Program-made: the position numbers and the translations under genes
Source: Zygnema cylindricum
Taxonomy: Eukaryota > Streptophyta > Zygnematophyceae > Zygnematales > Zygnemataceae
NCBI GenBank assembly: GCA_037447655.1
Contig: JBBHKE010003062.1
Span: 308,154 to 372,153 of the forward strand
Direction: 5' to 3'
DNA length: 64,000 nt
Shown here: positions 1 through 64,000 of the stretch, one piece after another
Layout of the letters: the number at the start of each line of letters is the position of its first letter
Position numbering within the stretch: the stretch's first letter is position 1
Notes under the pieces: model-generated
What the model was told of the DNA's origin: nothing
The model's database searches: none
The model's input: the letters and a program-made list of their open reading frames with translations, nothing else

Positions 1-470
1 GACGACTACGAAACTTCCTAAAATTTGTGACGTCTACAAAAACGGCGACGGTCGTCGACGTCGAGTTTTTTTGACATTGTAGATGTTTAGGGTTTTGTGA
101 CATTGCGAAGTCATGCTACTCTGTGACGTCATCAGCACGTAGACTTTCCGCCATGGCTTCCCAATTTTTTTTTTACTTTTTATCATTCGATTTATCAAAC
201 TGAGACAAAAAATACAAAAAAAAATGGAAAAAAATATATCTTTCATTTGATACTAGTATTGTTGCATTTCATTTAGAGATGAGAGAAAGAGGAGCGGTCT
301 AATGAGAAATATGGGGAGAGACGAGGACGTCGTAAACTTTTGCAAAGGACCCATGAATGAAAGTGGAGGTACGAGACCCCGACGATATTTTTTACGTACA
401 TGCTTGTCATTTTTGCTTTGCCCATTTTTCTAAAAGGGAAAAACATTCTAGTCGCCTTTGTCTCTGGTGA
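1..470 (+). mobile_element. Partial family E DNA transposon, cut by window start
   Basis: This stretch matches the interior of the complete family E element at 49538-50472 in the same orientation: both have the gacgactacgaaa block, a purine-rich GAGAG stretch, and the block tttgcaaaggacccatgaa. The left terminus lies outside the window and the right part has diverged, so the boundary near 470 is approximate. Open reading frames here are repeat-derived and not conserved between copies. From 470 to 640 I see nothing recognisable. Confidence 0.6.
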
Positions 471-640
471 CAACGAAAATTGACCGTCGATTATTTTTGT
501 GTAAGATCTTGAGCCGTTGAGTGTTTTGAGTTAGGATTGGCGTCTCTGGTGACAAAGGAAAGAGACACGTGGTACAATCCTATTTGTTGTATTTCACGTG
601 GGTGTAGTGGTATGATAAAAGTCCAGACAAAATCGACGTC

Positions 641-1100
641 ACGCCAAAATGTCGTGTTATCAATACCGGTTGAGTAACGTACAGTATCGTACGCTAAATT
701 TTTCGCGTGCGATTCCGTACATCACGTCGAGTTGTCTTTTTGTAAATATCCGTACACGCCAAAATGTCGTGTTATCAATACCGGTTGAGTAACGTACAGT
801 ATCGTTCGTTAAATTTTTCGCGTTCGATTCCGTACATCACGCCGAGTTGTCGTTTTGTCAATATCCGTACACGCCAAAATGTCGTGTTATCAATACCGGT
901 TAAGTAACGTACAGGATCGTAATTTAAATTTTTGCGCGTGCGATCCCGTCACATCACGCCACGTTGTCGTGTTCTCAATATCCGTACACTACTGTTATTT
1001 CAGTGTTGGCGTGACGTACGATGTGTCGTGATATCAATACCGGTTCAGGTACAGTATTTTCAATTGCGGAGTACACCGTGTACGTGTATCGTTATGTGTT
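641..1100. repeat. 115-bp tandem repeat, three good copies plus a degenerate one
   Basis: The unit begins acgccaaaatgtcgtg at 641, 756 and 871, an exact 115-bp spacing. Each unit contains the block atcaataccggtt followed by an AT-rich part and a cgtacatcac block. A fourth, degenerate unit runs from about 986 to 1060. The units differ by scattered substitutions. It could be a small satellite or the sub-terminal repeat of a transposon; no coding potential. Confidence 0.75.
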
Positions 1101-1105
1101 AATAT

Positions 1106-2398
1106 TATAGTTCAAAAGTAGGTGAAAGTAGGCCCATACAATATGCCTACTGTACGCAAAACATACAATATGGCCTTAAGAGTTAAGACCCATATTGTAT
1201 TGGTCGCAAAATGAAAAATAATCATAGTTGTTCACGGCGATTAGTGCGAACGTACTGTACGTGACGAATTATACGTAACAAACGCATTGAACCTTTTGAT
1301 CAAATCGCAAAAAATCGTTAATGAATTTCCTTCCGTACTATTCCGTACATAAAAAAACAAAAAACTATTACATATAACGCAGTTTGCAAGTTTTTCCCGT
1401 TTAATGAGCGGTAAAAAAATAAACTCTCTAAACTTTTATCACATTTTTTTGGGAGGACTTTACCAAATGGTAGTCCTGTCGTTCCCCTTAGGATATGCTT
1501 CGCAGTTAACGTACCCGGGTTCGAATGCTACGAAGATAGCAATTTTAGCAATTTCGTCTCTGTTCCATGGCGTCTTCTTTAAAAAAAAAATGAAGAAGAC
1601 GCCCGTACAAATTTCAAACTGAACGCGCGAAATTATTGTGACGTTCAACGTCTCTTTTCGAAAATGTTCGTACATTTTCGATTATATAACGTACAACTTC
1701 CGTGGTATTTCTGTTCAGTTCACTCAACAGAAAGTACCAATAAGTGCGACGCATATTTCCCGTTTTATTCCGTACATATCCGTAAAAAAATGTACAGTTA
1801 CAGTAATTAGATTACAGGTTTCCGTAACATTTCAGTTTCAGTTTACAATACACGTTTTTTTACAATTTTTCAAAAGTCACGAATTATACGTTTCAATCGC
1901 AAAAATGGAAAAAATCGCGCGATTTGAACAACTATGAAAATAATGGTAACAGGGTTGAGTTGCACATTGATCGATAGAGAATTAAACGTCGTGTCTAAAT
2001 TTTGAAAAACATTAGGACAAATTCTTATTTTTCCGCGAGTTTTAAGGTATTATTTATTCAAACCGTCAGATTTGGAAGATCGGACGGTCGCTGATCAAAG
2101 TAGCGATCTAAGAAGATCACATGAAAAGCCCATAACACAACTTTCAATAGGACTTACGTCCGCGCTTTTTTTTTCCAGGTTTTTTTTCCCGCGGAATGTC
2201 ATCCTACGCCGTGTCAGTTCGCTAAAAAAAATCGTCCGGCGGCGTGCGCTGTACTATGATGATATGTCACATTCGTACGTTCGTACAAGAGTGTGCACAA
2301 CGCACACACATACAGTATGCCTACTCTACGAGAGTTTTGTGCCAAGTTTTGTGCGTCTACCAAAGGCCTACCATAAAAACGCCTACTTTTGAACTATG
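1106..2398 (+). mobile_element. hAT-type non-autonomous transposon, long copy (1293 bp)
   Basis: The ends are tatagttcaaaagtagg and cctacttttgaactatg, matching inverted repeats (one change at the outermost base). They are flanked by the 8-bp duplication GTTAATAT at 1098-1105 and 2399-2406. An 8-bp duplication and a TIR of the CAnnGTTCAAAAG kind are typical of hAT elements. The shorter copies at 5879-6135 and 48857-49132 share both ends, so this is probably closer to the parental form. No transposase frame survives inside. Confidence 0.85.
1569..1603. repeat. Short hairpin inside the long hAT copy
   Basis: ggcgtcttctt is followed, after a run of A, by gaagaagacgcc, giving an 11-12-bp stem with an A-rich loop. 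It is unique among the hAT copies in this window, so it is not needed for mobility. Confidence 0.6.
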
Positions 2399-2468
2399 GT
2401 TAATATTTTTTCCGTCTCTAAAAAAAAAAAGTGTTAAATGCAAAAATTGCGATGGGAAAACCAAATAA

Positions 2469-3269
2469 GGGTAACCTTCCATCAGGCGAAAAGTGGGGTT
2501 GTTTACTGGAGAAAGAACATTCCCGTACTATGCCGTACTGTTTTTTTTTTTTTTTCAAAAGATGTTTTCTAAAAATTCGTTGAAATTCTCCAAACTTTTT
2601 GGTAAAAATTACCACCGTCCGATTTTCAATTTTCGACACAAACGCCCCTTGTTTCCAGTGTCTGGCTAGTCTCCTCCGAGTGTCATCAGAAGGACACTTT
2701 GCGCTTACTGGACACGTATATTGGTCCACTTGTAAAAGTCAGATTCAATCCACAACGGACGTGAAGTTATAAAGTTACATGTGGCAAATGGCTGGTACCT
2801 TCTAACATCAAAGCCACCCTGTTCGACGATAAAATCTTGGTTGCAAGACATCTTGTCACGCCTCTTTCATAAATGTGCACAATCAAGTACAGCGATAATA
2901 CATTCACGTACAAATAATACATTCTTGGACATTTGTACAAACTTTAATTTTGCAATGGTTTTCGTGGCTGTTGGTACGACGACAACCCTAAAAACGTTCA
3001 GATTATACATTTTTATAGCGTGACTCTACTAGATATTTTAATCGACGTCTGCTCGTACACATACGTAGTTGCAATTTTGTCCTTTTCCAAATGATCATTA
3101 TTCCCGGGCGGCTCAACAAGATCCTACGTGGTACCAATCTCAATCTAACACGTCAGTAATTTTAGCTTCACTGGCACGACATGATGGAAGGGTGTTACAG
3201 ATATTACTGCCATTACTGCCAGTAAACATGTTCATACAATTACTGGGAACACCTGATGGAAGGTTACCC
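2469..3269 (+). mobile_element. Family D DNA transposon with TAA duplication
   Basis: Terminal inverted repeats gggtaaccttccatcaggc and gcctgatggaaggttaccc bound this 801-bp element. The flanking trinucleotide is TAA on both sides (2466-2468 and 3270-3272), the TWA type seen in PIF/Harbinger elements. No transposase is encoded, so it is non-autonomous. The TAA on its right is also the left flank of a second family D end at 3273. Confidence 0.75.
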
Positions 3270-3272
3270 TAA

Positions 3273-3740
3273 GGGTGAAGTTCCATCAGGCAAAAAGTGT
3301 CGTAGTTTACAGAAATCCGCGACTCTCCGTACCAAATCGTACCGCCCATTTTTGTTTTTATACGAAAAACAACACTACAGAGAATCTTGCCGATACTCTC
3401 CGAAGGTCTTGGAAGTAAAACTGGCCGTCGGATGTTCATCTGCGAGGAGTTAAAAAAAATTGTGACACGTTGGACGATTTAGCTACGTGTCATGATGGAA
3501 AACCAACGAAAAATCTTAAGATTTGCACATGACACGCGCTTTCCAAAATACAACCGAAAATAAAAACGAAATTTGGTAACATTCCTTCGTCAAGTTATTT
3601 TTCGTAAATTTTGTTCGTCACACTTTTCCTCTCAAAGGACTTTCGTTATGTTCGAGAACACAAAACACTAAAAAATGAGCTAGCGTACAGACTAGCGTCT
3701 GCAAAATGTATAAAAGTTATGTCGTATGATTACTTCGTAC
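3273..3740 (+). mobile_element. Left part of a second family D element
   Basis: gggtgaagttccatcaggc starts directly after the TAA that ends the previous element and is followed by a block (gtttacagaaa) shared with other D copies. A convincing right terminus is missing; a degraded gatggaacttc at 4444 is a candidate. If that is right, a hAT element at 3741 inserted into it. Confidence 0.5.
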
Positions 3741-4303
3741 CATAGTTCAAAAGTAGGCGTTTTTATGGTAGGCCTTTGGTAGGCGCACAAAACTTGGCAC
3801 AAAACTCGAGTATAGTAGGGATACTGTATGTGTGCGTTGTGCACACTCTTGTACGAACGTACTAATTTGACGTATCATCATAGTACAGGGCACGCCGCCC
3901 AACGAAACTTTTTAGCGAACTGACACAGCGTAGGATGACATTCTGCGGGAAAAAAAAATCCTGAAAAAAAAACGTGGACGTAAGTCCTATCGTAAGTTGT
4001 GTTATGCGCTTTTCATGTGATCTTTTTATATCGCTACTTTGATCAACGACCATCCGATCGTCCAAATTTGACGGTTTAAATTAAAAATCCCTCAAAACTC
4101 ACGGAAAAATAAAAATTTGTCCGAATGTTTTTCAAAATTTAGACATGACTTTTAAGTCTCTATCGATCGATGTGCAACTAAACGTTGATACTATTTTTTT
4201 TTCATTTGGCGACCAATACAATATGGGTCTTAAGGCCATATTTTATGTTTTGCGTACAATAGGCATATAGTATGGGCCTACTTTCACTTACTTTTTAACT
4301 ATG
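3741..4303 (-). mobile_element. hAT-type non-autonomous transposon, inverted copy (563 bp)
   Basis: catagttcaaaagtaggcg at the left and a matching ...aactatg at the right are flanked by a perfect 8-bp duplication CTTCGTAC (3733-3740 and 4304-4311). Internal blocks (taggcctttggtaggc, gggtcttaaggcc) match the copy at 1106-2398 in inverse orientation. No coding capacity. Confidence 0.85.
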
Positions 4304-4554
4304 CTTCGTACGCAGGTACATCGTACGCAAGTGAAAATTTGAGTTAAGTTTGTCGGTGCTAAAAGTCTGGAAGATATTCACTATGGGATCGTAGCTTACG
4401 TGGCGCCTGTCAATTTAGAACACGTAGTTTATAGACTCTTCGTGATGGAACTTCGACTCAATCGATCCAGTCTGTTGATTTGGCCGTAAGATTACAAAAA
4501 CGTATGATGGAACTTGACCTTTAGTACAATAAAGGTAAAAATGAAAAAAAACAT

Positions 4555-4730
4555 CTCTAAAAACATATTTTCTCCGTACAAGGCGGATTGCTAATCTGAC
4601 GGCTGGGATTGAAAGCTAAGATTTTCAGTTTCCAATTGGCGGTCTAAAATTGAAAATCGGACAAGTGTGTACATAAAAATAATGTTTTGAGTGGCGGAAA
4701 ATTATTAACCCTAATAGCGATTCAAGGTGC
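4555..4730 (+). mobile_element. Family A MITE, degraded
   Basis: The sequence carries the internal palindromic pair of family A (ttttctccgtaca and gtgtgtaca...atgttttgagtggc) and ends with ctaatagcgattcaaggtgc, a mutated right terminus. The left terminus is lost. 4312-4554 holds no recognisable feature. Confidence 0.55.
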
Positions 4731-4749
4731 AAAGAATAGGCGCATTTTG

Positions 4750-5598
4750 TTGTGTTGGGTATCGAGTAAATTCATATCGCAATAATTTTGATATTCGAGA
4801 TATCGAATATCGATCAAGCAGACTCTTCGATATATCGTACCAAGACCAACATAAATTATCAACATATATATTGCGATATATAGTATTTTTAAATTTATTT
4901 TTTTATATTTTAATATGATATGTTATTTTAGCGAAAAATACAAATTGTCCGATACGCCACGTACGACGTGATTTTCGTTCCGTGACTTTAAGGTAGACGC
5001 CACAAAATGTAACCGACAAAAAAGTAAAAATTTTGTAATTCATATAATTAATTATTTGGGGTATAGTTACATGAGGAGGTCTTTATAATAGTAAGGAGAG
5101 CAAAATGTTTGTATTACAAAGGCCTCGGTTAACATCGCGTATCTTCTGTAAACATGTTTTTACATACATGTTTTGATTTGAGTGGTTCCTTGTAAGTTGA
5201 CGATCAAATCTCTAAAATCGTCAAAGATTTGAGAACCGACCATTTTCGTATGGAACTCCGTACTTGCGTATTACGTTTGTGTACTTCGCAAGTGTACCGC
5301 GTCAATGTACCTCAGAGATCTCCTTCACTCTAATGAATTTTAGGAAAAAACCGTATTTCTTTTCGGCAAAGATTTAACGGTCACCTTGTTTGAAGGCACG
5401 TGACTTTGGAGACCTGTGAAAAAAATTATTTTATTTTTTTTAAATGCCTCGATATATCGGCGATACGATATATATTGACGATACGATATATCGACGATAT
5501 TTTGATTTTCGATATATCGAAGCGATATATTGATTATCGGGTACCTGAAATTCGATATATATCGAATATCGGCAAAAGGTCCTCGATACCCAACACTA
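4750..5598. mobile_element. Family F hAT-like element rich in CGATATATCG palindromes
   Basis: Inverted ends gtgttgggtatcgag (4752-4766) and ctcgatacccaacac (5582-5596) enclose 849 bp. Flanks GCATTTTG (4742-4749) and GTATTTTG (5599-5606) look like an 8-bp duplication with one change. Both sub-terminal regions, especially 5450-5570, are packed with short self-complementary cgatatatcg units. Reading frames through these units are low-complexity artefacts. Related blocks recur at 13070-13147 and 13285-13440. Confidence 0.65.
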
Positions 5599-5878
5599 GT
5601 ATTTTGACTATTTTCACGTGCGAAGTCCATGGTGTGTTTCAAACATGCGTACTGCGTGGGATTCGGTTCTATAGAGCGACATTCCACCGCGTGAAAAGTG
5701 CCGTAAAACCCGCCCGTACAAGATACTTTACCGACTGGGTTCGGTTCGATTGGGATCAGGCGCTAGACAGGTGGATACGCATTGTTTTTCACTTAGGGAA
5801 TGTACGTTCGACGTTAAAACGCTGTCCAAAAAAGTAAAAGCTTATTTTCCTTCTTTCGTAGACAGAAGTGGTATATGT

Positions 5879-6135
5879 CATAGTTAAAAATAATGTTAAA
5901 GTAGGCCCATACAATATGCCTTTTGTATGCAAAACATATAATATGACCTAAAGACCCATATTGAATCCGGACCTATTCGAACCAATAATTCTTATTTACA
6001 CCGTCAGATTCGGACGAACAGACGGTTGCTGATCAAAGTAGCGATCTAAGAAGATCACATGAAAGCTCATAACATAACTTACGATAAAGGCGCCGACCAA
6101 AGGCCTACCATAAAAACGCATACTTTTGAACTATG
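5879..6135 (+). mobile_element. hAT-type MITE (257 bp)
   Basis: Ends catagtta and gaactatg are flanked by the perfect 8-bp duplication GTATATGT (5871-5878 and 6136-6143). It keeps only the terminal parts of the 1293-bp copy, so it is an internal-deletion derivative. Confidence 0.85.
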
Positions 6136-6143
6136 GTATATGT

Positions 6144-6902
6144 AATATAAATCTTTAAATCGTATGTTCGTTATTATGCCAGTAATTGTGTACATTACAC
6201 TTCTCATCGTTATTCACATTAATAAAGATTATCCTAGGAGTGTAATCCAATAACTCATAAATATTGTTAACCATAATCAATTAAAAAAGTGTGGTTCAAC
6301 CAGCCATTTCTATGGAGTAAATTAGTAATAAGCATTTTGGTTAAATCATTGCAATCACAACATTGCATGGTATTATAAATGAGGCTATTGTAAAGTGCTA
6401 TATGGGTCTATATGTGTAAGTAGCTTGAATATCATGTTTCGTCAAGCATTACCAACAACTTTAGGGAAAACAATAGTGCATTGATACTGCTTATTACAAT
6501 AACAAAAAACAAATGTAAATAGTATGCAATGTAATTATTGCATTCATAAATACAATAATAAAAGTTGTTTCCACTTGAAATTAAGAAATACTGTGTGAGG
6601 AACTCCTAATTTATCGCTCTTAGTCAAGGGTTTAATTACAACATATGATGAGTTAATAATCCATATTTTGAAAACACACAATCGTAGATTTTATATAACG
6701 CAATAAAATGACGTGGTACAATAACAATTAACGTGTTGTCTAAAAAATATTTGTCTTGTCGCCGTGATTGATTATCTTCATACATTAATGCCATCATTGC
6801 AAAATGCTTCGCTGATTGGATGAAAAGAAAGCAAGCGGCAGAGACACGTGGACGCATTGTGTTTGACTTGTTATTTCTCATTTAAGTAATTACAAGTCCA
6901 CC
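6144..6902. other. AT-rich intergenic DNA, nothing recognised
   Basis: No reading frame with protein-like composition, no clear terminal repeats and no RNA gene could be found here. Confidence 0.5.
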
Positions 6903-7107
6903 ACACCTTGTATCGCTATTAGTGGTAATATTAAACATCTTTTCTCCAAACACATTTGTCCGATTTTCAATTTGAGACCACCATTTGGAAGTTGAGAATC
7001 TTACCTGTAATCGCAACCGTCATATTAAATATCCGCCGGTTTCGTACAAAGAAAAAATGTTTTGAGAGACGAAAAGAATATTAACACTAATAGCGAATTA
7101 CGGTGTA
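6903..7107. mobile_element. Family A MITE, complete but diverged (205 bp)
   Basis: The left end acaccttgtatcgctatt and the right end aatagcgaattacggtgta are inverted copies of the family A terminus (consensus TACACCGTGAATCGC). Internally the pair catcttttctcc / aaaaaatgttttgag folds back. The family has TA at its outer edges. Confidence 0.75.
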
Positions 7108-7509
7108 CCTTAGCAACATTGGAAAGTTGCCGCTTAGATAAAGTGCTTCTGATAAGCTTTCATGCCATTTTATTTTGTCACAAAAAGCATTGTTGAGCAC
7201 AGCATGTAGATCATAGTTATTCGATTCGTGCAATTTTTTCATTTTTAAGGATACTTACGCATTATTCGTGAGTTTTAAACTTTTCTTTAAAATTCGCTTA
7301 ATAATTTATGTACGGAAAACTGAACGGAAACCGTACAAAAAAAATAAACGGCAACTGTACAAAAATTGTACGAAATTTTACCTAAAGAGACGATGCACGG
7401 TTTGCGCACGGTAAGTTTTAATTTTTGTACGACTCTGCTTTTCTACCGAGAAGCCGCCATTAAAATTCCTCCATAAGGAAGTTGCCTTTGCTGATGTCAA
7501 AGAAGAAGC

Positions 7510-8030
7510 CACTGAAATTGCCATTTACGCATTTACGAACCTCGACCGGACAAAAGCATGCCTATAACTCGAGGAGTAGAGTGGGAGCACGTTGAGGCTC
7601 TAAATGGTGGGCTTCTTGGAGACTCTCAGAGAGATAAAGAGAGAAGGCCATGGCTGGCTGTCAGATAGTCTCACACTGAAATAAAATATGACTTTGACAA
7701 AAAAGTGGTATAGGCTAGGAATCCATTGAAATTGTTATTGAATCTGTTGTTGAAGCATTTACGAACCTTGACTAGATTGAAGCAACCATGCCTAAAACTC
7801 GAGGAGTAGAGTGGGAGCACGTTAAGGCTCCAAACGGTGCGCTTTTTGGAGACTCTTAAAGAGATAGAGAGAGAAGGCCATGGCAGGCTGTCAAATAGTT
7901 TTAGATAGACATAAAATATGACTTTGACGATAAAGGTTGTATTGGCCAGGAATAGAACCTGGCCCAACAAGATGTCGTGCTAGCCTATCTAGCAGTCGTA
8001 CGTAACTAGTTGATGTAAAAGAGTCGTTAC
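7510..8030 (+). repeat. Relic LTR-like sequence, tandemly duplicated
   Basis: A block of about 235 bp occurs twice (starting near 7525 and 7760), each copy with actcgaggagtagagtgg and gagaaggccatgg. The second starts tgttgaag, like the copia LTR starts further along, and carries gccatgg plus a downstream antisense tRNA-like segment (7945-8000) as those LTRs do. I read it as an old copia-type LTR remnant. 7108-7510 holds nothing else I can name. Confidence 0.35.
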
Positions 8031-8274
8031 ACAGATGGAGTGCAATACTTATATAAATATTATAGTTGGTGAGCGCTCATTTAACGGGAAATATACAAAC
8101 TGCCACACATGACAAATTAAAAATTTGAAACATGTATGGAATAGTACAGATTTATAACGGGGTATGCATTTTTAACGAGTTTTGCAAATCGTTAAATGCG
8201 AAACGCACGTATTATTCGCGCTTTCGTTTTGTGCGTACATTTCGATTTGAACAACTATGATGTAGATGCATACG

Positions 8275-8395
8275 TATAGTATACGTGTATATGTGTATGT
8301 GTATGTATATGCATGTGTATGTATAAGTTTATGTATATGTGTATGTAATAATGTTTATGTATATGTATGTGTATGTGTATGTGTATATCTACGTA
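8275..8395. repeat. (TG/TA)n microsatellite
   Basis: An irregular run of tatgtgtatg units about 120 bp long. Frames across it give V/Y/C-rich nonsense peptides. Confidence 0.8.
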
Positions 8396-8404
8396 TATCA
8401 CAAG

Positions 8405-9500
8405 TACACCGTGAATCGCTATTAGTGTTAATGTTTTTTAGGGTGTGTCCCCATGTGTTCAAGTAAGGGTTTTTTTCCGTCGTTTACACAGAAAATAGGA
8501 CTTCCTACTTGAAAATATTACGCCGTACGAAAAATGGGCAAAAACTCAAATACATTTTGCGTCATCTTGGAACTTGAAAGGTACGGCGATTTGGCAGTAT
8601 TATCATCGCGACCCACTTCCAGCTCATATTCACACTTGCACTGAAATCAAATCGCGACCTGCTTTTAATCAAAATACTACCCTATTGACGAATAGAATGC
8701 CTGGGTTGCACGCGTCAAAAGTTTTCATTTGTTTTTTTGCAGTTGGGAGAATACACGAAAAAAAAATTGTTTGTCCGTTTGCTTATGCTGTCCACTTGTG
8801 GGCGTCTACAAATGTCATTTGGTAGACGTAGGCGATTGCTTATGTCGTTCACGTGTGGGTGTCAACAAATGACAGTTGGTGTCGACAACTGTCCCAGTAT
8901 GTCTGGAGCTCTTTGCGGCGTACAAATGTCCGCAGTTTGTTCAGAGATTGTTGACGTCTACAAATGTCAGCAGTTTGTTGGCGTCTACAGGTGTCGCAAG
9001 TATTGGCGACGTGTACAACTGCCACATATTCAAAATAATGAACGCCCAAGTAACGATTGACATAGGCACACTTTGAAAAGTACACCGTAAAATCATCGCT
9101 AAATTGCAAAATAACATTTCAAAATATCGGTTACATGGGGACACGCCCTTAGTCTCTTTAAAACAGCTTTCTCCGTACACACAGGTCGGTTTGTGGATCT
9201 GACGGTTGCTATTGAAAGTTAATATTCTCTGCTTACGAATGGCGGTCTTAAATTGAAAATTGGACAAATGTGTACGGAAAAATATGTTTTCAATGGCGAA
9301 AAAAATATTAATAGAATTTTCGCCACTTAAAACATCTTTTCTCGTACACACCTGTCCGATTTTGACTTTGAGACCACCAGTCGGAATGGTAAGAATCTTG
9401 GCTTTCAATCGCAACCGTCAGATCAATAATCCGTCAATTATGTACGGAGAAAAGATGTTTTAAGAGGCAAAAAAAGCATTAACACTAATAGCGATGCACC
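8405..9500. mobile_element. Family A MITEs interrupted by a family E element
   Basis: A left family A terminus (tacaccgtgaatcgc) at 8405 runs about 33 bp and stops at the family E element 8441-9148. Family A sequence resumes at 9152 with tctttaaaacagc. Two A-type bodies then lie in series (about 9152-9310 and 9311-9500), ending cactaatagcgatgcacc. The nesting dates family E insertion after family A. Confidence 0.65.
8441..9148 (+). mobile_element. Family E DNA transposon (708 bp) with TTA duplication
   Basis: Inverted ends gggtgtgtccccatgt and acatggggacacgccc are flanked by TTA on both sides (8438-8440, 9149-9151), the TWA duplication of Harbinger-like elements. Between about 8780 and 9030 a motif of the form gtctacaaatgtc recurs many times with both spacings and changes, as sub-terminal transposase-binding repeats do. 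No transposase frame. Confidence 0.75.
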
Positions 9501-9593
9501 TTTATAGCAATGCGTTTTGTTTTGATGTAACTTAGCTTGTGACTTTTGGTCACTCTTCCAGTTCAATTTCTGCTATCAGCACTCTGCCTACTG

Positions 9594-10142
9594 TACACCG
9601 CGAATCGTTATTACTTATTAGTGTCAAAGTCACTAATTTGGGTTCTTAAAATTTTGATTTTTTTTATCAAATAGGATACATGATTTTAATTTTTCCTCGA
9701 CGTTAATTAAGGTTCCGTACAAAATAAGTAAAGCCCGAAAGTACAAAAACATATAAATAGTGTGGTGTACGTCGATGTCAGACCGTACATAAATGTACCT
9801 TTTCAAATTAAAATTTATAAAAAATGAATTTAATTAGACGCGCACGCATGGGAGCGTGCGCTCAAATAACGTGATTAGTCTGACACGTAAATTATTATAG
9901 CATGTACGGATATTATAGATTCGCGACGGCGTACGATTTCTAATATATTGTACGGATACAATATATTAATGTACATAATCGTACGGCGAATATTCCATTT
10001 TTGCTGTTCCCAAATTAGCATAAACGCCGAAATTAGAATACACCTTTTTTTTGAAAAATTTCAAATTCTTAATTAGCATCAATTACGGTAAATTTTCTTC
10101 AACGCTATTTATAATATGACACTAAAAACGATTCGTGGTGTA
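9594..10142. mobile_element. Family B element, copy 1 of 3 in series
   Basis: Left end tacaccgcgaatcg and right end cgattcgtggtgta are inverted repeats. The element is about 549 bp, AT-rich and without coding capacity. Its last TA is also the first TA of copy 2. Confidence 0.75.
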
Positions 10143-10680
10143 CACCGTGAATCGCTATTAGCGTGTTGGTCGCTAATTGAGGTACCCTGTTTTTTTGGGC
10201 AAATTCTCAAATAGAATTAGACATTCTAAATGTTCCTACACGTTATTTGAGGTGTTCCATAAAATAGGATTCATGACTCTAATATAGTGCCATCGTAAAT
10301 AGTATGGTGTACGGTCTGTCAGGGACGTACTGTTTTGTACTTTTTCAAGTAGAAAAGTACAGAAAAGATATTCACGCTGTCAAGGAGTCGCGCTAACATG
10401 TAATTGCGTAAATATTTTCCGGCATTCGCGGATGTAAAAAAAACGCGACGGCGTACGATTTGAACAATTTCGTACATACAGTTATTTTGGTGTGGATATA
10501 TTCTGCACCGAAAATTTTTACAAAGCAGTTTGCAAATTAGAGTATACGAAAAATTAGAATAAAAATTATTTCCAAAAAAAACGACATTCCCAATTAGCGT
10601 AAATAACGCTAATTGTTTCATTACGCTATCTATTTCATTACGCTATCTATTTCATTACGCTAATAGCGATTCACGGTGTA
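10141..10680. mobile_element. Family B element, copy 2 of 3 in series
   Basis: tacaccgtgaatcgc opens and gcgattcacggtgta closes a 540-bp element. Internal blocks such as gtgtggtgtacgg, ttttccggcat and aaacgcgacggcgtacg are shared with copy 3. A short duplication of tatttcattacgc occurs near the right end. The final TA is shared with copy 3. Confidence 0.8.
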
Positions 10681-11172
10681 CACCGTGAATCGCTATTAGC
10701 GTACATGACGCTAATTGGGGTACCCCTTTTTTTGGGGCAAATTCTCAAATAGAATAAAGTACGCTAAATGTTTTTGCACGTTATTTGAGGTACCCCGCTC
10801 TATGCGGTTCACAACTGTAATTTAGTGTCCTTTTAAATAGTGTGGTGTACGGACTGTCAGATCTGTACTATTCCGTACGTTTTTAAATTTAAAAGTACAG
10901 AAAATATAATAATATATAATTGCGTAAATATTTTCCGGCATACGCAGATGTAAAAAAAACGCGACGGCGTACGATTTGAACAATTTCGTACTTCTACATG
11001 TTTTAGTGTGGAACATATTACGTGCCAATTTTTTTTACAAAGCAGTTTACAAATTAGAGTACATGATAAATTAGTATCATGGTGTACCCGAAAAAACACA
11101 ATTTACCGTAAAGTACGCTAATTGTTTCATTACGCTATATTTTTTATTACGCTAATAGCGATTCACGGTGTA
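10679..11172. mobile_element. Family B element, copy 3 of 3 in series
   Basis: It has the same termini as copy 2 and an internal sequence plainly homologous to it; 494 bp. The three copies join end to end by shared TA dinucleotides, meaning each inserted at the TA at the very end of a neighbour. Confidence 0.8.
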
Positions 11173-12560
11173 GTGCTCATCTGCTAAGTTTGACTATTTT
11201 TGCTGTGACATTATAAACTCGTATTTATTATTGCTGGCAGACAGCTGTCCTTCAGGAATTGTGTTTATCCTTTCGTTTCTTCAGGCCGCCTTTAGCGTAA
11301 GTTGTGTTACCGGCTTTCCATGTGATCTTCTTAGAACTATGATTTGAAGATATCTTTTTGAATATCTTGCGGATTTTCGATGACTCTTTGACTCGTTTTT
11401 CCTGACTGATAGGAAGTTCTATGTGAGTTCGCAAGATTTTTTTTTTTTTTGTTTTATTTGTTTTTTTTGTTTTTGCGATGCGTTTCGATCCTTTTCCTTT
11501 CCTTTTCCTTTCTGCTTGCATGACAAGCCAATAGCATACAATATGGGCATGGTAAGTTGTGGCATATGCCTACCAAGGTTCAAAGCTGCTTGCTATCTTT
11601 AAGAATTTGGAAACAAAATATTCGGCAGCCCTGAGTTATGTTTACTTTCTTCTAAGAGCTAAGCTCGAGGTTTTTACTACTCAAGGGAGCTATTTATAGA
11701 GATTGATTTTTCGGAAATGTTTCCAGTATTGTATGAATTGTTAAGGTGGAAATTTTGAATCCAGGTGAATCATTGTGAATAATATGTGATTTGACCATTG
11801 TAATTAGGGTAGACAATTTTTGATGCCCTACACCAGTGTCCATTGTAAGTTTGGAAAAAACCTTCTGTGGATGACCTGTCCACTTATGTTTTTTTTTTGT
11901 CCTGTAGTGACCATTGTGAGGTTCTACATTATCAGCCATGCTAGGCTGTTTTTTTTTTTGTTTATTGGTGCAATGACATTATTAGCAGTTTAAATTATTG
12001 CAATTGAAGGTTTGCCTATGATAATCACAATCTTTTGATGCAAGCTCATCGAAACGTACCTGTTGCAAAATCTCATTTTTGACAGGTTAATGACTTGTAT
12101 ATGTGGGAGTAGTTAGTGATGCTTCATGTGCTTGATGCTGAGGAAGTAGCACAAATTAGTGGTTGGCATTTGCAATTCACTTTGGTTGACGATTGGATTG
12201 ATTTTTTTTGACTCTGCGGTCGAACTGGCATGGTGTGCTTGTCAAAATTTATGAGATTTGTGGTGAATTTATCAAAGGAAATTCAGAACGAGCTCGTTGA
12301 CTCCGGTCTTCATCCGCTAAAGATATGTTGTGCTTGGCAATAGACCTGAAGTATCCTATATTTTTAGGACCACTGTAGAAGCTTTTTGTCACTATTGTTA
12401 GACCTGTGAAGAGTTGTTTGAGACTACATTGTCCACATTTGATTCTGGTGTTTGCATGCTGTTGCAAATGTGTTTTGAAATTGTACTCTTGTTACTATGA
12501 ATCAAGATCCGGGATCAGGGGTTTGACTATTTTGAAGTGAGATAATTTGGGTCGTTGCAG
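11173..12560. other. Intergenic or intronic DNA upstream of the TORTIFOLIA1-like exon
   Basis: Several poly-T runs are present (11430-11480, 11890, 11950). No exon with recognisable homology was found on either strand. If the exon at 12561 belongs to a live plus-strand gene, this would be its preceding intron. Confidence 0.4.
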
Positions 12561-12680
12561 GTGAAACCCGTTCGAGAGTGTGCATTGAAAGCTTTTCAGA
12601 TGTGGCAGGACGTGCCAGGACCAACAGTCGCAAGAAAGTCGCAAGAAGGCCGATTCAGTCCCCAAGTAGAGCCGCCATAG
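12561..12680 (+). pseudogene. Exon or exon fragment resembling TORTIFOLIA1/SPIRAL2
   Basis: A good acceptor (gtcgttgcag, 12551-12560) precedes a 39-codon frame ending in TAG. Its first part reads VKPVRECALKAFQMWQDVPG. Plant TORTIFOLIA1/SPIRAL2 microtubule-associated proteins end their HEAT-repeat domain with a very similar segment (a KPVR...EALQLWKKI pattern). The rest of the frame is not recognised. No other HEAT exon appears upstream in the window, so this may be the terminal exon of a gene starting outside it, or a captured fragment. The identification rests on about 20 residues. Confidence 0.4.
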
Positions 12681-13813
12681 CTGCTGGTTTTATCTCCTTT
12701 CGCCTCCTTAGCATCTACGCCGATGTTCGCCTACAACTACCATTTGCTCTTGCTAACTTTTTTATATAACAGGTATCATTCAGTCTGGGAAACTTTCGTG
12801 TCATGGCTGTTGTGATCGACTATTACCATCCAGAGGCAAAGGAGCAGGGAAATGGAAGTGGAAATCCCATCTACTTCACAGAGCAAAGCCAACAGTTAAT
12901 CGCCCAAAAAGTACTACAAAGTGCAACGTATTTTTTCGTCAAATTCCGTACATTTTCCCGTAAACAACCGTACATTTCTCGTAAATTTACCGTTCAGTTT
13001 ACCGGACAAAAAGCACTCTAGACAGAAAGTACAGAAAGTACAGAAAGTACAGAAAGTACAAATATATCGGGACTGCTGACCGTTCGATAACCGATAACTA
13101 TCGGTATCGGTGTTATCGCGATAAGTTTTTTACCAATACACAACACTAGTTTTAAGGATGAGAAAGGTCCCCTTCGAGAATGGAGAGCCGTTGGGTTTAC
13201 AAATGAGTAGAAACCTAGGTTTTAGGGGGGGCTTTTGATTTTTTTTCAAAATCTATTCCTTGCCACAGTATGGAGTTGTCGTTCATAGTTACCGACCGAT
13301 ATTTATTGGTAATTGATCGCAATATTCGATAGGTTATCCCAAGAATTCCCTTACCGTTATATCGAGCCAATATATCGATAATCAGTAGGTAAAAAAAAAT
13401 AAATATCAGCTATCGTTAAAAGACTATTGATACACAACAATAGATAAAACCCTTACTTTAACATGCAAGCACACACCCGTACTGCGTTTTTTTTTTAATT
13501 ATCGAGATACGGAAAATGTTCGGCAAGATTATTGGGCAATGTAAATACTCAAAGTTTTTTTGCCCTATAACCCGTGTAGGTTTGTTTTAGGGTTTGATGG
13601 TAAAACCCTCCAACATGCGTACAACACGTTTCTTCCATTCCCCCTTAGGTCCTTGAAGCCTTGAGCTATTCGGTTGCCTTGTTAGCCTCAATTCTAATTC
13701 AAGTGTCTTGTAGAACTCCCAAAATTAATTTTTTTCCCTCTTAGGATTTTTTTGTTCCTATTTTGTGAACCTATAACTTCTTTGGGTCCTTTCTTACAAA
13801 CCGGTCCCCAAAT
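12681..13813. other. Intergenic DNA with two CGATA-rich blocks
   Basis: Blocks at 13070-13147 (ending acacaacactag) and 13285-13440 carry dense tatcg/cgata repeats and resemble family F ends. A run of four agaaagtac units lies at 13022-13060. An acceptor-like acag at 12771 followed by a short frame (12803-13021) is not homologous to anything I know. Confidence 0.45.
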
Positions 13814-13877
13814 CCAAAAATATGGTCGGTCAAAGAGACCTTCTAGCTAAAGTCTCTTTGACCGACCATATTTTTGG
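13814..13877. repeat. Perfect 26-bp hairpin with 12-nt loop
   Basis: ccaaaaatatggtcggtc (13814-13831) and the rest of the left arm to 13839 are exactly complementary to 13852-13877, leaving loop 13840-13851. The perfect arms suggest a recent MITE-like palindrome or a small-RNA precursor. It lies in otherwise uninformative DNA (13878-14930 holds no recognisable feature). Confidence 0.85.
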
Positions 13878-14934
13878 AACTAATTTGTCCGTTTCTGACA
13901 GAGCCTAGTTCCTATCTAACTCTAGGAGGGTCCGAGCCACTTGAAACGAGTGTCGCCCAAGGGGTTGGTAATTCCCCTAAGACTTTTCTAAGGTCAAAGA
14001 AAACATTTATGACCATGTAATTTGAGCTAACTACGACAAGTTTTGACATAACAACAAGAGGGAAAATAACTAAGAGTATGATAGACAACCTCATTAAATC
14101 CAAAAAAAGGACTAACTTCTTTATATGTTACATCAATTTGTATCCGATAACGCCATTATTAAAATGCCCATATCGCAAAAATGGACATGAGCTATGTAAA
14201 AGCTATGCTAGGAAATGACAAAAAGATAATGTAGAAAAAGATGTTAAAAGAAATCAAAAACAACAAAGGTGAAGGAATGTGAAACGAAATAAACACCAAT
14301 TGATAAAGTCGTATTATTCCCTGGTTGAAAGTAAGGTCGACTTTGAACTGAAACAAGCATTGCGCTTGGCTCCGTTCGGTTTGGTTCGGTTGGAAACCGG
14401 AATAAAACTTTACAAACCAAATCAAAGGGCTCAAAGTGTTAAACCGAACCGGACAAACCCTTGAACCATTTGGTTCATAGAGCGACACATCTCTCCCTGT
14501 GTATCCCAGCCTTCGCCACTGGTTCACCCTATTTATCCCCTCTCCCCTCCTCTCCCCCCCCCCTCCTACAACAGGGTACACTCCCTTGCGTATACTTGTG
14601 GGCTAAACCGCACCGAACGGTTTCTAGTATGCGGTACGTGACTCGAACCAAAAAACATTCAATTTGTTAAGGATTTTGTGAAACCGACAGAAAACCGGTA
14701 CGGATGTGTTTGAAACGGTTTTGTCCCAAACTAGTGCGAGTGCAACCATAAACACTAAAAGTTGAAGTTCAAGTAATGCACTTTTATTTCCTACTTTCCA
14801 CCGTATTATACTCCCAAAATGTGTAAAATAGATGTAGTGCACTATTGACTTCCCAAGTGATTTTTGTTACGTGAATGTATAATGTGGTGAAAATGCATTA
14901 CTTTAGAATTATGCTAAAGTGTCACTCGAACAAC

Positions 14935-15510
14935 GATTGAAAAAACTTCCATGCACGCGACACGAGGGGGAATTTATTTGCACATGGGCGAGTACACGCT
15001 ATTTTTTTCCCCTGCCCGTCAAGCGCATGTGCGGAAAAAAAACTGTAGGAGCCTCGGACCTCCACTTTCGTTCATGGGTCCTTTGCAAAAGCTTACGCCG
15101 TTGTCGCCTCTCCCTCTCCTTCTCACACTACCGATTTTACCTCACACTTCTTGGGAAATACGACAATATTAGTATGAAATGAAAGAGCTTTGCAAAATAA
15201 TTATTTGACTACTTTTAGGCACAATTTGATGGCAAGTCGGGTGAGAAAAGACGAAAAAACAAAATCCAAAAGCTACGGCGAAAAGCTCTAGTGACGTTGA
15301 CGCTGTCTCAAGTGAGCATGACATCACATTGTCACAAAACCCTAAGACATCACTAGATGTCTACAACCGTCGCTATTTCTATAGACACATCAATTGTCAT
15401 AAGTTTCGTAGTTGTCTACAACCGTCACAATGTTTACCCACATCTACAACGGTCTCACTTCAAAGTAACAATTTCATTTCTGTACATGGGTGTTTTCAAT
15501 TTCCCTGCCA
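14935..15510 (-). mobile_element. Family E relic, inverted
   Basis: The block ggacctccactttcgttcat and the ctacaaccgtcgc/ctacaaccgtcac motifs are the reverse of blocks in the family E copy at 49538-50472. A degraded terminus tgtacatgggtg lies near 15481. Ends and duplication cannot be defined. Confidence 0.55.
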
Positions 15511-17539
15511 TTCTTTCGTATTTTCATCGGTTTTGCCTTGATTTTCCTTTTTTGTTTATTCCCTCGTCATGTGGTTTTTTCAGTTTTAGCAATGCTACTT
15601 CCTTTTGTTCCTATGGACTCAGGTGGTTTACCATCGCACTTTTTAACAGCCACTTTTTTTTTTTTTTTTTCTACAAAGGAATATGAAAATCTCTACTAAG
15701 GACTGGCATCACTTTAAAGCACCGCTGCATATCCACCCTTAAGTGAGGTCCCTGTACTGTATGCATATTGAAAATCTCGGCAACAAAAAAATAGAAGCAA
15801 CCTGTTCCGTTGAAAAAAAAAAAACGTAACCTGTGACAGCCTGATATACCTGTTTATTTGTATAAAGCAGACGGCTTTCACTATTGGTTGCCAGAATTTA
15901 CCGGTACATATTGACAAAGATGAAAGGGAAGAAAAAAAGAGAAGATTGTTGAATGCACCAACATGCTTATACTAAAGTCACACCAGCGAGGCAATTATCT
16001 TACATGAGAGAGAGAGAGAGAGAGAGGAAAAAAAGAAAAAAAAATGATTACATGCAATACTCTTTTCAAACGTATCTGGGAAACTCGTTTAAAACTTTCT
16101 TTAACAAAAATAATTGGAAAACCAAACAAAAACCACAAAACCAGTATATACGAAACAAAAAAAGAAACCCGCCCTTTGTAAAAACAGAAAAAAAGTGGAA
16201 AACCAGTTGGAAGAAACTGAATATTCCCACTCAAATTGAACTAATAATATGTACATCGGAGAAGATACAAAAAAACAAAATTATTTGATTTACAAAATAC
16301 GACACCAAAACCTCAAAAAGTAGACTACTCAAAATCCCTGCAAGTCAACAAACAAAAAAACCTGGGCAAAATTTACTACCTCTAACAAAAACAAAACCTC
16401 TTTTTTTGGGATTTTTTTGAGAGAGAGAGCCCATAAACTTCAAGAAGAAGATACATCATTGGATTTCTACCCTAATTTCTGTATATACTTTGTCGTTTTA
16501 GAAAGTCAAGGAAAAGGTTTTGAAGCTCTACTAAAGAGCTTGCAAGTCAAATTGTAACAAAATTCAACGTTCTATGCAGTTATCCCGTTAGTTCCGGTTG
16601 AACTGAAAAAAAAAACCAAACCGACTCGAGAAACAAAAACCAAACCGTTTTTCACGCTGAGGAAAACTCAAACCACCGATAATTTGATAAGCGCCTTTAA
16701 ACTTTGATACCCAATAAAGTCAAGCGAGCGGTATATAACTTCAAATCCATATGTACCAACAAATTCCTAATGAAGAAAACAAGAAATTTCTACAACGGTT
16801 CTTAACGGGTGCAAACCGAATTTAGACGAAATTTTCTTAAATCATGGAAGAATTTTCTTAAAATGTTAAGAGCTCGACTTAATAAACTCAGAATTTGAAA
16901 GGCATACATGAAACCAAATAGACCATTATTTTTTCACTTTTCTATGTTTTGCGGTTTTTACTTTTCAAAGTGCACCAGAGCCGAGCACTAATTGAGAGAA
17001 GTAGCTTTCAAATTCATCACCTATTGTTGGTTTCCTCACACAGGAAATGTCTGAAAAATATTAACAAACACGTAAACAAAGAAAAATAATGTCAGATATT
17101 AAAAAAATACTTAGCCAAAAAGGAACTTTATGGCACGCAACTTCTTATTCTATAACTCTTTCTACAACGTAGTGAGAGGGATGAAAAAGGAACCTCAAAA
17201 CAAAAACTTCCCAATTTAAAACAACAACAAGGCCAGCAAAACTACAGAAACACAACTTGTTATCCTTATAAAAAGCTAATACGACGACAGGAAGACAAGA
17301 AAATAAAAATAAAAAGAAGGAAGAGGACTCAGTTTATACTCAACATTCCCATGCAGACTTGCAAAAGTAAGACTTGCTTCAGACTTCTATTCTCTACTTA
17401 GTAACCGAGTTCTTTCTCGCTCTCCTTACTTCCTCCACCCAGACAAAATATGTTTCGCTATAATAATAAATATTCACAATGCATAAAACTTAAAATTTCA
17501 GAAGCGCGGTGTTTCATGGTTTTCCATTACATGACTCAA
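15511..17539. other. AT-rich DNA downstream of the minus-strand exon
   Basis: It includes a short GA run (16004-16026) and many A-runs. In the direction of the upstream minus-strand gene a short frame after an acceptor-like tattattatag near 17460 could be a terminal exon in a compatible phase, but it is only about ten codons and unsupported. No transposon ends were recognised. Confidence 0.35.
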
Positions 17540-17758
17540 ATTCATCAATTTCACATAACTACTCAAATTCAACTCATACAACTCAAATCAACCTCAAATA
17601 ACTTTAAATTTTAACTAGTATTAGTCAAATTGACTTCAGATAACTAAATTTAACTCGACAACCTCAGATTACTAAAAGTTAACCCAAAAGAACTCAAATT
17701 CCTCAAATTCCATTCAGATAACTCAAATTTAACTCAAACAGCTCAAATTTCACAGAAA
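17540..17758. repeat. Degenerate aactcaaattt repeats in a putative intron
   Basis: The motif aactcaaat or close variants occurs more than ten times at irregular spacing. On the minus strand this is the start of the intron following the exon at 17773-19082. Confidence 0.65.
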
Positions 17759-17772
17759 AACACGGTTTTTAC

Positions 17773-19082
17773 CTGAATTCTTTCCCTCTCTTCCCGACGA
17801 AAGTATAAACTTGAGATTGGAACCCTCAGGTTCCACACTACTCCCATTACCATCTTCATCGTTATCATTTTCCCACAAACTATCTTGTAAACTCATAAAA
17901 TCACTGATACCTGTTTGTTGGAAAGAGCAGTCTTCTTCCGTCTCTTCGTCAAAATCTTCGTCTTCTTCTCCCGGCATTTTCCGATATTGCTCATATAAAC
18001 CTTTTTTCGTCCCATCCGAACCAACTCTCCTTAAGGTTTTCCAGTCATTTTGTCCATTTCCTCTTCCTCCTCCCTCCATCCCTCCAAACCACTCTCTACT
18101 TTTAAGACCTCCATCAGAATCCACTCTCCTTAACTGAATTTTACTTCGTCTAGGAATATCTTCTTTTTCATCCTCTCCTCCTTTTGTGAGGACATCAGAC
18201 TCTCCTTCTCTCCCTCTCCTCAACCCAATTGTAGTTTGATTTAAAGTTCCTACCAACCTATCTTTATCGTTTCCTATTCCCAAGAAATTAGCTTCTCCTG
18301 TTTTCGCCTCCGATTCTTTACCAAAACCGTCTCCTTTTCCTTCAAATTGAAGTCTCGTCTCGAACCTAAATTCCCTACCATCTTTTTTCTGTGCAACTCC
18401 GTCACTCTCTCCTTCTTCCCCTACATTTTCGGCATCCACTACCTCTCCTATTCCTACCACTCCTCTCGGACTACCTTTCCCTACCTTCCTTCTGTGCTTT
18501 AACACGTCCATTCTATGCCCGTAAATTTCAGAAACTAAACTTTTCTTTTCCTTCCCTTGTCCGGGCCCTCCTCTCCCTCTCCTCCCCCCTTCGTCTTCAT
18601 CGTCTCCCTCACACCCATCACTCCCTTCATCAAAATTCCCATCCTTCCTAAAACCTTCTCTCATTCTCTTCAATCTCCCCGGCTGACTGTCGGAACCAAC
18701 GGAGTTTCCGGTGCTCGTTCCATTATCCGTTCCAGTTTCAGTTCTGGTTCCGGTTACATTTTCCACACCGTTTCCTGCAAATCGACAGCCGAATGGATTG
18801 TATGTGATAGAACTTCTCTCTCTCTCTCTCTCTTCCCCTCTCCCCCCTCCATTACCGCTGGAATTCCCATACTGGAGACCAGGACTTCCGAAAGAGTCTC
18901 GAGGAAATTGATCTTGAGAAAAGAGAGAAGCGAAAACTGAAGTTGAAGGTGAACGCCAAACCTCTCCTCCTCCTCCCTCCCCACTTTCTCCTCCACCCCC
19001 TCCTCCTCCTCCCCATTCTTCCCCTCCTCTCTGTTTCTTCCATTCGGCAAAATTGTTTTGTTCGGTTCGCGAGATTAAGGGT
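17773..19082 (-). CDS. Large internal exon of an unidentified disordered protein
   Basis: An open frame of 1310 nt is bounded by a strong acceptor (pyrimidine run then ttttttag, minus strand) and a donor CAG|GTAAAA at the far end. The encoded stretch of about 436 residues is rich in G, E, R, S and D. It has poly-Gly and poly-Glu tracts, repeated RRV-S/D-SDG segments (KIQLRRVDSDGG and KTLRRVGSDGTK) and a block LVSEIYGHRMDVLKHRRKVG that looks constrained. The Gly/Glu-rich part near the start lies over a CT-rich DNA tract. No start or stop codon belongs to it, so flanking exons are needed; I could not find them with confidence. I do not recognise the family. The length of the frame in AT-rich DNA and the splice signals argue that it is real. 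Confidence 0.55.
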
Positions 19083-19375
19083 CTAAAAAAAAAAAAGGGA
19101 CCAAAAAAAAGCTCAAATGTTAGATAAATTGAAATGGAATACAAAACAAGGACCCAAACAAATGTTTAGGAATGGACATTGAAATAAAATACAAAAAAAA
19201 GGACCAAAAATTATAAAAAAAGATGCGATAAACTGAAATCGAATACATTTCAGAACCAAATCCATCACAAAAAACAAACAAAACAGGACAACCCAAATAA
19301 ATAAAAAGATTAAAAATATACAATAAATAACTTAAATAAAAAAATAAAAGAGTGACCACATGTGCATAACAATAT

Positions 19376-19497
19376 TATCTACTCTCCACCCCAAACCATA
19401 CTCATCAACTTCCCCTCCCCCTCTCCCCACCCTCCATCCCTCCCCCTCCCCCTACCTTCTCCTCCTCCCCCTCCCCTCCCTCCCCTCCAAAAGCTCA
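19376..19497. repeat. C/T-rich low-complexity tract
   Basis: About 120 bp of almost pure pyrimidine on the plus strand (ctcctcccc units). 19083-19375 is A-rich and holds no recognised feature. Confidence 0.7.
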
Positions 19498-19499
19498 CT

Positions 19500-20077
19500 T
19501 TGCGTGACGGCTATAATGCCGGCCGTCCGATCAAAACATATTTTACACAGTTCAGATTCGCGTAGATGCATGAATTGTTCCTCTTCGTTAGTCTGGTGTT
19601 AATTAGCTGTCACGTTAATGTATATTAATCTTTGAAACCCGTGCTGTGTATCGTTTCGTTAATGCCTTATTGGATAAAGCGTACCACCACAAACACTTCC
19701 ATAGACCCAGGTTCGTATCCGGTCTAGAGCAGCTTTTGGTTATTTGTTAGTTGTTTAGAATTATCTACTTGTACATTTATAAATACTTATTGTACCCTTC
19801 GCATTTCATTGTTGACTCTAAGCTATATGCTAAAGCTATCGACTATTAAGGATTGTATGTATCATAATCAAATCTTGAGACCGGCAGGTCTCTTTTGGTA
19901 CAAACTATAAATTAGCCTATCCTCTTTAGACAGCCATGGCTCTAGCTCTCTCTCTGGTCTTCAGTGACTGCAACAAGTATGGGGACCGGAGAGAGTTGAG
20001 CGAGAAGCAGACTGACTTTGTTGACTTACTCTATTTATTTTTCCAATACAAACCTAGAAAATACATAAATTTCAACA
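19500..20077 (-). repeat. Inverted, truncated copia-type LTR
   Basis: Read on the minus strand it begins TGTTGAAATTTATG, like the R2 LTRs, and follows their order: the gccatggct block, the tRNA-like segment with cattaac, and the gactaacgaa and cggacggcc blocks. It ends without the TATA and leader part, so it is truncated. It lies just before the gag start of element M and may have destroyed M's own 5' LTR. Confidence 0.7.
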
Positions 20078-20109
20078 CATTGTTGTAGTCAAGGTTTCTC
20101 CCTTGGTTC

Positions 20110-20226
20110 ATGCCCACGGATTGGGATAACCTTCCCTATCAATCCGGGTCCACCCGAGGTGGTACATCTTATCGTCCTTCGCAGTTAGATCCTTTGGATT
20201 TTCTCGAATTGTTGACCACATCCGAT
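20110..20226 (+). pseudogene. Element M gag, first piece (39 codons)
   Basis: The frame opens at ATG 20110 (MPTDWDNLPYQSG...) and runs 39 codons to the R1 insertion, whose CCGAT target spans the last codons (TSD). It resumes at 24592. A start at 20110 is chosen because it is the first ATG after the inverted LTR; an earlier start could have been lost there. Confidence 0.65.
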
Positions 20227-20640
20227 TGTTGATATTTGAGTATTTTATAGGTCTGTATTAGGATAGAAAAAGAGCTGAGGCGGTCTGCCTCTAACTCCCC
20301 TTTCCAAGCCCCCATACTTGTTGTAGTCACTGAAGGCTGGATAGGGAGCTAGAGCCATGGCTGCCTAGGCTCTCTAGAGAAGACAGGGGGTAAATTAGGT
20401 AGACTTACCAAAAGTTAGTTGACGGACCCAGGAATTGATCCTGGTACCTACTGTCCGTCAATCCTCAGTAGCCGTTAGCTCTAGCCGTTATGTCTAGAAC
20501 TGATATTACGATATATAGGGTTTGACAGATATATATATCGTCATATGTAGATTAATCCGTTTAACGGCTAATAGATACTTAGTACATAGATACAGTTTAA
20601 TTTAGTACGAAGTACGGAATGGGGGCAGAACGGATACCGC

Positions 20641-20733
20641 GCATTTGTTTCGATAGCGAAACAAATACCGCGCATTTGTTTCGACAACGAAACAAATACC
20701 GCGCATTTGTTTCGATAGCGAAACAAATACCGC
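20641..20733. promoter_or_regulatory. Three tandem 31-bp hairpin units in the R1 U3
   Basis: Each unit contains ATTTGTTTCG, a 4-base loop and CGAAACAAAT, a perfect 10-bp stem. The units start at 20641, 20672 and 20703, and again at 23759 in the 3' LTR. R3 LTRs keep one comparable hairpin (AAACAAATGT...ACATTTGTTT near 27377 and 32730). Placement upstream of the TATA box suggests an enhancer or protein-binding array; function is inferred. Confidence 0.6.
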
Positions 20734-21090
20734 GCGTCGAATTTCAGCGGCTAGGATTGTAGCCGATTTTGATCGGACGGCCACGATAGGTGCCGCGATC
20801 ACGGAACATGTACTTTTGGCGTTTTTCAGCCATCGCCACGTAATGTGACACATGGCGCGACAATGTTGGATTGCGGCGACTCCGGAGATTGCGGAAACAA
20901 ATCCAGCTATGACACGTGTCGACAATTTGGCCATGTTGTACAATGGCCGTACAGAAAGTACACCGGCACCTGTACTTTTATGTACGACACAGTAATTTGA
21001 TTGGTGCCGTACTTCAGTAGATAGAGTTTTAGAGGGGGAATAGGACTTAGGAAATTTTGGGTAGATAGCTGTCTCTCCCAGAGAGCACCT

Positions 21091-21099
21091 TGTATAAAT
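21091..21099 (+). promoter_or_regulatory. TATA box of the R1 LTR promoter
   Basis: tgtataaat follows a pyrimidine-rich ctgtctctccc block. The same arrangement, agcttgtataaata, occurs in both R3 LTRs (27746 and 33101), and R1's 3' LTR has it at 24209. Conservation across diverged LTR families supports a promoter role. Confidence 0.6.
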
Positions 21100-21448
21100 G
21101 GCTAACTTTGGGCAGCCATAACTATCAATTTACTTGACCATTTTCAGTGATTCTTTTTGCTGCGCACTCACGGGAGTCTAGGCTACACAGGGGTGTAGTC
21201 GGTCAGAGTTTTTGTCTGCAAGGGTGGCTGTATTTCTAAGGGAAAGTCAAAGTGGGTGAATGTGTCCAAATCTCATATTCTAACTTTGCATTCTGTGGTG
21301 GAACTGAGCACACAGAAAGTGTTATTTCACAGGGGTGAATCTATATTGGGGTTCTGACTGTCAAGGGGTCAGTCACTTGGGTTTATATTAACTTGGAGTC
21401 GGCACTATCTAGATTAGCTTCTTTTGGATCTGCATACTCTGAGGGCCA

Positions 21449-22429
21449 ATGGAGGTCTCAGAGTTTCAGGTTATGGGCCCACCATCTAGGGTGCCTATGT
21501 TCGATGGAACAGACTTCACTTATTGGGAGTTTACAATGGCGGGATTGCTTTTCGAGAAGCACTTATAGGGAATTGTTTCGGGACAAGTGAGATGTCCGCC
21601 ACCTGGCTTTGGAGGAGCTTACTATGGAGATTCATCTGAGGCTGCCCAAAATATCATCCGGAGCTCAGATGCAACGGAAGGTGAAGGGAAGAATCTTTCC
21701 GTGGATGGGGAAATAGGGGAGAAGGAAAAAGGGACACCTATGGTGAGGGGAGCTAGGCTCTCAGCTATGGTACCACATGTAGGGATTAAAACTGAAGAAA
21801 ATGACTAAAAAATATGGGAATACAAAAACACTATAGCAAAACATCTCATACTTAGATATGTGTCTAAGTCGATAGCTATCACTCTTTTAAGTCTAACCAA
21901 GTCTTCAGAGATATGGGAAGTACTAATTCAGATTTATAAGAGTGAGACTATTCAGAGGCAGCAATTAGTAAAACAGGAAATAGATGCCTATGTTTATAAA
22001 GGCGGTAGCATGATAGAGTTTTGCAATGATATTGCTGCGTTATATGTTGAGCTAGCTAGTGCGGGATATGTAGAATCTGAGGAGAGTAAGATTTATACAC
22101 TACTTATGAAACTCCCAAGTGAGTACGAAAACATTATTTATCGTATGCAGGCAATGGATGGCTCCTCATGGACTTGGAGCTTTACCATGGGGATAATTCT
22201 TGTGAGGGAAAGCACTTTGGAGCTTCGTAGGGGAAAGGACAAGGTCAATGCATTTTCAGCTGGTGGTGATTGGCGGAAGCGTGATGAGAGGAACGGCGGT
22301 GACGAGCGGAAGCGTGATGAGAGGAACGGTGGTGACGAGCGAAAGCGTGATGAGAGGAAGAAAGACAAAGGTAAACCTTATCGGAACTTTGGTGGAAAAG
22401 AGGGAGAAGAAAAGACACGGGGGCTTTGA
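21449..22429 (+). pseudogene. R1 gag, beginning inside the LTR, two stops
   Basis: The frame starts at ATG 21449 within the 5' LTR, crosses the primer binding site (coding QVMGPP) and continues as a copia-type Gag (UBN2-like helical domain, about 21830-22200). It has in-frame stops at 21566-21568 (TAG, where R2 has CAG) and 21806-21808. Near its end a charged 11-residue unit of the RDERNGGDERK kind repeats about three times. It then shifts frame before the zinc knuckle. Gag would form the particle and bind the RNA. Confidence 0.8.
21470..21484 (+). promoter_or_regulatory. R1 primer binding site, initiator tRNA-Met anticodon-arm type
   Basis: GTTATGGGCCCACCA starts one base after the LTR end. 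It is the complement of the anticodon stem-loop of plant initiator tRNA-Met, not of a tRNA 3' end. Drosophila copia and yeast Ty5 are known to prime from such a cleaved 5' half of initiator tRNA-Met. Confidence 0.8.
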
Positions 22430-22896
22430 AAAAAGGGGTTTGCATCTTTTGTAGGGAACCGGGTCATTATATGGAGGAATGCCCTTGTTTGGAAAAACTT
22501 AGAAGTTGGAATGTGGATGAGGAGGACGAAGAGGAAGAGGAGAAAGAGGATGAAGAAAAATTGGAGCTTCTTCACATCGGTAGAATGGGGAAGAGAGAAA
22601 AGTACACAGAAATTGGACGAAGGCAACAGTGTGCTTTTGGAGGTATAAGGGAAGTAAAGAGAGAGGAGATACTTGAAGAAGTTCAAAATATTGAGGATAG
22701 TTTCATAGATATTTTGGAAACAGAAAACTGGTCGGAAAGGGAGACTTCAACGGATTCCGAGGAAAGGGGAGAATTAATTCTAGAGGGGGTTTTAAAGGAT
22801 AGGGGAGAAGAGAAATATTTATTGGGAATTAAAATAGAAAGTGATAGTGGAAAGAATTCCATGGGAGACAGTGAGGGAAGTTCAAAAATGGGGTAA
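22426..22896 (+). pseudogene. R1 gag C-terminal part with CCHC zinc knuckle
   Basis: In a frame shifted from the gag above, the sequence encodes CIFCREPGHYMEEC, a canonical CX2CX4HX4C knuckle for nucleic-acid binding. A long acidic stretch follows (EDEEEEEKEDEEK) and then an unrecognised tail. R2 has the same order, including a CAFGGIREVK block that R3 shares as CAFGAIREAP just before its protease. Confidence 0.75.
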
Positions 22897-22901
22897 TTAT
22901 C

Positions 22902-23316
22902 ATGGATAAAAATATGATTACGGAAGTAGATCTTATGAGGAACCTAGTGGGGACTAGTGGTTTTTGGGAATATTTGGAGGTGGATGGATTTGACATCATT
23001 ACTTGGTGTGATGTCTCTTGTGAAGATGTGCCTGTAAAAGGGTTATCATCCGGGTATGTGTTGAAGGTTGGGGATGGGGCTGGTTGTTTGAATTTCAAGA
23101 GGGAAAGTGGATTTAGTGTGGATGGAAAAGGGAAGAGGTGGATAAAATCTTTGCTCGGATTTAAGAAAAATGGGATGTTAAATAAAATGTGTGATACAAT
23201 TATCATTTCAGTTCATTTAATGCACTGTGTTAAATACTTAAGTTTTATGAAAGGAAAAGGAAAAAGAAAAAGAAAAAGGGGAGGGGGTGTTTGTTTACTT
23301 GTTTGTGGAAGTTGAA
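22902..23316 (+). pseudogene. R1 remnant of RNase H end of pol
   Basis: The frame aligns with the R3 RNase H region: LMRNLVGT matches VMRYLVGT and SSGYVLKVGDGAG matches TSGYVLYVGGGAC. The catalytic parts after this are lost. R1 therefore arose by deletion of most of pol. R2 has the same remnant (34330-34683), so the deletion predates their divergence. Confidence 0.7.
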
Positions 23317-23330
23317 AGGAAAATAGACTA

Positions 23331-23344
23331 GAAAATAAGGGGAG
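23331..23344 (+). promoter_or_regulatory. R1 polypurine tract
   Basis: gaaaataaggggag lies directly before the 3' LTR, the expected position for plus-strand priming. R3 (32314-32327) has the same sequence and R2 (34732-34745) a close variant. Confidence 0.75.
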
Positions 23345-24586
23345 TGTTGATATTTGAGTATTTTATAGACCTGTATTAGGATAGAAAAAGAGCTGAGGCG
23401 GTCTGCCTCTAACTCCCCTTTCCAAGCCCCCATACTTGTTGTAGTCACTGAAGGCTGGATAGGGAGCTAGAGCCATGGCTGCCTAGGCTCTCTAGAGAAG
23501 ACAGGGGGTAAATTAGGTAGACTTACCAAAAGTTAGTTGACGGACCCAGGAATTGATCCTGGTACCTACCGTCCGTCAATCCTCAGTAGCCGTTAGCTCT
23601 AGCCGTTATGTCTAGAACTGATATTACGATATATAGGGTTTGACAGATATATATATCGTCATATGTAGATTAATCCGTTTAACGGCTAATAGATACTTAG
23701 TACATAGATACAGTTTAATTTAGTACGAAGTACGGAATGGGGGCAGAACGGATACCGCGCATTTGTTTCGATAGCGAAACAAATACCGCGCATTTGTTTC
23801 GACAGCGAAACAAATACCGCGCATTTGTTTCGATAGCGAAACAAATACCGCGCGTCGAATTTCAGCGGCTAGGATTGTAGCCGATTTTGATCGGACGGCC
23901 ACGATAGGTGCCGCGATCACGGAACATGTACTTTTGGCGTTTTTCAGCCATCGCCACGTAATGTGACACGTGGCGCGACAATGTTGGATTGCGGCGACTC
24001 CGGAGATTGCGGAAACAAATCCAGCTATGACACGTGTCGACAATTTGGCCATGTTGTACAATGGCCGTACAGAAAGTACACCGGCACCTGTACTTTTATG
24101 TACGACACAGTAATTTGATTGGTGCCGTACTTCAGTAGATAGAGTTTTAGAGGGGGAATAGGACTTAGGAAATTTTGGGTAAATAGCTGTCTCTCCCAGA
24201 GAGCACCTTGTATAAATGGCTAACTTTGGGCAGCCATAACTATCAATTTACTTGACCATTTTCAGTGATTCTTTTTGCTGCGGACTTAAGGGAGTCTACG
24301 CTACACAGGAGTGTAGTCGGTCAGAGTTTTTGTCTGCCAGGGTGGCTGTATTTCTAAGGGAAAGTCAAAGTGGGTGAATGTGTCCAAATCTTATATTCTA
24401 ACTTTGCATTCTGTGGTGGAACTGAGCACACAGAAAGTGTTATTTCACAGGGGTGAATCTATATTGGGGTTCTGACTGTCAAGGGGTCAGTCACTTGGGT
24501 TTATATTAACTTGGAGTCGACACTATCTAGATTAGCTTCTTTTGGATCTGCATACTCTGAGGGCCAATGGAGGTCTCAGAGTTTCA
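23345..24586 (+). repeat. R1 3' LTR
   Basis: It is 1242 bp like the 5' copy, starts TGTTGATATTTG and ends GAGTTTCA before CCGAT. It repeats every landmark, including the gag ATG, which here would read into element M. Confidence 0.9.
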
Positions 24587-24591
24587 CCGAT

Positions 24592-25352
24592 CTCATTGCG
24601 GATCGCAAATCGCCGTCAGCGCGGTCTGGTCAGACATTTACGTCATCATTGTCCTCGGTTTCATCTAGGTCATACCTAGAGGGTACCGAAGAAGACATTC
24701 CGAAGGAAGCCTTTCCCACTCCTCACACTCGTAGGTACATTGCCAGCCCAGCTTTGGCACAAGCGACACATCTTCCTCTTTACGACATGGCTTCCTCTTT
24801 AGAGGGATCCGTAGGTAAGATGCAATTCTGCTTCTCCGGAATAAAGGACACCATGTCCTTATCGCATTTCCGCATGTTATACGACACGGAAATGACGGAT
24901 CTAGCCTTTAGATATCAAGATAGGTTTGACCTCTGTGTCGCCTTTTCCCTTCTCGGTTGATACCTCCGTGGTACGACCCTCACTCTATACACTCGCAAAT
25001 ACGAGGATGTTCTTGCGATGACAGAGTACGTGGCTCCCTTTGCGGGGTTACCAAAAGTCCTCGGCCAGGAGGATATCCCATATCAGGCTGGGAGACCGGC
25101 AATACTAGATGCTAACGGGGACGAGTTGTATCCAGCTATCCCCGAGGTTCCTCGTCAGTATGCAGTGGCTACTTGAGCGGGGGTCGCTGCTAGAGCGGGG
25201 GGTACCATTCCTTTATGCAACCCGCTCTCAATAATGTTTTACATCCTCCAAGAGGAGTAGCGGATGCAAAATCCGGATCAGATTAAAGATTTGATGAACT
25301 TTGAGCGCAGGCTAGGTGAAATTGCTTCTGCCTTGCGAGCTCGGATGGAAAC
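24592..25352 (+). pseudogene. Element M gag, middle piece
   Basis: The frame continues from 20226 as LIADRKSPSARSGQ and runs to the R2 insertion at 25353. Stops at 24958 (TGA), 25174 (TGA) and 25258 (TAG) interrupt it. A helical stretch with AFRYQDRFDLCVAFSLLG and YLRGTTLTLYTRKY resembles the capsid part of Ty3/gypsy-like Gag in general form, but the similarity is too weak to name. Confidence 0.6.
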
Positions 25353-26450
25353 TGTTTAAATTTATGTATTTTCTAGGTCTGTATTGGAAAAATAAATAGA
25401 GTGTTAAAAAAAAGGTAATTAACAGTTCACTTCTATATTTTTGTTAGAATGTAAAGAGAGAGAAAGAGAGGACCAAATGCAGGTCATGGTTACTGCGTCA
25501 TTTAGAAGGAGGCAGAGTGAATTAGAAGGTATTTTACTAGTTTTAGCAAAATAGTGCTTCTGGTCAGATTTGAACCGGGGTCTGCAAAATTCTATGCAAA
25601 CCTACACCTTATCCATTAAGGCACTAACAAAACGGTACACATGATATGTTTCACGCATATATATCTATTAATCTAAAAGACTTATTCGTAGCAGACTAAC
25701 GAAAACGCGCATTAATCAATTAATGCATGGAAGCGAATCGAAGCCGTATAAATACAACTAATCGGACGGCCACCATTATAGCCGCCACCCACAATAAGCT
25801 TTCGGCCGCCTTTGGGGATAACCTTACGCAGTGCCACGTGGCGCCACATTCTTTGATATCAGAGAAGATGGGAGGAGGAACCATAGCTCCCGATTTGGCA
25901 AATGTCACCTTGTAGACCATGTCGTACAATGGCCGTACAATAAGTACATCGCCCATTGTACCTTCTTGTACTATATAGTGTTCCTATTGGACAAGGGTTT
26001 AGTAGTAGGTATTCGTGAGTAGGCAGACCAAGACTTAGTGATATTTACTTACCTCTCTCTAAGAGAGCTTGTAACTATAAAGGTCATCTTTGACCAGGCA
26101 TAACTTAATGCTCGGGTGAGCAAATTCATTGATTCTTTTTGCTGCGGACTCAAAAGAGTCCAAGCTACACAAGGGTGTAGTCGGTCAGAGTATTTGCGTG
26201 CAAGGGTGGCAGTTATTCAGTGGGAAAATCAAAGTGGGGAATATTGTCCAAAACACATATGCAAGCTTTGCATTCTGTGGTGGAACTAAGCACACAGAAG
26301 GTCTTCTCTTCACAAGGGTGAAGGTGTATTAGGGTCCTGATTTTCAAGGGATCATTCATTTGGGTTTATATCAACTTGGAGTCGGCACTATCTAGATTAG
26401 CTTCTTTTAGATCTGTGAATTCTGTGGGCAATGGAGCCCATAGAATTTCA
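25353..26450 (+). repeat. R2 5' LTR (1098 bp)
   Basis: It starts TGTTTAAATTTATG (G to T at base 5 compared with the 3' copy) and ends GAATTTCA. It holds a clear antisense tRNA-like segment (25560-25624), the leader hairpins ggactcaaaagagtcc and ctacacaagggtgtag (26146-26180) and the gag ATG at 26431. Confidence 0.85.
25560..25624 (-). other. Antisense tRNA-like segment in the R2 LTR
   Basis: On the minus strand it reads like a tRNA gene: a D-arm CCTT-AATGGAT-AAGG, an anticodon-arm stem (GTTTGC...GCAGAC), and a T-arm with CCGGTTCAAATC close to the B box. In the 3' LTR (34954-35016) the middle arm is a perfect 8-bp stem. The acceptor stem is poor, so it is not a working tRNA gene. Comparable segments sit at the same place in R1 (20421-20470) and R3 (27187-27250, 32542-32606). 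Confidence 0.55.
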
Positions 26451-26971
26451 AGTTATTGGCCCACCATCTTGGTTGCCTATGTTCGATGGAACAAACTTCA
26501 GTTATTGGGAGTTTACGATGAAGGGATTGCTTTTCGAAAAGCATTTGCAGGGAATTATTTCGGGGCAAGTGAGGTGTCCGCCACTCGGCTTTGGTGGAAC
26601 TCATTATGGAGAATCATCATGGGCTTCCAAAAAAACCAATTGGAGATCAGATGTAACGAAAGGTGAAGGGAAAAGCATTGCCATTAAAGGGAAAAAGGGG
26701 AGAAGGATAAAGGGACACCTATGGTGAAGGGAGCTAAGCTCTCCGCTACAACTCCACTTAGAGGAGTTATAAGCAAAACTGAAGAATATCAGTGTAAAAT
26801 TTGGGAGTATAGAAACACTTTAGCAAAACATCTCATACCTAGATATGTGTCTAATTCCATAGCTATCACTCCTTTAAGTCTAACCAAGTCTTCAGAAATT
26901 TGGGAAACACTAAGTTTGATTTATAAGAGTGAGACTATTCAGAGGCAGCAGTTAGTAAAACAGGAAATTGG
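26431..26971 (+). pseudogene. R2 gag, first piece, interrupted by R3
   Basis: ATG 26431 is inside the LTR. The frame opens MEPIEFQVIGPPSWLPMF and keeps the CAG codon that is a stop in R1. A frameshift near 26720 separates it from the continuation, which is cut by R3 at 26972 inside the segment LVKQEI. The R3 target duplication is ATTGG (26967-26971), with ATAGG on the other side. Confidence 0.75.
26452..26465 (+). promoter_or_regulatory. R2 primer binding site, one mismatch
   Basis: GTTATTGGCCCACC starts one base after the LTR and differs by one base from the initiator tRNA-Met anticodon-arm complement seen in R1 and R3. Confidence 0.7.
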
Positions 26972-27970
26972 TGTTGAAATCACTTGATTTAGGTGAGATA
27001 TTTTCTAGGTCTTAATTAAAATAAAGAATGAAAAGAAAAGCATTGGCAGCTTGCCTCCACCTTCTCTCTCTGGCCCCCACACTTGTTGTACTCATTGAAG
27101 GAGAGAGAGGGCGGTGGAGCCATGACCGCCTTAGCTCCATAGGCAGAGCTTAAGAGTGACCTAAGTCACTCTCAACCAAAAAGGTTGAGTCCAGTAGGAC
27201 TCGAACCTCCAACCGGTAAAGCGAGGCTTAGCCGTCAATCCTTACCAATCTGTCGTAGCAGTTCGTTAGGATACATGGGGTTTGATAGCTATTTATACAA
27301 TAGACAAAGAACTAAATCTGATTAACGGAATTACAAATAGGATACATAAAAACTAGTTGGGAATTTAGTGATCACGAAACAAATGTACCAAACATTTGTT
27401 TTGAACGGCTGGGAATTAAACCCGATTTGGATCTTACGGCTCACATCATTGCCGAGATCCTGGAATGGCCGCTTTGGCGGTTTTCGGATGTAACATGACC
27501 TGGGGACACATGGCAATATGTCATTGGGAAACCGGAATCCCGGGGAGCGTGAGGACAAGTCCGGAGGAGACAGACGTCCACTGCATGGCCTTGTCGTACA
27601 CAGGCCGTACAGAAAGTACATCGGCCATAAACCTTTTTTGTACTATACACTCTTCTAATTGGTTCCGTACATCAGTAGATAGGGGTTATGAGAGGGTTTA
27701 GGACTTAGTGAATTGAGGAGGTAGGCGCCTCTCTCCTAACAAGCTTGTATAAATATTAGCACTTTTTACCACTCGATAATTAATCGCCTGGTTAGGCGTT
27801 TTCAGTGATTCATTTTGCTGTGGACTCAACGGAGTCCAGATTGCACAGGGGTGTAGTAAGATTATCTATTTATGTGCAAGGGTAGCAATTGCTCTCGTTG
27901 AAAGTGGGTTAGTCAAAAACTACCGAGAGGCTTCCTCAATTTTGGTCCAAATGGAGGACACAGACTTGCA
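26972..27970 (+). repeat. R3 5' LTR (999 bp)
   Basis: It starts TGTTGAAATCAC and ends GACTTGCA. It holds the antisense tRNA-like segment (27187-27250), one long hairpin (27377-27401), a TATA box (27746), the leader hairpins ggactcaacggagtcc and gcacaggggtgt (27821-27858), and the gag ATG at 27951. Confidence 0.88.
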
Positions 27971-28890
27971 AGTTATGGGCCCACCCTCTAGGGTGCCCAT
28001 ATTCAACGGATCTGGATTCATTTACTGGGAAGCTATGATGACTGGGGCATTATGTGAGAAACGATACTAGGGTATTGTTAGTGGACAAGTGAAACGTCCA
28101 TCTGAAGGAACTCCACCAGGGTTTGGAGGAGTGAGGTTTTTTTGCAGCATGATCTGCTCCAACGGAGGAGACAGATGATGGGGACATCAGTGTGTTCGAA
28201 AAAGGGAAAGGAAAGGAGACACCTCTCACTCCTATTGCCATGGCACCCGGAGCGGTGGCTGTGAAGACCGAGGAAAACGACATTCAGATGTGGGAGTACA
28301 CCAACATGAATGCCACGCACTTCATTCTGAGGCACCTCACCCAAGCGTTAGCACCTTCTCACCTTCAAATCTTCAAGGCCGAGGAGTTGTGGATGACCTT
28401 AGTGGAGATCTATAGAGCTGGCACCATTCAAGAGCTTCAGCTGGCTGAGCAAAGGCTGATTAGTTATACTTTCAAAGGAGGAAAGATGTTGGACTATTCC
28501 ACCGATCTCTCTTCTCTATACATGGAGATGGAAAGTGCCGGATGGACAGGCACAATGAAGATGAAAGTTAACACTCTCATCATGAAACTGCCTGAGGAAT
28601 ATGAAAACATAGTGTACCGAGTGCAAGAAATGGATGATAGTGCTTGGAAGTGGAGCACCGTGGTTCGAATGATACTTGTATAAGAAAACACCATTGAGAT
28701 CCGAAGAGGAGGAAAGAGTGTTCAAGCTCTAGCTGCCGGAACAGACCGTTGGAGAAAGGATCCGAAGAAGTCGTACAACAGCTTCAGAGGGGAAAAGGAC
28801 CAATCTGGAGAACCGAGGACTCCAAAGGGCATTTGTCATTTCTGCAAAAAGCCGGGGCACTTCATAGCTGATTGCATCAAGCTATCTGAG
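27951..28890 (+). pseudogene. R3 gag with CCHC knuckle
   Basis: It starts at ATG 27951 in the LTR (MEDTDLQVMGPPSRVPIF). A stop (TAG) follows a KRY segment, at the site where R2 has CAG, and a frameshift near 28150 leads into the main frame 28192-28683. The Gag helical domain is followed by CHFCKKPGHFIADC (about 28835-28876), a canonical CX2CX4HX4C zinc knuckle. A stop (TAA) at 28681 interrupts it. Confidence 0.8.
27972..27985 (+). promoter_or_regulatory. R3 primer binding site
   Basis: GTTATGGGCCCACC lies one base after the LTR and matches the initiator tRNA-Met anticodon arm exactly over 14 bases. Confidence 0.8.
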
Positions 28891-29100
28891 CTGAGGCTTC
28901 AAGAAAATCGTGGAGGTGGTTCTTCTGGAGGGAAGAAGAAAGCACTTGTGGTCACACGAGTGAAAGGAGAGACCGTGGAGGACGAGTCCTCCGAGGAGGA
29001 GGATGGGGAGCTTCTTCTTGACGAGAATCTAGAGGAGAAGGAGATCTCTCGGAAACAGAAGTGTGCCTTTGGAGCCATTCGGGAAGCACCACAAGAGGGA

Positions 29101-29466
29101 TGGATCATCGACTAAGGTGCATCCATGCATATGTGTTGTGACAGGCACCTCTTCACTAAGCTAAGAAAGATCCCTACTGTGGAAATAGAGTATGGGGATG
29201 GGAGAGTAGTTACCACAGATCTAGTGGGATCGGTAGATCTGAAAGTCTTAGTGGAGGGTAAGACTTCTATTCTCACCTTCTCAGATGTGCTCTACATTCC
29301 TCAGTTGAGTAAGAATCTTGTGTCTACTTCTGTATTAGATGACAAGGATTTTGATACCTTCACTAGAAAGGGAGTCTTTACAGCTAAGTATGGAGATGAA
29401 GTCTACTTCACAACAGATAAAGGTAGCCAAGGAATGTTTAGGCATAACCTGAGTAATGAAAAATAG
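29101..29466 (+). pseudogene. R3 aspartic protease, catalytic triplet broken by a stop
   Basis: The copia protease signature is expected as WIIDSGAS followed by HM. Here it reads WIID, then TAA (29113-29115), then GASMHMC. The nonsense change removes the residue after the catalytic Asp. Downstream, VLYIPQLSKNLVSTSVL is the conserved protease-to-integrase segment of copia polyproteins. The frame ends at 29466. Confidence 0.8.
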
Positions 29467-29489
29467 AGTGCTTACTATGGTCGTGTTCC

Positions 29490-30467
29490 TAGCTTGATGA
29501 TCTGGCATAAGCCTTTGGGACATGTGCATTTTGTAGACTGAGGGAAATAAAGAAGCTGGGTGTAGTAGAGGGCATTCAGTTTGGGGATAATCAGGTGATG
29601 GATGACTGTAGTGGTTGTGCCCAAGGTAACGCTCACATACTTCCCTTTCCCAAAACTGCCACATATAGAGGTGAGAAAGTACTAGATCTGGTCCACACAG
29701 ATATCTGGGGACCAGCAAGAGTGCCTTCGGTTGGGGGGAAGAGGTATATGTTGACAATTACCGATGATTGGTCCAGATATTCTAGAGTGTACTTCTTGAA
29801 AAAAAAGTTTGAAACACCAAAATGTTTTAAAGAATACAAAGCCAGGAGTGAGAAGTTGCACGGAACCCCCATTAAGAGAATAAGGAGTGATAATGGGGGA
29901 GAGTACACCTCTAACCAGTTTGAGGATTATTTGAGAGATAAGGGAGTTCAGCATCAGAAAACTGTACCGAGTAATCCAGAACAGAATGGGGTAGCTGAAA
30001 GGTTAAATCGGACTTTGGGAGATAGTGTGTGCAGCATGTTGGCAGATAAGAAAATAAGAAGAAGATTTTGGGCAGAGGCCATGAACTGTGCTAACTACAT
30101 TAAGAATAGAGTCCTCACCACAGTTGTTAAAGGAATGACCCTTTATGAGAGATGGGTTGGGAATAAACCGAATGTTTCTCACTTGAAAGTATTCAGTAGT
30201 CAAGTTTACACTCTTGACACAGATAAGAAAAACTAGAAATTAGATGCTAAAGGGAAACCGGGATATTTTGTGGGATACGATGAGGATGTCAAGGGATATA
30301 GAGTCTATGACTTAGATAAACAAGATATCACTCTGGTAAAGCATCTAGTTGTCATGGATGAATGGAAGTCTTTTGATCCCTTCAAATACACTAAGAAAAT
30401 CAGAATAAGTTTTGAGTCAGAGAGTTAGGAGGATTTAGATCTTCCCAGAAGGGACACTAGTGAAAAC
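29490..30467 (+). pseudogene. R3 integrase
   Basis: The zinc-binding region is seen as WHKPLGH and, after a degraded stretch with stops near 29540, CSGC. The catalytic core follows with all three acidic residues: HTDIWGP, RSDNGGEY and EQNGVAERLNRTL. The core frame runs 29595-30236, then stops (TAG 30234 and another near 30426) interrupt the C-terminal domain (KPGYFVGYDEDVKGYRV). It joins element DNA to the host. Confidence 0.85.
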
Positions 30468-30745
30468 ATGATTGCAGATTCAGGGGAGATAAAAGATGGG
30501 GGAGATATATCAGAATCCCCTCATATTACTACACCCTTTGAGGAGAGAGAGGAAGAGGAGCCAGAACCGGTTCCCATGGATAGGGGAGCTGATGAGACAG
30601 TTCGGAGGAATCCAAGACTTCCCTCCATTCCAGTTCGGACCTTGAGGGAGGACGAAGGAGCGGCAAAAGGCTTGAAGGAAAACATGCTGCTTGAAAGGTA
30701 ACAAAGCTTTCTCATCCAGATGAGCCTCAGTCATACTCGGAGGCA
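30468..30745 (+). pseudogene. R3 integrase-to-reverse-transcriptase linker
   Basis: An acidic linker (EEREEEEPEPVPMDRG) ends with RRNPRLPSIPV, the basic, proline-rich block often found before copia reverse transcriptase. A stop (TAA, 30699-30701) and a frame change follow. Confidence 0.6.
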
Positions 30746-32266
30746 ATGGATAGTCCGAAGAAAGAAAGGTGGGTCAGAGCCATAAATGATGAAATGGCTT
30801 CAATCATGGAGGCAAATACTCGGAAGCTGGTGGACTGTCCACCAGATAGAAAACTCATTGGGTGTAAATGGGTATTTAAACTAAAACTGAATTCAAATAA
30901 CACCATTAAGAGAATTAAGGCTCGGCTGGTGGCAAAAGGATTCACTCAAAAAGAAGGAATAGATTATGAGGAGACCTTTGCTCCGGTGGTTCGACTCCCA
31001 TCTGTAAGGATTCTCCTTAGTCTAACAGCAGCGGAAGACATGGAAATTCACCAGATGGATATCAAAACCGCCTTCCTCAACGGTGAACTAGAGGAAGAAA
31101 TCTTCATGCGGCAACAAGAAGGTTTTGTAGAGAAAAGAGAGGAAAGCAAAGTCTGGAGACTTATAAAGTCTTTATATGGACTGAAGCAGGCCCCCAGACA
31201 ATGGAATAAGAAACTAGATGAGTTTCTTACGAGTCTAGAGTATATTCGGATCAGTTCTGACCATTCCATTTATATGTTTGAGGATGAGAATGGTGTGATT
31301 TTTATTGCAATTTATGTGGATGATTTGCTGGTGTTGAGTAAGTCTATAGAGAAGATAAATAGGCTAAAGAAAAATCCGGGAAGCAGATTTTACATGAAGG
31401 ATTTGGAGGAGGCTAAATATATTTTGGGAATTCAAATGGAAAGAGATACGGGGAAGAGGATCATCAGACTTACTCAGAAAGAGGTTATAAGAAATATGCT
31501 AGAGAAATTTCAGATGGAGAATGCAAATAGTTGTACCACTCCCATGGACTTGAAGAAAGTAAGTGATGGAAGTGTAGAAGGAGGAGTGATAATGTTAGAT
31601 GATCAGATGAGTCCAGAAGAGAGACAGTTTATGAAGTCTATTCCTTACACACAGGTTGTAGGAAGTTTGATTTACTTTATGAATTGTACTACACCTGATA
31701 TAGCTGCAGCAGTTGGAGTCCTCAGTAGGAGTCTGAATGATCCTAAAAAGAGAGACTGGGAGGCAGCCAAGAGAGTAATGAGATACCTGGTGGGAACTAG
31801 AGATCTATGGTTGCATTTGGGAGGGGAGCACACTGACATAACTACTTGGAGTGATGCCAGTTATCGAGATACACCTATGAGAAGATGCACTTCTGGGTAT
31901 GTATTGTATGTGGGGGGAGGTGCTTGTTGTTGGAGCAACAAGCAACAAAAGGTTGTTGCTCAGTCCACTATGGAGGCTGAGTACATGGCCTTTTGTTCTG
32001 CTGTGAAAGAGCTGATGTGGTTGAAGTCCTTCTTGCAAAAATTGGGGTACATGAAGAAGGGAGTACATGAAGTGTTTTGTGATAATCAGGCTGCAATTGC
32101 AATTGCAGCCAATCCAAAACATCATTTCAAAGCTAAGCATATGGATATAAGATTGAGCTTTGTGAGGGAAAAAGTGGAAAATAAAATTGTGAATTTGGTG
32201 TATAGGAGTCATGGGGAAATGGTGGCTGATATGATGACAAAGCGTGTGCCATCTCCCAAGCTGTAG
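30746..32266 (+). pseudogene. R3 reverse transcriptase and RNase H (506 codons open)
   Basis: Reverse transcriptase motifs are all visible: KWVFKLKLNSNNTIKRIKAR, the AFLNGELEEEIFMRQQEGF block, SLYGLKQAPRQWNKKL, and the catalytic IAIYVDDLLVLS. The RNase H domain follows with WSDASYRDTP, STMEAEYMAFC and CDNQAAIAIAANPKHHFKAK, ending HGEMVADMMTKRVP. This is the typical copia C-terminus. The frame is uninterrupted, so this half has stayed intact while gag and protease decayed. It lacks its own start and would need the upstream polyprotein. It copies element RNA into DNA inside the particle. Confidence 0.92.
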
Positions 32267-32313
32267 TATTGTAGAGAGAAATGTGGATTAAAAGAGAAAT
32301 TAAAATTAGACTA

Positions 32314-32327
32314 GAAAATAAGGGGAG
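32314..32327 (+). promoter_or_regulatory. R3 polypurine tract
   Basis: gaaaataaggggag lies directly before the 3' LTR, identical to that of R1. Confidence 0.75.
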
Positions 32328-33325
32328 TGTTGAAATCACTAGATTTAGGTGAGATATTTTCTAGGTCTTAATTAAAATAAAGAATGAAAAGAAAAGAATT
32401 GGCAGCCTGCCTCCACCTTCTCTCTCTGGCCCCCACACTTGTTGTAGTCACTGAAGGAGAGGAGGGCGGTGGAGCCATGGCGGCCTTAGCTCCATAGGCA
32501 GAGCTTAAGAGTGACCTAAGTCACTCTCAACCAAAAAGGTTGAGTCCAGCAAGACTCGAACCTCTGACCGGTAGGGCGAGGCATAGCCGTCAATCCTTAC
32601 CATTTTGTCGTAGTAGTCCGTTAGGATACATGGGGTCGATAACTATTTATACAATAGATAGACGACTAAATCCGATTAACGGAATTACAAATAGGATACA
32701 TAGAAACTAGTTGGGAATTTAGTGATCACGAAACAAATGTACCGAACATTTGTTTTGAACGGCTGGGAATTAAAGCCGATTTGGATCCAACGGCTCACAT
32801 CATTGTCTAGATCCTGGAATGGCAGCTTTGGTGGTTTTTGGATGTAACATGACCTGGGGACACGTGGCAATATGTCATTGGGAAACAGGAATCGCGGGGA
32901 GCGTGAGGACAAGTCCGGAGGAGACAGACGTCCACTCCATGGCCTTGTCGTACACAGGCCGTACGAAAAGTACATCGGCCATAGTACCTTTTGTGTACTA
33001 TACAGTGTTCTGATTGGTTCCGTACATCAGTAGATAGGGGTTATGAGAGGGTTTAGGACTAAATGAATTGAGGAGGTAGCCGCCTCTCTCCTAACAAGCT
33101 TGTATAAATATTGGCACCTTTTGCCACTCGATAATTAATCGTCTGGTTAGGCGTTTTCAGTGATTCTTTTTGCTGTGGACTCACGGGAGTCCAGACTGCA
33201 CAAGGGTGCAATTAGATTATCTATTTATCTGCTAGGGTAGCAATTGCTCTCGTTGAAAGTGGGTTAGTCAAAAACTACCTAGAGGCTTTCTCAATTTTGG
33301 TCGAAATGGATGACACAGACTTGCA
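32328..33325 (+). repeat. R3 3' LTR (998 bp)
   Basis: It starts TGTTGAAATCAC and ends GACTTGCA, followed by ATAGG. Landmarks are as in the 5' copy. Differences between the two R3 LTRs are clearly more numerous than between the two R1 LTRs by eye, so R3 is older than R1. Confidence 0.88.
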
Positions 33326-33330
33326 ATAGG

Positions 33331-34070
33331 GGCCTATGTTTATAAAGGTGGTAGCATGATAGAGTTTTGCAATGATATTGCTCCGCTATATGTTGAGCTT
33401 GCTAGTAAGGGATATGTAGAGTCTGAGGAGAGAAAGATTAATACACTACTCATGAAACTCCTAGATGAGTACGAAAACATCATTTATTGTATGCAGGCAA
33501 TGGGTGGCTCCTCATGGACTTGGAGCTTTACCATGGGGATAATTCTTGCGAGGGAAAGCACTTTGGAGCTTCGTAAGGGAAGTCACAGGGTGGATTCATT
33601 TACAGCTGGTGGTGATTGGGGAAAGCGTGATGAGAGGAACGGCGGTGACGAGCGGTAACGTGATGAGAGGAAAAAGGACAAAGGTTAACCTTATAGGAAC
33701 TTTTGTGGAAAGAGAGGGAGAGGAAAAGAAAAGGGAACTTTGAAATAGGGGGTTTGCTTCTTTTGTAGGGAACCAGGTCATTATATGGAGGGATGCCCTT
33801 GTTTGGAAGTACTTAGAAGTTGGAATGTGGATGAGGAGGAAGAAAGGGAATAGCAGAAAGAGGATAAAGAAATCTTAAAGCTTCTCCACATCGGTAGAAT
33901 AGAGAAGAGAGAAAAGTACACAGAAATTCCACGAAAGCAACAATGTGCTTTTGGAGGTATAAGGGAAGTAAAGGGAAGGGAGGTACTAAAAGGAGTTAGA
34001 CATGATGTGGATGTCAAGGAGTATAGAAAGTCAGATCTAGAATCTATAATTTAAAAAGGGAAAAATAAAA
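33331..34070 (+). pseudogene. R2 gag continuation and zinc-knuckle part
   Basis: The frame resumes with the segment AYVYKGG as in R1 and continues through the Gag helical domain. Stops occur near 33657 and in the knuckle region, where the R1 knuckle equivalent (cagg of CREPGHYMEGCP, 33765-33800) is out of frame. The charged RDERNGGDER repeat is shorter than in R1. Confidence 0.7.
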
Positions 34071-34329
34071 ATAATGAGGATAATTTTATAGATATTTTAG
34101 AAACAGAAAATTGGTTAGAAAGGGAAAGTTTAACGGATTTTGAGGAAATGGGAGAAGTAAATCTAGAGGGGTTTTTGAAAGATAGGGGAGAAGAGGAATA
34201 TTTAATGAAAAGGTTTAGGGGAGGAGAAATTTTTTATTGGGAATAAAAATAGAAAGTGATAGCGGAAAGAATTCAATGGGAGAGAGTGAGGAAAGTTCTA
34301 AATATGGGGTGAGTATCATCGATTAAAAT

Positions 34330-34683
34330 ATGAGTACAGAAGACGTAGATTTTATAAGGAACTTAGTGGGGACACTTGTTTTTTGGGAAAATTTGGGGGG
34401 TAATGGATTTGACATCACTAATGGGACTGATGGCATTTATGAAGGTGTGCCTGTAAAAGGGTTAGCATCTTGGTGTGTGTTGCGAATTGGAGATGGGGCT
34501 CGCTGTTTGAATTGCAAGAGGGAAATTGGATTTAGTGTGGATGGAAAAGAGATGAGGTGGATAAATTTCTTTCTCGAATTTATGAAAAATGGCATGCAAA
34601 ATAAAATGTGTGATGTAATTATTATTTCAGCTCATCTAATACACTTCTTTAAATACAAGGGTATTCACTTAAATGTTTTATGA
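34330..34683 (+). pseudogene. R2 remnant of RNase H end of pol
   Basis: It aligns with the R1 remnant (FIRNLVGTLVFWENL, VLRIGDGARCLNCKREIGF) and through it with the R3 RNase H region. It is open for 117 codons although pol function is gone. Confidence 0.65.
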
Positions 34684-34745
34684 GGAGAAAAAAAAAATGT
34701 GTTTAGTGGGAGTTGAAAAGAAAGTAGACTAAAACATAAGGGGAG

Positions 34746-35887
34746 TGTTGAAATTTATGTATTTTTTAGGTCTATATTGGAAAAATAAATAGAGTGTTGA
34801 AAAAAGGTAATTGATAGTTCACTTCTATATTTTAGTTAGAATATAAAGAGAGAGAAAGAGAGGACCAAATGTAGGTCATGGCTGCTGCGTCATTTAGAAA
34901 GAGGCAAAATGAATTAGAAGGTATTTTACTAGTTTTAGCAAAATAGGGCTTTTGGCCGAATGTGAACCGGGGTCTGCAGAATTCTATGCAGACCTACGCC
35001 TTATCCATTAAGGAACTAACGAAATGGTACACATGATATGTTTCACGCATATATATATCTATTAATCTAAAAGACTAATTCGCAGCAGACAAACGAAATC
35101 GCGCATTAATTAATTCATGCATGGAAGCGAATCGAAGCCGTATAAATACAACTAATCAAACGACCATCATTAAAGCCGCCACCCACAATTAGCTTTCGGC
35201 GGCCTTTGGGGATAGCCTCACGCAGTGCCACGTGGCGCCACATTATTTGATATCGAAAAGATGGGAGGAGGAACCATGGCTTCCGATTTGGCCAAAGACA
35301 CGGTAGTAACACTATTCATTTCGTAAATCTTAGGGAACGCGACAAATCGTAATTATTGGCTTATTCCGTCGTACATTGATTAATTTTGTACTTTTCAGGT
35401 TACGGGCGGGCACGGTCGGTTGATTTTTTTTTTCGTAAACGACGGTCGGTTAACGGTTAACAATTTTGGAGCGTGACAAAACTCGGTCGGGCGTCGGTTA
35501 CTCAGATTTTGAAAAAAAAAAAACGGTCGGTTTCGGGTATGATTTTTTTTGACTTTTGCGACCTCAGTGACTCTTTTTGTTGTGGACTCACAGGAGTCCA
35601 GGCTACACAAGGGTGAAGTCGGTCAAAGTCTTTGCGTGCCAGGGTAGCACTTAATCAGTGGGAAAGTCAAAGTGGGGAATATTGTCCAAAACACATATTC
35701 AAGCTTTGCATTCTGTGGTGGAACTGAGCAAACAGAAGGTCTTCTCTTCAAAGGGGTGAAGGTGTATTGGGGTCATGATTGTCAAGGGATCATTCATTTG
35801 GGTTTATATCAACTTGGAGTCGGCACTATCTAGATTAGCTTTTTTGGATCTGCAAATTTTGTGGGCAATGGAGCCCATAGAATTTCA
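34746..35887 (+). repeat. R2 3' LTR (1142 bp) with a replaced internal block
   Basis: It starts TGTTGAAATTTATG and ends GAATTTCA before GAAAC. It matches the 5' LTR except for 35302-35563, where unrelated sequence takes the place of the TATA and promoter part. Confidence 0.85.
35302..35563. other. Foreign block in the R2 3' LTR
   Basis: The 5' LTR has about 210 bp with gtacaatggccgtac and a TATA-like region here. The 3' LTR has about 260 bp rich in cggtcggt and runs of T, then returns to homology at cagtgactctttttg. This looks like replacement by gene conversion from another element or insertion plus deletion; no terminal repeats or target duplication were found. Confidence 0.55.
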
Positions 35888-35892
35888 GAAAC

Positions 35893-36540
35893 TCTGCGAG
35901 AGGCATTATCAGACCTCATGTCCGATGCGGAGGCTTTCCTGAAATTTGTGGGACAGTTTCCAGGTCCATCAAAGAGGTTTATCCAAAACCACCTCAGCTA
36001 GATGTATGGACTGAAATTCACCTTTGAGCAAGTGGCTCAATACGCGGTTGAGTATGAGATGTAGACATCGTGGTGGGACCCTCATGAGGGGTCCAAACCT
36101 CCTCACAGGGAACCGGCTAATCCATCTCCTCCTCCACCTAAAAACCCATGGCCTCCTAATAGGCTCCAGAACACGCCAGCCATGAGAACTCCACCAGTCA
36201 ATCCCGGAAATTGAATGTGTTTCCGATGTGGAAAAACCGGGCACGATGCCCGCATGTGTCCCGACAAGGCCGCCACTTTCACTCATTGCCACCAAAAGGG
36301 ACATTATGTCCATCGGTGCCACATCAATGACCCTAATTTCACTTATCAAAATCAGATAAAAAACGGCGAAATTCCGGCCCGTTCCGCGAAACAAGTCACT
36401 CCGCCTAAGGATACCGAGAAGGAGGAAGCTCGTCCTAAGATCTCTCATAGAGAGGGAGAGAAGTCCGAGCTTCAAGCCACAATGGCGCCCAAGATGAAAG
36501 AGCAATTTGCAGCTTTCATGGCGGAAATAAAACCCTAATT
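35893..36540 (+). pseudogene. Element M gag, last piece, with CCHC zinc knuckles
   Basis: The frame resumes after R2 as LREALSDLMSDAEAFLKFVG. Stops occur at 35999 (TAG), 36062 (TAG) and 36212 (TGA). A proline-rich linker leads to a canonical knuckle CFRCGKTGHDARMC (about 36215-36256). A second knuckle, FTHCHQKGHYVHRC, has its first Cys replaced by Phe (TTC, one base from TGC). A lysine- and glutamate-rich tail ends at TAA 36536-36538. Confidence 0.8.
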
Positions 36541-36547
36541 TACTGGG

Positions 36548-36784
36548 ATGGCTAGGACCGTTGTCCACATGCCGTCGTTGGCCGGGCGAACCCTTCACAA
36601 TTCCACCGTCCAACAATTGGTGACCACATTTGAAAAGAGCTTAGCAGACCATAACCGAGTGGGCAAATTACAAAATTCTCGTGTCCCACTCTCATTTGCA
36701 AAAGAGCCTCTGCTTTCCCTCCTGAAAAACCGCTCCTACCATCGCGGCAAAGGCACTGACGATATTGGATGGCACTATTCATGA
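36548..36784 (+). pseudogene. Element M gag-protease linker
   Basis: This 78-codon frame is in the same phase as the gag piece before it. Its last codons overlap the start of the next frame (36765), so a single frame change joins gag to protease. Whether that is a programmed shift or decay cannot be told from one copy. Confidence 0.5.
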
Positions 36785-37535
36785 GGCTCATCGGGTGAAG
36801 GAGCGATTAAGTATTATTTCAGCGATGTTAGAGGATGTACCAAAAGCCCTTCCCCTCGTTGATGAGGTCGCAGCGGCAGCCGCTTTGAGGGCTCTGCGGT
36901 TAAACCGCAGTCTTTCAGCGGTTCAACCGGTTACTACGGAAGAGCGTCGTAATCTCGATCACCATATCAGTTTCCTTGATAACTCTCGGGGATCATTCTC
37001 AGTGAACGGTGTTCACCCCACTCTTCCTCTTATGGACACCGGGGCCAAACCCGTGATCCTCGGATCCGGATTTGCATTGAAGCCTGGTTTGAGAGCAGAC
37101 AAGCTTCAGGCGACCGCTACCCGCCTTCTTACTTTGGTTGGGACCACGGAGCCGGTCCTCGGAATCACAAAGTACCCCCTCATCTTTCGGTTTCAGACAG
37201 AAACTGAAAATGAGTTCGTTGAAATTGTCGTCAGAGCGTTGGTCACTAAAAGTGAAGACTATAAGTGTTTGGTGGGTCAATACGTTATATTCCAAATTGG
37301 CAGTGGCGTGGACATGCACGACCAAACATTCTTTTACCGACCTACACACTTTCCAGAGCGAAAAATTTGCCTCCCTCTCACTTCAACCCGCCGACCTTTG
37401 CCCACCATGGCTCACTCAGCTACGGCTCTTCCCGCATTTTTGGGGAACTCCGTTGGGGAGGAAATTTTCCACTCTTTTTCGGCCGAAGAAATCATACCGG
37501 ATAGTTCTTCCTTACCCGAGCTCTTTGCGGAATAG
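36765..37535 (+). pseudogene. Element M retropepsin-like aspartic protease
   Basis: The frame of 256 codons includes VHPTLPLMDTGAKPVILGSG (about 37013-37072). Asp-Thr-Gly-Ala in a hydrophobic setting is the active-site signature of retroviral-type proteases. A leader of about 80 residues precedes it. The frame ends TAG at 37533-37535 and continues in the same phase straight into the methyltransferase, so protease and methyltransferase were probably one polyprotein. Processing of Gag-Pol is the expected role. Confidence 0.75.
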
Positions 37536-38123
37536 GGTATTTTTATCAATTCTCACATATTTGACAATATTTATAAGTCCACATTATCTATTCCATTAAC
37601 AACTATCCCTCCTATACCTACAGTTGCAACCAATCCTTCAAGTTTCCTTCCTATCAATTGGAAACCCGTACAGCTGAGTCCTTATACGGACGGGGTCCTT
37701 ATTTTAGATCTATTCCCTAGGATCGGAACTTCACTATTGTCATGTTTACAGAATGGTCTCCTCATCCGTCACTACTATGCAGTAGAAATTGATGCATTAG
37801 CTAGGAAAGCACAATTGCACCACTATAATCTCCTGCATTCACAGTATCCACACTTGTTTCCAAAGTCAGCCTTTCTACACATGCACACTGCTCTTCCACA
37901 AGACATCCGCATCCTTAGTAATCATCATCTCCGGGATGTCGAACCGAAAGATCTTGTTTTCGAAGGGTGGGAGTGTCAAGGCATGTCTTGGGCCGGCAAA
38001 GGTCTTGGTTTGGCGGATCCCCGTACCAAATTGTTTTTTGAGCTTTTGAGGGTCCTTCATTTTCTTCAAACCATGGCCAAGCCTGTCGGATACATTTTAG
38101 AGAACGTCGCCGCTTATAATGAT
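37536..38123 (+). pseudogene. Element M C5 cytosine-DNA methyltransferase, N-terminal half
   Basis: The order and spacing of C5-methyltransferase motifs are clear. Motif I is VLILDLFPRIGTS (37695-37733, cofactor binding), motif II is YYAVEIDALAR (37773 on), motif IV is EGWECQGMS with the catalytic Cys codon at 37974-37976, then GLADPRTKLFFELLRVL (motif V), and motif VI is YILENV (Glu at 38100). The catalytic Cys is usually preceded by Pro (PCQ or PCN); here it is Glu. The LFFE..R and ENV context is closest in feel to DNMT3-type enzymes. The second half, with target recognition and motifs VIII-X, falls into the assembly gap. The product would methylate cytosine in DNA using S-adenosylmethionine. 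Confidence 0.8.
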
Positions 38124-38133
38124 NNNNNNNNNN
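38124..38133. other. Assembly gap (10 N)
   Basis: Ten N interrupt element M within its methyltransferase. The sequence after the gap does not continue the frame, so the true gap may be larger than ten bases. Confidence 0.99.
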
Positions 38134-38799
38134 TAAACGCAGTGGGAGCTTGAATCCTACATGCTTTTTAACAGCAGAACACAAAAAGCTGGGTGAAGCT
38201 GCTGTTTTTTGTAGTAGAAGTTGGAAGAGAAATTTTGTGTACGCGCTACATAAAATTTTGATCCATTAAATACATTTATTTATCCTTGTGTATAAGCGTG
38301 CACGGCATTATAAGCTTCATTAAGTGTGCTAAAAGTTTCTGTTTTCTTTCATCCCTTCAGCGATACCAAACAGACAAGCGTAAATTATGCTGTTTCTTTT
38401 AATATGTCAAACAAACCAAAACAGGCAAAAGCAGTTCATGCCTAAAACAAAAACGTACCCAGAGTTTTAAGGCTACGGTAAAGTGCAGCTGGCTGGTTCT
38501 CTGTTTCCGTTTCTATTTATTTACATAAATTACCTAGTTTTAAAATACATCGCGCATGTGTTTTAAAGAGAAGGTTGAAGATGATGTTTTTTGTCGTCGA
38601 AGTGGGTCGAAAAACACAAGACGACAATTTTTCGTACATCCTAAGTTCGAGGGTGACGCAAATTGTACTCTACAAATTTGCAATTCCTTCGTACGGTTGG
38701 AACTTAGGCAGTACGACGCTAAGTTTTACAGGAAAACGACAGAAAAAAACCCTTACTTATGCACATGGGGACACACCCTAAGTCAAATGTGTGTGAACA
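38134..38799. other. Intergenic DNA with the end of a family E element
   Basis: A family E right terminus acatggggacacaccc ends at 38778 and is followed by TAA. The preceding block matches the start of the copy at 8441 in reverse. Its other end is not visible. 38134-38560 contains nothing recognised. Confidence 0.5.
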
Positions 38800-39305
38800 T
38801 ACCTGTGCGCAGCCATTTTATTTATATGTGGCTGCCGCAGTTTTGTTACAGTAAACCTGCGCCGACCGTGTGAATTGTTTTTTTTTTATGAGGGTCGACG
38901 TTCGTAAGGGCGACAGTTTTTTATCCGCCATAACAATATTTCGCCATTCAAAGTTGTTCGACGGATTGACTGTCAAATCTAAAATCAAAGGTACATAGCT
39001 TGTACGAAACTGTACTTCAAATGTACAGTTTCTGACAACTATCTGCGCGCAGCAAAAATCGTCTCTGCGTTTAGCAATTCCCTAAAAAAATTGACAAATT
39101 TGTACGGAGAGAAGATGTTTTCAGTGGCTAAAAAATTAGGGAATTGCTAATCGCAGAGACGTGGTAATATTGTACCGGCGGTTAAAATATTTTCGCGCTT
39201 GCAAACGTCGACCGTCATAAAAAAAAAAAAAAATCACACAGCCGGCGCAGGTTTACTGTAACCAAACTGCGGCAGCCACATATAAATAAAATGGTTGCGC
39301 GTAGG
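38800..39305. mobile_element. Family G fold-back element
   Basis: The two arms are long inverted copies: the blocks cagccattttatttatatg and cgcaggtttactgtaac recur inverted, and the inner arms pair as ctctgcgtttagcaattccc with gggaattgctaatcgcagag. The whole of about 500 bp could fold on itself. The centre carries a family A-like gagaagatgttttcagtggc. No coding capacity. Confidence 0.75.
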
Positions 39306-39925
39306 TACACCGCGAATCGTAATTAGAGTAAATTACTCTAATTCTGTCGCTCGAAATTTCGACTCTATCTCATCAAATAGAGTATCGATTCTAATTTTTT
39401 CATTATTCTAATTTAGGTGTGGTTTAATTAGCGTAAAAAATTATAATATAGGTTATTTTTAAATAGTGTGGAGTATGGACGACGTCTGACCGTGCAAAAT
39501 TGTACTTTTATAAGTAAAAAGGTACAAATAATAATTTAATAGAATCGCGCTCGCAGGTGAAATCGCACTAAACAAAAAATCAATCACATCAAAAAAAAGC
39601 CGCTTGCATAACTCTCGTCCGTCGACAGCATCGTCGTCAGTGTGAACATTAACTGACATTCAATGCGACAAATATTATTAGCGTCATAATGACGTCAAGA
39701 CTATAACGGACTGACACATTTTGTACGTCTACGTAATTTAGTGTTCATAATTATCGCGCATATAATTATCGCCGACATAACCCATTATAGAATAACTAAA
39801 TAAATTAGAGTAAACTTCATAGTTGAAAAAGCTCTATCACATAAATTAGCGTCGATTACTCTAATTGTGTTTTTTTGTTTTTTTACTCTAATTTTTTCAT
39901 TGCTCTAATTGCGATTCGCGGTGTA
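39306..39925. mobile_element. Family B element (620 bp)
   Basis: tacaccgcgaatcg and cgattcgcggtgta are inverted ends. It directly abuts the fold-back element. Internal sequence resembles the three copies at 9594-11172 (gtgtggagtatggac for gtgtggtgtacgg). 39926-40167 holds nothing recognised. Confidence 0.75.
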
Positions 39926-40167
39926 GTTTATCTTTTCACGTTAGCCGCAAAAATGAAATCAACTTGTTGTCACGTCCACCGTGGACGTGACGACGTGTCA
40001 TTTTAGTTTCATCGATTTGTATACGCTGGTAGTCGGGTACGCATTTTTATTTTGTACGAAGTTTATTTGGTTTCGTGCGAGTTTACACAAGTTGTACATT
40101 GTCCTTTAATATGTGTGTAAGTTCAATGTAACGGTTCGCGAGTTGATTTCATTTTTGCAAGTAAACT

Positions 40168-40660
40168 ACCTGCGCGCAGCCATTTTATTTATATGTGGCT
40201 GCTGCAGTTTGGTTACAGTAAACCTGCGCCGGCCGTGTGATTTTTTTTTTTTTTATGACGGTCGAGTTTGCAAGCGCGACAATATTTTAACAGCCGGTAC
40301 AATATTCCGCTAGTCAAAGTTGTTCGAGTCAGAACTGAAATTAAAGGTACGTAGCCGGTACGAAATTGTAATTCAATTGTACAATTTCTGACAACTACAC
40401 CGCGAATCGTTATTAGCGTTGAGAAATTATTAGTGTAAAGAAAAAATTAGCGTCATTCATTCTAATTTAGTGCCGGGAGACGTGGCAGATTATGGTCCAC
40501 GACCTTAAATAGTGTAGTTTACTCTATTTAAGGTATTAATGTCAAAAATTTGGGGTGCCGATATAGAGTTCATAACGCTAATAACGATTCGCAGTGTACC
40601 TGCGCGCAGCAAAAATCGTCTCTGCGATTAGCAATTCCCAAAAATTATTTACGCTAATTA
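40168..40660. mobile_element. Second family G element, split by a family B MITE
   Basis: The left arm starts cctgcgcgcagccatttta and matches the element at 38800. The B-type MITE 40396-40597 interrupts it, after which cctgcgcgcagcaaaaatcg resumes an inner arm. The right arm is missing. Confidence 0.6.
40396..40597. mobile_element. Short family B MITE (202 bp)
   Basis: tacaccgcgaatcgtt and aacgattcgcagtgta bound it. It contains gagacgtggcagatt and ggtccacgacctt, a block shared with 48070-48295 and with both arms of the palindrome at 51792-52148. Confidence 0.75.
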
Positions 40661-40805
40661 CGATTAACGATGGGTACATGTGAAAATAAAGAACAGCGCT
40701 GCAACAAACTGCACATAGACACGGTTTTAAATCACGGTCCTCAGTTTACAATTCACTGAACCCTGATTAAGAACCAAGCGCTTGTACTCTAATTCCTGAC
40801 TACAG

Positions 40806-40997
40806 TACACCGTGAATCGCTATTGGGGTTAATGTGTTTTTTGTCACGTTAAACATCTAATCTCCGTTCACACATCCGATTGTGGATTGGACAGTTGTGA
40901 TTGAAAGATAGGATTCGCAGCTTCCGGTTGGCCGTTTCAAATTGAAAATCGGACAAGTGTGTACGGAGAAAAGATGTTTTAAGTGGCGAAAACATAA
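40806..40997. mobile_element. Family A MITE lacking its right terminus
   Basis: It starts tacaccgtgaatcgc and runs to the internal block aaaagatgttttaagtggcg, then stops at the TAA before the family D element 41001. The D insertion probably removed or separated the end. Confidence 0.65.
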
Positions 40998-41000
40998 TAA

Positions 41001-41711
41001 GGGTGAACCTCCATCAGGCGAAAAATGGGGTTGTTTACCGGAAAATGTGCATTTCCGTACACATATAGCTCATTGCCGTACAGTACCGTACAGTTTTTTT
41101 TTTTCTTTTTTTTTTACAAACATGAATGCTGTCGGCGCGTCAAGATTCTCCAAACTTTTGGGCGATAACATCAACCGTCCGATTATGACTTTTCGAAGCA
41201 GGAGGTCACGTCGTCCAGTGATAATTACTCTCCTCAGGAGGAGAGTAGCCAATCACCGGACGTGTAAAATGTTTACGCGTGGAAATGTCACGAAAGAGCC
41301 ACGCACCTTCGTACAGGCGGGAATCAACTCCAACGAAAACCACAAAAAAAATAATTTGTTGAAGAATTGTCGTGACGCCTCCTCCACGATCCGCTGACAT
41401 CCGGAATTTATGGCGCCACGACGAAACACGAACGACAAAACAGTTACCAAAAATACAAAACACGATATACAAATTGTACATTCATGTAATTTATTTTTGC
41501 GGCTGGATGTACGGATACTATTTCAGATATTTTGCTTTTGGAATCTTTGACTGCTCGTAGTCAGAACATGAACCTACGTGCGTCCAATCTAAAGAACGCA
41601 CGTACGCGATAGATTGTATTGCTGACACGTCCTGATGGAGAAGTGAACTAAGTATTACTAGCAGTAAACGTTTCCGTACGATTACTGTCGGCGCCTGATG
41701 GAGAAGCGGCC
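41001..41711 (+). mobile_element. Family D DNA transposon (711 bp)
   Basis: gggtgaacctccatcaggc and gcctgatggagaagcggcc bound it, with TAA on both sides (40998-41000, 41712-41714). Short frames inside are not conserved with other D copies. Confidence 0.7.
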
Positions 41712-41714
41712 TAA

Positions 41715-42844
41715 GGGTGCGTCCCCATGTATTAAAGTATCGACTTTAATCTGTCGTTTTCACACAAAACGCAGTTCCGTACGAGAAAAACTTTAACCGT
41801 ACAATAATAGCAATTCTTTAAAAGTACTGCAAACGTCAAGTCGATACTTTGAGTGTACTTCCTGTTTGTCGTCATGTTAGCGAATTTTGGCGTTTTCCTT
41901 TTTTCGACCCCCGGGCAAGAGAATTCAGCCCGTCAAAAAACTTCATCAAAAATCACCTCGCGACTTGATTTCAGGGAAAGTACCTCGGAAATGGCGAATG
42001 AAAAACGGTCCACGCACGCGCTACACGAGTGGGAAAATTTTGGGTCGATCAAAAAAAAATAAAAAATGTCGTTTTGCGACCTGTACGATTTTTTTTTTCA
42101 GGTGTCTTTCGCTTTCACCGTCATTTCATCAAGGTGAAATCCGCGAGAGAGTAGCTTCTCTCCTTCTACCGTAAGCTCTCCACCTACCGAACACTCTCTC
42201 CCACTTCCACCATCACGCTCCCTCACACTCCATGTCTCACACAATGCAAAGCTCTTGAAATTGTTGTTTTTTTTTTTTTTTGTAAAAAATTGCGATGAAG
42301 CACTCGTAAATACGTCTCAGAAAAAAGGTTTCCTGGCAGTTTTTCTGCAACAGATTACCTTTTCTCCGCAATAGATTAAATTTTTGAAGCAGGTGTGGAA
42401 AAGGAAGAAATTGCGAAGTATACAATTTCTTGGTTTTGTAAAAATACGCAGGCGGAGAGGAGTCAGTTGGACAGTGGTAGCAGGGTAGGAGTGTGACAGC
42501 GGTACCACTCATGGTCTGATGTGGTGTGATGTCTACAATGTCACGGTCAACATTACGATGTCACGTGATGTCGCAGGAGTTGTGACAACATTTGTCATTG
42601 TAGACGTGAACATCCGTCGTGTATTGTAGACGTTTACAACGTCGTATATATCGCGTACGTCATCACTCATATTAAGTTTCGTAGTCGTTTCCAACCGTCG
42701 CAAGTTGTACCCACATCTACACCCGTCACATTCCAAAGTTCCGATTTCATTTTCGCACATAGGGACGCTTTTCAAAGTAGTACGGAACACTTCACTACAG
42801 TCCAAAATACTTTTTCAAAGTATCGCCTACATGGGGACGTACCC
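41715..42844 (-). mobile_element. Family E DNA transposon (1130 bp)
   Basis: gggtgcgtccccatgt and acatggggacgtaccc are inverted ends. The left flank is TAA, shared with the D element before it, and the right flank is TTA, so the duplication is imperfect. Interior matches 49538-50472 in reverse, including the region whose frames read RPPGKRIQPVKKLH in both. Those frames lack conserved stops and are not judged genes. Confidence 0.7.
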
Positions 42845-43283
42845 TTAGGCTTCAAAAGCGCATGATATCCACGTGTAGAATTACATCACAATAACTGGTT
42901 CGATTACACGCGCGCGCATGACCAACAACCAATCAAATACTGCTGCTGGTTTTCCTATACTAAAAGTCAACTCCGTACGCTCTGTCAGCACACTGGACCC
43001 TCCACGTTGGTCCATCACACTCCAAAGTCCGTACGCTCCTGGCATCGACAGCCACGATCTTTCGTCGGCGCTTTATTGACACGTACTTTTTTTTAAAAAG
43101 TACGACCGAGATCTCATCGGACGGTCGTAAAGTCCTATGTCAAGTGACCATCCGTGACGTGACAAGTTTCGTACTGCCAGAAAGTAGTACAAATAGGAGA
43201 CTGCCGCCTATTGTCAAAGTATCATCCAAAATTTTTCCTTTTTTCTTGGGAAAACTAGAGAGAGCCAGCACAGGTCAGAAAAA
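42845..43283. other. Intergenic DNA, nothing recognised
   Basis: No frame with protein-like composition and no terminal repeats are visible before the minisatellite at 43284. Confidence 0.45.
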
Positions 43284-43600
43284 GAAAGGAAAATTTATAA
43301 GGAAAATTTTTTTGAAGGAAAATTTATAAGGAAAATTTTGAAGGAAAATTTATAAGGAAAATTTTGAAGGAAAATTTTGAAGGAAAATTTTGAAGGAAAA
43401 TTTCAAAGGAGAATTTAAAAGGAGAATTTAAAAGGAGAATTTAAAAGGAGAATTTAAAAGGAAAATTTCAAAGGAAAATTTCAAAGGAAAAATTTAAAGG
43501 ACAATTTCAAAGGAAAATTTCAAAGGAAAATTATAAAGGAAAAATTTAAAGGAAAATTTTAAAGGAAGAAGAAGAAGAAGAAGAAGAAGAATAAGAAGAA
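43284..43600. repeat. AAGGAAAATTT minisatellite followed by (GAA)n
   Basis: Units of 13-17 bp built on aaggaaaattt repeat about twenty times with small changes. A GAAGAA run follows at 43565-43600. It lies directly upstream of a candidate small gene. Confidence 0.85.
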
Positions 43601-43626
43601 GTGATAATAAGACAAAAAGGACAGCC

Positions 43627-43965
43627 ATGAGTTCCACGTGTAAGTGTAGTCCGATCGACGAATCAGGGCGTCATCGAGGTAAGGGACTCATAGGATCCTC
43701 ATCCTCTGCACCTCCCTCCTCCCCAGTTTTGGCTGGCTGCACATCAAGGGAGAGCAAATATCCTATTTGGGGTCAGTTTTTTTTAACCAAATTCTGTTCT
43801 TTTAATGGTATTGTACCTTTTTTTTTAATGGTTTTTGTACCTTTTGATGTACGGATTTGATGTACTTTTGGGGTGGTTCTGTTGTGATTTTGGTAGTTTT
43901 TTGGCTTAAAAAAATATGGTAATGTATGTTTGTGGGGACATTTTGCTGTAATTTGTTCCCCCTTC

Positions 43966-44012
<47 letters not shown>

Positions 44013-44694
44013 CTCCTCTCCCTCTCCCCACTCCATCTCCTGAATTACCTATCTGGGGTCAGTTTCTTAACAAAATTCTGTTTATATGTTTTTTTCATGT
44101 CGCTGTTTTATGTTTTTTTTATGGTTTTGTACTTTTTTATTCGGACGGATTGTTTGTAAATTTGTGATAATTTTGTTAGTTTTTTGGCTTGCAATGGGAT
44201 ACCAAGGGAGAGAAAAATTCCTACCTCGGGTCAGTTTTTTTTAACAAAAATGATGGTTATGTATGTTTGGGGATTTTGTTGTAACAGCCCTCCTCTCCTC
44301 CTCCCCTCCCCCTTTCCCTCCCTCTCCCTCTCCCTCTACCTACTCCTGAATTACCCCTCGATTCCCTTCTAACCCCTGACATACCTTCTCCCTTCTTCCC
44401 CCTGAGATACCTTTTATCAAAAAATCCTTTTATAAAAAACCTTTTATGAAAGAACCCTTTTTTTCTTACGACTGCGATATTTTTATTTTACCTTTTTGCC
44501 GCAGATTACTGTGGTTCTTTTTGGGTTTAGCTGTTTTGGAAGTATATGGCGTCTGGTACAGCTTGTGGCCCGCGGTGCTCGGTCTCGGCTTCGGTCTCGC
44601 GCTCATCCTCATCATGGCCATTGTCAAAAAATGCTCCTTCCGCAAACCACCGCCTCCCGACGTCGGAGGCTCGATGAAAAGCGCCGGACCATAG
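43627..44694 (+). CDS. Candidate two-exon small membrane protein (71 residues)
   Basis: Exon 1 43627-43678 starts ATG (MSSTCKCSPIDESGRHR) and ends at a donor G|GTAAGG. Exon 2 44531-44694 follows ttgggtttag. The phases agree (1 and 2 nt), giving about 71 residues. Exon 2 encodes one strongly hydrophobic segment (WPAVLGLGFGLALILIMAIV) and a basic, proline-containing tail KKCSFRKPPPPDVGG. Exon 2 is markedly GC-richer than its surroundings, as coding DNA would be. A better-looking acceptor at 44504 (gccgcag) would need a different upstream phase. The family is not recognised; the intron is full of CT repeats. Confidence 0.4.
43740..44345. repeat. Imperfect direct repeats with (CT)n in the candidate intron
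   Basis: A block beginning caagggagag and continuing ggggtcagttttttt...gtatgttt...ccctccctctc occurs at about 43745, partly at 44040 and again at 44200. The CT run at 43972-44008 is the purest part. Confidence 0.65.
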
Positions 44695-44700
44695 AACCAG

Positions 44701-45000
44701 CGATTCCGTTCCGTTCCGTTCCGTTCCGTTCCGTTCCGTTCCGTTCCGTTGAGTTCGGTCCGGTTGAGTTTGATGGAGATTGGTTCAGTTTGGTTTTTTT
44801 CCTGTTTCCGTTCCGTTCGGTTCAGTTCGGTTCGGTTCGGTTCGGTTCGGTTGAGTTTGGTTATTTTTTTGTTTCCGTTCCGTTCTGTCAGGTTTGGTTC
44901 AGTTCAGATTGGATTAGTAGAGGGAGAGAGGGAGAGAGGGAGAGTGAGAGAGTGAGAGAGGGGGAGAGGGGGAGGGGGAGAGAGAGAGGGAGATAGGGAA
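44701..45000. repeat. (TTCCG)n, (TTCGG)n and (GAGAGG)n low-complexity DNA
   Basis: ttccg repeats at 44705-44750, ttcgg repeats at 44816-44850 and purine repeats at 44920-44998. Frames across them give RSVPF- and ER-type peptides that are artefacts. Confidence 0.85.
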
Positions 45001-46070
45001 AATAGAGATACAATGCAGTTCAGTTCTGTTTGGTTCAGTTCAACCCCGTTTACTTCGGTGAGGAAAACCTGAAATCGACAAAAAAATAGTGATTAGGTAT
45101 ATTTTGAAGTCGAGGAAGCGTTGAAATATGTACAGTCGAAAAATACGGGTTTTGGATGTATCCAAATGTACGTCCGTACATCTAGATATAGTTTTTTCAC
45201 AGTATATACGAATACAGATTTTACTATTTGGGGTTTTTAGAAACTTTCCAAAAAAATTGTGTAGTGAAAATTTTGAAAGCAAGAGTGTAAAAAATGGGTA
45301 GGTTGTTTTGTTAGAGGGCAAGAAAGACCATTTTTTTATTTTGTTTTTACATGTAGATAGAGTTTCATAGAGGATTTTAGAGGATTGAGGAAAGTTCTTT
45401 TTATGAAACAATTTGTGATGTATTTTTTAGTGTGGAGAAAATATTTAGTTCTAAGAAAATGTCGACTTACCTGGTTTAGTCTTTTAAGAAGATGGTCTAA
45501 GAGGAGGAGCCGCTTGGGTTTTGTAAGAAAATAGTTTTAGTGGGACGCGTCGGCTTCTAAAATGTATATTTTGTTGATATAAATGAAGTGAGACTTATAT
45601 AGTGAATGTAATTATTGTGTTTCATTGTTGTTCTTTGTGCCCATGTTTTCTTGTTTTTTGTCGTTTCTTGCGCAAGGTAAAAATCTCATTTCTTGTCAGA
45701 GTTAAGAATCTTTTCATTTTTTCAACTCAGTTTTACCAATTCCGACCAATTGGTTATACATTATATATTGGACTATGTTTATTTTGCGGGATTGCCACGA
45801 ATTCTTTATAGAAAAATACTGTTAATATGTCTGTGTTGTAACATAACTATGTATTTTTAACACAAGTCATACAATTGCTGAAGTATACAGATATAACAAT
45901 TACCATTAATCTTTTGGTCCTGCCACTTGATTCCTTTTGAATTTTGCAGACTAATCGCACTATATTTAAATTCTTAACGCTAATACTTTTTGCGGTCAAC
46001 AGCCTTCCACATCATCTGAACCGGAAATATAATTGTAAAAAGAAAACAATCATCTTACTAGTTACTCCTT
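45001..46070. other. Intergenic DNA, nothing recognised
   Basis: AT-rich with no convincing exon, RNA gene or terminal repeat on either strand. Confidence 0.45.
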
Positions 46071-46258
46071 TTAACTCTAATAGCGATTCAGTGTGCCCAT
46101 CGGATTTTATTGGTATAGGTACTACTTTAGTGTAGGGAGAAGTGGCGACTTGTCGTCCACACCCTTGAAAGTGTGCTTTTAACACTTTTTAGATTTATGG
46201 TAAAAAAAAAGAAGCGACCAAAATAGTGATATTGTCACTAATTGCGATGGGCGGTGCA
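46071..46258. mobile_element. Degraded short family B MITE
   Basis: It keeps ctaatagcgattcagtgtg at the left, the internal gagaagtggcgacttgtcgtcc block, and gcgatgggcggtgca at the right. 46260-46724 holds nothing else. Confidence 0.5.
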
Positions 46259-46724
46259 GTTTCGGCTCAAAAGAATTGGTGGTCGCAACTTCAAATATAT
46301 ACAAAAAAAAAAAAAATGGATATCAACAAAAGTAACGGCGATATGAATGACGCAATGTAACGCAGTATTGTGCGATGCAGTGATTTCTGCGATGTTTCAA
46401 CATTAGTCTTTTAACAATTTAAAATATTTGCACATTTTGTTATGACGATATGCATAAAAAGAAGTAAAAAGCATTTTCTTTTTAGTACACAAAAGTAGCA
46501 TAGTAGAAATTTCGGGCCCCAGTCGAAAAGAATATGAAATAATTGGACGATTAACCTCTATTAGTGTTAAAACACTAATTCAATTTTTCTTGCTCTTTGA
46601 CCACAACATGGCGTAGACAATACTGATTGTTGTTTTTGCTAAAGCTGTTTTTTCGAACGGTTTAAAGTCAGCCACATGATTCGGAGCTGGATTTTAAATA
46701 ATAACCCTAACGCAACCCTCACGC

Positions 46725-46946
46725 TACACCGCTAATCGCTATCAATGTTGAAGTTTTTTTCGCCACTTAAAACATTTTTTCTTCATGCACACTTGTGGGA
46801 TTGTCAATGCGATGGTTGCTATTGGAAGGCAAGATTCTCACCTTCCTATTAGCCATCTCCAATTGACTATCCAACTGATGTGCACGAAGAAAAGATGTTT
46901 GAACTGGCCAAAAAAAACGTTAACACTCATAACGGTTAGCGGTGTT
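46725..46946. mobile_element. Family A MITE (222 bp)
   Basis: tacaccgctaatcgc and cggttagcggtgt are inverted ends with the usual palindromic interior (ttttttcttcatgcaca and tgtgcacgaagaaaag). Confidence 0.8.
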
Positions 46947-47323
46947 TTCATTTTTCTTACTCTAAAAGGGTTTCACGGTGTAGTAAAGACATTGTTGTGA
47001 TGGATATTTTTCTAATGGCCATCGAAAAACCTAATACATTACGAAACCATTTTCTTCCCAAATTGCTAAGACATGCTAAAACTAGAGAATGAACCACCTT
47101 GTGGGTGAAACTTTCTCGGATGGACTAAAACATGGATAGGTCATACAAGGGGAGGAAAAGAGTGTAAACATTGACTAACGAAAGGCTAGTTGAAAAAAGC
47201 ATTACCCTTATCTTGGTACTAACTCCTTTTAGGACTACACGACTACTGTTAACTTCCACAGAGTTAATATTTGAATTTTTTGGACTAGGTACTAGGGTTA
47301 TTTAGTTACCGACAGATTGGAAG

Positions 47324-47543
47324 TACACATCTAAACGTTATCAGTGTTGAAGTTTTTTCGACACTTACAACACCTTTTCTCTGTGCACACTTGTCGGATT
47401 GTCAATCCCATGGTTACTATTGAAAGGCGAGATTTTCACCTTCCTATTTGCGGTCTCCAATTGACAATCCAAGAAATGTGCACGGAGAAAAGATGTTTTA
47501 AGTGGCGAAAAAAACTTTAACAATAACAACGATTAGCGGTGTA
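47324..47543. mobile_element. Family A MITE (220 bp)
   Basis: tacacatctaaacg and cgattagcggtgta bound a copy very close to the one at 46725, with interior ttttctctgtgcaca and tgtgcacggagaaaag. 46947-47323 and 47544-48069 contain no other recognised feature apart from a family A right end near 47990. Confidence 0.8.
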
Positions 47544-48069
47544 GTATCCGTTGATGTATTAAGATAGTACTCCACGTATCGCTGTTAATATTCCAAGAAG
47601 ATTTTATTAGCAAAATCGCGGTGGTTTAACCATCCAAGTACAAAACTTGATGGAGAAAGAATATTGTTCATTGCCATTAAAGGCTACAGTTGGAAAACCC
47701 AAAAGTACGAACACAAATTACAAAAGCTAAGCAACACTAAGAGCGAGACATTGAAAGCAAAAGAAACATACACAAATACCAAAACCAAACTACAAGAGCA
47801 CAAGAAACCACGCTACACACAAACTTGAAAGGACAAAATGGCGCGTGGGCCCAAAACTTAAAATTAGGTCACACTAAAGGGCAATAAGACAAATATCATC
47901 AACGTGTACCGGGTGGAGGAGCTAAATCTCTTAATAGAGAGAGGATCTCTCTCGCTATTAACATTAACATTGATAGCGATACAAGGTGTAGAGTAATTTT
48001 TTCTGACACAATGGTATCCAAGCATGAATTTAACCACCTGCAATTTTAGTCCAATTTAATAATGTACAG

Positions 48070-48295
48070 TACACCGCTGAACGTTATTAGTGTTAAAGAT
48101 TTATTATTGTTAATGCGAAATTAGAATTAATTTAACAATACAATTAGTATTAACAATACTCATTTAGTGTAAGGAGACGTGGCAAATTGTAGTCCATGTC
48201 CTTAAATAATGTTGTTAACTCTACTTTGTGATTTTTGGGGTTAAAAAGTCGCGACCGAATTAGTTTTATTAACAGTAATAACGATTAGGGGTGTA
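48070..48295. mobile_element. Short family B MITE (226 bp)
   Basis: tacaccgctgaacgtt and aacgattaggggtgta bound it; it contains gagacgtggcaaattgtag and ctactttgtgattttt. Confidence 0.75.
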
Positions 48296-48414
48296 GTGAT
48301 CAATTGTGGATAAACGTTGGACATCGAAATCGTAACAGCATATTGCCGTGATATCGCTTCTTCACATCTTTATTCTTATGTCGCATCAATATCTTCATGC
48401 CGTGTCTGGAAAAC

Positions 48415-48535
48415 TACACCGTGAATCGCTATTAGTGTTACCACCTTACCATTGGCGGTCTCCATGTGAAAATTGGACAAGTGTGTACTGAGAAAGTATG
48501 TTTTAAGTGGCGAAAAAATCATTAGCGATGCAAGT
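48415..48535. mobile_element. Family A MITE, internally deleted
   Basis: It opens tacaccgtgaatcgc and passes quickly to the right-half block gtgtactgagaaagtatg, ending near catagcgatg-like sequence; most of the left half is gone. Confidence 0.6.
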
Positions 48536-48856
48536 AAAAGAAAGGAGATTTTATCATCAAAATCACGTTGGTTAAACCATCTACGTACAAAACGTGAGTG
48601 GAAATGTAAAAATGTTTATAACATTAAAGGCTACACTTGGAAAAACTCAAAAGAACAAAAACTACAGTAGCTAAGCAACGCTAAACACAAAACCACTAAA
48701 AGCATTTTATACTAAAACAAATACCAAAACCAAACAACAATAGCACTAAAAAACAACGCCATACACAAACTCTAAACGACAAACTGGGCCCTCGGCCCAA
48801 AACCTAAAACAAGTCCACACTAAAGATTAGTCCACACTAAGGTGTACAGTATTGAT

Positions 48857-49132
48857 CATAGTTCAAAAGTAGGTGAAAGTAGGCCCATACAATATGCCTA
48901 TTGTATGCAAAACATACAATATGACCTTAAGACCCATATTGTATTCGGACCTATTCGGACCAATTAAAACATTCGGACCGAAAATTTTTATTTACATCGT
49001 CAGATTCGGACGATCGGACGGTCGCTGATCAAAGTAGCGATCTAAGAAGATCACATGAAAAGCCCATAACACAACTTACGATAAAGGCGCCGACCAAAGG
49101 CCTACCATAAAAGCGCCTACTTTTGAACTATG
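48857..49132 (+). mobile_element. hAT-type MITE (276 bp)
   Basis: Ends catagttcaaaagtagg and cctacttttgaactatg are exact inverted copies. The flanks are a perfect 8-bp duplication GTATTGAT (48849-48856, 49133-49140). This is the best-preserved copy of the family here. Confidence 0.9.
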
Positions 49133-49537
49133 GTATTGATCGCAGATGACTGCTCGCATCATATAGTTACGATTAGTCGGTAACCGAGCAATGCGATACG
49201 AAGAGGAAAAAAAGGTTTAACGTGGATTGGTTTGGAAACTGTTCCTCAACGTGTACTGTACTCGCTGACCCTAGGGGCTCGGCTGCGTTGCCATTGGTTC
49301 GTTTTTGTCTCGAACCGTCATTCAATCGAAATCTTCTCCGTCTATTCTCGCCTAGTCTGAATCTGACGGCTAATACTTAAGATTTTTTTTTTTGACGAGC
49401 TTGGCCCACTTGTACCTGGATCATATTAACCGTGGAATGTCATTTGTCAACTTATTCTGGGGCAAAGCACCAGTTCAGCTGTACTGTACTTCCCGTACTT
49501 GGACTGTGAATATATGTGGATCCGTTAGCGTAAGTCA

Positions 49538-50472
49538 GGGTACGTCCCCATGTAAGCGATACTTTGAAAAAGTACTTTGGACTGTAGTGGAGTATTCCGT
49601 ACTACTTTGAAAAGCGTCCCTATTATGTGTGAAAAATGAAATCGGAACTTTGACATGTGACGGCTGTAGACGTAGGTACAACTTTGTGACGGTTGACGAC
49701 GACTACGAAATTGGTGACGCAAACAAAAACAGCGACAGTTGTAGACGTTTACATTTTTGTAATTTTGTGACATGGCAGATGTTTAGGGTTTCGTGACATT
49801 GTGACGTCACGGTCACTTGTGACGTCACAGATTCAAGAACTTTCGGCCATGGATACTCGATTTTGTTTTCTCTACTTTTTTCACTCTACTTGCCATAAAA
49901 AAAACACATAAAGGTAGTCAAAAGAATTATTTTTCAAATATCTTTCATTTCATACTATTTTTGTCGTGCCTCATTCTAAAAAGTGAGAGATAAGAGTGAT
50001 AGTGTGAGAGGGAGAGGGGAGAGGCGACGACGACACAAAATTTTGCAAAGGACCCATGAATGAAAGTGGAGGTCCGAGACCCCTGCAGATATTTTTGCGT
50101 ACATGCTCGTCTTTCCGTACATGCACGAGACGGGCATGGAGAAAAATAGCGAGTACTCTCCCTCGTCCCAAAAAAATTCCACTCGTGTGGCGCGTGCGTG
50201 GGTCATTTTTAATTCGTTGTTTGGGTGGTACTTTCCCTGAAATCAGGTCGCGAGGTTTTTTTCGATGAAGTTTTTTGACGGGCTGGATTCTCTTGCCCGG
50301 GGGTCGAGAAAAAGAAAACGCCAAAATGCGTTCACATGACGACAATCATGAAGTACATTCAAAGCATCGACTTGTTGATTTTTTTGTACGGCTAAAGTTT
50401 TCTCGTACGGAACTGCGTTTTGGGTCAAAACGACATATTAAAGTCGATACTTTAATACATGGGGACGTACCC
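49538..50472 (+). mobile_element. Family E DNA transposon, best copy (935 bp)
   Basis: gggtacgtccccatgt and acatggggacgtaccc are inverted ends flanked by TCA on both sides (49535-49537, 50473-50475). Sub-terminal gacggtt/gtagacg motifs repeat several times. Minus-strand frames (49971-50345) are shared with the copy at 41715 but broken there. Confidence 0.8.
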
Positions 50473-50827
50473 TCAACCATGTTTGTACAGGTCCAATGCT
50501 ATCAGCAACGTGGATGCGTACGGATGCATGTGCTAACTGTCATTACCGTACTCTGCTGACAAAGAAAAATTTAGAAAACTCTGCTGACCAATAGTTGACG
50601 GTTGCCGCCACTACAGTACATTCCTGTACTCTACATACCACGCTGTCGGTAACAGACGTAACAGAAAAATATAACGACTAAACACAAGCCGTCCGATCGG
50701 ATTTGGGACTCCAAATCGTGCGAGACCCAGGGAGTAAAAGAACAACACTGGCCGTCCGATTCACGATGTCAAGATTTTGTCACCTTGTTGTCCTCGCTAC
50801 CAATCCAAGTTGAAGTCACGAGTCATA

Positions 50828-50857
50828 AACATGTGTACTATAAAAGTACACATGGTG
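50828..50857. promoter_or_regulatory. Perfect palindrome around a TATA-like core
   Basis: catgtgtact and agtacacatg flank ATAAA, a 10-bp inverted repeat containing ctataaaag. It lies about 40-60 bp before a CT-rich region that could be a 5' UTR. A promoter role is inference. 50476-50827 holds nothing recognised. Confidence 0.45.
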
Positions 50858-50884
50858 TACGGATTTTTTCACTTGGACCCTGCT

Positions 50885-52617
50885 CCATGAACCTTCATAT
50901 TTAAGATTCTGCCTTGTCAAATCTTTTTTGTTTTTTTTAGGGTTTGGCTCTTTCACTCTGATTTCTCTCTTCCATTTTCTCTCTTCTCTCTTCTCCTGTC
51001 TTCCTCTTTTTCTCTCTCTCTTCTCTCACTCTGTCTTTCTCTCTCTCTCTCTTATCTCTTATCTCTATCTTTCTCTCTCTCTTCTCTCTCTATCTTTCTC
51101 TCTCTCTTCTCTCTCTATCTTTCTCTCTCTCTTCTCTCTCTATCTTTCTCTCTCAATTCCCTTTCTGTCTCCCGCAATTTTCAATTTTTGTTTTCTTGTC
51201 TGGTTTCTCTACAATTTCGCAATCTGTAAGTATTTTCTTATTCTAGTACACTCTCTTCTGCAATTAAGTTTTAGATTTCCTTTTTGAATCTCTCCTTACT
51301 CCTTTTCCACCTCCCTCTCTTCCCCTCTCCTGCTCCCCCTCTCCTTCTCCCTCTCCCTCTCCCTCTCCCTCTCTCTCTGCTTTAAACCTACAATCTCATT
51401 CAGTTATAAACACTAATTTGTAAACTAAATTGTTTATTGCATTCCACATTTTTTAAGGTATTCCAATCAAATGTCAACTATGTGGCTTTTCTTAGCAAAA
51501 TTTTGGTGGTAACATTGTTTTTCCACTCTAATTAAAGGTAGAGGAAGGGGGAATGGGAGGGGAAGGGGGAGGGGGAGAGTGGGAGAGGGAGAGAGGGAGA
51601 GAAAGAGGGAGTGAGAGAGACAGAGAGAGAGGGGGAGAGAGCTCTCTTAACTCTTGTGCATTCTAGGCTCGCCGGTCCAATAACTTGTCTTTCTCCAAAC
51701 AAATTTTCTTACTTCACTTTTAACTCGTGAAATAAACTTTAGTTTGTTATTAGTGTTGATCTCATGAGTTTAGTGGATTGTATATAACACTGCCCATCTC
51801 CTTTTGGGTTAATGACTCTAATTTGAAAAATTCACAAAATAGAGTTGAAAACACCATTTAATATGTGGACTACAATATGCCACGTGTCCCTCCTCTAGGT
51901 TAAAATTATACATTATAATTTCCCTTTTAATACTAACAATTTCCGTACACTCATAGCAATGGGCATTGTACAATGCCCATCGTTGTTAGAGTAAGGAAAT
52001 TGTTAGTATTAAATGGGAAATTAGAATGTATAATTTTAACCTAGATTAGGGAGATGTGGCGAATTGTAGTCCACATATTAAATGGTGTTCTAAACACTAT
52101 TTTGTGATTTTTTCGAATTAGGGTCATTAACACAAAAGGAGATGGGTAGCTACTCTAATTCGAGTGTTTTGGGATTGGCTGAACAAGCTTATTTTTTTTT
52201 TTGAAATTGGTATATTTTTTGAAGAAATTTTTACATGTTTCGCTTACTGGTGATCTATATTGTTTCGTTTCTTGTGCACAGGTTTTTTAAAGAGGTTTTC
52301 CACTAGACATTTGGTTCTAGAATCGTCGATATCGACTCATGTGAACGGCCGTAATTGGTTCATTTCTATAAAAATTGTGAAATTGATACGCTGAATAGTA
52401 TGGTTCAAGTGGGATTATGGCTTCTATTTGCAATCATACCCGCAAGTTGGGCCATACAATTTGTACTTCCGGAAGTTCATTTTTCTCTTATTCGAGAAGA
52501 AGAAGCGACAAGGTTACGGATATGTATTGGTTCCGAACTTCCCTCGGAAAGTCAAAGTTGGTTGACCGGTCAAACTGGGAGCTCGCAAAGCTGATTGGAA
52601 TCGAAAAAGTAAAATAA
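50885..52617 (+). CDS. Weak candidate gene: CT-rich 5' exon, intron with palindrome, short ORF
   Basis: A long CT-rich stretch (50930-51160, with about four copies of tctatctttctctctctc) resembles plant 5' UTRs and ends at a strong donor ct|gtaagta (51226). An acceptor cttgtgcacag lies at 52270-52280. After it three short overlapping frames are open; the one from ATG 52417 (MASICNHTRKLGHTICTSG, 66 codons to 52617) is the most natural, but an upstream ATG at 52399 opens another frame. I do not recognise any of them. It may equally be a non-coding transcript or no gene. Confidence 0.25.
51300..51640. repeat. Facing pyrimidine and purine tracts
   Basis: ctccctctccctctc at 51310-51375 is followed, 160 bp on, by gaggggaagggggagg at 51540-51640. 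The two could pair as an imperfect stem. Both are low complexity. Confidence 0.6.
51792..52148. repeat. 357-bp near-perfect palindrome made of two MITE halves
   Basis: The arms (about 178 bp each) mirror about 51970, where gcattgtacaatgc is itself a 14-bp perfect palindrome. Each arm carries the family B-short blocks (tggactacaat / attgtagtcca; ctccttttg / caaaaggag). It lies inside the putative intron 51226-52280. Confidence 0.8.
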
Positions 52618-52619
52618 TA

Positions 52620-53541
52620 ATAAATAAATCGAGGTGAAATCGAGGTTGAAACGAAGTGAAATGGAGATGACATTGAGGTGAAATCGAGGTGTTTTGAAAA
52701 ATAGGTAGAACATTAGGAAAATCTGTATATTTTATGACATAGAATGTTTGCAACTCGAAGAAAAATGAGAAGATGAGAAAGGAAATGAGAAGAATTGAAT
52801 TTAAGGTGTTGTTTGATGTATAAAAATGATCTTTTTTTATGGATATCACGAGTGTATCACAAAGGTATTGAAAGCGTATCAAAAGAGGACGAAGAGAGTT
52901 ATGAAAACAACAAATTTGTTAGATTTTCACGTCAATTTGTTTATTTTTTAGAGCTACAATGTAGGTTGGTGCTTAAGAGCTGTTTATGTTTTGCATTTTC
53001 TTTATGTTAAGTTAGAAGATAGGTTTTTGTTTTTTTGTTTTTGTTTTTATCCTCATTGGATTGCAATTCATATAGGAAAAAAAATGACGTTATGGTTTCT
53101 TCTCAAGTGGTGCTTATTATTGTTGTAAATCAACATTAGACAACATTATTGTTTATCAACATATTTTTTGACATAATTTTCAACATTATTGTTGTCAATG
53201 ATTTGTGAAAAAGAGTACAAACAAAAAACTAAACACAAAGACTTAAAAGGCTGAAGACGGGGAAAGAAAGATTTTTGAAGAAAATGACAAAAGACTTTCA
53301 AAGGTTTCTCAAACTATAGGTGTAAGAATTTTATAGGATGTGTAGGCCAAGAAGTTATGTGCGGAAGGTTTTCGGTTTTCCACAATTTGGTGAAAAAGCA
53401 CTTTAAAATGACTTAAAAAATATTAGAAAGTTAATGCTGAAAATAGTGTTTATTTTGAGATTGTGTTTTAATAGATGATTCTTTTGTGGTAAAAAAAAAC
53501 AAACAAACATGTGGTAGGTTTATCACAAAACTCAATGCTAG
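52620..53541. other. Intergenic DNA, nothing recognised
   Basis: AT-rich; contains short gaggtgaaatcgag repeats at 52630-52695 and a caacattatt-rich stretch at 53120-53200. No exon could be supported. Confidence 0.45.
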
Positions 53542-53690
53542 TTCAAATGTTTGAAAACAATTGGAAACACTATATATGATTACGCCATACTACACGAGTA
53601 CTATATGAGTATTGTACAATTTATAATACGCATACAATATGAGTAACCATGTATAGTGCTCCAAATTGTTTTCGCACTTTTAAACTATTA
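53542..53690. mobile_element. MITE with TTCAAATG ends
   Basis: gttcaaatgtttgaaaacaa at the left and ttgttttcgcacttttaaac at the right are imperfect inverted ends. The interior has acaatatg/catacaat motifs. The copy at 61459-61613 shares these blocks. The target duplication is unclear. Confidence 0.6.
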
Positions 53691-53784
53691 ATTAATCATG
53701 ATATGTTTCAGCTATCTAGTAAAAATCTAAGATGTTGAGATTGTTAGTGTGTAAATGTCTCTGTTTTGTGGTTCTTGTCTTATT

Positions 53785-54010
53785 AGGTGTGGCTAAATCA
53801 GGTGTGTGGTTATTGTTTATCATGTGTTTGTGGTTGTTGTCTTATTACGTGTGTGGCTATTGTCTTATGTGTGTGGTTGTTGTCTTATTACGTGTGTGGC
53901 TATTGTCTTATTGTGTATGGTTATTGTCTTGTTATGTGTGGTAATTGTCTTGTTATGTGGTTATTGTCTCATTGTGTGGCTATTGTCTTGTTGTGTGTGT
54001 TGTTGTGATA
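53785..54010. repeat. GTGTGGTTATTGTCTTATT minisatellite
   Basis: About ten imperfect units of 17-24 bp. Frames across it give VVVLLRVWLLSY-type peptides with no meaning. Beyond it, 54011-54818 contains a family D right end (about 54175-54222) and an A/B right end (54385-54408). Confidence 0.8.
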
Positions 54011-54818
54011 ATAAAGCCATAATTTTACCTCGTGGGCTTAATACTGCCCTTGTGGCATTTTTCACCTAACGGTCATTGTTACCTCCAAGACCTTTGGAGA
54101 ATATTGGTAAGCTGTAATGTTGTTCCCTGATAAAAACAAAATATGTGGTACGGCGTAGTACGGAGAGGTCCTGATTTCTGTAAACAACCTCATTTTTCGG
54201 CCTATGGAACTTCACCCTTAATCATTGTAATTCGAGTGAGTGTTTTTGACCTAAAATCATAAATTAGTGTTGGTAACACTATTTACCATGATGAGCCATT
54301 TTGAGTTACATAATTCAGTGCTATTATTGATGATATTTTGTGGTTAGGGCAAAAGAAACCGGCACTTAGTTACTGTTATCTCAACATTAATGACGATTCA
54401 CAGTGTATTCCACAGTAAATTTGGTCTTTTTGAAGTTGTAGTACGTGGAATGGCACAAGTCTCATGCCAGAAGGCCATACAAAAGACACAAGAAACCAAC
54501 AATTTTCAAATAGAAACAATTCTAAAAGTAACAATCGACAAAAAAAAGTACAGTTTAAAAGTACTTTTTGAAGGCAAGACAGTTCAATGTGAATCTCAAG
54601 AAAACCAACAAAAGCCCTCATCATACATTCATAGTGCTCTAGTTGCACAATATTCCCGACAAAAACCTAAACCGGATAAAAGTTGAGAGTAAAAGAGGAA
54701 CAAAATATGAAAAGTTATTTCAAAGATGTAAGTCCGTGCTTTAGGATTTTGTACATCCAAATTGCTGTAATCTGATTCTAAGACATAGTATTTTATCACT
54801 TATCAACATAGGTTCATA

Positions 54819-56957
54819 TCACCATCCATACTTTGCCTGCGTTTCTGCTTTTGTCAAATGGCCTTTTGATTTTCGTTCAAGGAGTTCCATTTCCTTTTGT
54901 CTCATATCATAATACAATGAACCAATCTGGTGCTTTCGTCGATGTATTTTGTCTGGTTTATTTTTGCCTGTTGAAACTGCCTGCAAAACCGAAATCAAAT
55001 ATATGAAGAGAGTAAAAAACATGTTCAACACCAGCCCTTCTTACTGTTGAAAGGTTGAAAGTTTTCCAACAGAACACATATGCATCCAAAAAGAATACAA
55101 GTATTTTAAAAGGTTGAGGACTTATTAAGAAAGAATACATTTATAGCGAATGAGAAAAAGATAAGCATTGAAAAGTTCCTGAGTTTTACACTGACACGTT
55201 GTTTGTCTTCTATGTAAACTTTGGAACTTTTACATAAGTTGTTAGACAGTTTCTTCTATAGTTGCTGCTGCATGGCTATACTTGAACGTGAAACAATTGC
55301 AATTAGAGAGAAAACATGACTTTGCAGTGACAGTTACACACATAGTTTTACCGGTCTGTAGGCAAACTAAATAGAATTGGCTACTTCAACACAAATCTTA
55401 AATCACCGGCCTCCAGTCAAAATACCTAACCACAACCGAAATCATAAGTTTAGATTTGCAGCATTGCCTTTGTTTTTAGAGCCACGGTAAAGTTCTCTTC
55501 AGAGGTTACACCAAAGAGCACACAGAGTCTGAATTTAATATGAACCTATTTCGACTTGTTTGTTGAAAAAAATATAGAATTTGTTATAGACGTACCTGGT
55601 AAGCAGGCCCAAAGGCAATCCCAGTCGCTCTCATCTGATCCACCCGGATATGTCCTTTTGTCAAATCTTGCTGATTCACCTCCTTTATTTGCACACCTTC
55701 TGTAGGCATTCCCCTACCTTTCCTTCTTTCTGCAGCTAATGCTTGAGCCAATGGATCATTAGACGGCTCTGAACCACCACCTACACTACCACCTGTTTCA
55801 CTTTCATAACTTTGAACAGGATAATTATGAGCTTGGGGAACACTTGCTGAAGGATTCTGTTCAGAATAAGGTGCTTGACTCCAATCCTGGGCAAAAGAAG
55901 CTCCTGGTACACCATAACTGCCTCCATAACTATTTTCTCCAGCTCCATAATATACATGAGGCTCAGAATTCCAAACTTGTGCTGTACTCTCACTCTGACC
56001 TGGTCCATGATAATTACTTTGATTTGAATTTGCTTGCAGCGAATCATTGTTAACTCTCCCTACTTCAGTGTAATAACAAGCATTGTTATTGGCAGGCATA
56101 TTGTCATTGCTCCAATTTGATCCATTATACTGCTGTTGCTCCACCTGCGACGTCACAGTATTAGATTCTGTCCACACAGGTGCTTTAGAAACTAGAGTTG
56201 CTTCTTCCTTCTTGCTCCTCCTACTCGCATCACTGGATGTGAAACCTTCCTCCTCTATTGGTTTAGTTTCCATCATTGTTCGTCGACCGCCTCCAAGAGC
56301 TGAACCAGCTCCAAGAGTATGCTTTGGAGGAGGCAAAAAACTTGCGAGACCTGACCTAACTCCTTCCTGAGGAACAAACCCGTCCTTAGGCTTTTTAGGA
56401 CCAGATTTTTTCGGATCTCTTTCCTCTTCGTCATCTTCCGGCTTCCTTTTCTTCCAGTCAGAACCCTTGACACTAGCCTCGGCGCCATCGTGTTCTCCAG
56501 AAATAAGACCATTCGGAAAGGTTCCTAAAGCTATGGTTTTTTTTCCACTTTTTGGAGCTCCCTTAGGCACAGGCAATGCAGCAAATAATGAAGAACCACC
56601 GCCTCCGATGTTTTTTGGAGGAGGTAAAGCAAATGATGGCTGAGGTAACCCAGAAGTGTTTCTACTCACGCCCTTTTCTCTCATAGAGATAACTGGCTCT
56701 ACCATAGTGTCTGTCCTGGATGCAAAAGTAGTAGCTGTGGTACTCTCCCTCTTCACTACTCCCACTGAAGTTCTTTCATCATTCAGACCAGTGAGGCTAG
56801 GAGGACGAACATAATTACTGACACCAGGAGCAACCGAGGAGATCTTAGGAGGAGGCAAAGAAAGAGATGAAATAGAGGTAGCTGTCCCCTTTTTTCCGTC
56901 CATTGGCTCTTCTTCATCGCTACTGCTCCCCTCATAGCTCGCCAGAAGCGCGTCCAT
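54819..56957 (-). CDS. PRCC: PRCC-domain protein, two coding exons (507 residues)
   Basis: Exon 1 runs 56957 to 55596 and ends at CAG|GTACGTC. Exon 2 runs 54980 to 54819 after an acceptor ttttgcag, in phase 0, intron 615 bp. The start ATG 56957 gives MDALLASYEGSSSDEEE, the acidic N-terminus usual in PRCC homologues; a GTG 12 bases upstream is not a likely start. The middle is low complexity, with repeated LPPPK motifs and a KKRKPEDDEEERDPKK nuclear-localisation-like cluster. The conserved PRCC C-terminus spans the intron: QMRATGIAFGPAYQ, then HRRKHQIGSLYYDMRQKEME and KAETQAKYGW at the end. PRCC family proteins are nuclear and associate with pre-mRNA splicing factors. It is head-to-head with the MAG2/RINT1 gene, 690 bp between start codons. 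Confidence 0.93.
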
Positions 56958-57647
56958 GGAGACTAACACCAGTTTATATATGAAACTCCTTGTTTAACTC
57001 CGTAAAAGGAAATACAACAAACAGAAATTCAACAAAACTTTTAGGAAATGTCCTGACAAAGTGCCCGGAAGACTTCACGACAGAGGTCAGTGACGCAAAT
57101 TGCAAGAAGCGGCTGGGAGACTGAGAGGCGCTAAAGTAGAAGAAGCAATACAATGGAACTTATAGCGACAAAGTTGCAATAGAAAGCTTTTTGTCAACTG
57201 ATCCCAACCGGGCTTCCTTTACAGAAATAGAAATGTCCGACAGCGAGAATCTTCTCACGGACGTGAATGAAGTCAGGAGAGGGAGAGAGAGAGACGAGCG
57301 AGGGATGAGAGAGAAGTCTCTGTAAAATGCTTTTTTGAGAAGCACGAAGACGATGAAGAAGATTTGAATTTGGCAAAATTCGTTTCGTTTCATAACCTGG
57401 GAGTTGCCTGCATTCATTTTTGCAGAAACTTATCAGCAATCATGGCAGAAACTGAGTTGCCTCTATCTCTGCCCATTCTTCCAGTCTAGAAATTATTTTC
57501 ATATTTTGTCCATACATTCTTTTATTTAGTTTTTTCAATCTTTGAAATTTGTCTCCTTGAGTATCTTGCTTTCTGGCTCCGGCATCCCTTTTACCATCAG
57601 TCAAATTGGTTTCTTCAACTTCCTTTTTTTTTTTCCAAATCTCAACT
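56958..57647. promoter_or_regulatory. Divergent promoter region between PRCC and MAG2/RINT1 genes
   Basis: The 690 bp between the two start codons must hold both promoters and 5' UTRs. A gagagagagac run lies near 57280-57300 and a pyrimidine run (ttccttttttttttttcc) just before the plus-strand ATG. Minus-strand frames here (57160-57439, 57440-57691) have no homology I recognise. Confidence 0.6.
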
Positions 57648-60600
57648 ATGGCTTCTTCTTCTTCTCCGTCGTTTCTTGCCTCTTTATCCAACGTACCTCC
57701 CTCAGTAGCGTCCTTCCTTGACGCTCATTTTACCTCTTCAGACGATCTCTCATCTGCTTATTCCATACTGGATCGTTTAGAAGCTGAGCGCAAAGAGATG
57801 CTTGAGCAACAGATATTGCTTCGATCTTCTTTAACAGGCCTGTCTTCCACGGCTTCTAGTAGAATGCATATGTCAGTGGACTCTCTTAAAGATTTGTCTC
57901 AAAAAGCTCATTCTGCAAAGAACAGGACAGATACATTTGGTGTCGATATGAATCCTGTCGTGAAGGAGCTTGCAAAGCAAGCCGCGGAAGTGAAAAGAGT
58001 GGAGAGAGCCAGAGCGTATATGGAGAAACTCCTTATGCTTGAAGGGCAAGTGGCGGATGTGGAAGATGCTGTGGCTGTGGTTGCAAAGGTAGCCTTATTT
58101 TCATCATTGGTGCCTTTTTTTTCATCACTGGCTCCTTTTTTTCTCATCATTGGCGTTTTTTTCATAATTGCTGCCAATTCTTTGTTCTATAGAAAGAGAA
58201 CATGTTTAAGTTGTTTATGAAAGAAACTGGATATAAGTAGAATCGACAATGAAAGAAGATAAACTGGTATGTTCTTCATTCGGCACATTCAAGTTATCTT
58301 TTAACAAATAAAAAAGCGTACAAAATTACTTAAATTTTAATGGCCATATATCTTGCCTGCAGAATCTCTTCATGTCCATCTCTTGTCCTTCTTCAAGTAA
58401 CTGCCCCATGATGTCAAGGAATTGTCATGCTTAGGAAAAAAAATGCTCAAATTATTAATTTATTAAATCTCTACTCCAGTTGTATTGCCTATGGGCCAGG
58501 CGAATCACTTGTCAATTTTCTTGATTCTAATTTTTCGTTTTAGAGCTGTTAAGAAAGAAACTTGCTCATTTTTTAAATTTATTCTTTTCATTTTAAATAA
58601 CTTAGGAAATCCTCAAGGATAATGCAGGAATGCTTTTAATGTAGCAAAAAAACCTTAAAAACCACTACAACTCTAGAAAACCTTTAATACCTTTAAAACC
58701 CTAAAAACCTTAAAAAAATCTAACAATCCGTTTTTCTTTTCTATGCAGAGAGGAGGTAGTTCTCCTGCGAGCCTTGCTTCAGCTGCCTCTGCTTTTCAAA
58801 CTATTTCAAACTCTTTAGACACCATCGCCGATACTCGACCTCATTGGAAACGTCTTCGAAACTCTGTTGACATTCGACTCGACCGAGCTTTTGCCATTTT
58901 AAAACCTGCGGCTTTAGGAGCTTATCGAAACTGTGTCAAGGACATAGGCTGGCCACCAAACCTTACAAGTAAGAGTGGACCATCTTCTGGCAGTTCTTTT
59001 CGAGGCAATCAGGATGAGAAGGAGACAAATGATCCCATCCAGAGACTAACTGGAGAAGCGAAACTTCGTTTTGAAAACACTTTTTCAGCACTTTGTGTGC
59101 TGCAAGTGACGGAGAACCAACGGCAAAGACGTCAGGAGGCTGATTTAGAGTCAGTTTTAACAGATAGACGAATAAAAGAGAGCACGGAATTGAAACAATT
59201 AGGATTGCGAGATGTCCTGTGGGGCATAGAGGAGCTTATTTTTCCTATTTCTAGACTTGCAGAGCCACATTTTGACAAATGGAGTGAAAGACCTGAATTA
59301 GTTTTTGCTTTAAGTTTTCGCGTAGCTTCTACCCATATTGAAAGTATCGATTTTGCTCTTCAACCCCTTGTCGATCGACTACGACTTCCGGGAGTTGTTA
59401 GTGCTCGAGAAGAATGGATAAAAGGTGTGGTAGCGATGATTCTAACTTATCTTCAAGAGAGACTTTTGCCATGGCTTACTCAACAGGTGAGAGCAGAGGT
59501 TTCTTACGGAACCGGAGCCTCGTTATGGTTACACACAGTAGACCAGGTTTTGTTATTTGATAGACAGATGAGGAGCTTGGCTATGGGAACACCCGTTGTT
59601 ATTGGACGAGAAGTAACCGATAATGTTGAAAAATTTGCTTCGACAAACCTGATCGGTGTAAGTATTGGTTCTTGTTTAGAGGTTTTTGTACAACATTCGG
59701 AATGGTTGGGATTATGGGCACGTCTCGAACTCGAAGATGCGCAGAAAAAACTTCAAACGGAGCTCCAAAAAGACCGTGCTTGGCGACAAATGGACTCAAA
59801 AGATGATTTAGGGTTTCTGGTCGACAACTTTAATGAAAGAGATTTTGGCATAGAGACTGAATTCCGACCTATGTCTGGAGCCGAAACTTTGTTTCATATC
59901 ATGAGGACTACAGTGGACCGATGTCGTCCTCTATTATCTGGAAAACAAAAATTAGTTTTTGTACGTGCGGTAGTAGCTCCTTTAGCCCGACAATATTGTG
60001 AAGATCTTATCAATCACGTACAAGAGGTAGAGGCTTCTACTGCTTTAGCCGATATTAGAGCCATGCAGAAAGTAGCTTCATGTGCGAGTTCGTCCCGATT
60101 TTGTGAATACACTCTTCAAAAGTGGGGAGATGAAGCGTTTTTCCTCGAATTGAGAAGTTTCCAAGAAGGATCAACAGGAACACATATTGCTGATGGGTGG
60201 GAAGAGGTTCAGATTGAGCCGGAGGATGGAGGAAGGGAAATGCAAGGAAGGGAAAGGACCGGTGGCGAGTCGACGGTGTCAGTAAATGAAAATGGTAATT
60301 TGCCTAAGGGGAAAGACAATATATGGACTGATGTAGTGGAAGGATCAATTTTTGATGAGGAAATCGACAGTTTTGCGAGGTCTTATAAAGAGTGGATAGG
60401 AAGAATTCTTGCGGCAATGTTGCGAGGATTTGACGTTTTGTGTGTGGAGTATGTGAGGAATCGGAAAAAATGGCAAGAGGATGCTACCGATACTAATGCC
60501 GTTACTAATACCATTACTGATACTAATACCAACAGTAATACCAAATCTAATATTAGTACGTTTACTTCCTCCGGCTCAAATGGAATACTAGAGAGACTAG

Positions 60601-61199
60601 ATGAGAACGCACCTCCTTCGACTTTCGAGGGAGGTAATCGTAATTTTTTGGGAGGTTCGAAATTGAGTGGGAAGTTTTTGGAAGAGATGGAAGGACAGGA
60701 TGTCTCTTCAAGTTTTGAAGAGCCTTTGTCAGTCTTAAAGTCACAATTAAACGGTCTTCAAAAAACTCTCGACTCGGAAAATTTTTCTGAACTATGGCGG
60801 AAACTCGCAACTTCCCTCGATCAAAACCTAATGGAAAATGTGGTTTTAGGTGGAGCGAGATTTTCGAATTCGGGTGCCCGACAATTTGCGGTAGATATGT
60901 GTGCTTTATTTTCGATTTTCCGCGAGTATACAGCAAGACCTCATAATTTTTTTAAGAGTTTAAGGGACGCCTTGGTTGTTCTTCTTTTGCCTTTATCCGA
61001 TGCGAATGCATTACTATTAATGTTGTCTATGGCTGGAGTCGGGTCGAGGAGAGAGGAAGAGATGGGAGGAGGGATAGAGAGAGAGCGGTATAATGAGAGC
61101 AACTTAGCGCCATTGCTTCAGAAACGTAATATTAGGCAAATGTCGCCTGTCAAAGTCGTCGAAATTTTGAACCAGAGAGTGGGAATTAGAAAACCGTGA
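57648..61199 (+). CDS. MAG2: MAG2/RINT1-TIP20 family vesicle-tethering protein, two exons (963 residues)
   Basis: Exon 1 57648-58088 (147 codons) ends AAG|GTAGCC; exon 2 58749-61199 follows ctatgcag, phase 0, intron 660 bp. ATG 57648 is the first ATG of the frame (MASSSSPSFLASLSNVP). Residues 40-70 form a coiled coil (ILDRLEAERKEMLEQQ). The RINT1/TIP20 domain shows PHWKRLRNSVDIRLDRAFAI, a GWPPNL block, LWGIEELIFPISRLAEPHF, the FDKWSERPELVFALSF block, and ends QMSPVKVVEILNQRVG. Family members belong to the Dsl1/NZR tethering complex at the ER and act in Golgi-to-ER transport; Arabidopsis MAG2 is needed for export of seed storage proteins. At 963 residues it is longer than usual, partly through a Thr/Asn-rich insert at about residues 725-755. 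Confidence 0.93.
60475..60565 (+). repeat. Thr/Asn repeat insert within the MAG2/RINT1 gene
   Basis: The DNA repeats actaatac and accgttac-type units and encodes TDTNAVTNTITDTNTNSNTK. The position corresponds to a variable loop; it probably arose by microsatellite expansion and is tolerated in frame. Confidence 0.75.
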
Positions 61200-62653
61200 T
61201 GTACTTGATTTCTTGAAAACAGAAAGTTACATTTTTGGATTACTGAAAATGAGGTTTTGAGTTCGATGTGCTTCTTGCTGTTTTCTTTTTTCTTTCGTTT
61301 TCTTTTGTCTGGGAGAAGAACGCATCAATGTCCCAAATTTTTGCCCTAACCAAATTAACACATATGTCGTCAATTATTTAACATACTTTGTTTTTGGACT
61401 AAACCCAAAACACTTTCTGTCTGTCAGTAGCATCACCTTGGTCACCGTGGCAGCTTAATTCAAATGTGAAAAAGCACTGGAAACGCTATATCTGGTTACC
61501 CTTTTTACTGGGTGCACATTTTGATATGCAATGAGCTTATTTTTGCGTATAATATGCATATTGTATGGGGTCTCAACACATAGCGTTGTCAGTTGTTTTT
61601 GCACATTTGAACTACGGGTGGTAATACCCATGCAATTATTGGTCAATTTTTTGTAGTGCACATCAGATGCTACCAAAAAACAAGAAATGTTTCGGTAATT
61701 CAATGGACCTATCGAAAATTGCATATACTCCCTACTTTACTAGAGATAAGGTAAGATAATACCACAATAACTATACAAGCCAAAGGAAAACACAAATACA
61801 AAACTTTTTTACGAGGTCAGCAACATTGTAGTAACAAAAGGTCTTGTTGGTTTACGATGGACGCGCAATCGGAGGAGATAAACTCATATAGACAATAGTG
61901 AGTACTCAAATTAGTATATACTTGTACATTTATTGTATATTTTGTGTACTTGCTCTGGTTATCAGTATTATCTGCAGTACACCATGAAGCGCTGTTAAAT
62001 TTAAAAACATAATTGTGTTTGGGACAGCTTTTAGTGCGTACTATTACTTGCAACGCTGGCCATTAATTACAATCATTGTTCAGCATACGGTACTGTTTTC
62101 CACAAATCGTACGTTTCGGTGCCAATACTTTGATTACTGCACCGCTAATGCCAGTTACAAGGCTCCCCTACGAGATGATTAGAGATATGTCCATAGTAGC
62201 TCAAGAAACGGAAAGCACAGAACATTTAAATTATACATGCCTTGACACAATTCCAATATAGAAAGAGTTTTAACAGCAAGGCAAAAGCTGCGTAAGCCCA
62301 TCCACAAACAACACCGGTATAACATCATCATCATACAACACACAACATCTTTGTTATATCTTTGTTATAACTTGATTTACTGGCACAGCGCCAGAAAAGG
62401 TAGACAGAAAACACTGAGCTAACATCAGCTTACTGCAATTAACGCATTAGCCAATAAAGACATGCCAGGGTGTGGCCTGCACAATTGCCTCATAATCTAA
62501 TAAACCATCGCAGTACTGAGCCATGGCTACAAGGTTTAAATACCGCCCCCATAGGACAAACTATACAAGGCCAGGAAACAGTGCCATCCTTGCAGGATAA
62601 GCAAAGAAGTCAAGAGTTGACTCAGTGATGATGTTCTGCTGAAAACTCAACAG
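61200..62653. other. Intergenic DNA between MAG2/RINT1 and B12D genes
   Basis: Apart from the MITE at 61459-61613 and a left family A terminus near 61978 (tacaccatgaagcgctg), there is no supported feature. 3' UTRs of the two convergent genes must lie here. Confidence 0.55.
61459..61613. mobile_element. MITE with TTCAAATG ends
   Basis: ttcaaatgtgaaaaagca at the left and ttgtttttgcacatttgaac at the right are inverted ends. Interior tatctggttaccc and gcatattgtatg blocks match 53542-53690. Confidence 0.65.
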
Positions 62654-63823
62654 TTACTCCTGAGTACCACCGAGGTACTTATTAAGAGCAGGCATGATCT
62701 GGGGAGAACGTTCATGAACGAAGCGCCTCAACGGGTTGAACTTGTAGCTGTGTCCACTCTTCTCGTCATCTGACATGCCATGAGCACGAGCCTCCTTGCT
62801 AAAACTGTTACATGCAACCGAGAAAAAACGATTACACTGTGAAAACTGTGAAAAACTCTGAAAAACCATGAAAATACATAATCAGAAATAATTCTAAAAG
62901 ACATGCGCCTAATCAGAGCTCCCTCGTAACATGTTTCACTCCTCACTTGAGCTACGAATATCACAAATGTACTATTAGCGACAAAAAAGTTATGCACATT
63001 CACATTAAACCTAGAGAAACCTTAACACTTTTATTAAATTGACACGGCAAAACTTTCGAACTGGTTGTAAGGAAGAAAACACTCTTAAGCTGGTTGTAAG
63101 GAAAGAAAATACTCACGTGATGCCTGGGTCTCCTACCACTTTCCGGGTGAGTGCAAATCCACAAAGTCCGACTGCCAGAAACACAGGAGCCAGGAGAGGG
63201 AAAATCTGCACATTTCACAAAAGCACACAGACATAAGTTAGAAAAAAAAAGTAAAAAGTAGCAGCTACTCAGAAATAGAACGAAACAGAAAGAAAAGAAT
63301 AAAGGAAAAAAACATACTTGGAAATAATTTAAAACGTTACCATGTGAAACGATATTGTATACTCAGAAAGAGCTAAAAAAAGTATTGCTAGACAAAAAGA
63401 AGGTGAAAAATTATTATGTCCTCAGAAAGAAAAGGAGAACCGATTACATAATCAGAAAGAAAATGAATAACTATTATTACTCGGAGTCTTTTTTCGCGGA
63501 GACAGAAAAGGTCACCATAATGCTTTGCCACTTATGGAATATAGGGCAAAGAAAATCAAAGTAACCGATACACAAAAGTCCAAAACAAAGGCTCGGAAAG
63601 AGACAAAAGTGTTCAGAATCATCACATGAATCCGTTTCTGGTTAGCAATTCTACTAAGACCATTGAATAAATTTCAATTACATATTCAAGTAAACGCCAT
63701 AAACTCTACACAAAATTTCTAAACTTCAACAAAAGAGAGAAATTCTAAAAAGAGGCCTGCAATCTCTTATGCAGAAAGGTCTACCTCAGGCTGAATCCAG
63801 ATCTTTGACAGAGGAGGAGCCAT
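62654..63823 (-). CDS. B12D family protein, three exons (92 residues)
   Basis: Exon 1 63823-63785 (MAPPLSKIWIQPE), exon 2 63205-63117 (IFPLLAPVFLAVGLCGFALT and on, one membrane span) and exon 3 62804-62654 join in phases 0 and 2. Donors are GAG|GTAG and CAC|GTGAGT; acceptors are tgtgcag and tgtaacag. The C-terminus has RRFVHERSPQIMPALNKYLG, matching the RKFVRDKxPEIMPSxN block of plant B12D. Length 92 is right for the family (about 90). B12D proteins are small membrane proteins, reported in mitochondria and related to the NDUFA4/MLRQ group; linked to seed development and low-oxygen response in cereals. The neighbourhood gives no further hint of its job. Confidence 0.92.
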
Positions 63824-63911
63824 TTTTCTGCAGCTGGAGTAAGAGGACTGCCAAAATTTGATTGCAGATGGTTTGACAAACCCTAAAAGTGGAAAGTGCG
63901 AAGGACTACAG

Positions 63912-64000
63912 TACACCGTGAATCGCTATTAGTGTTAATGTTTTTTTCGTCACTTAAAACATTTTTTCTCCGTACACACATGTCCGATTGTGGATCTGAC
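63912..64000. mobile_element. Family A MITE, cut by the window end
   Basis: tacaccgtgaatcgc opens a well-kept left half with the block cacttaaaacattttttctc. It lies about 90 bp upstream of the B12D start codon, so it may sit in that gene's promoter. Confidence 0.75.

Follow-up and report, generated by a model that had tools for sequence, protein, structure and literature searches.

A Ty3/gypsy-like retrotransposon family of Zygnema cylindricum with a DNMT3-type cytosine methyltransferase in frame behind its protease

Introduction

The nearest described case of a retrotransposon with its own cytosine methyltransferase is KnitGypsy-Dnmt3 of Klebsormidium nitens. The main text of de Mendoza et al. 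2018 (PMC5890265) presents it as a Gypsy-type element with a Dnmt3-type methyltransferase in its Pol frame, intronless and under purifying selection, in which a DIRS-like A-ORF-B-A-B repeat layout goes together with a DDE integrase; the element reported here resembles it in all of these respects. The same text describes SymbioDIRS-Dnmt3 and SymbioLINE-Dnmt of Symbiodinium, again retrotransposons with captured cytosine methyltransferases and the former also with DIRS repeats, and states that retrotransposon DNMTs, SymbioDIRS being named, can methylate CGs de novo. Another paper (PMC12344493), which cites that work and writes Copia, notes that DNMT3s are present in streptophyte and dinoflagellate elements of the LTR and DIRS types. 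Ginger1 DNA transposons have a Gypsy-type integrase with extra C-terminal domains, Ulp1 and PHD in one family, as does our element with its PHD finger; unlike it they are DNA transposons, and the consulted text of PMC2836005 mentions neither reverse transcriptase (RT) nor methyltransferase.

We analysed a window, by which we mean the whole stretch of 64,000 nucleotides, located on C2298 of the Z. cylindricum assembly. A first-pass annotation, made from the letters only, had proposed a retroelement with an in-frame cytosine methyltransferase there; that observation is confirmed and its interpretation supported. Its remark that such captures had been reported before also holds, and because KnitGypsy-Dnmt3 is the nearest described case, the capture is of a known kind. 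Judged by the main-text description of KnitGypsy-Dnmt3 in PMC5890265, our element differs from it in that gag and pol form one frame in the longest copy, in having two lineages (motif IV ECQ or PCQ) with a fixed TAG in the PCQ lineage, in the at least about 39 further members of the window family in a single genome, and in a PHD finger that follows the integrase, a domain that the main text of that paper does not name. The Symbiodinium elements have a tyrosine recombinase or a LINE endonuclease (PMC5890265) where ours has a DDE integrase. Within the open-licence PMC literature we found no report of PHD integrases in DNMT-bearing retrotransposons and, in the parts consulted, none of DNMT retrotransposons of Zygnematophyceae. 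The PHD finger on such an element is apparently new, and the ECQ lineage and the fixed TAG of the other lineage are apparently candidate novelties.

Results

The window copy and its interruptions

Segment 35888-38123 of the window is the C-terminal part of a gag, a protease and the first half of a DNMT3-type cytosine methyltransferase, all of one retrotransposon. This copy is a decayed, twice interrupted member of an abundant family, and its parts are the following.

20077-20226, + strand: 5'-most stretch of the methyltransferase element (upstream coding part), colinear with positions 4493-4641 of the uninterrupted copy L028
20222-20226, + strand: target duplication CCGAT, terminating the 5'-most stretch
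20227-24586, + strand: nested insertion B, Copia-type with gag, target duplication CCGAT
24592-25352, + strand: N-terminal part of the gag of the methyltransferase element, containing stops (tblastn with P0003; L028 3731-4497)
25348-25352, + strand: target duplication GAAAC, terminating the N-terminal gag piece
25353-35887, + strand: nested insertion C, Copia-type, target duplication GAAAC on both flanks
35888-36725, + strand: C-terminal part of the gag, with zinc knuckle(s) and disrupted by stops (tblastn with P0003; PF00098/PF13696 below cut-off)
36726-37535, + strand: retropepsin-type aspartic protease (DTGA) and linker (PF13650/PF13975 below cut-off; homology to P0002/P0003)
37536-38123, + strand: N-terminal half of the DNMT3-type C5 cytosine methyltransferase, truncated at the gap (PF00145; PDB DNMT3A; tree)
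38124-38133, no strand: assembly gap of 10 N, in which the window copy loses its 3' end

The first-pass annotation had begun the gag at 35893. A gag with a knuckle is indeed found there, but it is not whole, its N-terminal part lying at 24592-25352 and further coding sequence at 20077-20226. The 5' part of the element thus reaches at least about 20077, some 10 kb upstream, pushed away by the two nested insertions. In tblastn searches with P0003, residues 11-186 matched window 24826-25356 (E 2.6e-22), residues 184-477 matched 35888-36709 (E 1.8e-14) and residues 563-1010 matched 36879-38123. Both insertions are Copia-type with 5-bp target duplications, and their local empty sites keep a single frame open, the local frame of 20077-20226 included; on its left that stretch is bounded by the end of a Copia-like LTR in reverse orientation. 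The LTRs of insertion B (20227-21468 and 23345-24586) are 98.9% identical. Insertion C has LTR copies at 25353-26450 and 34746-35887 and contains a further repeat pair (26971-27981 and 32327-33334) that encloses Copia gag, integrase and RT frames. Segments 1501-3736, 3731-4497 and 4493-4641 of L028, the copy on C2337, correspond to window 38123-35888, 25353-24587 and 20226-20078, and since the C2337 copy is unbroken at the points at which the window copy is interrupted, the nested insertions are later events. Behind the gap, the window sequence gave no alignment with the continuation of the C2337 element, except for one shared repeat. A tract of 100% identity between the window and C2337 may be due to gene conversion or to an error of assembly.

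The order of knuckle gag, DTGA protease and C5 methylase that had been read from the sequence is real, and the same order occurs in P0002 and P0003. With Pfam, the methylase in frame 37536-38153 scored 33 bits (PF00145, E 5.6e-8), over the cut-off of 22, and the zinc knuckle in frame 36215-36538 (PF00098, E 7.5e-4) and the protease in frame 36726-37535 (PF13650, E 0.0064) were under theirs. In 500 Markov simulations of 35893-38123, an open stretch of 269 aa never appeared and one of at least 205 aa appeared in 19; the length of the frame is therefore insufficient for calling the methyltransferase, and homology carries that call. The join is also present in two ENA proteins, P0002 (565 aa; protease and methyltransferase, 36% identical to the window over both) and P0003 (1,279 aa; gag-like part, protease and methyltransferase within a single frame). 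In both, protease (PF13975) and methylase are over Pfam cut-offs, and the gag-like part of P0003 has two knuckle-like motifs by eye, with the knuckle families all below cut-off. The protein search found no match with the methyltransferase fragment alone; it worked once the protease was included, and with a length-padded query. Viral contigs yielded only three phage C5 enzymes and no join of protease to methyltransferase, and prokaryote genome contigs yielded none.

Protease and methyltransferase of the window share a frame, as had been claimed, broken by a single TAG at 37533-37535, and the gag knuckle lies in a different frame. The TAG between them is present, but it is a lesion of the window and C2337 and not part of the architecture of the lineage. 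For this lineage we considered programmed readthrough of the TAG and discarded it: in a survey of 22 E-lineage loci (20 places, window included) only those two copies have a stop at this position, and several others have stops elsewhere in the linker.

The complete element and its copies in the genome

The host assembly (352.8 Mb, 2,689 contigs) contains at least 123 C5-methylase matches (123 of 782 candidates scored), in open frames of up to 2,395 aa. The window segment 36000-38123 has at least 40 other matching rows, some partial, at 83-99% DNA identity (40 of 736 candidates scored), and counting two neighbouring rows on C1042 once gives about 39 places. As to the host itself, rbcS gave 9 matches and GRAS genes gave 27 matches on 12 contigs, a gene content that points to a streptophyte and perhaps to a zygnematophyte; the consulted text of PMC9915684 gives the origin of GRAS genes as the ancestor of Zygnematophyceae and land plants. 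A search of the assembly for rbcL found none, and one for radial-spoke genes, run without a working control, gave no match, as would be expected of a flagella-less alga.

The longest copy, L012, is a single frame of 2,395 aa that encodes gag, zinc knuckles, protease, methyltransferase, RT, RNase H, DDE integrase and a PHD finger. Over Pfam cut-offs are PF00145 (3.3e-12), RVT_1 (2.9e-30), RT_RNaseH (5.4e-35), Integrase_H2C2 (PF17921, 1.8e-15), rve (PF00665, 1.9e-12) and PHD (2.4e-10); its zinc knuckle and protease matches are under them. The nearest copy to the window, on C2337, is itself decayed, with lesions in methyltransferase and integrase, and downstream of the methyltransferase it continues into RT-RNase H (90% to L012), integrase and a PHD C-terminal domain. 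In L012 the order of protease, RT, RNase H and integrase is that of Ty3/gypsy, with the methyltransferase inserted between protease and RT. We surveyed the best 30 of at least 99 RT rows (98 of 4,468 candidates scored), all found by their likeness to a methyltransferase-bearing copy, and left out three. The methyltransferase lies upstream of RT, between it and the protease, in 26 of the 27 copies examined. A listed methyltransferase match stood upstream at 21 of the 30 best places (20 at about 1.05-1.11 kb, one at 2.4 kb); six of the other nine were fetched and five of these had it, C2304 having none within 701 bp.

These copies bear on the suspicion that the methyltransferase might be an ordinary host gene or retrocopy, joined to a fragment of a retroelement by the gap or by a chance insertion. 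The window copy by itself would allow such a reading, being decayed and ending at an N gap with the 3' half of the methyltransferase and all of RT missing. However, the same join occurs in P0002 and P0003 and in at least about 39 other genomic places, at 83-99% DNA identity over the full or partial query, and single frames continue to RT and integrase. Other genomic copies collected across the position of the gap, as the first-pass annotation had proposed, run from methyltransferase into RT without a gap; joining of a host gene is excluded by these contiguous copies, and we regard this explanation as extremely improbable.

Split direct repeats and target duplications

The ends of the element were read from several copies. 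The one on C1344 starts with repeat A (931 bp), followed by the coding region, a polypurine tract, repeat B (243 bp), the dinucleotide GC, and again A and B; it ends TGT...ACA and has the target duplication TTGG. Such A-ORF-B-A-B split direct repeats were read in five copies (C1344, C829, C1915, C2602 and C449), and the 3' half of the layout in C1407. The joint GACAGCTGTC is identical in all six copies read, and the four copies with both ends read all have 4-bp target duplications (TTGG, AAGG, CCCT and CCCC). With A and B taken from C1344, the examined stretches of C2337, C2577, C1374 and C544 showed no match to either. The A repeats are 99.5-100% identical in C1344, C829 and C1915, which indicates recent insertions, and 82% identical in C449.

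The DDE integrase, which has an H2C2 zinc-binding domain, and the short target duplications agree with Ty3/gypsy. Two simple complete LTRs, as expected of that group, are replaced by the split repeats, and for this reason we term the element Ty3/gypsy-like. A DIRS-type retrotransposon was rejected: the scanned pieces of L012 and L016 have rve without a tyrosine recombinase, and target duplications are present. The replication layout of the element joins split direct repeats to a DDE integrase and target duplications.

Identity of the methyltransferase and of the PHD finger

The methyltransferase motifs noted in the window survive the domain search, and the best PDB matches by both sequence and fold are DNMT3 enzymes. 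A profile of P0001-P0003 scored 42.2 bits with DNMT3C, 41.9 with DNMT3A and 37.3 with DNMT3B, compared with 22.7 for HhaI, 21.5 for HaeIII, 12.8-14.2 for DNMT2-type enzymes and 11.0 for DRM2; neither DNMT1 nor CMT is among the 52 PDB matches listed. The model of the L012 methyltransferase (332 aa) has a mean pLDDT of 73.1 and a pTM of 0.78, with low values at 218-256 and at 94-108, the motif IV region, where pLDDT is under 50. Of 768 PDB rows for this model, the 50 listed are all DNMT3 enzymes (E down to 4e-16, query-normalised TM about 0.6). The model of P0002 was poor (mean pLDDT 40) and was left out of the fold comparison. Membership in DNMT3 is supported by the best match to a solved enzyme and by the catalytic Cys, ENV and motif VIII Arg, all kept; the differences from DNMT3A/3B/3C are motif IV ECQ and, by Pfam in the scanned L012 pieces, no PWWP or ADD. 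When the whole of P0003 was the query, three pre-selected phage C5 enzymes scored 39-51 bits against about 29 for DNMT3A, and because of this, capture of the enzyme from a host DNMT3 is no more than plausible.

Among 17 loci scanned, nine E-lineage loci (see below) have the PHD C4HC3 pattern. By sequence this finger is closest to those of PHF12, Lid/KDM5, BAZ2B, WSTF and PHF21A, several of which bind histone H3 with unmodified K4, and it is probably a histone reader. The C-terminal end of the P lineage is weaker and PHD-like (PF00628, E 0.0033, under the cut-off). Chromoviruses are Ty3/gypsy elements with a chromodomain after the integrase, which is thought to steer insertion; our element likewise would have a histone-reader module behind its integrase, a PHD finger in place of the chromodomain.

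Two lineages that differ in motif IV

The copies fall into two lineages. The E lineage (the window, L012, others, P0002 and P0003) has motif IV GWECQG, with GSECQG at C82 alone; in the window this motif is at 37965-37982 and motif VI ENV starts at 38100. The usual form, GWPCQG, is that of the P lineage (L015, L016, L023 and others). The residue before the catalytic Cys is Glu in all 17 E-lineage tree rows (16 places), the window, P0002 and P0003, and Pro in all eight P-lineage rows and in all three phage enzymes; in C1147 (L062), a decayed E copy outside the tree, it is Val. The canonical Pro-Cys of DNMT3 is thus absent in the E lineage, window included, and present in the P lineage.

Copies with less than 70% coverage were left out of the methyltransferase tree, as were L009, L013, L027, L030, L031, L041 and L042. 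In this tree the E lineage groups with P0002/P0003 (99/97), separate from the P lineage (90/86), and the phage enzymes are outside. The RT tree, without outgroup and leaving out L013 and copies under 60% coverage, has the same split at 100/100 (11 E and 4 P rows). Because the ECQ copies are united with P0002/P0003 in the methyltransferase tree, the change to Glu is old, predating the split between the window family and these proteins.

In the P lineage a TAG is found at one fixed place between protease and methyltransferase, different from that of the window TAG, in all six distinct loci matching the search pattern; L006 and L023 had no pattern match and were left out. The context is TAG CAA TTC in five of the six, one locus has a second stop directly after, and in L015 and L016 the frame of methyltransferase, RT and integrase is open behind the TAG. 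Programmed readthrough of this TAG is probable, in copies that are close kin (methyltransferase dS 0-0.19).

Selection

We calculated dN/dS (NG86) for copies that have no stop and reach a coverage of 95% or more (90% for PHD), using within-lineage pairs with dS above 0.02; in many other pairs synonymous sites were saturated. The sets leave out L009, L030 and L031, which coincide in place with other loci, any copy that contains a stop or falls short in coverage, and L013, a separate place identical to L012 in the compared domains. The methyltransferase gave 0.14-0.27 over six pairs (0.18 in one E pair, 0.14-0.27 in five P pairs, where two of the four P-lineage copies are identical) and PHD 0.08-0.28 over 11 pairs (0.08-0.28 in ten E pairs, 0.24 in one P pair). 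RT gave 0.03-0.28 in four E pairs and 0.11 in one P pair, and the integrase 0.12 in one P pair and 0.71-0.75 in two E pairs at very small distances. In the few measurable pairs these ratios indicate purifying selection on methyltransferase and PHD finger.

Glu in place of Pro in motif IV could impair or change the activity. Perhaps the domain has been kept while no longer methylating element DNA, the ECQ enzyme having become a structural or nucleic-acid-binding part or an RNA methyltransferase; Glu stands before Cys throughout the E-lineage tree rows as against Pro in the P lineage and phages, and PMC5890265 reports that a SymbioLINE DNMT tested in yeast did not methylate DNA, RNA being suggested. 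We consider this unlikely: an alignment of 13 rows shows no change of the Cys in motif IV, of the Glu in ENV or of the second Arg in motif VIII, and dN/dS is 0.18 in the sole E-lineage pair with dS above 0.02. The reading that we prefer is that of an enzyme that methylates DNA.

Discussion

From the observed anatomy, minimum copy number, 4-bp duplications, low dN/dS and the same two lineages in both trees, we read the family as a high-copy Ty3/gypsy-like element of the order gag, knuckles, protease, methyltransferase, RT, RNase H, integrase and PHD finger, whose methyltransferase would methylate the cDNA and whose PHD finger would steer insertion, and we give this reading a probability of about 0.65. 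Packaged within the Gag-Pol precursor, the methyltransferase would enter the particle, where the protease would release it, and it would then methylate the double-stranded cDNA of the element ahead of insertion by the DDE integrase. Host DNMT1/MET1 could maintain the CG mark on the inserted copy (a DNMT1-RFD gene is present in the host assembly), and the PHD finger on the integrase would direct insertion according to the H3 tail state of the chromatin. The step of cDNA methylation is supported by analogy, because retrotransposon DNMTs are described as methylating CGs de novo (PMC5890265). The CpG observed/expected ratio is 0.66-0.98 in the window copy versus 0.27 in the neighbouring Copia pol; the window copy is not CpG-poor and its own sequence is without sign of heavier methylation, which counts against self-methylation.

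An elaboration of this reading, which we hold as tentative and rather doubtful, is that a re-tuned ECQ enzyme, retained across deep divergence in a long-lived lineage, marks the cDNA as writer, that the PHD finger as reader aims the copy by the H3 tail, and that the P lineage meters its enzyme by UAG readthrough. DNMT3 enzymes themselves couple a catalytic domain with an H3-reading domain, to which methyltransferase plus PHD finger may be likened. A different role, in which the methyltransferase dampens host silencing or the element's own activity as a host-friendly self-restraint and does not protect cDNA, seems to us quite improbable; PMC5890265 lists restraint among the possible roles in related elements, but by itself it leaves the fixed place of the methyltransferase between protease and RT unexplained.

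Cytosine methylation is a weapon of the host against such elements, and here the element carries the enzyme itself, under selection in near-intact copies and together with a probable histone reader. With a DNA-methylating enzyme and a probable reader of histones, it may mark the new copies that it makes. The question of why DNA methyltransferases are captured by retrotransposons can thus be tested in a second green genome, in which motif IV offers two natural variants for comparison.

Sequences around the methyltransferase element

Four further features were recognised around the retrotransposon carrying the DNMT3-type methyltransferase:

19484-20077, reverse orientation: diverged Copia-like LTR, truncating the methyltransferase element on its 5' side
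26971-33334: further Copia-type element inside the nested insertion C, with gag, integrase and reverse transcriptase frames between a repeat pair
38800-39307 and 40167-40397: repeat in direct and inverted copies 3' of the gap, 82-94% identical
58677-61199: host gene of the RINT1/TIP1 family, present as a long frame with a PF04437 match (E 1.9e-44)

The far end of the Copia-like LTR was searched for and not found. The repeats bounding the Copia-type element within insertion C are 93% identical and its reverse transcriptase frame is 523 amino acids long; positions 29511-32266 are CpG-poor, with an observed/expected ratio of 0.27 versus 0.91 for the window overall. Around the repeat copies beyond the gap, the sequence at 38134-41000 is CpG-rich (observed/expected ratio 1.56).

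At the 3' end, before repeat B, an inverted repeat (CCAGCTC...GAGCTGG) lies immediately 5' of the G-rich tract and is conserved in all five copies read (C1344, C829, C1915, C2602 and C449).

Identity between copies

Window positions 35888-38123 were compared in 200-base steps with L028, the nearest copy (contig C2337). Between 36288 and 37487 the two copies are identical (100%); they agree at 93.5-99.5% to the left of this tract, at 96.5-98.5% to its right and at 87.5-88.5% in the N-terminal part of gag. The copy on C1264, which has the Copia-C junction in common with the window, is 91-99.5% identical along the whole length compared. From these alignments, the tract identical to L028 may reflect an assembly artefact beside the gap, or gene conversion between copies.
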